Shown: positions 1 to 64,000 of the stretch, piece by piece
How positions within the stretch are numbered: the stretch's first letter is position 1
Layout of the letters: the number at the start of each line of letters is the position of its first letter
DNA from: Tethya wilhelma
Lineage: Eukaryota > Porifera > Demospongiae > Tethyida > Tethyidae
Length of the DNA: 64,000 bases
Reading direction: 5' to 3'
Assembly (NCBI GenBank): GCA_964030475.1
Contig: CAXIPT010000006.1
Span: forward strand, 4,773,022 to 4,837,021
Position numbers and translations under genes: made by a program
Notes under the pieces: model-generated
What the model was told of the DNA's origin: nothing
Seen by the model: the letters and a program-made list of their open reading frames with translations, nothing else
Database searches by the model: none

Positions 1-862
1 ATAACATCAGAGTTGTCCAAATAGAATGATCCCTGAAATAAAAGATGATTATTTATATAATATGATAGAAATCATGAAAAAAATTATACACATAAACAAT
101 TAAGTATCTAAACTTACCAGTAGGACTTTCTCAATGGTGACTCCACTGGTGATACTGAGGATCCAATTGACTGGTTCATACGAGACAAACACAAGCACCA
201 ATGGCCTGATCACTGGACCAACCACATTTATCCTCACGTTAGTGTTACCAGATCTTGTTACTGGACCAAAACCATGATTGTAATCTCCTTCATAGTTGCT
301 GATCACATGGACGTCATAGTTACAGTTCTCATTAGCCACACAGCTGTAGTTGGTCTGGGTCCGTCCTTCAAATGTTGGAGTCCCAACTGCTGAAGTTGAA
401 CCTCTCTGAATACGACACTGCCCACTTATAACTACATTGGATCATGCATAGGAAAGTAATCTAACTCTAAAATGAGCCACATAACCCTAGCTGCTGATTT
501 TTCCATCACTAACCAAGACAGGTACAGTAGTCTCTCTCAGGGTTGTTGACACATCTACAGTAGCCATTAATACACCGTGAGCCAGTATAGTAGCTATCAG
601 GACACCAGTCTGAAGCACCAATACATCTAGTGCCAGTTGAACCACAAGCTGTGAATGTAGGATTATAAATGGTAGCATCATTATAAATCAATAACAGTTA
701 CTGTTTAATATTCATAAACAAACATGAAGCAAGCTTTGTCTTATCTATACGGCCCGCACAGACTTGAAAATAGACTGTACACTTACTTTGTCCACTGGTA
801 TGGGTAGTGACCGCTATCAAAACGAGTAGAATTATAGCGGTGCCTGAAAAAGTAGCAATCAT
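1..862 (-). CDS. Receptor-family gene A, 5' part (runs off left edge)
   Basis: This is the first part of a secreted or membrane protein of the tandem receptor family. Exons on the minus strand are 862-787 (signal peptide, starting MIATFSGTAI and ending near SGQ), 648-514 (Cys-rich mini-domain), 431-118 (first half of the beta-rich module, ending in EKVLL) and 33 to beyond 1 (start of the second half). Phases are 1-1-1-0, as in genes B, C and D, and every border is GT-AG. The Cys exon reads CGSTGTRC...GYCRCVNNPERDYCTCLG, with an extra WCPDSYY insert compared with B and C. The TM exon would lie to the left of the window. The signal exon is closer to the pseudogene at 5.7-6.3 kb than to B, C or D. 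Function is unknown; a surface recognition role is inferred only from architecture. Confidence 0.8.
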
Positions 863-1169
863 ACTTATATTTTCTGTAGCTATTAACTCTGGCACAATCT
901 TTGTGTTCACTGGTATAGTTATTAATATAATTTTTGACAAACCATTTTTCCCAAAAGCTTTGAAGTCACTCGGGAATGTCGGTACAAGTATTCCAAAACT
1001 CCTCCCCAAGTTCAAATCACAGGTGGTCCATAGACAAAGCATCCCTGTTACGTGTTGATGTCTAGACCTAGCCTCGCTAGTCTAGACCATACCGTTGCGG
1101 CGTTGGCTTTCAGTTTGTGCATGCGCAAAAATACGTCATCATTTTTCTCTGGTCGGTCTCGCGGGCCAG

Positions 1170-1222
1170 ACGTCCGAGAGGGGGGAAAAAAAGGACTTTC
1201 CCCCCTCTCGCGCTCGGACGTT
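1170..1222. repeat. G/C-run inverted repeat
   Basis: An imperfect hairpin in which CGTCCGAG followed by a G run and A run is mirrored by a C run followed by CTCGGACG. It lies upstream of gene A and may be the end of a small mobile element. Confidence 0.5.
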
Positions 1223-1245
1223 TTGCATAAATTTGCACAAATTTT

Positions 1246-1331
1246 CACCATTCTATTTTAAGATAGGATTTTGAAAACGCCATCACAACTAGAATGATGG
1301 CGTTTTCATCCTATTTTAAAATAGAATGGTG
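1246..1331. repeat. Near-perfect 38-bp inverted repeat (MITE-like hairpin)
   Basis: The two arms begin and end with CACCATTCTATTTTA and its complement. They match over about 38 bases with one mismatch and one small indel, separated by a loop of about 9 bases. A near-perfect palindrome of this size is typical of a foldback or MITE element. No coding capacity is seen. Confidence 0.75.
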
Positions 1332-1582
1332 GAATTCCGGCCGTCGATATTGTTTGTTAGATGAGTTACAATGTTTTTCCAAAAAAACTGATGGCTACAA
1401 ACAAGCATTCCAAATTCTGTATCTGTTGTCAGCATGTTGTCTACTTGTATAGTATTATAATATGTTGTCTAATCAGCTCCTATGTATATATGATGTTATT
1501 ATATGATTGCTATCAATCGGCTTCTACAAATGATTGTTACATGGATCCGCAAATTCGAATTCTTACATGTCTGACTCGTATT

Positions 1583-1634
1583 GAGAGGATCGAGGAAGGA
1601 ATCAGTTATTTATTCAATTCCTTCCTCCTCTCTC
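1583..1634. repeat. Short hairpin, purine/pyrimidine arms
   Basis: GAGAGGATCGAGGAAGGAAT is mirrored by ATTCCTTCCTCCTCTCTC across a short AT-rich loop. The role is unknown. Confidence 0.45.
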
Positions 1635-1817
1635 TTTTCAACAGTATATATAATGTAAGAATAATTATTCCCATAAATAGACTTAATAGCTAAATTATGT
1701 CTTTCTTGTTCAATTTAATGCAGCCCCATGCATACAGTCGAGAATCGAACTAGCTGACACTGCATGGAGATAACTTGCTTATAGACCTGCAGTAACTTTA
1801 TAACTTCGCAGGTTCTT

Positions 1818-1825
1818 TATAAAAG
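1818..1825 (+). promoter_or_regulatory. Possible TATA box of the 8-Cys gene
   Basis: TATAAAAG lies about 190 bases before the ATG at 2011. It is supported only by the match and its position. Confidence 0.35.
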
Positions 1826-2010
1826 GCTTCACTTTAGGAAATCTTTTAGTTTCAATGACCAACTTATATATGCATGCAGTCACTGTGACAGACAAGATTG
1901 AACTGATTTAAAGGCTTAAGCTGTACAATAATTTCTTCATAAGCTTTTTCGAACCACCAGATCATCAGATACTGCAGCTGAGCTCGAGTCTCTCTACTGA
2001 ATGCTTTTGG

Positions 2011-3683
2011 ATGATGAATTATTCCAAGAAGACACTCATAGCCTTTGTGGCTGTTGTGGTGCTGACTAATTCAGGTACTATATAAACTGCACACATGGGG
2101 ATGGAAATCAATTCTTTGAATTTCAAGTGCAATGTGCATGCGTGCCTGATGATTTAATTGCGACCATAATAATATACACTGTATGAAATAAAGTATAATT
2201 ATAATAATATTATGCAGTCATGTACATAATACCTTTGCCCAGCATCATGTAGAAATAATGGCATGATTATTACTATAATTACGTGCATTGTCTTTTTTTT
2301 ACAGCTCACTGTTGCAGTCCTTGGGATTGGATCAAATGTGCTGGTGCAGTTGCCAATTGTGCTGCTAGCTGCATACCAGATCCGTTTGTTCCTGGCTGTG
2401 AGGCTTGTCTTGGTGAATTGTACAACGACTGTATTAGTTGCATCACTCTCAACAAACAGCTGGATTCATTAGTCAATGTGACAGGCAAGCTTAAAATGAA
2501 TTAAGTTTTCAACTTTAATAATTATTTCTCATGCCTCTGCATGTGCACGTGTTAGCTACAATATACTTCTTTGATTTAACAAAGAAACCAAAACTCTCAA
2601 ATGTGCATATCACCTTCATATAATACATGCCAGACAGACTCAGTCTGGCATAGTAATCATGTCTTAGATAATGATTATAGTAAAAGCTATAAGGTATTAC
2701 TATAACAATAATATAATTATACCAAACCTTAATTTGCACTGATTCAATTTTGTCTTGTTACAATTGATTCCACAGAATCTGAATTGGCTATGCCATTGAA
2801 CACCTCAATTCAGCTGGATTGCAGCCCTCTCAACTGGGTCAAGTGCTCTGCAGAACTTATAGATTGTGAAATTGCCTGTGTACGCAGTCACGATACCATT
2901 GCCTGCATAACGTGTATCTCTCCCTACAAAGCTTGTTTGCACTGCGTTCCAGAACTATTGGCTTCAAATGTAAATGGGACAGCACTGAGTACAGGTACGT
3001 GAGTAGATCCAGGCTCAGATTTTAACTTGTTTGTGTTCAACAATCATAAAATTAATGAATGATCTTGTAAACTTAATGAGAGGTGGTATATCTTTGTTTA
3101 GTCACTGCAGTGAGTGCTTGTTCTCCCATGGATTATATGCTTTGTGCTTTAAAGATCGCTGAATGTGCTGTAACATGTCGAACTACTGGCATCAGATCAG
3201 GACCATGTATTTCATGTTTTGGTGGACTGTATGATCGCTGCATCGGTTGTCTTCCACTTGATACGGCTATTCAGACTCAAGACAATGCTCTTGCAAGTTA
3301 GTACATGACTACATACTCAGTCTTTGTCAGTCTTTGCTCGATATACTTTTAGAGAATCTGATTTTTTAAATTCTTATTTTAATAGGCTGATATTGACAAT
3401 TATAATTATAGTGTGTGCTCCTGATTTATATCAATGCATACAGATTGAATATTTTAATGTTCGTATTTGAATAATTATATAGGTTGTAACACTTCCGACT
3501 GGATATCATGTGGTGGAGCTTTGGTTACGTGTGTTGGAGAGTGTATTGATCATGGAGTGACTTCGCCCCAATGTTTCCATTGCCTTGGATCTTCCTATGA
3601 AAAGTGCATCAGGTGCATCTCGGCAGAAGGCATGAAAGACATTGATCGACTCGCTCAAGAACAGCAGTCTCGAGGTGGGCCCA

Positions 3684-3726
<43 letters not shown>

Positions 3727-4137
3727 TGTGTTGGTGTTGCTACACAACTATATGGGTTATAGCCTCATTCGCATCAGGCTCTCTCCTTTGACCTTTAATG
3801 TAGACATACAAGATGAAAGGTCAAAGGGGAGAGCCTGAGAATGATCTGGGTATGTATAAACTAGTTATAATTTTAGTTAGTCACAAATACATAATAATTT
3901 GAGTAATAATTCTCCTTGCAACTATAGTCTTGAGTTTTCGTACTGGCGGAGCACCTACTATACATTTCTGTAAGTTACATTCTTGGTTGTTAATTTTATG
4001 GCACTAATGTTTACATGCATGCATTCACATCCACAATATTATTGATTCATGCATGTGATTCATGTGAATACATTGTAGCTCTTGGAGTACTGGGTGTTAC
4101 AGCTGTGGTGGCTATGAAAACTGTCACCGTATTTTAA
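2011..4137 (+). CDS. Secreted/anchored protein with four 8-cysteine domains
   Basis: Seven exons (2011-2074, 2305-2484, 2776-2994, 3102-3296, 3483-3674, 3928-3969, 4079-4137) join in frame to about 316 residues. Exon 1 encodes a signal peptide (MMNYSKKTLIAFVAVVVL). Exons 2 to 5 each encode one domain with the pattern C-x7-C-x6-C-x3-C-x8/9-C-x2-C-x6/7-C-x2-C; the first Cys is usually followed by an aromatic (D/N)-W or D-Y pair. All domain exons are phase 1-1, so they can be duplicated or shuffled. The last exon encodes a hydrophobic stretch (LGVLGVTAVVA) and ends at once, which suggests a C-terminal membrane anchor or GPI signal. The intron after exon 2 uses a GC donor (G|GCAAGC). A TATAAAAG box lies at 1818-1825. 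I do not recognise the domain family. It is on the opposite strand to the receptor array. Confidence 0.82.
3690..3722. repeat. (GT)n microsatellite
   Basis: Pure GT run inside the intron after exon 5 of the 8-Cys gene. Confidence 0.95.
3765..3844. repeat. Inverted repeat with CAGGCTCTCTCC ends
   Basis: The arms TCATTC...CAGGCTCTCTCCTTTGACC and its complement lie about 20 bases apart in an intron of the 8-Cys gene. A similar hairpin (CCAGGCTCTCTC / GAGAGAGCCTGG) occurs at 55941-56000, which suggests a dispersed foldback family. Confidence 0.7.
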
Positions 4138-5576
4138 AGGTATTATCTCAATTGTGACGTGATCATATTATTATTGTAAAAACATTAGTATATAAATTTT
4201 CTGAGTTTTGCTGACTATTGTATTAGTTTATAGCTACATGCATGATCATGTCACTGATAAAGTAGAAACTACAGGACCGTATTATAGACTATAATACATG
4301 TTATTATTGTTATTTTTGATTTTGGTATGTAACTTGGTCACTGATTCGACTGTACATGTATACTATTGTCATGAAGTAATGACTCAACGTGGTGTGGGTT
4401 CTAAAAGCTATTTTGCAATGCAATGTCATAATACAACACATATATACATGTATAAATGATTAATAATTATTATACAATCATCTTTGAGTCAAGTTTAATT
4501 TCCATGGTATAATTTACACAAGCAACATTTTCCTCTTTTGATGGGATTCGACTGGCTATTGACCGGCAGAAACCATTGATATAATGTTCAACAAAGTCAT
4601 GCTTGTGGCATGGCACCAGATTTCCGAGTATATTGTGTCTTTTAGGTAGGCTTCTAGGTAGCTTCCACCAGCATGAAGTAGAATTTGACCTTATATAGTC
4701 CAGCTAGTGTGCAATCACTGCAATGTGCATGTGAAGCTTTGTGTTAGCTCACTCAATAATTGCTGCAAAATGACATCCTTGTGGGCCATCCATCCCTTAA
4801 TTGAATTAATTATCTCCGCTGCCAACCGCATATGAATATGCATCAGACACTGAGGGAGCTACAGGCTATGTTCAGAGTCACAAAAAACAAGACTACAGCT
4901 GGAAGAATTCAAGTTTCAAGTAAGTTTATTCTTTCATCAATGATTTCATACTAGACAAGCTGAGCTACATGTACACAAATGTTGTTGCTTTTCTTGAATT
5001 AATGCACATCATGGTGTCAACCAGTACATGCTAATTGCTATATAATCTCAGTGATGCATATCACTGGTTATATCGATGTAGGTATAGCTAGCTCAGTAGT
5101 TGTATATAGCTCTGAGTCAGTATAAAAGCTATGAAGCTATGAACATGAATTATTATGTATATATCCGGGGACCAATTTGCTGTAGTAAAACATGAGACAT
5201 AATAACTGAAAACTAATAATGTAAATGATGAGCCTGGCTGCATGAGTGGCCTATACTATAATACCTATGTAATCTATAGCAGTACATTGATATCGAATCA
5301 ATTAGCCAACAAACAGGAGCAGCTAGCTATCATGCATGCATCTCGTTGTTGGATTCAAGTAGCTAGTTACATATTAGCTAACTCTGTTACTGTTTTCAAA
5401 TGACTTCCTGTTTGTTTGTAAACTATAGTTTGGACATTTGTGAATAATACTGGCAATACATGACTCTATATGTACACTGTTTACATAATAGTTAAATCCA
5501 AGGCCAAAATAACACGTACTGCATGGCTTAATTCTGGGATCAACTTTGATTTTACTAAGATACACACATGACACAT
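4138..5576. other. Non-coding stretch
   Basis: AT-rich sequence downstream of the 8-Cys gene. I see no exon, RNA gene or element that I can support here. Confidence 0.6.
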
Positions 5577-5646
5577 CCACCTTCTTGAGGGGTCACATGT
5601 CCGCCTTCTTGAGGGGTCACATGTCCACCTTCTTGAAGGGTCACAC
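5577..5646. repeat. 24-bp tandem repeat, three units
   Basis: The unit is CCnCCTTCTTGA(G/A)GGGTCACA, repeated three times with a few changes. It lies beside the truncated end of the receptor pseudogene. Confidence 0.9.
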
Positions 5647-5673
5647 TAGTTGTGTTCATGTAAACATATTGCC

Positions 5674-6345
5674 TGGTCTGTTCTTCAAATGTTGGAGTCC
5701 CAACTGCATGCCGAAGTTGATCCTTTTTGAATACGACACTACCCCCTTATAGCTGTGGATAAGGTAGTCTTAAATGCTGTATGTTCTGCTATTCTTACAC
5801 CAACCAAGATAGGTACAGTAGTCTCTCTCAGGGTTGTTGACACATCTACAGTAGCCATCTACACATTGTGAGCCAGTATAGTAGCTATCAGGACACCAGT
5901 TTGAAGCACCAATACATCTAGTGCCAGTAGAACCACAAGCTGTGAATGTAGGATTAATGGTTGCATAATTATAATCGATACAATTATTGTTTAATATTCA
6001 TAAAGAAACATGAAGCAAGCTTTGTCTTATATCTATATGGCCTGCAGAGACTTGAAAATACACTTTCTTTGTCCACTGGTATAAGTAGTGACCACTAACA
6101 AAATGAGAAGAATTAGAACAGTGCCTAAAAAAAGTAACAATCATATCCCTATTAATTTTTCTATAGCTAGCTATTAACTCTGGCACAATCTTTTGAGTTC
6201 ACTGGTTATATTTTGACAAACCATTAATTTTCCCAAAAGCTTTGAAGTGCATCCTGTTATGTCAGCCCTTCTGGACGTATGTGTCGAGACTGTCGACATG
6301 ATTCGACCATTGCTTTCAGTTTGCGAATGCACAAAAATACATCAT
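5674..6345 (-). pseudogene. Receptor-family pseudogene (exons 1, 2 and part of 3)
   Basis: This is a diverged copy of the 5' end of gene A. The signal-exon relic (about 6150-6066) is frameshifted within the hydrophobic core, and its donor has changed from GTAAGT to AAAGTG. The Cys exon (5939-5805) is intact in frame, but the fifth-from-last Cys-rich motif reads CTYLG instead of CTCLG. Only the first quarter of the module exon remains (about 5750-5674) before homology stops near the 24-bp tandem repeat. Upstream sequence also matches 890-1150, so the duplicated unit included promoter DNA. Confidence 0.78.
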
Positions 6346-6481
6346 CGTTGGCAGGGTAAAATTATGGCCAATACAGGCAAAATTCAACATCATATCCTAG
6401 ATTCATGCAATCTGCACACTTTATAAGTATTCATGCATGTGACTTGGAATTCTGAAAGCAGCAGTTACTGTTATAGATGCT

Positions 6482-8889
6482 TTAGTCTGTTATTGATTCT
6501 TGGGCTTGCTGGTTTTCAATCACTGTAAGTTCAGGTGACTCAATCATCCTTGGAGTGAAGGATGATCCACTGATGTAGCTACGAGGGTCGTCATACTCAG
6601 TGTAGGTGGTCTTCTCTCTTTCCACGGCTCTCACTCTCAGCACACAGGCAGCAGAGAGGATGACTACACCCAGGAGGAGAAGGAGGAGAAGGAGGGAGAC
6701 AAACACTGATGTGAGGACAGTTCCAGTGGTGGAGAAGGAACTGGAGGAGGAACCAGCTTGGGGATCTTCAATCTCATTTTGAGAGCAATCTGTCACTGTA
6801 AGTGTGTGCATATGAGCATAATATTATGTGAAATACATCTACCTGTACTTGTAAGTCTGCAGTATCACTTGTTTTTATAAAAATAAACCCACACTACTGT
6901 TAATATTAAAAAAACCTGTATAGCCTTGTTGCTGGACGATATTCAGTGTCCACCTATCTGCACTGTAGGATCCACTAAAAGATGACACTGGACCAAATCG
7001 GCCTTCTAAATACTCAAAAAGTAGTTCAGCATTTCTACCATCTTTGTAAGCATATTTTAAAGTGTCCCGTGGCACTCTCTCCAGACTTTGTACAGACCCA
7101 GAATGAGTTACGTCTGATGTATCCAAATAATAGGACCCCTGAAATAATATAATATTGAGAGAATGCAGTTAATGAAGTCCAAACATAATAATATTATACT
7201 CACCAGTAGGACTTTCTCAATAGTGACTCCACTGGTGATACTGATGATCCAATTGACTGGTTCATACGAGACAAACACAAGCACCAATGGCCTGTACACC
7301 TGACCAATGACATTTATCCTAACGTTAGTGTTTCCAGTGTTGTGAACTCTGAACCCAGTATGACCATCTCCTTCATAGTTGCCAATCACATGGACGTCAT
7401 AGTTACAGTTGTGAGCATCAGCAAAACAGCTGTAGGTGGTCTGAGGCTCTCTGTCAAATGTTGGAGTACCAACTGCTGGTGAAGAGCCTTGTCTGATACG
7501 ACACTCTCTACTCAGACCTGAAATAAAGAGTCAGCACAGCCTAGCAGCTGAGGCTTCACATGACAGTAATAACCTACCAGCTGGGAAGGGATTCGGTGTG
7601 GTAACTGTTGGGGCAAAATTTGAGGCAGAAGCAGAAGAAACTGGAACACTTGGACTTGTTGGCAAATTACGACAATTTACAGCTTTGGTAGCACAGAATG
7701 AAGGAAAATACAATGATTGAACCAATTCATATAATCGTCTTTGAAAGAAGATGAGTGTGCAGGTTGTAATCCATACCTTGTTGTTGTATATTTAGTGTCC
7801 ATCTATCTGCTCTGTAGGATCCACTAAAAGATGAGACTGGACCAAATCGACCAACAACATACTCTAGAATCACATCAGTTTTACAACCTCCTGTGTCACT
7901 ACCATATCCACAAGGAAGGGTGTTATAGGAGTGCCTCTCTAGACTTCGTACAGACCCAGAACTATAAGTCACATCAGAGTCGTCCAAATAGTATGATCCC
8001 TGTAACAAAAATGTTACAATTAATTGCCATTCACATGCAGATGTATAGCTATGCCTATTATACTCACCAGTAGGACTTTCTCAATGGTGACTCCACTGGT
8101 GATACTGAGGATCCAATTGACTGGTTCATATGAGACAAACACAAGCACCAATGGCCTGATCACTGGACCAATGACATTTATCCTCACGTTAGTAGTTCCT
8201 GGGCTGTGAACTCTGAACTCAGTGTGACCATCTCCTTTAAAGTTGCCAATCACATGGACGTCATAGTTACAGTTCTCATTAGCCACACAGCTGTAGTTGG
8301 TCTGGGTCTGTCCTTCAAATGTTGGAGTCCCAACTGCTGAATTTGAACCTTCTTGAATATGACACTGCCCACTTATAGCTGTAGTAGATAACGTAGTCAT
8401 AACGTAGTCATATAGAAAAATCCTAGATAAGTTTCATTTTTCACTAACCAAGACAGGTACAGTAGTCTCTCTCAGGGTTGTTGACACATCTACAGTAGCC
8501 ATTAACACATTGTGAGCCAGTGCTGGAGCTACAGTGGTTTGAGGTACCAATACGTACACATCGACTGCCAGTCAAACCACAAGCTAAGAATTAATGCAGA
8601 ATCATGGATAAATAATAATTATGAAAAGCTTATAATATTTGATTAATGTAAAGTGGCAATGAGTATCATAAGTACCATACACATCTCCATGCAGAGATCT
8701 CAGAATAATAAATTATTATCATAATTGTTGCAATTACTAAATTTAATGCAAAAGTGTGTAGATCTCTAATAATTAACATACCATCTAGACTGTATACTAT
8801 AATTTATACATACATGTGTTTTGCCCACCGACATTGATGATCACCACCAGTATTGTAAGAACAGCACTCAGGTATAGAACCCTATCCAT
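6482..8889 (-). CDS. Receptor-family gene B: two-module type I membrane protein
   Basis: Eight exons join in frame to about 566 residues: 8889-8814 (signal peptide, MDRVLYLSAVLTILVV), 8583-8449 (Cys-rich mini-domain), 8378-8068 and 7999-7777 (module 1), 7682-7578 (Ser/Thr/Pro-rich linker), 7517-7204 and 7138-6916 (module 2), and 6795-6482 (TM and tail). Module halves carry conserved blocks such as YDVHVIGN, RPLVLVFVSYEPVNW, SGVTIEKVLL and RFGPVSSFSGSY.ADRWTLNI. A Ser-rich stalk is followed by a roughly 20-residue Leu/Val TM helix and a tail starting RVRAVEREKTTYTEYDDP. The donor after exon 7 is a weak GTTTTT where gene C has GTTAGT. The family is not one I can name; ectodomain plus tail suggest an adhesion or recognition receptor. 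Confidence 0.86.
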
Positions 8890-9360
8890 TAGTTCACTCT
8901 TGCATGGTCAAGTCTTGCTTGCATGTTTTGTCTCCGTTGATAATTGTTTGTTGACGTATTTATATGAGTTACATTTTCCCAAAAGCATTGATGGCTACAA
9001 ACAAGCATTCCAAACTCTGAATCTGTTGTTAGCATGTTTTTATTCTTGTGAGCATGCGCCATTACGCAAAACTTTTGAAGTGACAAAATGTATATAGCGA
9101 TACGAACATCAACGATAAAACAAATTTGCAAGAGATGAGATCATGGAATATAATATGCATTTCAATATAGGGACTTACTACTTACTATTGACTTACTACT
9201 ATTGCATACATATGCTTTGTCCACTGACATTGGTGATCACTACCAGAATTGTAAAAACAGTACTCAGGTCTAGCCTGGACCCTATAATTATATCCATCAT
9301 CTTCACCCTTGGTGTAGAATGATGATGTCAAAGTCCTGTTATAAAATACTATTATAGAAT
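6916..9360. repeat. Segmental duplication, copy 1 (gene B unit)
   Basis: Exons, introns and upstream DNA match 10764-13250 almost throughout, including promoter sequence and an orphan signal exon. Differences are small indels, for example about 60 bases present only at 12896-12957, and 57 bases missing from the linker exon of the other copy. The duplication looks recent. Confidence 0.9.
9215..9305 (-). pseudogene. Orphan signal-peptide exon upstream of gene B
   Basis: It matches the signal exons of genes B to D (LSAVFTILVVITNVSGQS in frame), but the hydrophobic frame has an upstream stop and no ATG. The only ATG is out of frame. It may be an alternative first exon but is more likely a relic. 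Confidence 0.55.
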
Positions 9361-9469
9361 GTGAAATTCCGTATTATAATTGTTTATTGTAGAGGAAAAA
9401 CGTGCTGACAACAGCTTCAGAATTTGGAATGCTTGCTTGTATAGCTTTCATGACCATTAATTATCATAC

Positions 9470-10190
9470 GTACGGTAGTACGTATAGTAGGAATGGGCCG
9501 ACTGTCCCATAGACACTATACAAAATGTTGGCCATTATAAAAATCTAGTCAAACAAAATTAAACCTTCAAAGGTGCTCAGAGGCTCTTAGTGACAGATTA
9601 CCAATTGCATGCATGGCCTAAAACTCACAAAAACTTTCCTCAGAACTCGTAGTGAGCGCTATTGGGAAGCCACCATAGTGCCATTTTTGTTCTCTAACGT
9701 ACTTACGTACTTACGTACGTACTTCCTAACTGACTTACTTGAAAAGGATTTCCAGAGAACCAGAAAGTGTTGAGCCAACTTTGACAGCACAAAGTAAGTT
9801 CTTTTCTTGGGTACTACATTCCTTGATACTCGTTTCAATCTCAAATGGGCCTAAACAAAAACTAGAAAGCTTTGAAACTTAGTGTATAAATTCATGTACT
9901 ACAATGCAGCCATCTTGTACGTAGAGTTCAAAGGTCATCCATCCACGTGGCATTATTATGCGCATGCGCATTAGCCTACTCCAGCATAATGAATAGTAGC
10001 TGCTACTCAAGCTTTTTGTAGGGACTATATTAACCAGTCTCTGATTGTCTCCACACTGTAGTGTTGAAAAAAGTGAATGAACAAGTAGTAAAAATTTCAA
10101 AAAAATAAGTAGTGTAGGAATGGGCAGTGCGTTAAAAAGCATTGGAACAAGGCATGACATTGTCTCAATTTCGGCACATGACTACTTCAT
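9470..10190. repeat. Dispersed repeat, copy 1
   Basis: This block is found again, reversed, at 57530-58430. Shared landmarks are the tacgtac-rich end next to gtaggaatgggcc, the block ccaccatagtgccatttttgt, and cagtgcgttaaaaagc next to the caaaattgagac-type end. No convincing open reading frame is present. It lies where the TM exon of gene C would be expected. Confidence 0.85.
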
Positions 10191-10344
10191 TTTTTATGCC
10201 CAACTCTTGGCCAGCAGTCCAGTTTAAGTTGCCTGTCTTATTATGATTTACTCCACTGCTTAGCCAACTGATTAGATCAAACAAATGCAACAACAAGCTA
10301 TGGTACTATTTGCATTTATGACACTGATGATCCATATTAGGGAT

Positions 10345-10715
10345 CAAGAATAAATCAAAAATGAAGTAGTCATGTGCCAAAATTGAGACAATGTCATGCC
10401 TTGTTCCAATGCTTTTTAACGCACTGCCCATTCCTACACTACTTATTTTTTTGAAATTTGTTCCACTTATTAGCTAAGTGATAAGATTGGTAGAAATTTG
10501 AACCATTAGTACGTGATCCATACTGATTAGCTATTCAAGTATACAGATCATTCTGTGAACAATTTACGACAATTATCAATGAGGGATCAAAAATGAAAAT
10601 GAAGTAGTCATGTGCCGAAATTGAGACCATGCATCCTTGTTCCAATACTTTTTACCACACTGCCCATTCCTACACTGCTTATTTTTTGAAATTTTTACTA
10701 CTTGTATATATTATT
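10345..10715. repeat. Two extra inverted copies of the dispersed-repeat end
   Basis: 10350-10465 is the inverse of 10080-10190 (aaatgaagtagtcatgtgcc ... cccattcctacac). 10588-10715 repeats the same end a third time. The arrangement is a head-to-head rearranged or nested insertion. Confidence 0.8.
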
Positions 10716-10763
10716 ATGAGTATGTATTCTGTAATCATTAATTCATAAATAAATGACACTAAC

Positions 10764-12729
10764 CTGTGTAGCCTTGTTGTTGGACGATATTCAGTGTCCA
10801 CCTATCTGCACTGTAGGATCCACTAAAGGATGACACTGGACCAAATCGGCCTTCTAAATACTCAAACAGTAGTTCAGCATTTCTACCATCTTTGTAAGCA
10901 TATTTTAAAGTGTCATATGGCACTCTTTCCAGACTTTGTACAGACCCAGAATGAGTTACATTTGATGTATCCAAATAATAGGATCCCTGAAATAATATAA
11001 TATAGAGAGAATTATTACTATAATATTATGCAGTTAATGAAGTCCAAACACAATAATATTATACTGTGACTTATACCAGTAAGACTTTCTCAATGGTGAC
11101 TCCACTGGTGATACTGAGGATCCAATTGACTGGTTCATACGAGACAAACACCAGCACCAATGGCCTGTACACCTGACCAATGACATTTATCCTAACGTTA
11201 GTGTTTCCAGTGTTGTGAACTCTGAACCCAGTGTGACCATCTCCCTCATAGTTGCCAATCACATGGACATCATAGTTACAGTTTTGAGCATCAGCAAAAC
11301 AGCTGTAGGTGGTCTGAGGCTCTCGGTCAAATGTTGGAGTACCAACTGCTGGTGAAGAGCCTTGTCTGATACGACACTCTCTACTCAGACCTGAAATTAA
11401 GAGTCAGCACATGCAGCCTAGCAGCTGAGGTTTCACATGACACTAATAACCTACCAGCTGGGAAGGGATTGGAACTTGTTGGCAAATTACGACAATTTAC
11501 AGCTTTAATTGGTAGCACAGAATGAAGGAAAACACAATGATCAAATCAATTCATATAATCATCTTTGAAAGATGACATGCGTGCAGGTTGTAACTTGTAA
11601 TGCATACCTTGTTGTTGTATATTCAGTGTCCATCTATCTGCTCTGTAGGATCCACTAAAAGATGAGACTGGACCAAATCGACCAACAACATACTCTAGAA
11701 TCACATCAGTTTTACAGCCTCCTGTGTCACTACCATATCCACAAGGAAGGGTGCTATAGGAGCGCCTTTCTAGACTTTGTACCGACCCAGAACTATAAGT
11801 CACATCAGAGTCGTTCAAAAAGAATGATCCCTGTAACAAAAATGTTACAATAATTAATTGCCATTCACATGCAGATGTATAGCTATGCCTATTATACTCA
11901 CCAGTAGGACTTTCTCAATGGTGACTCCACTGGTGATACTGAGGATCCAATTGACTGGTTCATACGAGACAAACACCAGCACCAATGGCCTGATCACTGG
12001 ACCAACCACATTTATCCTAACGTTAGTGTTTCCGGATCTTGTTACTGGACCAACACCATGATTGTAATCTCCTTCATAATTGCTGATCACATGAATGTCA
12101 TAGATACAGTTCTCATTAGCCACACAGCTGTAGTTGGTCTGGGTCCGTCCTTCAAATGTTGGAGTCCCAACTGCTGAATTTGAACCTTCTTGAATACGAC
12201 ACTGCCCACTTATAGCTGTAGTAGATAACATAGTCATAATGTAGTCATATAGAAAAATCCTAGATAAGTTTCATTTTTCACTAACCAAGACAGGTACAGT
12301 AGTCTCTCTCAGGGTTGTTGACACATCTACAGTAGCCATTAACACATTGTGAGCCAGTGCTGGAGCTACAGTGGTTTGAGGTACCAATACGTACACATCG
12401 ACTGCCAGTCAAACCACAAGCTAAGAATTAATACAGAATCATGGATAAATAATTATGAAAAGCTTATAATTGATTAATGTAAAGTGGCAATGAGTATCAT
12501 AAGTACCATACACATCTCCATGCAGAGATCTCAGAATAATAAATTATTATCATAATTGTTGCAATTACTAAATTTAATGCAAAAGTGTGTAGATCTCTAA
12601 TAATTAACATACCATCTAGACTGTATACTATAATTTATTATATCTATACATACATGTGTTTTGTCCACTGACATTGGTGATCACCACCAGTATTGTAAGA
12701 ACAGCACTCAGGTATAGAACCCTATCCAT
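10764..12729 (-). CDS. Receptor-family gene C: two modules, no TM exon
   Basis: Seven exons follow gene B one for one: 12729-12654 (signal), 12420-12286 (Cys-rich), 12215-11902 and 11830-11608 (module 1), 11502-11455 (linker, 16 codons against 35 in B), 11390-11077 and 10986-10764 (module 2). All phases are kept. The last exon ends in a good donor (GTTAGT), but no copy of the TM/tail exon exists between it and gene B; that space holds dispersed-repeat DNA. Reading through the donor gives a stop within two codons, which would yield a secreted protein of roughly 460 residues. Module 1 has the NYNHGVGPVTRSGNTNVR variant seen in gene A rather than B, a sign of gene conversion. It may be a soluble form, a splice partner of gene B's last exon, or a decaying copy. 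Confidence 0.78.
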
Positions 12730-13094
12730 TAGTTCACTCTTGCATGGTCAAGTCTTGCTTGCATGTTTTGTCTCCGTTGATAATTGTTTGTTGACGTATT
12801 TATATGAGTTACATTTCCCAAAAGCATTGATGGCTACAAACAAGCATTCCAAACTCTGAATCTGTTGTTAGCATGTTTTTATTCTTGTGAGCATGTGTAC
12901 ACTATAGCTATAATAGTCGAAAGTGAAGGTAATTATAACTTGACTTTTTCGTGCATCGACCATTACGCAAAACTTTTGAAGTGACAAAATGTAGCGATAC
13001 GAACATCAACGATAAAACAAATTTGCAAGAGATGAGATCATGGAATATGATGTGCATTTCAATAAAGGGACTTACTACTTACTATTGACTTACT

Positions 13095-13192
13095 ACTATT
13101 ACATACATATGCTTTGTCCACTGACATTGGTGATCACTACCAGAATTGTAAAAACAGCACTCAGGTCTAGCCTGGACCCTATCCATCATCTT
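13095..13192 (-). pseudogene. Orphan signal-peptide exon upstream of gene C
   Basis: Same sequence and same defect as the copy at 9215-9305. The LSAVFTILVVITNVSGQS frame has no start codon and is preceded by a stop, so the defect predates the segmental duplication. Confidence 0.55.
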
Positions 13193-13691
13193 CACCCTTG
13201 GTGTAGAATGATGATGTCAAAGTCCTGTTATAAAATACTATTATAGAATGTGAAATTCCGTATATAATTGTTTATTGTGGTATTTTATGAGTTACATAAT
13301 TAATGGTCATTTCTGAAAGCTATACAAGCAAGCATTCCAAATTCTGAAGCTGTTGTCAGCACGTTTTTCCTTTGTGAGCATGCGCAGTGCCAAAGCACTG
13401 AATGATGTAACTTGATTTGTTAGCGCATCGACCATTACCCAAAATTATTGAATGATTTGAGGTAATAAAAAGTTACTAAGTACCCAAACCATAGATAATA
13501 TATATATTCACAAACCTAAGTGGTATCTACTTAATCATGTAATTTGTGCTGCACTGACCTAGCTTGTCTTTTTAAGAACGAACTTTAGTGTCTTTTCATG
13601 TAAACATGTTACATAACATGATACATAACCTCATCTTACTGTTTCTAAATTTTAGTACTACTAATAAAAAAAAAGATGACAGCTTAATGCT

Positions 13692-14050
13692 TCAATAATA
13701 TGGTATGTTGCTTTCATAAGGTGGAGGGGGGTCAAAATTAGTTACAGGTGATTCTACTTCATTTATAGTGAAGGATGACCCACTGACGTAGCTAGGAGGG
13801 TCGTCGTACTCAGTGTAGGTGGTCTTCTCTCTTTCCACGGCTCTCACTCTCAGCACACAGGCAGCAGAGAGGATGACCACACCCAGGAGGAGAAGGAGGA
13901 GAAGGAGGGAGACAAACACTGACGTGAGGACAGTCCCAGTGGTGGAGAATGAACTGGAGGAGGAACCAGCTTGGACTTCTTCATCAGCATGATTATCAAG
14001 ATCGATATGATCGTGATCAGAGGAAACAGTCTGAGAACATTCTGTGATTG

Positions 14051-14081
<31 letters not shown>

Positions 14082-15406
14082 TTCTTTGATATAGAGTAGT
14101 TGTGTCTATAACACTGAGGTATTTGTAAGCCACTCTCTGTTGGTATGTGCACTTAATTTAACCTAGCTTGTTGCTGGACGACAAAAAAAATTAATATTCC
14201 TCGAAAACCATGGTAACAAAACGAGCTTGAGACACTATTTTAGGTACTCTTACCTTGTTGTTGTATAATCAGCATCCATCTATCTGCTCTGAAGGATCCA
14301 CTAAAGGATGAGACTGGACCAAATCGACCAACAACATACTCCAAGAGTTGATCAGTCTTTCCACCTTCTAAATCATTGCCATATCCAGTGGGAAGAAATG
14401 CCCGAGAGACTCTTTCAAGACTTCGTACAGACCCAGAGCTATAAGTCACATCAGAGTTGTTCAAATAGTACGATCCCTGAAATAAGAACATTGGCCATAA
14501 ATTATGTAACATTTTACATGTAGAAAAGTGTATCTACACTCACCAGTAGGACTTTCTCAATGGTGACTCCACTGGTGATATTGAGGATCCAATTGACTGG
14601 TTCATACGAGACAAACACCAGCACCAATGGCCTGATCACTGGACCAACCACATTTATCCTAACGTTAGTAGTTCCTGGGCTGTGAACTCCGAATTCGGTG
14701 TGACCATCTCCTTTAAAGTTGCCAACCACATGGACGTCATAGTTACAGTTCTCATTAGCCACACAGCTATAGTTGGTCTGAGTCTGTCCTTCAAATGTTG
14801 GAGTCCCAACTGCTGAAGTTGATCCTTCTTGAATACGACACTGCCCACTTATAGCTGTAGGAAAATAATTGAGTTACGTACACTTCTCTAGGGATTTTCC
14901 ATCACTAACCAAGACAGGTACAGTAGTCTCTCGCAGGGTTTTTGAGACATCTACAGTAGCCATCCACACATTGTGAGCCAGTGTTGGAGCTACCAATACA
15001 GTAGGTGCCAAAACATCTACTTATAGTAGAACCACAAACTATAGAGAAATGGAATACAGTCATTATAGTTATATAAACATAATAATGAACAACAAAAAAA
15101 TTGATTTAACAATTTAGTATGGTATAATTATTATAATAATATATTTGCAAATTTGCACAAGCAAGAGTCTTAATTACTAGTATAGACCATAATATATCTC
15201 CAGACACCCAAGAATAGTTATTGCAGTCATTAAAGGGTTACTTTTAATTAACATACCATCTAGACTAGCCTAACTTGTAAACCACTATACTTGGCACTTT
15301 TCTAGACTATACATATACCTGTGCTTTGTCCACTGACATTGGTGATCACTACCAGTGTTGTAAGAACAGCACTCAAGTATAGCATCATCTTCACCCTTGG
15401 TGGCAT
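13692..15406 (-). CDS. Receptor-family gene D: one-module type I membrane protein
   Basis: Five exons join in frame to about 366 residues: 15406-15319 (signal peptide MPPRVKMMLYLSAVLTTL), 15038-14910 (Cys-rich mini-domain, two residues shorter than in B), 14854-14544 and 14476-14254 (one module), and 14041-13692 (acidic/Ser stalk, TM helix, tail). The tail shares RVRAVEREKTTYTEYDDP with gene B and then carries two PPxY sites, PPSY in YDDPPSYVSG and PPPY in FDPPPPYESNIPYY, typical ligands for WW domains of NEDD4-type ubiquitin ligases. Gene B's tail has PRSY and lacks both. D looks like the simplest complete member and may resemble the ancestral form. Confidence 0.87.
14054..14082. repeat. (GT)n microsatellite
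   Basis: GT run just upstream of the acceptor of the gene D TM exon. Confidence 0.9.
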
Positions 15407-15776
15407 AGAATGATGGTGATGTTGGAGTCTTGTATGCTTAACAAAACAATAGAAGGTGAAATTTGACTCCATTGATAATAATTGCTTGTTGCCATATTTT
15501 ATGAGTTAGACTTCCCCATGCAAAGCATATGCTACAGGCAAGCATTCCAAATTTTGAATCTGTAGTTGATCAATAGTATGAAGTGACATAATGTTACAAC
15601 ATCAACAATAAAAATAGATTTGTAAGAGATGAGTCTTAAGAGATCATGGAATGACATGGTGTGTATATGCATTTCAATAGTGTGCAATCGTAAGGTGATA
15701 AATAAAAAAAATTGCCACAATTCTACCTACAAGGCTGATTGCAGCAAACTTGCTAGCTAGCTAACTGTGAGCTCCA

Positions 15777-18700
15777 TCATACTTGGAACGTACTACTAGC
15801 ACTCAGGTCCTGTCCATTAATAATCTCAGGAGGTGGTGATCTTGACCCCGCTCTTCTTGGCTCTAAGCCGTACTCCTCTAAGTGGTGATGTTCATTACTT
15901 GTCATAGACAAATCGGAAGAGTTAGTCAAAACATTGTCTGATTTCTTTGAAGAACTTGGCGAGCCTTTTTTCTTTGAGTACGGTGATCCTCCATCAATGT
16001 GGTCTCCAGGATCGTCAAAATCGTAAGTAGTTCTCTCTCTCTCGAGTTTATTAGTTCTTACTCTCATGACAACAATGAGGAAGCAGAGGACTATGACACA
16101 GATGAAGACCAGTGACCCCACCCCTGCTGCCACTGCTGCTATGAAAATGATGGAAGGGAAGGGTGTGGCTTTGGCCTGGATTTCTGTGTGTGTGTATGAG
16201 TGAATGTGAAAACCTTATTTACTACTAGTGCAGATGTTTGTGTGTGTGTACTCTCTCTCGATCTCTCTATCACACGCTACAAAGGAAGTTGTCTCATGAT
16301 CACAGGCCAGCCCCTTCTCTGTGAGAATAGTCTGGCCTGTCAGAATACAGCAGGAAGGATATGTTGGAAGCTCTATTCTGGCATTAACTGTACCTCCTTA
16401 GTAAAGCAAACACTTATCATGAGTGCTTGCTTGACATGTGTACAGTACATACCCATTTTGAAACTTATAGGCCACACAAAAGTACACAAAGGATGTAGTA
16501 TGTGTGTAAGCAATCATAGTGGTCTTGTATGGCAATAAAAACAGTGTGATTGGTCCTCATGTAAGCAGTCCGTAAGGAGACCCACAGCACCACAAAACAC
16601 CACCACGCTCCCCGTTCTACTTATGAGTAAATTAGCCACTTCCCTTCACTAAGGATTCAATCACTGACCACACTGATAATCAAATTACCTAATGATCCAG
16701 GGGCATATTCCACATCGCCTCTGCCGGCGCTGTTTACAGCTGCTACTCCAACCACATAATCTCCTGGCTCTGAGACACCACTGATGTTCAGTGTTCTTGT
16801 GCTGTTGGTTGCAGTGGTTCGATTATTTAAGCTTTCAAACGAAGAGGGGCGCTCCCCTTGATGAAAGAATATGATGTAATGGTCGACAGGGGTCATTACT
16901 TCAAAATCAACATCAGGTTCCTGAGCAAGTGTGTGTGCATACACGAGTCAAATGACTTGAAACATACATATTTAAACACATACTTTAACATTAATGTGTA
17001 TACTTTTGAAGTAAGATCATCAAGTGAATGTAGATGCAGTTGGTTGGATCAACATTGCCATCTGCCAATCCTACACACCAAACATCACAATACCATTACA
17101 GGTGCACAATTTATACTGATTGAATTCTTCAAAAAAAAAACAACTTATCTTTGTAACTAACACAGGTTAGATCAAGATCAAACATAGAAGTCGTAGGAGG
17201 TATGGTAAACACCGTGAGTGAGAGTGAGGGCAGAGAGTGCACACACACATTATCCCAAAGGCAGTGGAGGTGGCAGAATCAACAATACCATAAGCAATGC
17301 TACAGTTGTGACTACGATAGCTATGGCCTAGCTAGCTACAGTCGGTGAACCAATTGTTCATGTACTACATACAAAGTGGTGTCCATCCTTCCACCCTTGC
17401 CATGTGACAACAATGATCCATGGAAATGCCTTCCTAAAGAGCCAACCATCAACAGGAAGGAGTAGCTACACGGGACGTACACACAACATAAACTATAACC
17501 TCATGCACACACACACTGTGCACTTCAAGTTCAATATCATGGGGGAATGTTTAGGCTGTACTAAAAACTATTCTACATTCAAACTTTTCAAGAAACGTAC
17601 AATATCACAACCAACATAGAGACATACCCTCCACGTGACAATGATCACATGATCTCCATTCTCGTCCACTTCCAGGACGGCCTCCACCCCCTCGGGGGCC
17701 GGGGGTACGAGGGGGCTCATTGGTGCCACCACAACCGGCCTCGACTTTGCTCCCTCTCCAAAAGAGTTCCTCCCTGCAATTATCACCTCGTAACGAGCTC
17801 CGGGAGTCAACCGATGCAACACGGTACTGGTCCGATTGTCCTCCGTCTGAAGTTGAACGGTCTCGTCCGAACCAAGCCTCGTGACGTTGATATTGTAGCC
17901 CTCCAGGGGGGCATCGTCAGGGGCAGGGGACTTCCCCCAGTCGATGGTGACAGTTGTTAAAGTGTCATCGGACTGAATGGTGTTGGATATCGGGGCAATG
18001 GGAGCACCATCTGTGAGGGGGTGGGTGAGTGGATGGGTGAGTGAGTGAGCAAGTGAGCAAGTGATATTGTGTGTTGCATTAAATTTTGAGTGTTCAAAAA
18101 CAAGGCTATTGCTTGTACATTTGTATTGTACTGCCAGACATAACAAATTAAGGAACCTTCAGCTTGCTCACACTTATACTGTAACATGAAAAATATTGGC
18201 AATGATAGGTTTCAAAACTATAGTGTTCAACAAAGAGGCTACTGCTATATTATACTGATTTTGGCTTTAAAAAAGTTAATCTACCCATTGGCAATGACTC
18301 CTTCAAAACACACTGTGTGTCCATTCAGTGAGAAGCAAGGGAAGGAAGCCCATGCTGTGCAGCAGTGGACTTGCATTATGAGGTACACTAATGGAGCCAA
18401 GCTGCTTCAAGTGGAGCAAGCCAAACAAAGGTCTGTAGATAACAACCCAGAGGAAGTGCCTCAAAAGATCACCATCAATTATACTCCAAACCACACACAT
18501 TTACTTTGAACCATACACACACAACCACCACCAGCTAGCAAACAACCCAGCATCCCAGTGCATCATATGAACACATCCTATTTGTATATCAACAGGACTA
18601 TCACAAGAAGATCAGTTCCAGCCATGGCAGTATCTCTGAGTCAATACTGGGCCTATACTGTGGGAGCTGATGTTGATACAACCTGTTGTCATGCGGGCAC

Positions 18701-21700
18701 CAAAAGAGAAATAATTATTGAATTTGCTCAGAGACAATTCATCGCAATTACGTATGTAGATAGTGTTCTACTCCATTACAAGTTCCCATAGCATAGATGC
18801 AGCACACTGCATGAATACAGTGAGCTCACCCACACACATACACTCACACACGATGCTTTTATAGTCCCTGAAATGACTGAATAGAAGCTTCAATCACAGA
18901 ATCAGATACGTGCCAAACCAAATACATTCAGCTGATTCAGCAATGGACAGACAAAGAGTGTCATACGTGAATGACTGTGCCAGCTACATGGACACTACCA
19001 CATGTGCTTGTTAACATGGACCATGACTCTAAAACATGTGCTAGCCACATGGAAGAACCTATAGAGTCCAAGTGCAGAAATAGTGCAGCCATTACATTTA
19101 TTAAAATATATTTTCCAAAAGCCAATAAAATGAAAGCACCTATGGTGCACAAGCCTCGGCGCACTCATATAGCTAGCATGCAAAACAAAAATGAATGACA
19201 CAGTATATCAGTAAAGGAAGACCGTCATCATTGAGTATTGAGACCCAAGTAAGCTGGCATCTTGAAATGACCTGCGCAGCCCCATGCAATCAAGCCGGTA
19301 CGATCAAGTTGAGCCAGCCTAGCTATAATCTATAGAACACTCACTTAAGACTAAAATTAATATCCATTGAACAGTGAAACTTTAACAGTTACACTGCAGA
19401 TGCTTATTTATTTGAATGATAAATTATCTGACTGGCACTACTGATTCAGGCATCAGTGCAGCCTGAAGTTCACTCAAAACAACATACATGTATCTAAGAT
19501 CAGTAAGATCATCATGATAGTTCCACAAAATGCTATCTTACTTGAGTTACGTGCCTGGACAAGCAGCCAAGATATCTAAACTGGCCCAGCACTCTTCCAG
19601 ATCCTCCAAGCCTACTGTATTTCTAGATAACGCACACTACATGGGGTGTAATTGATGGGTGTGGTTTCGAAGCCTAAGCGCTCAGAGATGCACAAAAGCC
19701 TCAGATCTCAGAAACTACATTGTTTTGCAAGATTCTACACATCAAATTTCAAGATAATTTCGATTCATGAACGTAAGTACCTTCCATTGTGACTCTAGAG
19801 CTGCCATTCTTCAGATAATTTAGTAACAGACACACACACACACACACAAAACGACTACCGTAACCCTCTGCACGTGCTACGCACGCGCCGAGGCTTAACA
19901 AGTTAATTTTAGAGAAGAAGAGTTAATCGACATTCCATTAAGATGATGCCTGACCAACATGACATTAAGAATCTGCATAGCTAGCTACATCACTACATAC
20001 ATAGGTACACAATGACCTACAACAACTGTATCAAGGTGGAACAGCAAGAGGTACAGAGGAGGGACTATATCATATGCAGGGAGGCTACGGGAGTGGCTTT
20101 AGGGGCAATCATATGGACTCCAGTGGAACAAGAAATCCATCTCAAACTCTGCCTACATTTTGCTCCCAGGCCTCCTGTGCCAATCATTGCATGCAACCTA
20201 CATACTCCTTTTCTTTTTGCTTTGTTGCACACTAAACAGCATCATGCATGCAGCCAATAAAATGCGATAATGAAAGCAGTTATGAATAAAATGGTAAAAT
20301 TTTGAAGCATCTACACACAGAGATACACCCACAGAGATTGTCAATTAATTCATAACAACTAGGGACTTACCCCCAACATAAACGATGGCTTGACTGGTAG
20401 TAGCCACCCTGACACCATCTCTGATTACAGCACACCTCACAGTCGAGCCAGAATCTTGAAGCTCCACGGGAGAAATGAGCAGACCAGTGGCTATACCATC
20501 GCTATTAGACAAAATATCATGTCTCTCTGGTGGAAAGTACATGTCAATTTCTTGAGAGTTCTTGAACACGGTCGAGTGTACTGCTATGGTGATGTCGCTG
20601 TTGTCTCTCAGCTCAACAGCCTCGCAACGAATGAGCAAGACCCCACTCATATAACCGTAATAATAGTCCTGCAAGTCTTCAACAAAATAGATGGAGTCAT
20701 CGGTGCTATCTGTGAGAGTAAGTGTGTGTGGGATTGGTAAAATTATAACATGTGTGCTATGTGTATGTGTAGAAGTAAGTGCATAAGAGCTACCATATTT
20801 ATATGAGTACAATTAAAACCATGTTTGTGACAATGCTCTCTGGAATAGCCAATACAATGAGCTACATAGAGCCAACATAGAATGTACATGACAGACAATG
20901 TGTAAACCAAGCACACATGCAGTATTGATACACAGACACAGCTGTGATATGCTAACACTGGAGCAAATTGCACAACAGGTTGTGTAAACTTGAACACACC
21001 AGTCTATATATGTGAGTACTGAAACCAACAGAGATCATTTAATGTCATCAAAAATGTCTCCATTCATTCACGACATGAACAGGCCAACACCCAACAATAC
21101 AGACAGACACTGGAACTGTAAAACTGTCGAGAAAAATCTCGACAATTTACAACAACGCTTCTTGTTTCAATAACCCGGTCACATAGCTACCTGCCCTTTA
21201 TACACACAATCATCATAGTCCCAAGACCCACTGTACATACACACAAATAACTACGATAGGAACAGTATGCGGTATATGTAGCACCAAACCATTGAAGGTG
21301 CAATTTGAGAAGCTTCACTCTCTCGACTTCAGTGGCCAGTGCCTTTGAAGCTGTTTACCTACAGTGTACCATAGGCCCACTCCTATCAACACACACACAG
21401 CATGTAAGGCAGTATGGTGCACACTGTGTGGTATGTTTGTGTATGTACAGATACAGAGGGCTGTTGTGAGAACACATAGAAAATGGCTGGGCCTCTGATG
21501 ACCAAATTTGGTGATTTTAATAAACAATATTGACAGGAGAAGTGAGCAAACATTGGACAGATTGATGTACTACAATAGTACTTGATACTGGCAATCAATT
21601 TACTATCACTTTGCTCTGGTAGCACTCAGTTTAATGGGCTGGTCTGTGTTTGTTTGCCATCAAGGTTGTCTCCCAGTCTAAACCATTCTCCTACACATGT

Positions 21701-24700
21701 ACGTATGGTACAGCAACAACACAGCTGTGACCCGCGGTCCCATATACACGTATAAGAGACCGTATAGATGTGCTGTTCACAAAAAAACAGATTTAGGAGA
21801 AATTTGGCAACTAACAAATGTAATCAATGACTCATCCAAGGGCAATCCAGTGTTAGGTACACAAAATGGTAATGTTTATATTCGCTGCAATAGCATAAAT
21901 AACTGAAGGCCAAATGGATACATAACCACGACAAAACTAACTTGAACATTATTGGCTACAAAATCAATATACTAGCTATAGGTGTATGTATGTACATGGG
22001 ATAAAGGTAGCCTTGCACCCAGGCCTTCTCTGTGTGGTAAAGTTTAAACCTGGGGTATGTAGGCCTGGTAAACTTGTTATGTGAATGACTTCCCCAAAAT
22101 TTAGCAATGAGCACTCTTAGAATGTGGGTCATTACTGTAAAAATAATCCACAATGGGCTAGCTGCCACTTGACAGTCACAAATTGCTCAAGTAACTTTTT
22201 CTGTACTGATGTAAGAAGATAATTGTGTACTTTCAGTTCATTGTATTTTACTATTTGTCCCCAACATCCGTAGTTTGAAAATTTGGGAGTGTAGAATTAA
22301 ATGCAGTGAAACAAGACCTGGGAATGAGGCTAGGATGAGGCTATTTATTACTGGTATTGGGAGAAGCATACCTAGGATCACTGTACATGAGAATATAGGT
22401 ACATCTATCTCCTGGGAGATATACAATAAAGTGTATTATTGATTGTGTGCAATTACAATGTGATGCATTGTAGTGCTACAGTGTGCAGGATCATGTGGTC
22501 CTCCATTGCTGTTAGTGACACTATTACCATCCAATATCAACCCATACTAGGGCAATAGACACAGAGTGTGTGTGTGTGTGAATTGTGTTATGTAGCACTT
22601 TGAGATGTGTGAAAAAAGACATCTACATCTTGTAGAGCAATATCACATTAATAACAGTGTTGCTACTAACATTGCAAGGGATGGCATACACATGCAGGCT
22701 GCATAGAATTGTGCCCTATAAGGCTATCATAATGGTACAGCTACTCTATACCAAGCCTACACATTGGTTTGGTACTTCATCCTGGTTGCCATCAAATTTT
22801 CCTCGAACGGTTTCCACTCTCTCTGAGAGTTTATAAATCATTGCTTCCCTCCCAAGACCACTTTCCAGTGAAACAAACAAGTTTGTTTTGGTTGCAGTTC
22901 TCATATCAGTTGTGAGTGTATACAGTAAACCACTTTATACTCCCTCACACACACACACACACACAGTCATTATCAGCTCCCATCACCCAACAAAACACAC
23001 CACATGAGAGCAAAGGAACCATTAGTCTATCCAGCTGTAGACCCTTTCTCTAACTCCTGATCAGCAACAAGAGATAGACTAAGGAACCATCTGCTTGTGA
23101 ACACCATCACAAATTTTGATAGACAAAAACCAACAACAGCAGTTCCAATACAGTACACATCATGGGATGAGCCAGTATCAGTCGTTGCCGACCACAGTTA
23201 GGTCAGCTACATGACACTTTAGGAAGTTTCACAAAACAAACTACATGTACTATGGACCATAATCTGTGATTGTACATTCAAGATAATCAGAATGAGGTTA
23301 CTCCAAAAAAAATAGTTTGCATCTAACAATATACAGAGAAGGTAACCCTCTCAAAGACCCTAACACCACAGTTAATGTAAGTATCAGATATCACACCATC
23401 TATAAAGTAAATGGAAGTGAACTATTCATATCAAATGTTAGATGGCTTGAGTGTAACATACTCGAGCAAAACCAGTTTTAGAAAGACCATGCAATGGTGG
23501 GGTAAGGAGAATGCTAAGTTGCATACATTAAGTCATATAGGGTCCAGCACACACACACAGGTATGATGGTGGCCAAGGAGTATAAACAGTGTCTTTGAAG
23601 TTAGGAGTCAATTTGAGGTCATTAATCTAACAGGATTAAACAAGAGCATTAGTGTATAGCACAAAGAGATAAAGGATTAGCAAAGTTGGCAGTGGACTGA
23701 CCAGCTGGGAATAAACATAAATGCAATGTACTGGTCTCTCATCCATTAACCAACAATGATATTGAAAGCATGTTTCATAGTATGTATGTACCATTGAGTG
23801 GTCACAAGTTGAATCAAAACTTGTTCCTCTCTGAAAGTCGTCACAAGCTGGCGGTCCAGAGTACAGTGTGTGACCATTGTGGATGGATGAGAGGATACTG
23901 TGAGCTCTACTGTGAAACTGTGTGCACACATACACATACTTTCAATAAGGAGGTTGGACGCTAGTATCATTACAAGTAAGGTGAAGCCAAGTGGGACGAT
24001 CCAAGCTCACACATAATCCCTTCTCCTTCCTAGCAAAGACCTTAACAAAAGTCCAGGCATAAATAATTCATTTATGCACTATGAGAGTAACTGGCTAGAG
24101 TAGGTGTTGGTGAATGTTGCATATTATGTTACAATGGACATAATGAATGTCCTACATACTCACAATGGGACTTGTACCTAGGGGTCACTGTGGCAATAAA
24201 AATTTGCTAGTTTAAGGTCATGCACTAATAGCACAGAAAATACTTTCAGATATAATAATGGGTCATGCACTTGCAGCAAAAAAAAATTTTCCCCCCAGAT
24301 ATTATCTTGTATCCATAGCAATCACACACAGTGGCACTACTAATACTATGTTGGTGACATCGCACGAGGCAACAGATGGCACAGACAATGGCAGAGGAAT
24401 GTCACTCCAGGGGAGAGAAAGGAAGTCGAGAAAAACACAAACTATCCAAAATAGCCTCTCCATTGTTGCACAAGATACTCCTGAGTCATGCACGATGCCA
24501 CGAAAACACACAAGCTCAGCATGCAAGCAACAGATGCCTCAAGTCATCGAGAAAGTATGCTAAACGGCAGTCAAATTTTGAAACAGTACACATACATAAT
24601 ATTTGAAAGAAAAACAATACATCATATTACATATTTGAATTCTAAACAAACCATCAAAGTAATAATTGATTCAAGTGTGTATTACTTGCTTAACCCAGTG

Positions 24701-25728
24701 AAGCACTAAAACCGAATATCGAAAAAAAAAAGAACCCTTGACAAATTCCCTCAGGTTTTTTTAGCACACATTTATTTATGATTCTGTAAGTGAAAGTATG
24801 TGCAGTTTCGGCACAACATTGACCCCCCTGAGATGGTTTAGTTATAGACTGTACATAGTCGCCTGAGGTGGGTAAACACATTTACATTCTTGCAGACTTC
24901 AACACTCACAACTACACACACTACTGGATGATAGGAGTAACAATAAAATGTGTAAAATACACACTTTCATTAACACCTCAATAGATAACCACTCAGAACA
25001 GTGTCCTAAAGTCAGGTGCAAATCATTGACAAAATGTTCCACTTGTTCTATTGCCTCCCACATCTAAACCACTCCAGGGCCACAGACCATACAATAGTGT
25101 AACCTGTCTTACTGTAGCTTGACAAATGCATGGTATCTTATATATCACATAGCATAGGGGAAGTTTACTAATAGTTCAGATCTAACCAACCATTAGTTTG
25201 GTTAGGTTTCTATATAGCACTTTTACAAACGTGTGTGTAATAGTTGTGGTTGGCACTCCTTTTGAAGGAAAGACCTGCTATAAGGTTCCACTAGAGTGGG
25301 GAAGAAACACTCACATACATCATTTACTACTTATCTTCGGGCTACTTTGAGCTCAATCAAGATAAAGTTTACAACTAACAAGTAATTGTGTTCCTGTTAT
25401 TAACGATATGCATGCACCATTTGAAAAGTTCATGGAGCATACGGTAGTTTTGAAACAATAGCAGCCAATATGAGCAGCTACTGCACCAGTGAAATATGAC
25501 ACCAAGTAGTTTAAATAAACTGAACTGATGGAGCACAGACACACGTGGTGGTGCTCTACTGCAGGCTTTATCTATCTAGCAACAGACTGACTCAAGTTTA
25601 TAGTTTAGAGAACAGTCTTTCTACTTATTCAACAGCTCACCTTGGGAGTTTGAATAGGCGGCTAGAAGTACCAGTGAGAGTAGACAGAACTGCAGCTGCC
25701 TCAATCCTCGTCTCAGGATACTCTGCAT
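15777..25728 (-). CDS. Ig-FN3-FN3 type I receptor with conserved tail
   Basis: Five exons join in frame to about 482 residues: 25728-25641 (signal peptide, MQSILRRG...LLSLVLLAAYSNSQ), 20709-20371 (Ig-like domain with paired Cys and the DSGSTVRC motif near its end), 18010-17628 (FN3-1 and start of FN3-2), 16920-16689 (rest of FN3-2) and 16183-15777 (TM and cytoplasmic tail). FN3-1 shows the usual W...P, Y.I and L.P...Y.V features. The tail begins VMRVRTNKLERERTTYDFDDPGD, then is Ser-rich with SPPPEI near its end. Exon 1 lies about 5 kb upstream across a large intron; it is assigned because it is the only signal-peptide exon found with a matching phase-1 donor. The start of the tail matches the tails of genes B and D. 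The role is probably adhesion or recognition at the cell surface. Confidence 0.85.
20710..25640. other. Large first intron of the Ig-FN3 receptor
   Basis: No exon or RNA gene is supported here. It holds short CA runs (for example near 22945) and several AT-rich stretches. A missed extra Ig exon is possible, but I found none with matching phase. Confidence 0.55.
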
Positions 25729-26451
25729 ATTTCAAATTTATCTTTCACGATAAGGTATCTTCACAACGAATTTACTGCGACAGTTTATAGACTAAGACTA
25801 GTAGTAGAGTAGTATATCAACTCTCAGGACTGTTATCTCATAGAGTGTTGAAGGAAGCACTGTTCTTTATAAGGGACGCTTTCTTTGTCACATTGCTTCA
25901 TGACAAAGAGAAACCTTAGCAACATCTGTGCATGTGCGGTAATTACATCCTGTTAGAATTTTGGCGGGAAATGCCACAGTCTGAATGCAGAAAGGACTCA
26001 ACTCAGTTGGAGATCTAATTCTTCCTTAGGTTAGAATTAAGGCATGCAGGCAGCTGTGCAATACTGTCAGCAATATGAGAGACCTGTGAATAAGCTTTCC
26101 CATTCTCCCTATAAGGTGACAAATTGCTATGTGTGTGAGCTCTTGTGTGGTAAATAAAGTTGAAATGAATTTCATAAGCAGTTATGGCACAAATGGATTC
26201 ATGATCACTAAATTGTGTGCACTTCAGCATTCATGTGTTGGCTTTTTGTGAGTTTGCAGAACAACAATAATTATCAATAATAGTCAAAATTCCAAAATAG
26301 ATGCACAAGTTATTAAGAATGTGTTAAATATTTATAGCCAGCGTCTCACAATACTCCACTGAGCATGCTGTGAAATCACTGAATACAAATCATATCATAA
26401 GTTACATGCAAAGTACTACTACAACTGCATAAACACAAACAAATGAGCAAA

Positions 26452-26541
26452 ATAACAAATGGCTATACATCAAATTGTGACTGGATAATTAGTTAAAGTC
26501 TTCAAGTTTACAAACAATTCATATACAGTACAGCAACTGAA
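26452..26541. repeat. Direct repeat, copy 1 (about 90 bp)
   Basis: Nearly identical to 29038-29131. Both begin acaaatggctatacatcaa and end at cagcaactga, with a few indels. Origin unknown. Confidence 0.9.
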
Positions 26542-26754
26542 TGCCTTATCCGACAACTACTATAATATTATATAACAGTTTTCATGTACAACAGCCTCAT
26601 AAAATCATCTTCTAGTCTAAGTGTTTTTCTCAAAGATTTCCCTTTGAAATCAGTACTCATGCATGCAAGTTTTGCCACTGCACAACCAAATTAATTCGGA
26701 ATTAGCTAGGTGACCACATCCTGCTTATTATTATTATTATTATTTCTTAATTGT

Positions 26755-27130
26755 CTTCACTTGAAGTTCACGTGTAGTACTCTCTTGACTTACAATTGGA
26801 GAATTTCCATTGCAAAATTTTTGACTTTTAATTTATACTCAATGTTTGGTTTCAAGCCTCTCAGGGTGACTGAGTTGTCTTGTAAAGGTTCCATTAACCA
26901 CGCAATCAGATTCCCTCGATCAATGGTATATTCAAATCCTGGACTATAGTACACTTCCTTTTTGTCTTCACTTGAACCTCACTTGTAATGCTCTGTTGAC
27001 TTACACTTAGTAATTTTGCATAACAAACCCTTACTTTGACATTTTAATTTATGATCAGTACTTGTCTGAGTTCAAGCCACTCAGGGTGATGGAGTTGTCT
27101 TGTGAAGGAGTCCATTGACCATCCATCACT
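26755..27130 (-). pseudogene. Duplicated coding-like block (two diverged copies)
   Basis: 26755-26945 and 26963-27130 are diverged copies of one block, and 27200-27250 adds a third fragment. On the minus strand copy 1 reads PGFEYTIDRGNLIAW...DNSVTLRG and copy 2 reads ...QWTPSQDNSITLSG. The similar reading in both copies suggests old exons. No splice structure or family could be assigned. Confidence 0.4.
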
Positions 27131-27419
27131 TTTAACTTTTTGGTAAAGAATGCCTGTAATTGAGGTAGTTTACACTGCAGGCACTAACTTCAGTTTAAGA
27201 TGAATGCAATCCAGTTCCCTCCAGAATGGCATACTCGAATTCTGGACTGGGTACTTCAAATGGTATTGTGTTTCTATCCTTGTAGCATATAATCTCTGCT
27301 CCACACTCCTCAAGATTCTTAGGCTTTGTCAGAGACACGATAAATTTCATATTCTATTAGTATTTTTTTTTTTTTTTTTTTTTTTTTAATAATTTTTTCA
27401 AAATTAAAGATATCGACAT

Positions 27420-27530
27420 CAAGCCAGCTGGTACATCATACACATCAAGTCAGCTGGCAACACAAAGATGATTGAACCAGCTGGAAACACACCGACATCA
27501 AGCCAGCTGGCAACACATAGCCAATTGAAA
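27420..27530. repeat. Degenerate minisatellite around atcaagccagctggcaacac
   Basis: Four diverged units of about 20 to 35 bases, centred on the cagctgg core. Confidence 0.75.
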
Positions 27531-27593
27531 CTCTCAGCTTCTCTTGTAGTATGCATGAGTTCTCCCTCTATCCCTAAGCCTTGATAATTATAC

Positions 27594-27633
27594 CACCAAC
27601 CACCAACCACCAACCACCAACCACCAACCACCA
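27594..27633. repeat. 7-bp minisatellite (CCACCAA)n
   Basis: About six uninterrupted copies of the 7-base unit. Confidence 0.95.
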
Positions 27634-27724
27634 TGTAACAATTCTATTATGCTGAATAACAATTGCATAATGTTATAGCGGAGTCAACTGATGAGTCCCG
27701 CCGCTGTGAAAAATAAGGGATGAA

Positions 27725-27950
27725 AGGTATACTATTATTTTACCCCTTAGGGCCAAGTTAATATTGTAAATTTTCAAGTTCAGCAAACTCAGATTTAATG
27801 CCTACAAATTCACTGAGCACTGACAATATCTCAAGGAGGCAATTTATTTGAGCTCAAGTTATGCTTACACATTCAATCTTAATATCATTTTTATATTCTA
27901 TCTCACTGCATAGATTCTTGGCCCTAAGGTGGTATTATAATAGTATACCT
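27725..27950. mobile_element. Terminal-inverted-repeat element (MITE-like), about 226 bp
   Basis: The ends aggtatactattattttacc...ttagggccaag and their complement (cttggccctaagg...taatagtatacct) form inverted repeats of about 30 bases with small gaps. No coding capacity is seen. Confidence 0.75.
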
Positions 27951-28660
27951 ATTGGCTGCTATGCAAACACTTGAGAATTTTGTTGTAACATAAATACTCA
28001 TTGTAACATTGTTGTACCCATAATTCTCTTATTTAGCATATTATACAGCACTGGCGACTTTCAAGGACACTTCACCTCAAGGACAGTATAACTTGTATGG
28101 AAAACTTCAAATAAGAAGACACCACACACACACACAAGTGATAACATCTCTACATAGGGTCACTACAAGCTAGTTTCATCCCACAGGTTTAAAGCATTGC
28201 CTACATACATACCTATTTAGGCTATTATGATGAGACTCCTTGCGGAAATTATGGATGGTAACTGCTGGTACTGGCGTAGCACTTTCCTTGCATACTGTAA
28301 GTAACTTCTTTTTTCTCATGATCATAACTACATGCTCACATGTCTCGTGCATCACGTTGTTTTAACTTCCCTGGCCGGTCCTGTAAAAGTGGGAGGGGCT
28401 AGTCGCGTGAGAATTTACGCGCGTACACGCGTATTTACAAACAGTTAGAGGCGTGGTCTAGCATATGATTGCCCATGGCAACGATCCTCAACTGAAAGTG
28501 AGCAGCTGGCCTTTCTTCTTTGATCTTTGCTGGCAGTTTTAGCTGAAGAGCATGACGGAACTGCTCTGCAGATGGCCCATGGCTCAATGATGATGTCCAT
28601 TTTGAACCGAAGCTGAGTAAGCGACAATAGCTCAAAATCAACGCATAAATTGAGAAATTT

Positions 28661-28918
28661 ATGGCACATCATCAGTGTTCTGATACTGAGCAAGTAGAAT
28701 TATATAAATTTTGTATACTTTTCCGATCTCTCTTAACGGTAGGTGGTTCAAGTTTTGCTGAACAGTTTTCCAATGGCTATCTCTTTGGGGAGATGCTTCA
28801 TAAACACGGACTAACTTTGGTCGTTTCTCCAAAGGAACGTGAGTTGATAAGATTACTGCTAGGAACACTAACCAAACTATCGAACAAAGGCCTAGAAAAG
28901 AACAAAAACAATTTTTGA
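28661..28918 (+). pseudogene. Fragment resembling SPEF2 N-terminal CH-like domain
   Basis: The reading SSFAEQFSNGYLFGEMLHKHGL (about 28750-28815) resembles the start of the calponin-homology-like domain of the ciliary protein SPEF2/CPC1 (S-F-A-x2-F-x2-GYLxGExLHK). No start exon, good donor or following exon could be found on this strand. It may be one exon of an unassembled gene or an isolated relic. The next gene, DNAAF3, is also ciliary, but that may be chance. Confidence 0.35.
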
Positions 28919-29037
28919 CAATAATTATTAGAATTAAAACTAAATCTACTTAACAAGCAGAAGCTTTAAGGTTAGGATGCACAGTTTGAATACCGTATAT
29001 ATAGCTCCAAATTTTCGTGGTTCAAAAAGTTCATGAT

Positions 29038-29131
29038 ATAACAAATGGCTATACATCAAATTGTGACTGGATGAATTAGTTAAAGTCTTCAAGTTTACAA
29101 ACAATTCATATACAGTATATACAGCAACTGA
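29038..29131. repeat. Direct repeat, copy 2 (about 90 bp)
   Basis: Partner of 26452-26541, 2.6 kb away in the same orientation. Confidence 0.9.
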
Positions 29132-29822
29132 AATTGATGGCCTTTGATGTTTATTTGTATACACTACGTGACGTATATAATATCATGATCTGTAGTATTT
29201 CCCTATTCATCTCACCTCGAAACTTAAATTCTGATAGGCACTTGACGAAGGTTCTCAATGTGTAAATTTCAGTTCTCTTTTCTTTGATCCACAAAGTCAA
29301 ACTGCTATTTATAATTTATATTGAAGATGGATGTACCATAATCTCTTATCACTGATGCAAGAGCTTCCTCTTCTTCTCCACTTCCTCGGATTTTTGGCAA
29401 CACAATAGCAATCTTCTTCATAATTTCTGTCTCGTGTACAGACACTACTGAGTTGTGAGAATGTGCCAAGCTGCTCTTTCAGTGAAATACTTGCACACTT
29501 CTGTTTTCTGCAAGTCTGAAACTTTCCTTTCCATTACTTGCAAATCTTCTTCAATTAGCTATATTCTGCACTCGAGTTAATAGCAAGGCACTGATTCTCT
29601 CACTAGTTTAGCTGCATTGCTATAATTTATAAAACTTGTTCAGCTAAGTGGTGGGTACCTGGGTAGAGCCCGAGGTAGTTTTTGCTTTTTGAGGGACCAC
29701 ATTCATTGGCCCAGTGGGTAATGGCACATGGCAGAATGGTGGGCGGGGCTGATTTATCTGGGCGCGCACTATTTGGAATGCGTATCCCAACTGAGTTGAC
29801 GACTGACGACTTGCGACTTGAG

Positions 29823-31492
29823 ATGTCCACACCTAACGGCTTTGGATCTGTAACTTGGTGGGGCTTTTCTCGAGCACTCGACCTCACAGCTTGTACTGAT
29901 GACAGTGAGTTTATTAGACAGAGCTTAGAACACCCACTTCCTGGTGCTTAACTCCAACATCATTTATAGACCATTCTGAATCAGCTGAATCCCTTCTCCT
30001 AGAAACATCAAGTGTTGTACAATCAGGTATAATTTGTCACCCTTAGCTAAATATCCCACTAATGATAGCTAACATCTGTAGACCATGTGAATGTGCTGGT
30101 CATTGGAGGTGGTGATCTTCGCCAAGTTCTCTCAACACTGGCACACACCCACAGGCACACAACCAAACCACTGCATGTAAGTTCATAATTTGCATAACTG
30201 GTGTATGTGTTGATGTTTTTATTGCTTGTAAACATAGTATTAACTTTTGTTACTTTTTTATTTTATATATCTCCTCGCAGTTCTACCTGTCTGAGTGTTG
30301 TTTAGAAGTGTTTGCACGCCACATGCTCTTTCTGAAGTTGCTTTTTGAATTGCCGGACAAACTTGGACTGCAAGGTGAATTGTTGACTAATCACGCACGC
30401 ATACCATTGTATTTGAGAGAGTTTTGTAGTCCGTAGATTACACAGACAGACTATATAATAATCCGGACCCTTCCCGCATGCTAAGCTAGCTTGGGCTTAA
30501 AGGGGGAAAAGGCCTGATTTATGAGACGAGGCTTGTGAATCATGGACTACATGTTAATAGAGCTGTACACTTACTCTGAAAGTTAATTTTGTTACTCGTT
30601 TCTCTTGCTGTATTGACTTTTAGAGAAAGTTGAGTTGTTCCTCGAACTCTATGGAAACACATTGATAAGAGCACACACTTCGGAATACCTCAGAGAAACA
30701 GCCACTGAACTCATCAAGTAAGGTTCATTGTGCATTTTGAGATTAAATTCACGATACATATTCTTCTCTTGTTCGGATTTTAACTTTAGGATGGTTACAG
30801 ACCAAGACTACCTCAAGTCAGTCATCCCAATATTGGACATCAGTGCATTGAAGGTATGTTGTGATCTAAGGTTTACTGAGTTATACCGTATAGCACAAAA
30901 TATTGGCGGAAATAAAATTTGGCGGATTGTCCAAAATTTCATGATTGGCGGATTTTATTTTGGCGTTTGCGCTTGCATCAATATTACGTGCATGCGCAAA
31001 AATGACTGTTTGGCGGATTTAATATTGATAATCCTTACCAAACCACCAATCCGCCAATATTAATATCCTCCAAATTTTTGTGCTATACGGTAACTCAATA
31101 AACATGTACATACCCATACAGTTATAACTCACATATACATACAGATGGTATGTAACTCACACACATGTCAGTTATAACTGTTCACTGTTCTCAGTCAACA
31201 GTTCACTGTTCACTGTACACTGTTCACAGTGTACTGTATACTGTATACTGCATACTGCGCACTGCGTACTGCATACTGCGCACTGCGTACTGCGTACTGC
31301 GCACTGCGCACTGTGTACCGTACTGCGCACTGCGTACCGTACTGCGCACTGTGTACCGTACTGCGCACTGTGTACCGTACTGCGCACTGCGTACCGTACT
31401 GCGCACTGCGCACTGCGTACTGCGCACTGCGCACCCCTCACACAATTATAACTCACACACAGATGGTTTATAACTCATATACAGAGTTATAA

Positions 31493-31523
<31 letters not shown>

Positions 31524-32651
31524 AGACGTCTAACTCAGACTTGAACATAGAACCCTTCTTCCTTTCTATTAAATGTCGTGGTTTATTCTATTTTCCAGTT
31601 CAAAGAAAGAGATCTGCTTGAAGGCATCTTTAAATTCTGGAGGAGTCCTGACCAAAGTTCCTTTGATATTGCCAAGCACTGGTAAAGGAATGCTAGTACT
31701 GTCAACAACTTGAAAATGTCATAATTTTTGATATTTGCTTCATATCATGCAATCAGGGAAGGAAGATTACGTCATTATCTAGGGGCTCGCTATGACACAA
31801 GAAGTGGGGTGTTTGACTGGGACTACCACATGAAGCTGAATGAGATGGTAAGTGAATCACATGTCTTTAGTTTTCAACTTTTTATCTTTCAATCCAAACA
31901 AGATAGTCTTTGTTTCTTACATCAACATTGTGAAATATACCAGGTCCTGTCTTAACTGTTGAATGCTGTATTTGCTCCCTTTTCTAATGAGCCCTTCAAT
32001 CCACTGCTATCCATAACAAGCTAGTATCTGTTCTTCTCCTCCTCTTTGTAGGCACCTGTCATCAATGCCCGTGAGTACAGTGAATGGAGGGAGAGAGGAG
32101 TGGCCTTCCAACTGAGGAGTGATGCTCCTTATGAGTGGCCCAACAGGACTCTGGCCTCTGGGATGATTGTGACACAGGTGTGCATTGTTTGTTAGGCTGA
32201 GAAATTTGTGCTACATTGGCACGATAATTGGTGTGCCAGAGCACATATTTTGAGAGCATTGTTGCTTTGTTTTTATGATTTTTTTATCCATATCTATGAA
32301 TGAACATCAGTCATGCTTTGGGATTGTGTGTGTATGTGTGTGTGCAGGGTGGAGGGAAGGTGGCAAGACGAGGGTACTGGGGGGATATTGTGAACAGTCC
32401 CTACCTATCGTTTGGCGTGCACTCTGAGAATAAGGAGCTCTTTAAGAAGAGCAATGGAAAACACATGAAGGTGGGTATATGTGTACTGTGTTATGATGGA
32501 GTTTTTTGATGGAAATTTTAAGGAGTATAAATTTTGTGGTTTTGGTGGGTCACCAGCAATCTGCAAAAAAATTGACGTATTTTGGCATTCAATATATAGC
32601 AGTGACTTTTGTCATAACCTCCCCACACATAAACTTATCCTTCTCTCTATC

Positions 32652-32731
<80 letters not shown>

Positions 32732-33289
32732 TGCTTGTAAGGCAACTAGTGTACATGTTATATCCCATGATTATAGGAATTGAGAATGACATTTAGAAAC
32801 AAACAGAAAATGTTTGCCTGGTGTACTACATAAGGCTACATGCTTCAAGAACTAGAGGAGATACAATCTAACACTGCTTTTCCCAACTTGGAGGTCAGTT
32901 TCACATTAGAGAAAGGATGTTATACAACTGACAGAACCCAGAAACAAGTTTGACTCATCTACATCCAATCATCTACCACTCCATTGGCTTACTGCTATTG
33001 AGTCCTTAGTACATGATTCCATGATAGGTCGGACCACATTGGTAAATTCCAATTCCAGTGAATCGGTGATTCCATTCTGCTGGAGGGAGGCCTGCTCGGA
33101 GAGTTTGGTCTGCTTCAATTGCTGAATCAGCAGTTTCCCAGTCGCTTGTTGTTGCTGCTTTTGGATCCAAGGGGGTGGGGCTTGTGATGGGTGGGAGGAG
33201 GGAGCTGTGAGGGTGTGAGTATATACCGTATAGCGGGAAATTTTCGTGAGGGAAAAATTTCGTTCTTTTCGTTCCAGACAGCATGAAAN

Positions 33290-33340
<51 letters not shown>

Positions 33341-35286
33341 GTTTCACAAATTACAGCATGGTGCATCACTTGACCAACGGAATCGATGCCACCTTTTCTC
33401 CTGACTGCACACTCATCCTAGAGACAGCCAGGTAAGGGTGTGGTCATAGCTCTGATGATGTACCTGCCAAGTATCCAATTGGATTACTGTATCTATGATT
33501 ACGCATACATACGTACACGTCATATGTATGTGTGTATGTGAGTAATATAGGTTGTGCGTTCGGCTGGTAACAGATTCATTAATGCAAAAATGTGCCAAAT
33601 TAGATTACAAAAGCAACAGCCAGCAGTGATTGGCGTTCTTTAGTACACCCATAGACTAGCTGGGTTTGACTCAGAAAATAGAGCGTCACACAATACAGTC
33701 AATTGTGCAATTCAATATGGTGTTTGACCTTCTAACAATGGAGGGTGATGGCCGTCTCAATTATTGCACACCACATACCTATGTGTTGCGGTTTGCTTCA
33801 CCTGGTCCCAAGTATTACCGCTGTATAGTTGACGGTTGGTGTGGTGTTGCAATCAAGGAGTATACATAGTTTAGTTTTTTCTTGAAAGGAGTTTGTTTGG
33901 ACACGATTGAAGAAAACACAAATTGGTTTAATTTGATCACTTTATTGCTCATTAGCTGATTGTCCATATCACCAACCGTACACCGTGTGTAAACCCTGTG
34001 TGATTTGCAATTTGCCTCCCTGTGTATAGCGATAATTTGTGGCTGTTATTTTGGTAATTGAAATGAGTAAATACCTCTGTCCATGTCTTGTTCACTTGTT
34101 GGTCTCTGTGGCTACCAAATTGGTCGATCATTTAGCAGTGATTAATGTCGATCGTTGAGTCCAACAACTGCGTAAAACTCTACACACAAAAACGTCACAA
34201 AATTTGTACCAGCCAAAACTCTTTAGGATATAAATAAGAGCAAAATTTTCTTTATAGTTCATTCCAGCAAGCATTTCAGACCTTCAAGTGAAGAAGAAGA
34301 ACTTTTATCAACCACCATTTAAAGTCTACACAGTCAGAGAGATCATGGCTCTTCGCATCAGTCTAGTTTTTCTGGCAGTTTTTGCTGGATTTGTCATCCT
34401 GGAGTACACTCCACAAGTTTCAGCTGCTAAGTTGAGCAGTGAACACGTCGAGCGATTGAGACAAGCCATAATACGATCTAACTTGAACAATCCTGAGCGT
34501 TTCAAGAGACGCACTAAAAGCCAAACAGAAGAAACTGAAGAAACCGAAGAAACCGAAGAAACTGAAGAAACTACTGGTAATGGAAATGGAGATCACGATT
34601 TCCTTAACGAACTCTTGAACTTCATCGTGATGCTCACCTTGCAGTTGGTAGAGCAAGCTCCAGAGATCCTCGATGCTATCGCTGAGATCATTGATGTAGT
34701 GAGAAATGGCTGAGTCAGCTCTGAAGGGAGCTGCATGTGACTGAGTATTGGCAGTGACTGAAATTAATACAGAGTGTAATGTATAACCTTTTGTTGTAGT
34801 TTGTAGGACTGGAAAATTAATCCTAAGATGTTGATTTTATGGTTGATCGACCACAATGTAATGTCATAGAGATTTTTTTGTTAATGGATGATAATTATTG
34901 TGTTGTTAAAGTTTGATAATTTACCCATAAATTTAAGCAGTCCAGTCAATTGTGTTATGCCCAGATACTTTTCTCCAATTTGATTAATCTGGGCATTAAT
35001 GCAAAATAATTATTGTGTAATATCATCAATCTCAAACCACACAAACTTCATGTGTGCATTATTTAGATTCATGTTGGACATCACCAAGGAACAGAGGGAA
35101 GAGTTCTCAAGGAAAGTCACATCAATGGCGGCCTCTATAGGCTTCAAGGTATGCATGTATGGTAATAATAGGTGTTAGTATTGATTATACTGGTACTGAT
35201 AGCACTTTGTCATGTTTGTGCAGGCTCAAGTAGAAACCTCGGACAAAGAGTCTTTGGATCATCTGGTGTTTGTGCACAACAGATAA
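29823..35286 (+). CDS. DNAAF3: Dynein axonemal assembly factor 3, one coding block missing
   Basis: This is a cytoplasmic factor for pre-assembly of outer and inner dynein arms of motile cilia. Exons: 29823-29904, 29970-30026, 30082-30176, 30281-30374, 30624-30717, 30790-30853, 31599-31681, 31757-31847, 32052-32177, 32348-32470, 33357-33431, 35067-35148, 35224-35286. All joins keep phase except between 32470 and 33357. Hallmarks follow the family order: FGSVTWWGFSRALDL at the N-terminus, ARHMLFLKLLFELPDKLGLQ, FKERDLLEGIFKFW, GRLRHYLGARYDTRSGVFDWD, WPNRTLASGM, ARRGYWGDIVNSPYLSFG, then ILETARFMLDI near the end. The block that normally follows (a FTxHFLPLNS-like strand and an LHHK/YxGxF motif) is absent, and an N sits at 33289 beside a GT run, so an assembly gap is likely. 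ATG at 29823 matches the family start; upstream in-frame ATGs exist. Confidence 0.95.
30872..31101. mobile_element. MITE in DNAAF3 intron 6 (TACCGTATAGC family)
   Basis: The ends gagttataccgtatagcaca and its complement (tgtgctatacggtaactc) are inverted repeats about 175 bases apart. The inside is rich in ttggcgga motifs. Similar single ends occur at 33228 (ataccgtatagcggga) and 28985 (ataccgtatatatagc), which indicates a family. Confidence 0.75.
31196..31435. repeat. 240-bp minisatellite of ACTG-C/T units
   Basis: A long array of a degenerate 7-base step (tactgcg, cactgcg, taccgta) with an 18- to 22-base higher-order period in the middle (ctgcgcactgtgtaccgta). It lies in the DNAAF3 intron between exons 6 and 7. 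All six frames are nearly open, purely because the repeat has no stops. Confidence 0.95.
32655..32729. repeat. (CA)n microsatellite, about 75 bp
   Basis: Uninterrupted CA run after DNAAF3 exon 10. Confidence 0.98.
33006..33235 (-). other. Orphan coding-like tail inside the DNAAF3 gap
   Basis: On the minus strand an acceptor-like ctcacag (near 33212) is followed by about 66 open codons ending GLPPAEWNHRFTGIGIYQCG...GIMY-stop. Composition and length look like a real last exon. No upstream exon is seen, and it lies between DNAAF3 exons next to the N at 33289. It may belong to a nested antisense gene or to misjoined sequence. I do not recognise the family. Confidence 0.3.
33289..33339. repeat. 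Unresolved N followed by (GT)n run
   Basis: The only ambiguous base in the window is at 33289, directly before a roughly 50-base GT run. It probably marks a collapsed or closed assembly gap. Confidence 0.9.
34229..34236 (+). promoter_or_regulatory. TATA box of nested small-protein gene
   Basis: TATAAATA lies 116 bases upstream of the ATG at 34345, inside a DNAAF3 intron. The spacing fits a short 5' UTR starting near 34260. Confidence 0.6.
34345..34713 (+). CDS. Nested intronless gene for a small secreted protein
   Basis: 122 residues in one exon, inside the DNAAF3 intron 33432-35066 on the same strand. A clear signal peptide (MALRISLVFLAVFAGFVILE, likely cut after QVSA) is followed by a basic helical part (about residues 28-57) ending in a FKRR dibasic site. 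Then come five tandem copies of an acidic TEE-type triplet (encoded by about 34528-34575), a GNGNGD spacer, and a strongly amphipathic, hydrophobic C-terminal helix region (DFLNELLNFIVMLTLQLVEQ...IIDVVRNG). This layout suggests a processed precursor with an acidic spacer between a cationic and a hydrophobic segment. I do not recognise a family, and an antimicrobial, signalling or matrix role cannot be chosen from sequence. The first ATG after the TATA box was taken as start. Confidence 0.75.
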   Translation: MALRISLVFLAVFAGFVILEYTPQVSAAKLSSEHVERLRQAIIRSNLNNPERFKRRTKSQTEETEETEETEETEETTGNGNGDHDFLNELLNFIVMLTLQLVEQAPEILDAIAEIIDVVRNG

Positions 35287-35523
35287 AATCTGATGCTTGT
35301 TGTAGGACTGTCTGACTGACTGGCTATATGCGTAGGATTTTCAATGCTGCATGGTGCACAATTTTAACAAAATACCCTTATATCACTTAAAGCAATAATT
35401 ATTAATCTTGTCAACAGTTTTCTTGCATTGCATGGATGTCATTATGTTCATGTGTGCTTGTGCTCCACTTGTAGATTTTTTTAATATAAGTACAAGGAGA
35501 TTCACTGCATCGAGACGTCTCCA
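35287..35523. other. DNAAF3 3' flank
   Basis: Short non-coding stretch between the DNAAF3 stop and the TTAA element. Nothing else is supported. Confidence 0.5.
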
Positions 35524-36152
35524 TTAACTCTTTAGGGCCGACAGCGCCAAAAGTCGCACGCGCGTATTCTACGATCGCGTAATCTGCGATTTTTCGCATT
35601 TATTATTTTATTGGGATAGCGTTTGAGCTATGGGCTTTAGACTTGCTATGCAGTTAGGTAAGATAGCGCTCTACTAAAATACCAAGTTAGAGTCAGGTCT
35701 GATTAGTAGGCGGAGAGATATAGGCTTCAAAGTTCAAAGGTCGCGATCGCGGTAAAGATCGAGACCGTCGGTTTAAACTCACGTTTTTTTCTTAGTGCTT
35801 TGTAGGGGAAGCTTGACGCTAGCTATGGAGGTGCAGGGGGGCTTAAGCTATACCTGCATGCAAGCGCTTTTGCAGTCCTGCTCTTCAAGCTAGAAAAAAA
35901 GCCAAAAGTATGCAGGTCATTTGGCGAACTTTGACCGCTTCCGTTTTTGCAAGCTTTTGAAGTTAATAAAAGCAAGCCAAGAATAGAACTGTTATAATTA
36001 TGGCCTAGTACAATCATAGCTAAGCTGAACTAGCTATAAGAGAGAGTGGCATAGGCTTAAGCAAGAACAAATATGTACAAAAACCAAGGTTAATTAATTA
36101 TTCATAAATTCTAATTATATATGCATAATCAATTCAGGCCCTAAAGAGTTAA
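35524..36152. mobile_element. TTAA-bounded inverted-repeat element, 629 bp (piggyBac-like MITE)
   Basis: The element starts TTAACTCTTTAGGGCC and ends GGCCCTAAAGAGTTAA, an exact 16-base inverted repeat that includes the TTAA target site. TTAA target duplication is the mark of the piggyBac superfamily. The inside has CG-rich motifs (cgcacgcgcg, cgatcgcg) and no transposase, so the copy is non-autonomous. Confidence 0.8.
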
Positions 36153-37412
36153 AGATATGTACTATGGCTGCTTGCATGAGATGGACTTGTGTGTGCATAT
36201 ATGTTGATTATTGCAGTGTGCAGTGTATTTAATGATGTATGTGATATAATTCCATTATATTAGCACGAGCTGGTCTCCTGCAGCTATGTTTGTACACAAT
36301 TATAGGCATCAATATAAATTATTGTACAATCATGATCAAGACACAGTTCAACGCTGATTTTTACAATTCTAATTTTACTGCTGCATACAGTATACAAAAA
36401 TAAACTTGGTAGCTGTCAAGGATTTCGTGTTGTTCTGATGATCATGTGTACGCGTATCTACATGTACAGGGGATAAAAACTTTCGCGGATGGATCGTGAT
36501 CCGCGCGATCCGCGACCATTCAGGTTATTGCGCATGCGCAAATTGTCAGTCGTGAAGAGCTGATCGAAGGAGGGAGAAACTGAGAGAAAGACAAAAGAAG
36601 CTGTGAAGGAGAAGTTGGCAGCATGTCCGTAGTCTGGCGCGGCCAGTCAGACTAGTTGTTTGGTGCGTAAGTTTTGGTCAGTATTTTGAGCTCTTGTTCT
36701 AGGTTCCACCTTTGGCAGTGTCATTTTCCTTCATATCTTTTTTTGTGTGTGTTTCTTTCTTTCTTTTTTTCCCCCACAGGTTTTTCATTGACAGTACTGC
36801 GTGTAGCTATCGTTTCCTTGCACTTTGAATCTGAAACTGCAGGCCAAGCTCAGTTGTGCACCAATGTGGTAGGCAATGTTTTGTTTTTGTTTTTTGTTTT
36901 TGACTTGTGTTTGTCCATTCTATGCTTTTGTCTATCTTTTCATTTTCTGCAGGCATGATGAACAATAGTTTGGAGTGGTCCCCCCTCATGTTTCCCTCCA
37001 TGTGGTGGTTCAGATGACTCTTAATTTTGGGTGTATGAAGATCTGAGTGCTCTCTGCCTTCAATTACTGGTGTGTGAGTTAATTTTTCATCAATAAAGTT
37101 TGTCTTTTTTTTTTTGAAACTGCTATGTATGATCATTTCGTCATTTTAATCTCAACTGCTACTTTTTGAATCCATTATCAGCTCAGTTGTGCACCAATGT
37201 AGTATGCAATGTTTTGTTTTGTTTTTTTGTTGACCTGTATGTGCTTGTCCACTGTATACTTTTGTCTAAATCTAGTCTATCTCATCTTTCTTTTATATCT
37301 CTATTCTTGTTTTCATTTCTGCAGCTAGGCCAGGTGACCCCCCTCATAGTAAATTCCCCTTTTGTGGTGTTTCAGATGATCTCATTCTTGCCAGTTGTGA
37401 AGGTAGGAAAGT

Positions 37413-37444
<32 letters not shown>

Positions 37445-39400
37445 GACTTATGCTTGTCCACTAACAAGTGATCCCCCTGGTACAAAGGTATACCTACTGG
37501 TAGTTCTCCATGTATGTTTATACATACTGTATACCTGTTTTCAAACAAACCTTTATTTGATTGAGTCACTCCATAGTGGTGATTTTTGTGCTCAATGTGC
37601 ACATGCAGCTATATTATAATTATTGAGAAATTAGGTTTTCTAGGCCTACTGGCTTCTTCCCTCATGGTTTGGTGTAAGAGGAGGTGCTTGGTGTAAGTGA
37701 TCCATCTCATATCCTGATTGAGTATACCTCATTTTGTGGGTCTGTAGTGAATTGCATCAGAGTAGTTTTGGGAGGGACCAATGTGTGTGCTGTCTGGCTT
37801 AGTGACTGGTGTGTGAGTTTATGGGCCATCACAAAAGTTCTCAGTCAGACTTCTACAAACTGCACTGTCATTTTAGTCCTGTATACCATCAAATGTCACT
37901 TTTAAATGTCACTGTTGTGTGCGTACATGATTTTATACTATGTAGGGTGAGATGTCTGTTGCTTAACTTGGAATCGACTGTCTCTGAAATGTTTGGTTCT
38001 TGCAAACTAGCTGTTGGGCGGTGTTCACTTATAGATTGAACTGACTGAAAATACTGGAGTTGCATGGCAAGTGTGATGTAATAACATTAAATTTTAATAC
38101 TTACTGTATTATTGCTCGTCCTTGGTTTATCTTGTTTTCATTTTTCATTTTCTGTAGCCTGGTACATGTAGCTGGATGGCTCCATGGATGAACTCAGCTT
38201 CATTTCTGACTACCTTGTCTCTTGGGCCCTACTGATAGACTACTATCTACAGTGATCATCATTCTTGATGAGTTATGCATTGTACATAATAGTATAGTGA
38301 CTGTTGTGCAAAGCAGGTAAGCATTGTGACATGGGTGTTACTTCAATCCTTGTGGAGCATCCTCAACACCTAGTTTGTTTATACTGATACAATTAAGGCT
38401 TTGTAATGTATAAATATAAAATATATATGTATGAACTTTTCTATCCTGAGAGCATTCATTCTAGATGCAAGAGAAATGGGCTCTATCCTCATAGACTAGC
38501 TTGGCTTCTTGGAAGTGACCGCTTTTTTTTTTTTGGTTGGTCCCTGCTATGCCTGTAGTAGGTGGTGCTTGCTGTTTTAGAGAGCCCAGTGAAGTTCCTA
38601 ATTGGCATTTAGACATCCTTGATCAGCTTTGGGATGGGATGGGCTTATGTGTGATGTCTGGCTTCCAACTTGTGTTGGGTGGGAGATTCATCTTTTGCTG
38701 TTTCAAAACTTGTGAAAAACTTTGTGAATGACATGTATAGATTTTAACCTAGTATTTATGGTTTGCCATTTGAAAGTCCACTATATATATATCAAGAGCG
38801 CAATGTCATCCTTATGGCTTACTGATAGACATTCAAATAAATCTCTAAATGTCTCCTTGAACTGTTTTGATTTTACTTCTTATATAAAAATTGTAATGAT
38901 ACTTTATCCATAATATACACCAGTGCCAGGATAAATAATTATTAATTCCTACCAATTTTGAGCATCTTTCCTTTTCCAGCAGTTCACCAATGTGTTCTAC
39001 CTTTTACCTTCTTTGAGCATACCTATCTCTTTTTACAAAATTTTGTTGGTTTTTTTGTGTCTCTCAGAGGTTGTTTTGAGCATCTCTTTTAGGCAAGAAT
39101 TTGTTTCTAGGTTGTGGTTGACTAAATTAGTTTACATAGTGATTATTGGTGTGTGAAATACAATGTAGTTATTGTAATGATGTAGTCTATAGGTTATTTT
39201 AAGCTGTATGCTATTCTGTGCACAGATGATGTAACTGATTGTGTGAAGCTATAGCTAGCTAACTATGGGAAGTAATAGTACTGTATTCTTGTGTATTGGT
39301 ATTGCATTTAGACAGTTGTAATGTGTGTATGTATCACAAACAGTGATGCTTTGTACAACATTGACAGACGAGAGATTGTGCTACTGTTATGACCAAGTCA
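36153..39400. other. Intergenic region, no supported gene
   Basis: No exon chain could be built. It contains a repeated block (agctcagttgtgcaccaatgt next to an atgttttgttttt tract) at 36845-36900 and 37180-37215, a (TTG)n run near 37410-37443 and CG-rich palindromic sequence near 36480-36520. The T- and pyrimidine-rich tracts before AG suggest a possible non-coding spliced transcript, but this is weak. Confidence 0.5.
37408..37445. repeat. (TTG)n microsatellite
   Basis: About twelve copies of the triplet. Confidence 0.95.
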
Positions 39401-39439
39401 CTAAACCAGCCGTTTGGTTTCTGGATGGTTTGACGGTCT

Positions 39440-39720
39440 TCATCAGTCAGAGTGTACAGTGAATCTTTGACCCACACATCTGGCTGTCTCGCGTCGACCT
39501 TGTAGTCGTCTCCAATGTTGATGATTCAATTTTGCACTCCATATTTTGGGCCACCAGTATACATACCACCAACACAGCAGGTCTAATTGCTGGTGGTCAT
39601 GTCTATACTGCATAACTTGGCAAGTATTTTGTTGCAGTTCAAGTAAACAGAACTGTCCAAATAAGAGTAAACACTCTGTATCCAGACACCATCTTATGGG
39701 CAGTGCAATAACTTGCACAT
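39440..39720 (-). pseudogene. Degenerate transposon-related coding relic
   Basis: On the minus strand one frame reads MYTGGPKYG...IINIGDDYKVDARQPD and DVWVKDSLYTLTDEDR with two stops in between. The pieces look like protein under former selection. They resemble regions I associate with transposon-borne proteins, but the family is a guess. Confidence 0.35.
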
Positions 39721-39879
39721 AGCAAAGAATGCTATACTAACTATAGATATAACGTGAATGTACTTGAGTACAATACGTATAGGGGGAAAACAAATCAATA
39801 AACTATAGCTAAAATTGTTGTAGAGAAAATTTTCATTGATTCTCAGTCTTTTTGTTACCAGGATGTATTGTGACTGAGC

Positions 39880-41360
39880 TCTTTATAGATCCACCAATTC
39901 TTTGTTCAAGTGTTGTCAAACTCTTACTTCCACGAGCTATATACACGTACAGAAACAAATTTACCAGCTTTAGTTAATCTCCCTGTTGACATGCTCTAAT
40001 TCAGAATCACTCTCTGAATCTGCTTCCTGGACACGAGTAATCTCAGTATGGAGACAAGATGGGATGTTGACTTTCTTCTTGATATCAAAACGTGAAGATC
40101 TAGCAACTCTTTAAGTGTTGTCTGACTCTTGCCACGAGCTACATGGAGATTTTAAGGAATAATTAATGCATATAAATGCACGATTTACACAAACAAAATT
40201 TACCAGGTTCATCAAATATTTCAACAAGTTCATCAACAGTGGGGTCTGAAGGCTCTGCTTGACACTCATCTTCCACAGGAGCTGTGGCTACGTAGCTTCT
40301 TGGTACCATAACGTGTTGCAACTGAGCTCTTTGAAGATCCACCTGTGACCATGCAACTATTTGTCCAAGTGTTGTCCTACTCTTACATTATTGTAATTTA
40401 AAAATAAATTTCTATTTATATAATTATGAAAACACACAATAATACACAACATTTTACCACGTTTTGTAAATTCCTTATCTAAATATCACTCTGTGAATCT
40501 GTGATCATCAGTCTCTATCTCACTCAAAATCAAGAAAATGAAGACTCAAATCTAGGATTCAAGAAAAATTTTACAGAATACTTTAAATACTTACAAATAA
40601 ACCATTGAACGAAGCATGTAGGACATATCCACACAGACTCACCCACAGGTGTGTCTGAGAATGTAAATTTGCTGGTGAGAAGTTCTCTGTTAATACTAAC
40701 CACTGAAATTTTCAGAAGAATTAAAGAGTACCGAAAATTTGAAAAACTTTTTGAAGAAGGCTTTGATATTGCAGATGAACGTTTATGATCATATCACCTC
40801 TCTCGATCTAGTAGTACATCTTTCACCTATAACTCTTCTTCACTCATTGATTTTTTAGCCTTTTTTGCTTCAATGCCTTTTCTTTTTCTTTCAGTGCTTT
40901 CTCCTTTGCAACTAGAATTATTTTCTCTTTGTCTGCAACTATTTTCAAATATTTATCACTTGTCAGAACTCATCCTTGACCAGGGGCAGATTGTTTGGCT
41001 TTGAAAGCTACCTCAGGAACTGTCAACAAATCTTTCCATAATGGCTGTGATTTAGATCTGTTGGGAGTATTATGTAATATGTGGTTCCACATGTACAGAA
41101 GTATCTAAATCACTACTTTCCGAGGTTTCACTAGATAGTAAAGTGTTTTATTTTGATTGGATGATGAAAGAGAGTCATCATCCACATCAGGACGATGAGA
41201 ATGAATTGCTTTTCTGCTAACTTTGCAGTCACACAGTGGGATCGAAGAGAGCTTCTCTGCACAAAGAAAACGTGTTGATTGAAAGGGTACACACCTGAGA
41301 TTCTAAAACAAGACATAGTACTTGTAAGTGTCATTGTTAGAGGCCAAGCTTGCCATGGAT
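39880..41360 (-). pseudogene. Relic of a pogo/Tigger-like transposase, C-terminal part
   Basis: On the minus strand, about 41310-41250 reads CFRISGVYPFNQ, then (shifted) EALFDP, matching the FRxxGIYPFNPxA block after the DDE domain of pogo-type transposases. Farther down, 41080-40850 reads QG-stop-VLTSDKYLKIVADKEK then a Lys/Glu-rich coiled tail, the usual end of these proteins (ARVLTSxExLK...). Several stops and frameshifts show that it is dead. Repeated short acidic exons (DSESDSELEHVN-like) follow at 40060-39970 and 40510-40230. Confidence 0.6.
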
Positions 41361-42219
41361 GAAGAGAAGTCAGAAAAAGAAACTGCCACAAGGTTGTCAT
41401 ATGCGTGTTTCATGCTGTGCAGGCGCTTATGCATTCACAAGTGCAAACTCTGGTCACATATAGCTCATGCGCGAGAAAGAGCTCGAGCACTCTGTGCTTC
41501 AGTATTATCATGTGACCTGTCCGTGCTAATAGTAAGAGTTGTCCGCTATATGATTATGTCCAGTAAAATATGGTGTCTGGTATACAATGAGTTACTCTGG
41601 CTATATATATAGTTCTGCATATGCAAATTTAAATGTAAACCCAAGCTTAAGTTGCAACCAAACTTGCATTCATACAAATGGGATCAGCTCAGACATGACT
41701 TCTATCAGTCAGGCAAAGACAACCTTCTTCAGGAAAGTCCCTAGAAGCATCCAGTTTTGACAAGGGAAAACTGCTCCCTTCAAAAAATTAATCTCTTTTA
41801 AACAAGGAGTTTGCGTTCAATAATATTTATTCGTCATTATTCACACACCATCGTTTTGAGTCACTTCCGGGGTAAATCCCCAGACACCACCTTTGACCTT
41901 TTGCTCAGACATAAAAAAAACAAACACGTCATTATGGCGCTTGCAGAGCTCCTTTTATCTGTTTGCAACAACTGGGCACTACGAGGCTTAACTTCAAAAA
42001 AAAGACTTGCACATGTAGTAGTGGTTACCAAATAAAAACTACCTGTTATGTCATTTTATGAAGAATTTTGGCAAGTTTGCGTGGTCTTTGTGTTCCATGC
42101 ATATGGCAGCCATACTTGTACAGCAAATACAGACTTTGATGCTACCAGGTTCAGGATAATAACTTCATGCAGCAGCTGCAAAATTATTATTAAATCAATA
42201 ATGCTCATACTCAGAAGAC

Positions 42220-42935
42220 CAGAAAAGCTAGACCATGCAAACAGTCAGTGGCAATCTTTCTTGGCTGCCTTGTTGAAACACCATCGCCCGCGTAATGTCA
42301 CCAACATTTGTCTCCATTTGCAGATCTCGAAAAAAATTTTGACAGGGTTGCGTTCTAGCTAACATATCAATATTGTAACTTTGATTTAATAGAAACAAGT
42401 AGAATACATACTGTGCTGCTCTACCCGAAGTAAGTTGCTTACCAGTGGCTTCTGCAGCTCTCTTCAATGGACAAGTTGATGCTGGCTTTCAGCGTCTTCT
42501 TATTCTTCTCCTCAAAACTGCTTCCCTCTAGGCACTCTAGGCATCTTTCCTGAAATACAAAACAGTATGCAAAAAAATATCTTGTTTTTACACAATTACG
42601 ATTTTAACTTTTTCATTTATTCTTTTCTCTTTGTTGTCATCTGGCTGAAGCTACCTGGCCTACCATTGGGTTTTCTTGTTGGAAGGTGCACATTCTCATG
42701 ATCCTCTCCCAGGAGTGGTCCGACAAAACAATGATAAAGTGTGATACTACTATACATACATAAAAAGTATACAAAAACAAGTTAAGCATCTGCACCGCGG
42801 TGCGGAACTTGTTCAAGCAGTCGTTCAGGGTTTCTCTGATAAATTTGTGGATGGTGCCCACGTGGACTTTCATCTGTTCGAACGCTGTCCTCACTGTGCC
42901 CGCCGTGATAACAAGTTTGTGACGGTAGAGCAATT
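42220..42935 (-). other. Coding-like exon chain of unknown family
   Basis: Three minus-strand segments look like exons: 42935-42650 (open reading with GTVRTAFEQMKVHVGTIHKF and IRETLNDCLNKFRTA), 42551-42452 (after a ttttgtatttcag acceptor; ERCLECLEGSSFEEKNKKTL, ending at a GTAAGC donor) and about 42358-42233 (FFRDLQMETNVGDITRAMVF, ending in a stop). The helical, charged composition suggests a coiled-coil or transposon-derived protein. No start or family is clear. Confidence 0.4.
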
Positions 42936-43462
42936 ATTCCTTACCTCGCTACATGCTGTTCAATTTTCCGCGCGCATGTGAATACGGAACTAAATTTGGC
43001 AACAGGATACGGAATAAAACGCCTGTGTGCTATAATATTTTTTCTTATCAAATAATGTGACTGATACCCAACAATTTAACGTGATCCCCTGCTATGATCG
43101 ACCAATATGCTGCCACTGCAGCAGCTCTAGCACTGCAAAGCAAGTACCTAACCTAACATATATGCTGGCCACACTAGTACTAATTAACTTCAACTTACCT
43201 CACATTGATATAGACTGGGAGTGCATTCTGTTTCTTCTTTATTGCTATAGTGATTTTAAAGTTAATTACTACAAATAAAATTAAATGACATAATATAATG
43301 GGTCGGTCTTCACTCCTGCCAATGATTTATATACAAGAATATCACGTTAATTAATCTCTTGCATTAGAAAGAAAAAAGTATCAACACATCAATAATTATT
43401 CATGATTAGATGTGTAAATTAATTAATGATTTATTCACAGTCTATACCATCTTTGAATTTCA

Positions 43463-43628
43463 CCATGTATTTATAAGGTACAATGTCTTTATCACCATCA
43501 GGAGGACCATGAAATGGAGCCAACTCTGTCTTATCTGAGCTGCTGCCGGCCATTATTTTAACGCCGAATTACTTAGAGTGAGTGGCTTTAAAGGACGGGA
43601 CCATGCTCCACGTAGATCTCAAAATAGG
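43463..43628. repeat. Direct repeat, copy 1 (about 160 bp)
   Basis: Nearly identical to 45385-45540 (ggtacaatgtctttatcacc ... ccacgtagatctcaaaat). The two copies lie 1.9 kb apart in the same orientation. Confidence 0.9.
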
Positions 43629-44469
43629 AGACCTGTGGATGTCTAGACCTCCTGCATCCATGAAAGTTGTTGGCGAAAAGTATTTTTACAAAAAATATGA
43701 CTAATAGACAAAGACTGAGGCAGAGACCATGCTTGGCTCAGGTTTGTAGGTGTTGGTCACTGTTAATAATAGTCTTCAATAGTTCTTAATGTTGTGTGGT
43801 CTGGCCTACCTTGTAAATTAATGTAGTCAACTATGACTGACTGCTATTCACGTTTCCTGTCATCATGGTGGTTGCTGTGCCACAATTAAACTCAAATTGT
43901 GCTTTCGTCACTTGATGTAACTAGCCTTCAACAGTGGAAGTCTACCAGAGGGATTCATGATCCGAGATAAAATCTGTGCGAGTGTATCAGCTCTATAGAT
44001 TTGGTAAAAATTAATATTAGCAATACTGCATAATCAATAATATTAGGATCTAATAGTGCATCAACTCATCATCTCCCCCTATTGGCAGGGAAGTTGGTCC
44101 CAGATGAGGACTGACTCAAATTTAATATTCAGTGTTTAGTGTGGCATCAGCCAATTACTGTCAGCAATTAATGGGGACGTCCGTGTGTAAAGGAGTGTGG
44201 CATCAGCCAATGACTACAGTTCTTATTCTCTTCACATTGGAACTTACGTAGCTGTGGCTATGGTCCCATATAATTATACGAAAATAAACTGTGTTCAAGC
44301 TTGCGAATTATAACAATACTTTTTAGCTTTAAAATTCACTCTATAGTATACATCGTTCTTGTGGAAGAAATCACTTAAAATATGTTAACTTTAGTTGCCA
44401 CACTACAGTATGGTACAAACAATTCAACGGAATACAGCGAAAGTAAATAGAGTCGGCACTTATAGGGCC

Positions 44470-44660
44470 AGTCACTTCTTCCTCCTCCTAAAGGTACTGA
44501 CCTTGTCCTGTATGTCCTTTGGGCTCCGTCCCTCTATCATCGCCCTGGCCTCCTTGGTCAACAGAAACTGCTGACACTCCTAGATGGATGGAGCCTTGTC
44601 CTCCTTGATAAAGGAGGCAAAGTGATTTTCTATCAGCATCGCCTCCTCCTGAGTGAACAT
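44470..44660 (-). pseudogene. Relic of a transposon-type helical domain
   Basis: The minus strand reads EEEAMLIENHFASFIKEDKA, stop, ECQQFLLTKEARAMIEGRSP, DIQDKVSTFRRRKK. The spacing of hydrophobic residues, the central EC and the final basic run resemble a short helical domain common beside transposon-derived ORFs in invertebrates and fish. One in-frame TAG breaks it. Confidence 0.45.
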
Positions 44661-45204
44661 TCTACTACAGCTGACAATAAAATTATGCAAAGGCAATGAA
44701 GTAAAGTGTAGCTATGCTCAATTTAGGCTACTCTGAAGGTGCTGGAAAGCACCAGGCAGGTTTCTCAGCTGACCACGGTGCTGCCGCGAGGAGAACGGAG
44801 CTACTCCCTGGGAGAACTGCAGATGGTAAAGGTGCAGGACACTGCAGCATATATATGGATGCCATCAAATGGAGCATGCACAGTTATGGCAAAAATATAA
44901 TAGTATTAATGGTTCTCTCATGTAGTAACTTACAGTGCTTAGACTTCAAATGGCTGAAGTAATTGATCCCCTCATGGCCGCCTGGTACCTCGTACCTTCA
45001 CCCAGTAGAGTCATGGCTGCAGTAGGTAATATGGCAGCAAATCTGTAGCGTATAGTTTAAAACACACTCTGAGAGTGCAAGCGTATTTTAAGCCTATATT
45101 GTTTATATTGGTTAAAATTTTAATTACTAGATGCATCTGCGATGTGACCATTGCTGTTTCTTGAGATGTTAGCCGCTTGATAAACACAAATTAAGTCTCA
45201 ATGC

Positions 45205-45417
45205 TGTGTCTGGTGGTTGCTAGGTTGTTCGTGGTTGATATTTCTTTGATAGTTTTGCCTTGAGACTTGCCATCATCTTTGAGTTAACTTCTCTGACATC
45301 AGCATTTCTCATGAGTGATATGGGATCAATAATGACAGTTAAAGAAAACAGACTTTGAAAAAATACCATAATTTTATTTATGAGGTACAATGTCTTTATC
45401 ACCATCAGGAGGACCAT
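45205..45417 (-). pseudogene. Possible hAT-type transposase fragment
   Basis: The minus strand reads TVIIDPISLMRNADVREVNS then KMMASLKAKLSKKY. The DP motif followed by helices is like the LDPRFK region of hAT/ZBED transposases, and zinc-finger-like relics lie nearby. This is weak and inferred. Confidence 0.25.
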
Positions 45418-45540
45418 GAAGTGAAGCCAACTCTGCTATATTATATATCTGAGCTGCTGCCGGCCATTATTTTAACGCTGAATTACTTAGAGTGAGTGGC
45501 TTTAAAGGACGGGACCATGCTCCACGTAGATCTCAAAATG
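45385..45540. repeat. Direct repeat, copy 2 (about 160 bp)
   Basis: Partner of 43463-43628. Confidence 0.9.
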
Positions 45541-46560
45541 TGGGTATTACAACTCCAACCAGAGCCAGAAAGAGCATTGCAAATGTCACATGCAGTTGCA
45601 CGCCACTCTGATTGCTGTCTCGTAGTATTTATCTCTTCTCCAGCAGCTGATGGTTGGCGATTGGATTCCAACGATCCATCACTTACTCTTCCTGCACTTG
45701 CTCTGCTATAAGCATCAACTCTTGGCACATTTTGTTTGAGTCGTCTTGCCTTACAAAACAACATTGTGTACATAAGGAATGATAGAAACAGAACAAGCAT
45801 GGAAACGCCTCTTAATTGTGATCAATCGAAACTTTTCACAGGTTTCAGGTTTGTGGCAAGGTCTACTCCCCAAGACACAAATCCAAGTGTATCATTGAAA
45901 TCTGAAACAGTCCATGTTAAGTCCTGTTGTGGGAAGAAATGCTAGGCTGAATGCCACAAGCCAAGCTGCAATGGATAAGGGTATGATCACTTGTTCGCAC
46001 GTAATATTCTAGTGTGTGTACACTTTAAAGCAAATGTGTGAGGTATATACCAACATTCATTGACAATAAGTATTATGTGGGAAACATAAGGACCATAATA
46101 TAATGCCTTATTGGCATAATACGACTGAACTAACGTGAAAGTGGCACATTTCAACTCCACTATATACGATATTTACTTTGTACAGACAAACAATTATGTG
46201 TGACAATAATTAATAATTGTTAGCGATAAATAGTAGCTAGCTAGTAAAATTATGAGCCTACTTGTCACGATAGATATTCTTTTTCCAATTCTAGTGAAGA
46301 AAACAAACTTTGAGAGATTATAATTGTGATGATGAAAATTTGGGATTTTGACGATTTTAACGATTTTGACAATTTTGACGATTTTGACCTTCCAAAATGA
46401 GTCTTGGCCTTGAGTGTTGGCTGTACCACCAACGGCAAAGAATACAAGTGTTGGAAGCAAAACTCCAGATAGAGCAAAAAAGAGAATGATGTATGTAGTT
46501 GTTGCACGCCTTTCAGATTGTCCTTGATCTCTGGCTCTAGCTGGGATGTTCCATTGGTTT
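45540..46560 (-). pseudogene. Two diverged copies of a membrane-protein relic
   Basis: Copy 1 (about 45950-45540) has a hydrophobic helix (MLVLFLSFLMYTMLFCKARR), a Ser-rich basic loop, then, in another frame, HVTFAMLFLALVGVVIPTF. Copy 2 (46560-46265) has RRATTTYIILFFALSGVLLP then TLVFFAVGG. The second helices align (A-x-LFLAL/LFFALSGV...P), so both derive from one two-helix protein. Stops and frame changes suggest decay. The family was not recognised. Confidence 0.4.
46343..46389. repeat. 9-bp tandem repeat (TTTTGACGA)n
   Basis: About five copies; on the minus strand it reads as VKI repeats. Confidence 0.9.
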
Positions 46561-46669
46561 AGAATCTAATGCTGAAAAAAGGATTGAAGCACAAGCAGCA
46601 GTGCAAGTATAAGAGCTCTCTATTACAGTATCTATGAACTTAACTCTGTTAGTTTTAACTTACAATGGG

Positions 46670-47720
46670 TCTGCCGAACATGGTTGAAATACAGTAGAGG
46701 ATCCCTTCTGGATAGCTCTTTGTTCTGCTTCTTTTAAAGATAACAGACTGAACAGAGTACCTCGTCATGTTTGGCATCTGCAGATCGCGTACAATTTAAC
46801 ACCAATATTGCAATGGTTCAATAGTGTCTAAGAAAGGAGTTACTCATGTGTATAGCTGTGTGTACTCTACACTTACATTCCAACGGCAAGAGGGCCTGAG
46901 GAAGCCTCATAAGGTTACCCTTATAGTCCTGGCTCCTAGAGGGAGCCGCCCCTTGGTGGACTGCAAAGAATAATAATTTTTATAATCATCAAAATTGGTG
47001 TCACGTACGTTGCAATTAGTTTAGAATCCAATACTGATAAAGAAGCACAATCAGCAGTGCAAGTATAAGAGCTCTCTATTACAGTATCTCTACAGTTAAC
47101 TCTCTTAGTTTTCAACTTACAACAATGGGCCTTCCTCACATGATCAAAAAACAGGATCCCCTCAGGTGGCCTCTTCGCCCGGCTCTTCTTGAAGTACACA
47201 CAATACCGTGTCTCGTTTGGTGTCTGCAGTTCGTGTACAATTTAACACCATTATTGCAAACAATCAATAGTAACTAAGTAAGATTATAATGTAAACTTTA
47301 TTTTCTAGTGAAAATAGTAGCATACATTTTTATTAAAGGATCGTGCAATGTCAAGTTGCTAATTGTACATTATAGGATCATATTCAGATATTATAGGGAC
47401 TCTCCAGCTCCTTGATTTTGTACATTGAGAAAAATTATATTAATGCACAGTCCTAGGTCCTGAATGTTTTTTTTTTAACCGACTATAAATTTTATGATGA
47501 ACTCACATCTCTTAGCGGACATGCCAGACAAAAGTAAGTCCTGTCTCTATCCTTTTCCTCCTTGAAAAGGACCTCGACATCTTTCCGCAAACAATACTAG
47601 TTTAATATTGTGCTTCTATAACTAATACCAATTGTTTGAATGATATTCACAACTTACCGTTCCATGCTTGGCAGCCGACGCCTGGGGCATGATTCTGCCA
47701 CTGCAGCTCTGGGGCTGCTA
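46670..47720 (-). pseudogene. Three or four relic zinc-finger (BED-like) exons
   Basis: Diverged copies occur at 46790-46670, 47225-47115 and 47720-47505. The best reads DAKHDEVLCSVCYL, stop, then RDPLLYFNHVRQTHC, with C-x2-C and H-x4-H-C spacing as in BED or related C2H2 fingers of transposases. The others keep (A)(D/A)(A/T)K(H/R) and VL-C but lose the finger. The flanks are also duplicated (gagctctctattacagtatc at 46615 and 47070; gtacaatttaacacca after each). Confidence 0.5.
46942..47024. repeat. Dispersed repeat shared with 57399-57480
   Basis: Both copies run from gccccttcgtggactgcaaa (one base different here) to gtacgttgca, about 80 bases, same orientation. Confidence 0.8.
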
Positions 47721-47759
47721 TAATAAAATTATAAACCTAACCTAAGCTAAGTGGGAGAG

Positions 47760-49540
47760 TTAACAAAAAGTGGCCTAAAAAATGGGGAGCTCGCTATATA
47801 AAACTTCAAACCTTGCACTTGAAACAAAAATACAATAAAACGGGACCTATATATGCACCTTGGGAAAAACACCTAATAGTGTATCAATAATCCGAAAGCC
47901 TCTCACTACTGAAAGAAAAAATCACGGACAATTCAGCTTTGACAACAGCCAATCCTTCGCTTACTATAGCCAGTGATCTTTTCTGAAGAAGTATGGGAAA
48001 ATATCCCTTTTATACGTTTCTGGTTTGTAATTTGATCGCTGACCCTGCAGGCCTAGCCCGTGCTGCACCTGAGCTGCAGACCGGTGTAGTGTATTTGGCA
48101 GCCATGATTTCAGTATACTGGCACTGCAAAGCAAGTGCAAAAATAAACTTAAGCAGGAGAGTTGACAAAATGGCCTGCGAGTTTAGTGATTCTGTCCGAT
48201 TCTCGGACCAGCAAGGGGCGCACTCATCATGACCAAGATATTTTCACAGCAGAAATGAAGTCCATTTGCGTTGCAATTAAGCTCGTACATGCCATAATGC
48301 TGATCATGATTGGTATTCAAGGTAGTCAATAGCCTAGTAGGCTAACCTGAAAACCACAGGGTTTTGATCAATAAATTCTATATTTCTAGCGCTACAACAA
48401 CAACGTCCTAATAAATATAAGTGGCAATTCAAGTCTTATTGTCACATTGTCACGTTTATAGCTTGCACAGTGTGTGGTTCTATTGAACCAATTGATATTA
48501 TTATTAATTTTATGATGGTGCAGCAATACAGGCTTGTACACCATTGGTCCCTTTATTGAACTTACGAGTAATGCAAGCCTTCATGGAGGGCTTTGCATAT
48601 CTTAGGCATACAAAATAGTTGTCCTTAATTATTATGATCTGATGGTAAATTTACATCTCTCAGAGACATGCCGAGGCAAACCTTGGTCCCTTTGACTAAC
48701 ACTTCAATTTCCTGTGGGCTGAATATAGTATGCCTGTATTATTTGTTCAGAGCAAATGTAAATTTCAAGCTCACAGGTGACTTAATTTCATGGTTTTCAT
48801 TTGTTAATATTGACCCACCTGACTCGTACCATCATGTTTCTGTAAATTGTTGGACATATGCCAACTTCTGTCTAGAGCACTGCTGAGGTTGAATGGTGAT
48901 AATCTCCTCACACGTGCCAGCTGCTCACAGCAAACTAACATTCTCTAAAGAAACATAGTGGCAGTGCAACTTTGGAAGACCCTCCAATGGGAGGTTGTTT
49001 GATCGCTCAATAATTTATAATTACCGTACTCTAGGAATGCGTACTGATCATAGCATTGGTAGCTGCAGTTCATGTATAAACATACATTGTATATATTTAT
49101 GCACAAGATATGGATGAATTGCTTGAATAATCAATGCTTAAAACAATTATGAGAGTGCATGCAACTCCCTTAAGCCTCAAATAAATTAACCACACAGATC
49201 TTATATTGTGAGAAAGAAAAATGACTACAAATATTACACTGAAACAGAATACAAACAAGACATAAAAAAATGTCAGAATTAAGACAATGCTGCCAAACAG
49301 GACAACAATAATTTAGTATTTAGAATAATTTATAACTAACCACAAGACCTTGACATGAAACAAGTAGAACTTAGTAACAAGGTTGGACAAAGTATTGTCT
49401 ACAAACATTTCACTGTCAGCAGCTTGGCATAATACAATGTTGTTTTAGTTTTGCGTGCAGCGATACGTATACATACAAATTTTTAAGTGATGACAATTTT
49501 CTCTAAACATAACAGTACAAGTGTATGTTGAAAGTGTCAT
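47760..49540. other. Non-coding stretch, no supported gene
   Basis: Open readings at 47993-48232 and 48668-48886 show no recognisable protein or splice structure. Nothing else was found. Confidence 0.5.
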
Positions 49541-49551
49541 ACACTTACAAG

Positions 49552-52500
49552 TCAGCTATATACTTCAATGAAGTTGTTAATTTCAGTCTCCCTCTCCACT
49601 CCAAACCTGTCACTGTCTCTGATGTAAGGATCAAGACGGATATTAGAGAATTTCGAGGATCTAGGTTCCAGTTCAATGTTAGCAATTCCTTTTTGCTGTT
49701 CTGCTTTGTCAGATATCTCCTTCATTGATTTGCTGATCTGTTTGCCTAACAAATTGTTTTCATCTGAGGTTTGCTTGGGCACCAGTGAAGGTGAAGGTGA
49801 AGGTGAAGGTGGTTCTCTGTTAGTGGCTGACTCATTCTCTGCTATTAAAGTTACTTTTCTCTCTTGTTTACCAATTGCTTCCTTCTCCATACTTTCTACT
49901 TGTTTTTGAGTTGGTGGGTCCACCACACTGTACGTGACCACAGGACGAAGAACACGGATGATTTCAAGATCAGTGGATTCTGGTTTGATGAGTCGTAGCT
50001 TCATTTTGAGGATGAAGGAGTCGAGTTTGGTTCTTGTTTTCCTTGGAAGTACAAAGGCGTACGTATGATAGGTCAAGATGGCAAGGAAGGTGATGAAAGC
50101 AATGCTGGTTGAAGTGTAGGCTTAGAGACTCTTGATTTCCAGCACCACCTCCTCTGAGGTAGAGAGAACCAGAAGAAAACAACATGAGGTTACAAATAAA
50201 TGATATTTCGAGTGCATCCAATGGCCATGATTTGTAGATTCTCCCTGGTAGTAAAATTTTTAGTATCAAGAGAAATACTAGTGTGGTGTTGATTGCTAAA
50301 AGGTTATTTCCAGGATCCTCACTGACATTAAGTGCAGCCACAACATACAAGATGGCACGAATCGAAAGCAGTAATCCAGTCCAGTAGCGATGTTTAATAT
50401 TATAAGGAGCAAGATAAGCATCCATGAAAGGATAAAACCGTGCATTTTTGAGTAGTTTTACCATCCTATTTGGGCAACGCAGAAGCCACTGATAAAAGAA
50501 AAGGAAAGAGGTGTATACAATGCCCACCAGGAGAATAAGAAGAGCTACTAAAAACAGATGAATGTGTTTCCCTTTTAAGAACTGTACATTTGCATCAATC
50601 AGCCACACTATCTCTTGTGAACCATCAGGATACTCCAGTGTTGCTGAAGAGAATGCAGCTATGATGACACAAAGGCTTTTGGTATAAGAGAGTAGAATGA
50701 GAGTAGCTAGTGTTGCCACTGGATTTGTTCCAGTAATGAGTCTAGCAATTCTTGTAGAGTATTCACAACCAATGATCACCATGGTAACCAAGAATGTGAT
50801 GTAGATTGGGAAAGCAAGCTGTAGCCATTCTTTGACATAGCCATCCATTCCATCAAAGAAGCAGGTCACAAAACCAAAGTCTAGATTGAGCCATGAAATG
50901 AAGATGGTGAAGAAATTAGGAGATTGAAATGGAAAGAAAGTGGCACGGTTTGTTGTGAGGATGTTGGCATAGAATATGAGTCCGTTGATTGTTCCAACAG
51001 CTACAGTCAAATTGAAAATTAGAAGAAAAGCAACTATTGCTACACCAGCTATAGCGAAGACAATGAGTAGAGCTAGCCAGTTGTTTGAGCAAGACAAGCA
51101 ATGTGAACTACCAAAAGAGAGACTGAGACCATCCTTACAAGACCCACAAAGCTTGCCACTACGATTGAAAGCACACTGTGCATCAGAATCATTGGGTATG
51201 TTGAGGTTAATCCAGACTGGAGAGCTAGATGGATGGCAGTAGTCAAATGGACAATGAGGATAAGTTAGATAGGGACACTGAGTTTTATTTTGATAGTCAA
51301 CAAGATCATGATTAGATTCATCAATCATAATATGTCTTATCCAGATATTGTTGCTTCTTTTGACTGATGAGTTACTAACAGAACAGTCAGTTATGTAGTC
51401 AGAGAGACAAGGGTCACATTCACAATTACATGTAAACTGCTGCACAATGAAACCAATTGGACAAGGGCAGGAAACAAACTGCATATTGATGATGGTATCA
51501 TTGTTCAGATTAAACTCTTTATCATTGAGATTCAGCACTAGTTGTTCTGAAATACGTGGGGAAGATATGGTGTAGCTTAACTTTGTGCAGTTTGAAGTTG
51601 TGTTCTGAATGTCTTCTCCTTCAGCTAGTCCACCAGGATTTGAAGACAATGCTCTCACCGAATATGGAACTGGATTTCTGACTTGGTCCACAGCAACTAC
51701 TGATACATTGAAACCCAATTGAGATGTTATCTGGAATGTATATGTTACTGAAGTGCTGTCACAATTTGGTTGGTTGCAGTTTGTACATAAGCACACACGA
51801 ACTGGTTCTGATGATATCTCTGACTGTAGAATAGCATTCGTCCTGAGGTTTGTAATTTGTGTTAGATATGATGTTGCACCAATATAGATGTTATGAAACT
51901 TGTTAAACACCTGTGCCCTAGGACTGACTGTACACCTGTCTAACAGACCTCCAAATATTGATGCACCTGATATGCTAGCAGAGTTATTAGCAAAGAACGT
52001 ATTTTGAAGAATTAAGTCATGATAACTCACATTATGTGAGGCTAGGTCCTGAAGGAAGCATTCAGTTGAGTCTGATGTATGATCAGAGATATACAGTGCT
52101 CCACCATATTCAGCTAAATTATTTGTAAAATACAGTCTAAGACTTGACATTGATTGTTGCATACAATGAGGATTATAGTGAACACTAGAGCACTCTGGTA
52201 GAGACTTTATCAAATGAAGTTTAGCATCTGACTCCAAATGAATTCCACCTCCTTTCTCAGCTCTGTTCTTATTAATCTCAAGTTGACCTCCAATTAGTCT
52301 TACTACTGAGTCATTAGCATAAATTCCTCCACCTTTTCTTGCAAAGTTCTCTGATATTATGTTTATACCACTAAAGTTTAACTCAACCTGATTGGCATAT
52401 ATCCCTCCCCCAGTCAGTGCTGAATTGTTTGTAATTTGAAAGAAACTATTCATGGTGATTTTAGTCTGGACGTAAATTGCACCACCTCGCCTAGCTGCAT

Positions 52501-54463
52501 GGTTATGGTTGAAGATACTGTTGTTGATTTTATTGACACTATCAGTAGCACTACCACTATATGTAGCACTACCAAGGAACAGCACGCCACCATCATTGAG
52601 AGCTGTGTTTCTGATGAAGACACTACCATTTATACTTAACAATCCATTACTAATGTATGTCTTTAATACACCACCAGAGCTAGCTGTGTTGTTAGTAAAA
52701 TTACTACCATGTATGCTAATATTATCCCTGTATGTCCTTACTGCACCACCCCACTGACCTGCTGTGTTGTTACTGAAATCACTACCATGTATGCTAATAC
52801 TACCCCTGTATGTCCATATTGCACCACCCCACCTAGCTGTGTTGCTACTGAAATCACTACCATGTATGCTAATACTACCACTGTCTGTCCATATTGCACC
52901 GCCCCACCTAGCTGTGTTGCTACTGAAATCACTATCATGTATGTTAATACTACCACGTGCACCCCACCAACGTGCTGAGTTGCTATTGAAATCACTATCA
53001 TGTGTACCATGTGCATTGCCTGTCACTATTGCACCACCACCATAACCTACTGTGTTGCCTGTCACTATTGCACCACCACCATAACCTACTGTGTTGTTAG
53101 TAAAATTACTACCATGTATGCTAATACTACCTCTGCGTATCCTTATTGCACCACCCCACCTAGCTGTGTTGCTACTGAAATCACTACCATGTATGCTAAT
53201 ACTACCACTGGATGCCCATATTGCACCACCACCACCACTACCTGCTGTGTTGGTACTGAAATCACTACCATGTATGCTAATATTACCACTGTATGTCCAT
53301 ATTGCACCACCACCACCAATACCTGCTGTGTTGGTACTGAAATCACTACCATGTGTGCTAATATTACCACTGGATGTCCTTATTGCACCACCACCACCTG
53401 CTGTGTTGTTACTGAAATCACTACCATGTATGCTAATATTACCACTGGATGTCCTTATTGCACCACCCCACTTACCTTTGTTGCTACTGAAACTACTACC
53501 ATGTATGCTAATACTACCACTGAATGTCCTTATTGCACCACCACTACTACGTGCTGTGTTGGTACTGAAATTACTACCATGTATGCTAATACTACCACTG
53601 TCTGTCCATATTGCACCACCATCACCATACCTAGCTGTGTTGTAACTGAAATCACTACCATGTATGCTAATATTACCACTGTCTGTCCATATTGCACCAC
53701 CATCACCATGATACCTAGCTGTGTTGGTACTGAAATTACTACCATGTATGCTAATACTACCACTGTCTGTCCATATTGCACCGCCATCGGCAGCAATATT
53801 TCCCTCAAAGAGACTTTCAGTAACATTAATATCACTACTAAAGGCAACAATGGCCCCTCCTGATGGTATATCTTGACCTGGATCCCTAGCCCTTCTAAAT
53901 GCAGTGAGATTGGTGAAAGAGCTCCTCTTAAAAGTTGCACTCTTGACATTCCTCAATTCCATTCCATGTCCATCTTGAAATCTACAGTCCTCCATCCTCA
54001 GTTGGTCTAGTGATCTCACAGAGTTCTCCCGGCAGCCACTGAACTCGAGACCACTAACACTGACCTCAGATATGGCATCAAAATCAAAGCCTGAGAAATT
54101 TGTACACATAATCATAGCAACTGAATTAGGGAAAGAGTTTGTATGTGCAACTCATAAAACTAGATTGTTGACATTTTGTATGTGAAGCCGAGAATCAAGA
54201 GTGTGATGACCAGGCTCAAAGATCAGGGTAATGTTGGAGTCAATGGTAGTAGCTGGGGACTGGGCATATTGAGTTAGAGTCAGGCAATCCTCACCCAAGG
54301 AGGTGTAGCCAGTGGGTGTGACAGGAAGTACTTCACCAAGAGTGGGTGTGTTCTCAGTGGGACAGTGGGTGGGGTCTAGTACAATATGATATGTTTGTGC
54401 TGACACTGATGAAGCAATTAACTTAAAGGTGGCTAGTAAGAAAATCAACTGCTGGGCCTCCAT
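49552..54463 (-). pseudogene. Pmp-like beta-helix, multi-TM protein, broken in two places
   Basis: One exon of about 1,630 codons. It starts at 54463 with a signal peptide (MEAQQLIFLLATFKLIASSV). From about 53860 to 52650 lie some 15 repeats of 23-27 residues with the Pmp motif pair GGAI and FxxN (SISIHGSDFSSNTARWGGAI). A Cys-rich region (CPCPIGF...CNCECDPC, LCGSCKDGLSLSFGSSHC) follows, then about seven to nine TM helices from about 51090 to 50110, and a charged Pro/Ser tail. The reading is interrupted by an in-frame TGA at 54152-54154 and by one extra base near 50122, after which the true tail continues in another frame to 49552. Family members elsewhere are intact, so this is a young pseudogene or carries assembly errors. 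It would be a large surface protein. Confidence 0.88.
52650..53860 (-). repeat. Coding repeat array of the beta-helix
   Basis: The DNA unit is about 75 bases (ccatgtatgctaatactacc on the plus strand marks each unit). Near-identical units, including an exact-looking duplication at 53030-53095, point to recent unequal exchange. Open readings on the plus strand here are by-products of the repeat. Confidence 0.9.
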
Positions 54464-54548
54464 TTGCAGTTGAACCAGGATATTGATATACTTGAACGGG
54501 AGGTTTTGTTATAAATGTCTCACTGCATGTACATGTTGCCATATATAT

Positions 54549-54550
54549 GA

Positions 54551-54601
<51 letters not shown>
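54549..54601. repeat. (GT)n microsatellite
   Basis: About 25 GT units upstream of the Pmp-like gene. Confidence 0.97.
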
Positions 54602-54702
54602 GTACAATACTTATTTAAGATTATAAGCACAATATTTGATTGTATGACAAACTTTTTTACCAGATAAATTGTTACTGAGATAATACCGTAATGCAAGGAC
54701 TA

Positions 54703-55756
54703 TATGTGACCCAATTTTGGAAAACCGACCAGTTGTAGTAAACTTTATTTGTAGTAATCGCCGATTGTAGTGTAATTCGCGACGCGCGCGCGAAATTAAT
54801 TTTTTTGCACCAATGGGGAGGGGCACACCTTGGCGAGTTGCAGATGTGATTGTACGGGTGGGGCTGCTTCTATTGCTGAGATATAAGCGTTTGAATGCAG
54901 CTATGTCAGCCATGGCTAGCTTCTCTCCCGTTAGTACACGGGATGCGTTACATGATGCAGCTGCTGCTGTGCATCTCATTATAATTTTGCATATTTAATG
55001 TGCAACAAAAAAAAACAATGCATTGTTCATGAACTAAACACTTCTAGCAGAAAGAAATCTCTTGAAGATGATCAGAAGATGGCCCAGTGTTGCAGAATCG
55101 CTGAGCTATACCAGGAGCTGTTTATCTGTGCATAATAATGAATGAATGTTTGTACATTGTGTATAATAAATTTGCAATGAAATTTGTGAAAGAAAGAAGC
55201 TAAGTGCTTCTTATTATGTGCAATAAGTATTAGCTAAACTGTTTCTTACAGTTAGAATTGCTATAGATGCATGCATTAATATTGGGCGCTTATTTCTGCG
55301 CCATTTATAGCCTATAGTTACTCTAGTTACAGCCCACCCGCTACATTATTCTACTTAGTAGACTTACTTACCTCGTTGGTGAATCCTCCTGGAAGGCTCT
55401 CTGGTCTTCTGTGTCTTTAAAAAGGCTCCTAAAGTAAGTTTTAACTAGCGCTTCAACTAACTTCATGCATATTCTGATACTACACTAAAATTGTACCACA
55501 AACATAAATTGTTTGTAACATGGATAGTATACTGTGTTTGTGTACTCGCGCTTAGCAACGTATTCGCTCACGATTTTAGCGAGTAAAATTGGAATGAACG
55601 GTCAGTATATTTGAGCTCATATCTCCAAAACTATAGCACCTAGCCGCTTCAAATTTGGAAAATAGCTAGCTGCAATGACGTAGATTACAATGCAAGCGCT
55701 ATCTCAAAATTTGCATATTACTACATCTGGTTGGTTTTCCAAAATTTGGTCACATA
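54703..55756. mobile_element. 1.05-kb TIR DNA transposon, non-autonomous
   Basis: The left end TATGTGACCCAATTTTGG then AAAACCGACCAG is mirrored at the right end with two mismatches, giving inverted repeats of about 30 bases. No transposase is encoded. The inside has CG-rich parts (cgacgcgcgcgcg) and short AATAAT tracts. Confidence 0.82.
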
Positions 55757-55940
55757 TTATCATGCACAAAAAAATAATTAGGAATTAGGGGGAAAGATCC
55801 TGGTAGGTGAAATCACTTAAATGACGTTGCCCGTAGAGAGACAGTATAGAGAAAGTTTAATTGTATCACATAATGTTTCTCTATACTATGGCATGGTAAT
55901 TTTTCTATATTATGCTACATCATTCATGTAATTTCATGTA

Positions 55941-56000
55941 CCAGGCTCTCTCCCTTCCTATTTTTCAGTGAATAATAATATTCACAGAGAGAGAGCCTGG
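55941..56000. repeat. Inverted repeat with CCAGGCTCTCTC ends
   Basis: A hairpin of the same type as 3765-3844, about 60 bases. Confidence 0.65.
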
Positions 56001-57398
56001 GAACAATGCTATACATATACTTCATGCCAATTCTAAAGTAATATACTCTCTAATTTTTAGGAAGCTTGCAAAGACTACACCTATAGCCTCATTACTATGG
56101 AGGGTATAGCCCCCTCATATTCAAAATTATTAAGCCTACCCCACTGTTCAAATATACTATGGTCCACCTTTTGACTGTTGATCGTTATGTTCCTAAAGAT
56201 TATAGTCAGTGACTTAATTAACTGGATGATTGGTATATAACTTACCTTTGAACTGAAATTATCACTGTACAATAGAACTCAATTCAGGTGATTTCAAGAT
56301 AATACCTAACTGACGAAACTTGCAAAGTTTAATGTCATAAAAATGACTTGCTTATCATTGCTCATGTGGGTGTTGTTAGTTGAGAAAATTCCCTATTTAC
56401 ATTTGTGTATTTGAATTAACTTAACACAGCTTACGCTTGCAATTTTAATTAGTCACATGTTTTCCATATTTACCTTAAAAATCCAAATTCATGATGTAGG
56501 AATAAAAATGATGCATAATATTATAATGATAGATATGTGTAGTACACATTTGCAATGTTGAAGGTTTTGTAACTCATTTGAAGTCACACTGAGGGGTTAT
56601 GAGATGAGTGTGCACCTGTCAGTGATGAATATCTGTGTTGTATTGACGGTATAACTGAATATAAATTGAAATGAATTGTCTTCACTTACCTTCTCAGGTC
56701 AGTTAAGGACAATCGGACCTTAGCTAGAAAATCACACAATTGAAATAGCTATGAATTAGATATACAGGCATTACTTTACTTAAAGCTTATTTCAATAGCA
56801 GATTAGGATTGATCTATGTACTTTGTAGGGATTCACAATTAGTTGCCATGGTAACCATTGTCATGAATAAAATTACGGTTAACTGATTGATATTCATAGA
56901 CACAAAATTAAAAATCCGGTACAGAAGAAGCCTAGCTCAGGGTTTGGCATAGCGCTTGCTAGTTAGCTAATGGTCTAAACTAAACATCCCTCGCTGGTTT
57001 TGGTTGCAATGCTACAGTAGCGCTAAATTACTGAAAGAAATAATGAATTTTAGAGTGATTTTATCATGCTTACCATAACATTGCCGTTCACCATTGTGCT
57101 TTAGTCTGGAATTTTCAAAAAAAACCAACGAGAACTTTTAGTATAGTCTTCTAGCATCACTTTAAGCTTTGTTTGACTGTCTGCACTAGTGTTTTTCTAT
57201 ACCTGAAAATCTGTTATTCACAAGAGGTCTCTTTCTCGAGATCAACTCGCCATGAGGCCAAGTTCTAGCGCCACACCCACCTAATACTGCGTTTAGTACT
57301 AACGATCTTTATCTACTAATTATTAATGATATTCATTATAATTGTAGCTTGCTTGTACCATTACAAGCTAAATACATGCAACAGGCACTGCTGCTGCA
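56001..57398. other. Non-coding stretch
   Basis: AT-rich, with no supported exon or element. Confidence 0.5.
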
Positions 57399-57480
57399 GC
57401 TGCTGCCCCTTCGTGGACTGCAAAGAATGATAATGTAATCATCAATCTAGTATTATGTACGTACGTTGCATTAGTTGGGG
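57399..57480. repeat. Dispersed repeat shared with 46942-47024
   Basis: See the partner copy; same orientation, about 10 kb apart. Confidence 0.8.
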
Positions 57481-57529
57481 CGAGCATGAGCGAGCCCCAC
57501 ATAAGCATGTCGAACGAGGGATTTGTATG

Positions 57530-58430
57530 TCATTTTCATTTTTGATCCCTCATAGCTAATTGTTGTAGGTTCAAAGAATGATCTGTACTTGAATAGCTCA
57601 CATTTTAATGGTTCAAATTCCTGCCAATCCTATATCATTTGGCTAAAAAGTAGAATAAAGTATAGCAGGCAGGATTAGATTACCGGCCAAGACTTGAGCA
57701 CAAAAAATGAAGTAGTCATGTGCTGAAATTGAGACCATTCCTTGTTCCAACGCTTTTTACAGCACTGCCCATTCCTACACTGCTTATTTTTTTGAAAATT
57801 TTTACTACTTGTTCATCTACTTTTTTCAACACTACAGTGAGGAAACTATCAGAGACTGGTTAGTCCCTACAAAAAGCTATCTGAGTAGAAGCATAGATAT
57901 AGAAGCTACATTGTCTGCTAAAGCAGCTAATGAGTATGCACATTAAAATGCCACGTGGATAATTAATGACCTTTGAACTCTACAGGAAAATGGCTACATT
58001 GAAGTACATGAATTAGTTTCAAAGCTTTCTAGTTTTTGTTTAGGCTAATTTGTGATTAGAACGAGTATCAAGGAATGCAGTACCTATGAAAAGGAGTTAC
58101 TTTGTGCTGTCAAAATTGGCTCAACACATTTTGGTTCTCTGGAAATGCTTTTCAAGTAAGTCAGTTAGGAAGTACGTACGTACATAAGTTAGAAGAACAA
58201 AAATGGCACTATGGTGGCTTCCTACTAGCTCTCTCTATGAGTGCTGAGGAAAGTTTCTGTGAGTTTTAGACCGTGCATGCAATTGGTAATCTGTCAGTGA
58301 GAGCCTCTGAGCAAGTTTGAAGACTTAATTTTGTTTTGCTAGATTTTTATGATCATAAACATTTTGTATTGTGTCTATGGGACATTCGGCCCATTCCTAC
58401 TATATGTAGTACCGTACGTATGATACACAT
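57530..58430. repeat. Dispersed repeat, copy 2 (reverse of 9470-10590)
   Basis: It runs tttttgatccctcatagcta, aaatgaagtagtcatgtgct, gcccattcctacactgctta and on to ggcccattcctactat, the mirror order of copy 1. The 900-base length and lack of coding suggest a non-autonomous mobile element. Both ends carry a cccattcctac motif. Confidence 0.85.
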
Positions 58431-58849
58431 GAGTAACTCCTCTCTATATTGGGTATCATGCAATCAATGATCAGCGGAGGGTTTGACTGGAAGAAAAACA
58501 ATCGCTGTAAAATATGTGCTGGTCACATCTTTCAAATGGTGTGCTTTATTTTGAAAAATAACCACTTGTATATATATACAAAAAAACCCCAAAATACTCA
58601 ACTTATCGGCTCTAGTTCATGGTATTGGAAACAAATTTGCTAAAATAAATTTAGTGGAAAAACTATACCATTTGAAAGATTACGTTGAGCTGATCAAAAT
58701 GATGCTAGTTCTAACTTTGGACGACCTTCCTAGACTGAGATGCAGTGTGCTCAGTTTTGTGTGTTTCTCAATTTGATCTAAAGTGTATTTCATCCACTGT
58801 ATTATACTTGATTGTTCAAGATATGTATGACTTTTCTTGTTACTCTAGA

Positions 58850-58990
58850 GCTCCTAGAAGCTGCGTAAGGAGCCAAGTCTGTTTCGACCCATGACGCTTC
58901 CAAGTCCCTCCCACCTCCACCCATCACAGCCATGCCCCTCTTGTGATCGGACAGGAAAGACAGTGATTATGATGGTAGACAGGAATAAGG
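58850..58990 (+). other. Possible isolated exon
   Basis: After a tctctag-like acceptor near 58850, one frame reads KEPSLFRPMTLPSPSHLHPS then QPCPSCDRTGKTVIMMVDRN and ends at AAG|GTAAAG. The CxxC and good donor suggest a real exon, but no neighbours or family are known. Confidence 0.35.
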
Positions 58991-58995
58991 TAAAG

Positions 58996-58998
<3 letters not shown>

Positions 58999-59030
<32 letters not shown>
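58999..59030. repeat. (CT)n microsatellite
   Basis: Uninterrupted CT run directly after the possible exon. Confidence 0.95.
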
Positions 59031-59033
<3 letters not shown>

Positions 59034-59519
59034 GTGTGCAGAGCTAATACTGAAATTGAAGCTTCCTTTTCTTTGTCATTGTTTTCAGTCATCCATCAAA
59101 GACACAAAACAAGATCATTGTCACAAGTTAGATCTAAAATTAACTGAAAAAACAATTCTCCAAAAATACTGCTTCACAATAATATTATAGGAAGTGAAGA
59201 AAATGTTGCACATATATACAATAATAATTATTATTGCTGTGAATGGCCCAAAACTTAAGTTTGTAAAAATGTTGGCGAGGATTCTGTTGTAAAAATTTTC
59301 AGGCCATTTGCAATAATTGCTTTATTCTTTTTTCCTGTAAATTTGTATTATTTTTGCTTGTACTTTTGTTAAATAATAAATAATATTAATTTTATTCAAA
59401 GAAGAAGAAAAAAATTGTGAATTAACCAGTGAAAGTTGCATGTATTGCTATTATGATCAGTTAATTTAAATTACTTGAATAGTATATATGGCATATTGCA
59501 TGCCTGTTGAATGGTGAAA

Positions 59520-59520
59520 C

Positions 59521-59560
<40 letters not shown>

Positions 59561-60525
59561 GAATACACACCACAATAGGTGCAAATGTGAAAGGTAGGTA
59601 GCTACACAGAAATAAAGATATATAGTAGTTATATGTAAAGAGTTAAGTAAATTATAGAGTTAGACAGTGCACATATAGATAATCTCCTTCTCAAGCTGAA
59701 TGTTCTGTAGCGGATTAAGTCTAGCATCTCGGATGAAGTTGGCACAGAGGACTTGAGCAGAGTGATGAGACTTTGCATAAAGATGGCCGGTCAAAGTATT
59801 GACACCAAAGGAAGTATAAACCAGAAATTGACTCTGAGAGAATACGTCAGATAATAGGTTTGAAGTGGGGGTGCCGAACAGCTGAAAGAACGATGTTGCG
59901 GGAACGTCGTAGAACTAGATTAACAATGCTTGGCAGGCCACTTATCAGATGAAGGATGGTTGTATGACATCTGCTTGGCAAGCGCCATATCTTGCGAAGC
60001 ATGTTGTTGAAGCATACCTCTAGCCGATGGACCTCACTAGAAGCTATAGACCACAAAGATGCACCATACAAAGAGAGGCAGAAGCTCGAAAGTAGGCGGG
60101 TCTTGGTAAGAGGGTCACATCCAGAAAAGAGAGCAAGCATCGAATTAGCTTTTCTACAAAAGTCACGCTTGATGGAGAGGACATCAGCATCATCAGAGAG
60201 ATCTTGGCTCAGGCAATGACCAAGGTGGTTAACCTTGGTAGAGAAATTGAGCAATTGGCCAAACAGACTAAAATTGGAGGAGGATGAGGCTGGAAGACCA
60301 GGAGTGGCAAAACGAATAAGCTGTGACTTTTCAGCATTAAATACCAAGGAGTGTTGTTTAGCAAAAGATGAACAGACATTTACAAGAAGACGGAGAGCCG
60401 ACAAAGAAGGCGCTATGAGGGCCATGTCATCAGCGTAGCAAACAGCACCCACGTAGTGGTGATCCCAGTGACAACCAACACCTGACTTCTCAAGTTCGAG
60501 GAGCAAATCATCTAAATAGACAGTA
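59520..60525 (-). mobile_element. 5'-truncated non-LTR retrotransposon (LINE) with (AAT)n tail
   Basis: On the minus strand, 60525-59847 encodes the C-terminal part of a reverse transcriptase: YADDM active-site box (VGAVCYADDMALIAPSLSAL), a thumb region with SLYGASLW, and a helical end. The rest of the RT and the endonuclease are missing. The element ends in an (AAT)n run, seen as (ATT)n at 59520-59562 on the plus strand, as in CR1/L2-type LINEs with microsatellite tails. The remaining RT part has no internal stop, so the insertion is fairly young. Confidence 0.88.
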
Positions 60526-60654
60526 ATTTTATATAAAATTAATGCCAAAATAAAACAATGTTGGGTACAGGAGATCTCCGCGGTAATATCTGAGCAACTT
60601 TTGCGCATGCGCACATTTGTATGTGTACGTCATTAAGCTATGACGTGTAAAGGA

Positions 60655-60674
60655 CTTTGCGGTTAACCGCAAAG
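60655..60674. promoter_or_regulatory. Perfect 20-bp palindrome upstream of the CARD gene
   Basis: CTTTGCGGTTAACCGCAAAG is a perfect palindrome about 130 bases before the ATG of the tandem-CARD gene. It contains two inverted AACCGC half-sites, which resemble the Runx core (AACCRCA). It may be a dimer binding site in the promoter; this is inference. Confidence 0.45.
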
Positions 60675-60806
60675 CTGTACGTAAGTTACTTCAGGCCGTC
60701 TAGACATTGATGGCGGTATGCATGATACGATGGATTCATGATCAATAACAAAGCCTAGCTGACGCAATCTCTCAATGGCTTCAACAAGTGTGACGTGTCT
60801 TGGATT

Positions 60807-62396
60807 ATGGACGAGGAAGATTCTAGCCGTAATGAAGAGTCAAAATGGCGTCGAAAAGTTCAAGACCACAAAAAGGAGATCATTTCATGTCTGAACCCGT
60901 TCGAACTCTTACGGTACTTAGTTAGTCACGATCTTTTGAGTTCAGAAGAGAGAGAAGATCTTCTCCAGGATACTAGGACGAGACAGAGCAAGGTCCGTTT
61001 CCTCCTTGAAGAAGTTTTGGAGCCTAATAATGATGGAGATGCATACACAACCTTCTATGAATGTCTTAAAGAAAATGTCGAAGATGATGACAACATTGGC
61101 CACAGGTACCTTCTCTCTCTGCTCTTAGGTGAGCAGTATGCCACTGAAGAAGAGTGTCAAGTGTCAGAAGATTGTCAACTTAGAGTAAAACAGTTCCATA
61201 AGGATATGTACGATATTGATCTGAAATCACTCCTACCTGTGATGCGTGCCGCTTGTGGTCTCATTACTGAAAATGAACAGGAAATATTGGAAAACGACAA
61301 AGTTAAGACAAGAAGAGATCGAATTGAACAATTGCTTTTGTTTCTAGACACGAAAGGACCTTTAGCTCACAAAGTCTTCTTTGAATGCTTAGAAAAAGAT
61401 CCTTCAAACTCTGAGCTATATACGAGAGTCACCAAACGTGATTTGACTATATCTCGCAGGCGACGAAAAAGAAAACGAGGAAGCAATGGTGATGATGATA
61501 TAGAAGTAGATTCCGTGCCCAAAAGAGTGCCAGATATAATTCGTATGGAAGAACCACTCTGTGGTGATGTGTATTATAACTTTGTGGCTGACATACGGGA
61601 ATGTTACAAGAACAGTTCGTGGAAAGAGCTTGAAGTTGTGGCAAATAAATTCATTGAAGCAAACAGCGACCCCCAACTTAAGGCAGTGGGGATCATTGAG
61701 AAGGGTTATAGCTACAGTTGTAGGAGAGAAATGAGAGCCAATGCTCTGGAATGTTTGGGAGAAGCCAAATGCCTCTTTGGTCAAATAAATGGAGGCAACT
61801 TCAAGTTCTTGATGGCACGATGCAAGCACATTGGTGGCACGATACAGCGTTACCTTGGAAATGAAGAACAGTCACTAAGAGAAAATGAGAAGGCCTTTGA
61901 ATTACTCTCAAACTGTCACCGTGCTGACGATGCTTCACGGATTACGTACGGTCTAGCATGTGCTCGCCTGGAGAGACTGGGAAAGAAACCAAAGGTCTCG
62001 GCACAAGATATAATGGACATTGAAGACATGTTTACTCTTGCGATCGACTATGGTAGTCATGGCAACCCTGGAATGTGTGCTAGTAAGGACCGTTGTCTGA
62101 TCAGAAAAGCTCAATTGTTGTTAGGGACTTCCACTCTTGGAGTTTGTATGATCAAGGCAACAGAAAGAGGCATTTCCAGAGCAGAAGAGTTTCTGAAAGA
62201 GGTCAGAGTTAACTCAATCTCCAAGAGATGTCTGGCTCTGTATTACATGATCGAGTCTGATCTTTTCAAGCGGAAAGGAAGTTTGACACAAGCTAAAGAT
62301 TCGTCAGAGAAGGCACTAAAGATTGCCAATGAGTCGAGGTTGGGAGTTGAACTAGTTTATGCTCAGAGGAGGTTCCAGTCATTGCCAGCATGTTAA
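60807..62396 (+). CDS. Intronless tandem-CARD protein with helical-repeat C-terminus
   Basis: 529 residues from the ATG at 60807; an open frame extends a little upstream without an ATG. Residues about 13-106 form a first CARD-like helical bundle (HKKEIISCLNPFELLRYLVS ... KVRFLLEEVL). Residues about 124-208 form a clearer CARD (LLPVMRAACGLITENEQEIL ... DRIEQLLLFLDTKG, VFFECLEKDPSNSELYTRV). A strong basic stretch (RRRRKRKRG, about 217-225) with VPKRVP nearby could be a nuclear signal. Residues about 260-525 are all-helical with TPR-like pairs. CARDs recruit caspases or signalling adaptors, so an innate-immune or apoptosis role is likely. No NACHT, helicase or caspase domain is present, so this is neither an NLR nor a RIG-I-like receptor. 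An AATAAA lies at 62521. Confidence 0.85.
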   Translation: MDEEDSSRNEESKWRRKVQDHKKEIISCLNPFELLRYLVSHDLLSSEEREDLLQDTRTRQSKVRFLLEEVLEPNNDGDAYTTFYECLKENVEDDDNIGHRYLLSLLLGEQYATEEECQVSEDCQLRVKQFHKDMYDIDLKSLLPVMRAACGLITENEQEILENDKVKTRRDRIEQLLLFLDTKGPLAHKVFFECLEKDPSNSELYTRVTKRDLTISRRRRKRKRGSNGDDDIEVDSVPKRVPDIIRMEEPLCGDVYYNFVADIRECYKNSSWKELEVVANKFIEANSDPQLKAVGIIEKGYSYSCRREMRANALECLGEAKCLFGQINGGNFKFLMARCKHIGGTIQRYLGNEEQSLRENEKAFELLSNCHRADDASRITYGLACARLERLGKKPKVSAQDIMDIEDMFTLAIDYGSHGNPGMCASKDRCLIRKAQLLLGTSTLGVCMIKATERGISRAEEFLKEVRVNSISKRCLALYYMIESDLFKRKGSLTQAKDSSEKALKIANESRLGVELVYAQRRFQSLPAC

Positions 62397-62642
62397 TTCT
62401 GGACTGATAATTAGTTGTGCAAACTATAGTTAATGTAACAATAATTATTATAACTGTAGAAGCTTTTTTTTTTAATTTTCAATTTCATAACCACAAAAGC
62501 AATAATCTCTGCTACAGATAAATAAACAGACATGCACAATTAAATCCACGTACATTGTTTGCAGGTGAAACTATAATATCTCTTTTTAATACCAATAACA
62601 AATTGTTGGGTGCACAAAAGTTTTCTTCACATGCCAGGTTCA

Positions 62643-63180
62643 CTATGACTGCCCTTCCAGCTGCTTCCCTAGATATTCCCTGAAAGAAAACAAGAACACA
62701 TGTACACATACAGCCAAATGATCCTATTTTGCAGCATATCGTTTTAGCTCATGGTTACAGTGGGGAAATGGCCTCTCTATTTAAAGCACACTCTTAACTC
62801 ACCAGTTTTGCACCATCATCTTTTGTATGGCTAACAAGGCTTGCATCCGAACCTCAGCATTGCCATGGTTCACTAGATTCATCACCATGTGCTTGGCTCC
62901 TAGTTTCTCTACCTTACTGCAAGGGCACAAGTCAAAACAGCAGTCATAATAGTTACGTACATGTAAACTTAAAGGTATGCAATCCTGCCATAAACCTTTC
63001 AGAACTAAGTATATAGTACTCCTCACTTTTTCCCTCTGGGGTAGTATCTGACGTACTCTCCTAGGTCATGTGCTGCCACTGCTATGGCAACGGGGTTCTT
63101 GGACTCTCCAAGGATGGAGACCAACAACCGAAGGATCTCATTATCGTTTTCATTCAACCTCATCACATTCTCATGCTGCA

Positions 63181-63240
<60 letters not shown>

Positions 63241-63374
63241 ATGACCAATCTTCAAACTAGAAGGTGTACGTTAAAAAGAAATTTAAGACTGACCCAGAAC
63301 TTGTCAGAGCGGTGCACTGGACTCCATTCAAGTCTCCCACTCTTTACCTCAGCAGCATATTCATCAAACGAACT

Positions 63375-63410
<36 letters not shown>

Positions 63411-63913
63411 CTACTTGAAACACAAACAATACTTCTACTCGATCAAGCTAGATAGAGATAGACTAGCTTTCTCAGTTTACAAAGATTAAAAAAAAACATG
63501 ACTAAATTTCTCAGTTTACAAAGATTGAAAAAAACAAGCTCAGGATCTGAACATGTAGAGTATGTTTCTCTCTCTCCTACCTGAGATTCTGTACGCTGAG
63601 ATTCAACTTGTCGTGAAGAAACTCTATGTCTTCTTTCATATCTGTGTCGTCACGAGGCTGCTTCACCAGGATGTTGAGCACCGGGACGGCCTTGAAATGA
63701 ATCATCTCTGTCGTGTAAGCCTCAGCGATGGTGTCCGAAGGCTTCTCTATCAGATTCTGAGCATAAGAAGATTTGGTTATATGATGCATGGATTGAATGA
63801 TTGCTAGAAATGAGAAGCATGAACTCACTCTGAATGTGGCTAGGATGATTCTCTGGACCTTCTCCCTGTTGGTGCTTCTCAGTACATCACACATCACAAC
63901 AGCCACAGGGAAC
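62643..63913 (-). CDS. ATP6V1H: V-type ATPase subunit H, 3' exons (runs off right edge)
   Basis: Subunit H is the regulatory cytosolic V1 subunit that couples ATP hydrolysis to proton pumping and silences free V1. Exons on the minus strand: 63913-63829, 63756-63581, 63372-63294, 63175-63027, 62916-62803, 62679-62643, all in phase with GT-AG borders. Hallmarks match the C-terminal domain: [54 protein letters not shown] then [66 protein letters not shown] and GKQLEGQS at the end. The N-terminal half lies beyond 64000. It is convergent with the tandem-CARD gene, with about 250 bases between the stops. Confidence 0.97.
63182..63239. repeat. (GA)n microsatellite
   Basis: About 28 GA units just upstream of an ATP6V1H acceptor (read as a CT-rich tract on the coding strand). 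Confidence 0.97.
63377..63409. repeat. (GT)n microsatellite
   Basis: GT run forming the CA-rich end of an ATP6V1H intron. Confidence 0.95.
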
Positions 63914-64000
63914 CTACAGAGATACACATGTAGTACATCAGCCAGTGTGTGTATATGTGTCTGTGTGTGTGTGTGTGGGGGGGTAGCATTATAGTGGCTG

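Follow-up and report, generated by a model that had tools for sequence, protein, structure and literature searches.

In the window analysed here, a 64,000-nucleotide stretch of Tethya wilhelma DNA, two kinds of receptor with unrelated ectodomains end in cytoplasmic tails that share a membrane-proximal block, and comparison of their sequences makes shared descent of the last exon likely. One is a single-copy Ig-FN3-FN3 receptor (hereafter Ig-FN3), and the other is a neighbouring tandem family (genes A to D) with a predicted layout of signal peptide, Cys-rich exon, at least one betaglycan/endoglin-type orphan-domain module, transmembrane (TM) helix and tail. The explanation that we regard as probable is that the last exons of both (stalk, TM and juxtamembrane tail) go back to one ancestor, which was copied within the locus, and that the part kept is a docking site for a common effector. 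In this scheme, the ancestral exon would have been copied via a phase-1 intron, the copies would then have long diverged at the DNA level, and the tandem family would later have expanded through ordinary gene duplication. The shared tail exon would thus be a concrete case in which an intracellular output possibly moved between receptor types within one locus.

The tails of genes B and D read RVRAVEREKTTYTEYDDP and that of Ig-FN3 reads RVRTNKLERERTTYDFDDPG, in each case directly after the TM helix on the minus strand; the reading frames, coordinates and post-TM location agree with the preliminary description, whose claim of a motif common to these tails is borne out. Both tails keep RVR, ERE, one Tyr, [YF]DDP and a Ser/Pro-rich block, which most likely serve, close to the membrane, as a docking site through which both receptor types reach the same effector; we infer this function together with the common descent of the exon. 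Back-translated ERE[KR]TTY has nine exact places in the genome, four of which are the tails of A, B, D and Ig-FN3, while the other five are GA-repeat (RERERE...) stretches with neither a TM before nor DDP after. Within this genome, the motif is therefore not widespread after unrelated TM helices, occurring elsewhere only in simple repeats, nor is it missing from other copies, as all three intact B/D-type tails have it; a fourth such tail, a TM-less fragment, reads TAY.

All exons described lie on the minus strand. The last coding exon of Ig-FN3 (15777-16183; AG acceptor, entered in phase 1 and open as far as TGA) encodes a short stalk, the TM and the tail up to the stop, and no other place in the genome matches it over its full length. 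Before it lie the second half of the second FN3 (16689-16920; phase 0 in, 1 out), a domain scored from partial sequence at 17.7 bits (fn3 cut-off 25), and an exon for the first FN3 and the first half of the second (17628-18010; phase 1 in, 0 out; PF00041 E 5.8e-11), in which the first FN3 reaches 42.9 bits, above the cut-off of 25. The Ig-like exon (20371-20709; phase 1-1) stays below the Pfam cut-off (PF00047 E 0.01; 16.6 bits vs 21.8). The gene model starts at this Ig-like exon, and the first exon(s) lie upstream of it. No clear paralogue was found in the genome.

In the tandem family, gene D has a full ORF running from a signal-peptide-like exon MPPRVKMMLYLSAVLTTLVVITNVSGQS (15319-15406; phase 1 out) through a small Cys-rich exon (14910-15038; phase 1-1; best Pfam match Tsg_N, E 0.078, below cut-off) and the two exons of an orphan-domain-like module, EX1 (14544-14854; phase 1 in, 0 out; fold assigned via homologues) and EX2 (14254-14476; phase 0 in, 1 out), to a last exon (13692-14041) with a stalk of about 36 residues, the TM, the tail RVRAVEREKTTYTEYDDPPSY and the stop. 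Gene B combines a Cys-rich exon with two tandem modules (6916-8583; exons 8449-8583, 8068-8378, 7777-7999, 7204-7517 and 6916-7138), which join with its last exon (6482-6789; stalk, TM and tail RVRAVEREKTTYTEYDDPRSY) into a single ORF that runs for 504 codons up to the stop, not counting the signal-peptide exon. Gene C has a Cys-rich exon and two modules (10774-12421), no tail exon having turned up between it and gene B, and gene A is represented by a Cys-rich exon, EX1 and the start of EX2 (1-649), its intact tail exon, the third of this type, and further modules lying upstream of the window. A, B and D arose as tandem duplicates, and the tail is constrained across the tandem copies (dS 0.12-0.16, dN 0.007-0.021).

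Among the important co-receptors of TGF-beta/BMP signalling are betaglycan and endoglin, which are most familiar as vertebrate helper receptors. The B/D module matches their orphan-domain fold through models of its homologues, and the outer part of B/D-type receptors appears to have this fold. With FN3 above the Pfam cut-off in the other receptor, this supports the earlier statement that the ectodomains are unrelated. TGFBR3 was the top PDB match (E 0.025 for P0012 and 0.083 for the module profile A6), at a sequence similarity that is not significant and with no single stretch standing out; a search with the A2 profile did not find TGFBR3, and no Pfam family was found for the module. The vertebrate orphan domain consists of two subdomains, OD1 and OD2, followed by a ZP domain (PMC11865472), as opposed to a single module in D or two in plain tandem in B, no ZP before the membrane in the complete ORF of gene D, and a Cys-rich exon ahead of the module. 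All ten TGF_beta (PF00019) matches in the genome were over cut-off, which indicates only that ligands exist; B/D-type receptors may bind a TGF-beta-family ligand. Tentatively, and with considerable doubt, the single, uninserted modules may represent the ancestral unit of the vertebrate OD1/OD2 pair. On this view they belong to co-receptors for the TGF-beta family in which the ligand-contact loop would diversify from one tandem copy to the next, and an exchange of the intracellular exon with the Ig adhesion receptor next to them would have coupled both ligand capture and adhesion to a single effector. No account of the deeper origin of betaglycan and endoglin was found in the literature searched; with a simpler, one-module form from an early-branching animal, one could test how the two-part domain arose, and co-receptors that present ligands would seem to date back as far as TGF-beta signalling in animals.

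It is unlikely, on the evidence below, that the tails agree by coincidence, with R/K/E-rich juxtamembrane segments and GA repeats readily giving RERER and the best-looking pair then being picked. The five GA-repeat places speak for such an origin, as do the Ig-FN3 codons over the ERE stretch (CTC GAG AGA GAG AGA ACT) and a cross-family match with genome-wide E no better than 0.28 and 0.19 for queries of 31 and 34 juxtamembrane residues searched against the whole 124.6 Mb assembly. With whole tails E is 0.006-0.064, a range in which unrelated places score equally: Ig-FN3 ranks 9th among 13 with four unrelated places above it, and in the Ig-FN3 whole-tail search an unrelated TM exon ranks 4th among 10. 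These E-values have no significance by themselves, and the case for the match is made by location and reciprocity, not by score. All five matches of the D juxtamembrane query at E<=10, and both of the Ig-FN3 query, lie inside one locus of about 23 kb, and the two find each other's family reciprocally, in searches that scored five and two first-look candidates and may have missed weaker places. As the locus makes up 1.8e-4 of the assembly, the E-values of 0.28 and 0.19 become about 5e-5 and 3e-5. A profile comparison of the two tail families, from 4 and 2 sequences, gave E 2.3e-6 with 51% identity over 37 columns.

The match also stays rare under shuffling. For a 30-residue segment of each of D, B and A, none of 5,000 shuffles was as good against Ig-FN3; local shuffles of the D segment reached the score in 1-3 of 20,000, and across all shuffle tests of the segment at most 1/5,000 or 15/20,000 did so. 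With the ERE stretch masked, 1/20,000 shuffles of D reached the score, so that the match is not owed to this GA-repeat-prone stretch alone. Together with the confinement of ERE[KR]TTY to GA repeats outside the locus, this upholds the earlier view that the match is too specific for chance. Since tandem duplication gave rise to A, B and D, these count as one, and the comparison of one family with one gene is a single observation. Past DDP, the window Ig-FN3 tail does not match A, D or the fragment A2 significantly (616-3,269 of 5,000 shuffles as good), and the same holds for its C-terminus (1,051-1,097 of 5,000).

Further weight against coincidence comes from P0015, the sole orthologue found of the Ig-FN3 tail, in which RVRT, ERE, Y and DFDDP are retained and the match to the D segment persists (0-1 of 5,000 shuffles as good). 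Its C-terminus reads PPPFES vs PPPPYES, a hint that the similarity may run collinearly along the tails, with 5-14 of 5,000 shuffles as good for the C-terminal part and 17-74 of 5,000 for all residues past DDP. A search for B/D tail homologues gave three candidates, none at E<=10. P0015 and the orphan-module homologues P0002 and P0004 are each on a 2,078,055-base contig, which suggests conserved linkage.

Convergence, in which two unrelated tails each gained the same docking site of kinase, SH2 or FERM/4.1 type in the same cell-surface context, is distinctly improbable. It would account for a common block that is short and adjoins the membrane, for stalks and TMs that are alike in hydrophobicity only, and for tail exons that show no resemblance to each other as DNA (blastn E<=1e-5, dust on), but the motif would then be expected in other receptors, yet is absent outside the locus among the best candidates listed, and the adjacency of the two genes would be unexpected. 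Alternative splicing or gene conversion, with neighbours using each other's last exon and so keeping tails alike, is very improbable, for while phase-1 junctions are compatible and gene C could splice to the gene B tail, residues shared between Ig-FN3 and B/D are often encoded by different codons with no DNA match, so that no recent conversion occurred between them; conversion among A, B and D is possible.

Local sharing of a last exon, then, is the likely part of the exon shuffling proposed in the preliminary description, whereas "spread" is too strong a word, there having been no more than one transfer in addition to tandem duplication. The tail exons of both families have the same layout and phase-1 junctions, which permit shuffling without proving it and are weak evidence, because extracellular modules of animals have introns of the same phase by default (PMC8001218). 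Class 1-1 exon-shuffled receptors (Ig, FN3, EGF) are likewise built of cassettes flanked by phase-1 introns (PMC8001218), with the difference that those are extracellular modules while the shared piece here is the last exon, with TM and cytoplasmic tail.

As to output, the block may resemble the basic-[ST]Y-acidic juxtamembrane motif of FERM/4.1-binding tails (syndecan, neurexin, glycophorin C), and the B/D tail has no Pfam family over cut-off. Of the two tyrosines, the TTY one alone is common to both tails, and positions +1 to +3 after it differ (TEY vs DFD). The second (EYDDP) is Phe in Ig-FN3 and P0015, and P0015 has also lost TT, reading ETARY in place of ERTTY with Arg preceding the Tyr; the common Tyr/SH2 signalling output proposed earlier is therefore weakly supported. 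CRK docks pYxxP, and a crka gene is present in a sponge (PMC5043372; PMC6029619). EYDDP in A, B and D fits YxxP as in DCBLD1/2 and other CRK/CRKL-docking scaffolds, with a single site as opposed to the eight and seven of DCBLD1 and DCBLD2, and may be an added signal of the orphan-domain receptors' own, by way of putative Tyr phosphorylation and CRK binding. Such a site is missing in the Ig-FN3 tail (YDFDDP), where Phe replaces Tyr and no Tyr stands three before the Pro. The C-terminus of gene B has diverged and is without PPxY, while the gene D tail has two PPxY motifs (PPSY, PPPY) and that of gene A also has PPxY, candidate added signals for WW-domain ligases.

Directly after the transmembrane helix (TM), the motif ERE[KR]TTY...[YF]DDP is found in genes B and D (tail exons 6482-6789 (-) and 13692-14041 (-)), members of a tandem array of receptor genes, A to D, with betaglycan/endoglin-type orphan-domain-like modules, and in the neighbouring Ig-FN3 receptor (tail exon 15777-16183 (-)). 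The sequences and coordinates of all three tails in the preliminary description were confirmed by re-reading the DNA. In models derived from sequence alone, gene D is a single clean open reading frame with a signal peptide, a small Cys-rich exon, a module of two exons (EX1 and EX2), a stalk, TM and tail; gene B, its signal-peptide exon excluded, has a frame open across two modules to the tail, and the Ig-FN3 gene reads without a stop from its Ig exon across two FN3 domains and TM into the tail. Gene C (10700-12421 (-)) shows ~91% DNA likeness to gene B over 2.2 kb, ending at its last module exon; no tail exon was found between C and gene B, and its transcript may be spliced into gene B exons, or its product may be secreted.

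The motif shared across the two families, previously judged too specific for chance, stands in genome searches, shuffles and a profile comparison. In the assembly searched (124.6 Mb, 204 contigs; window C6:4773022-4837021), ERE[KR]TTY occurs at nine places, four in this locus and five in GA repeats without TM or DDP. With juxtamembrane queries of 31 and 34 residues, 5/5 and 2/2 matches (E<=10, best candidates scored) fall within the locus, and each family retrieves the other; the cross-family E values are modest (0.28 and 0.19), and chance is unlikely because the match falls in the adjacent gene. When TM and the full tail are included, unrelated places reach equal scores: Ig-FN3 ranks 9th of 13 behind four such places, and in the Ig-FN3 search B/D-type tails take ranks 2, 3 and 5 of 10, rank 4 being an unrelated TM exon. 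Shuffles of the first 30 tail residues of D, B and A never matched Ig-FN3 as well (0/5,000 each), block-wise shuffles of D did so in 1-3/20,000 (3-15/20,000 against P0015, a homologue of the Ig-FN3 tail), and masking the repeat-prone ERE stretch gave 1/20,000 and 3/20,000, respectively. Profiles of the two tail families agree at 51% over 37 columns (E 2.3e-6).

A last exon common to Ig-FN3 and the orphan-module genes is likely, and this half of the earlier interpretation holds. Modules flanked by phase-1 introns on both sides can shuffle without damage to the reading frame; in B, D and Ig-FN3 the tail exon follows a phase-1 intron (A's junction sequence is consistent), and introns of this class also flank the modules and Cys-rich exons of genes D and B, as well as the Ig exon. 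Phase 1 is also the default class for extracellular modules (PMC8001218), and these junctions therefore permit shuffling without demonstrating it. At the DNA level the Ig-FN3 region showed no similarity to genes A-D, residues common to the Ig-FN3 and B/D tails are often encoded by different codons, and an old duplication of the last exon fits best.

P0015 was the sole homologue of the Ig-FN3 tail found (1/37 candidates at E<=10). It begins at the Met following TM, MRVRTKKLERETARYDFDDPGDHID, has 86% overall identity to the tail in the window, and keeps RVRT, ERE, Tyr and DFDDP, with TT lost. At the position of PPPPYES in A and D it has PPPFES, and its C-terminal match to A/D was equalled by 5-14/5,000 shuffles (17-74/5,000 for everything after DDP); the window's Ig-FN3 tail is without such an end and shows no significant match past DDP (616-3,269/5,000). 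P0015 and the orphan-module homologues P0002 and P0004 each lie on one contig of 2,078,055 bases, and because these sizes are equal, the two kinds of gene are probably linked in that genome as well.

All nine genome-wide EX1 matches (E<=1) lie inside C6:4768985-4787876. The family has three intact tails (A, outside the window, B and D), and a fourth is a TM-less fragment at C6:4766613 with TAY in place of TTY. Over 67 codons, the A, B and D tails differ by dS 0.12-0.16 and dN 0.007-0.021, and the B/D identity therefore stems from tandem duplication under constraint, or from conversion; the likeness of B/D to Ig-FN3 is thus one comparison, not three. The Ig-FN3 tail has itself as its sole full-length match in the genome, and its Ig exon, without a clear paralogue, finds itself and one other place at E 0.5. 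Two repeats of gene A (window 1-649 and just upstream) are protein-identical in EX1 and the Cys-rich exon; an ambiguous base shortly before the window's start breaks the first of them, and a similar EX2 piece lies next to another such base on a different contig (L072, around C11:2179813). The duplicate repeat and this piece are probably an assembly artefact.

The PPSY and PPPY of the D tail and the PPPY of the A tail, both absent from B, are presumably WW-domain ligands. The other half of the earlier interpretation, a shared Tyr/SH2 output, was not shown: the core reads TTYTEYDDP in B/D and TTYDFDDP in Ig-FN3, and the Tyr preceding DDP is Phe in both Ig-FN3 and P0015. Since EYDDP conforms to the CRK/CRKL pYxxP motif, the orphan-module receptors are predicted to have a CRK-type output, which is not predicted for Ig-FN3. 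Recognition of this motif predates animals, and a crka gene has been reported in the sponge Amphimedon (PMC5043372, PMC6029619). The part common to both tails is more likely a putative docking site close to the membrane, with RVR, ERE and the first Tyr at its centre.

Most interesting at this locus is the family to which the tail belongs: its receptors carry an orphan module of betaglycan/endoglin type that stands alone, and none of the open-licence PMC papers listed in the literature searches describes such receptors. The Cys-rich exon (14910-15038 (-) and other copies) has a below-cut-off match (E 0.078) to the N-terminal domain of Twisted gastrulation, a BMP regulator. Betaglycan has its main contact loop between strands 2 and 3 of OD1 (PMC11865472), and in a weak alignment of the orphan-module homologue P0012 with TGFBR3 (betaglycan) this loop lands on the stretch following YEVHVMSV, which contains the most variable 16 residues of EX1 among eight modules of the locus. 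Across these eight (the ninth, A1, was left out, its EX1 being the same as that of A2), the mean pairwise difference is 0.38 in the 20-column loop vs 0.16 elsewhere (0.25 before, 0.06 after). The genome has ten TGF_beta matches over the cut-off. Loop position, loop variability and TGF_beta genes are hints that may point to a TGF-beta-family ligand. Three TGF-beta-family domain matches lie inside 5.3 kb at C3:4226308-4231594, probably a tandem ligand cluster.

Elsewhere in the window, a Cys-rich motif (CSPxDWxxCxxxxxxCxxxC...CxxCxGxxYxxC-like) is repeated in several ORFs at 2230-3838 (+), and 49552-54508 (-) holds a very long ORF with ~24-residue GGAIWTDSGSISIHGSNFSTNTA-type repeats, then several hydrophobic stretches. 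By eye, an ORF at 59847-60629 (-) resembles part of a retroelement reverse transcriptase (YADDMALIAPS), and the N-terminus of a single 545 aa ORF at 60759-62396 (+) resembles a death-fold domain.
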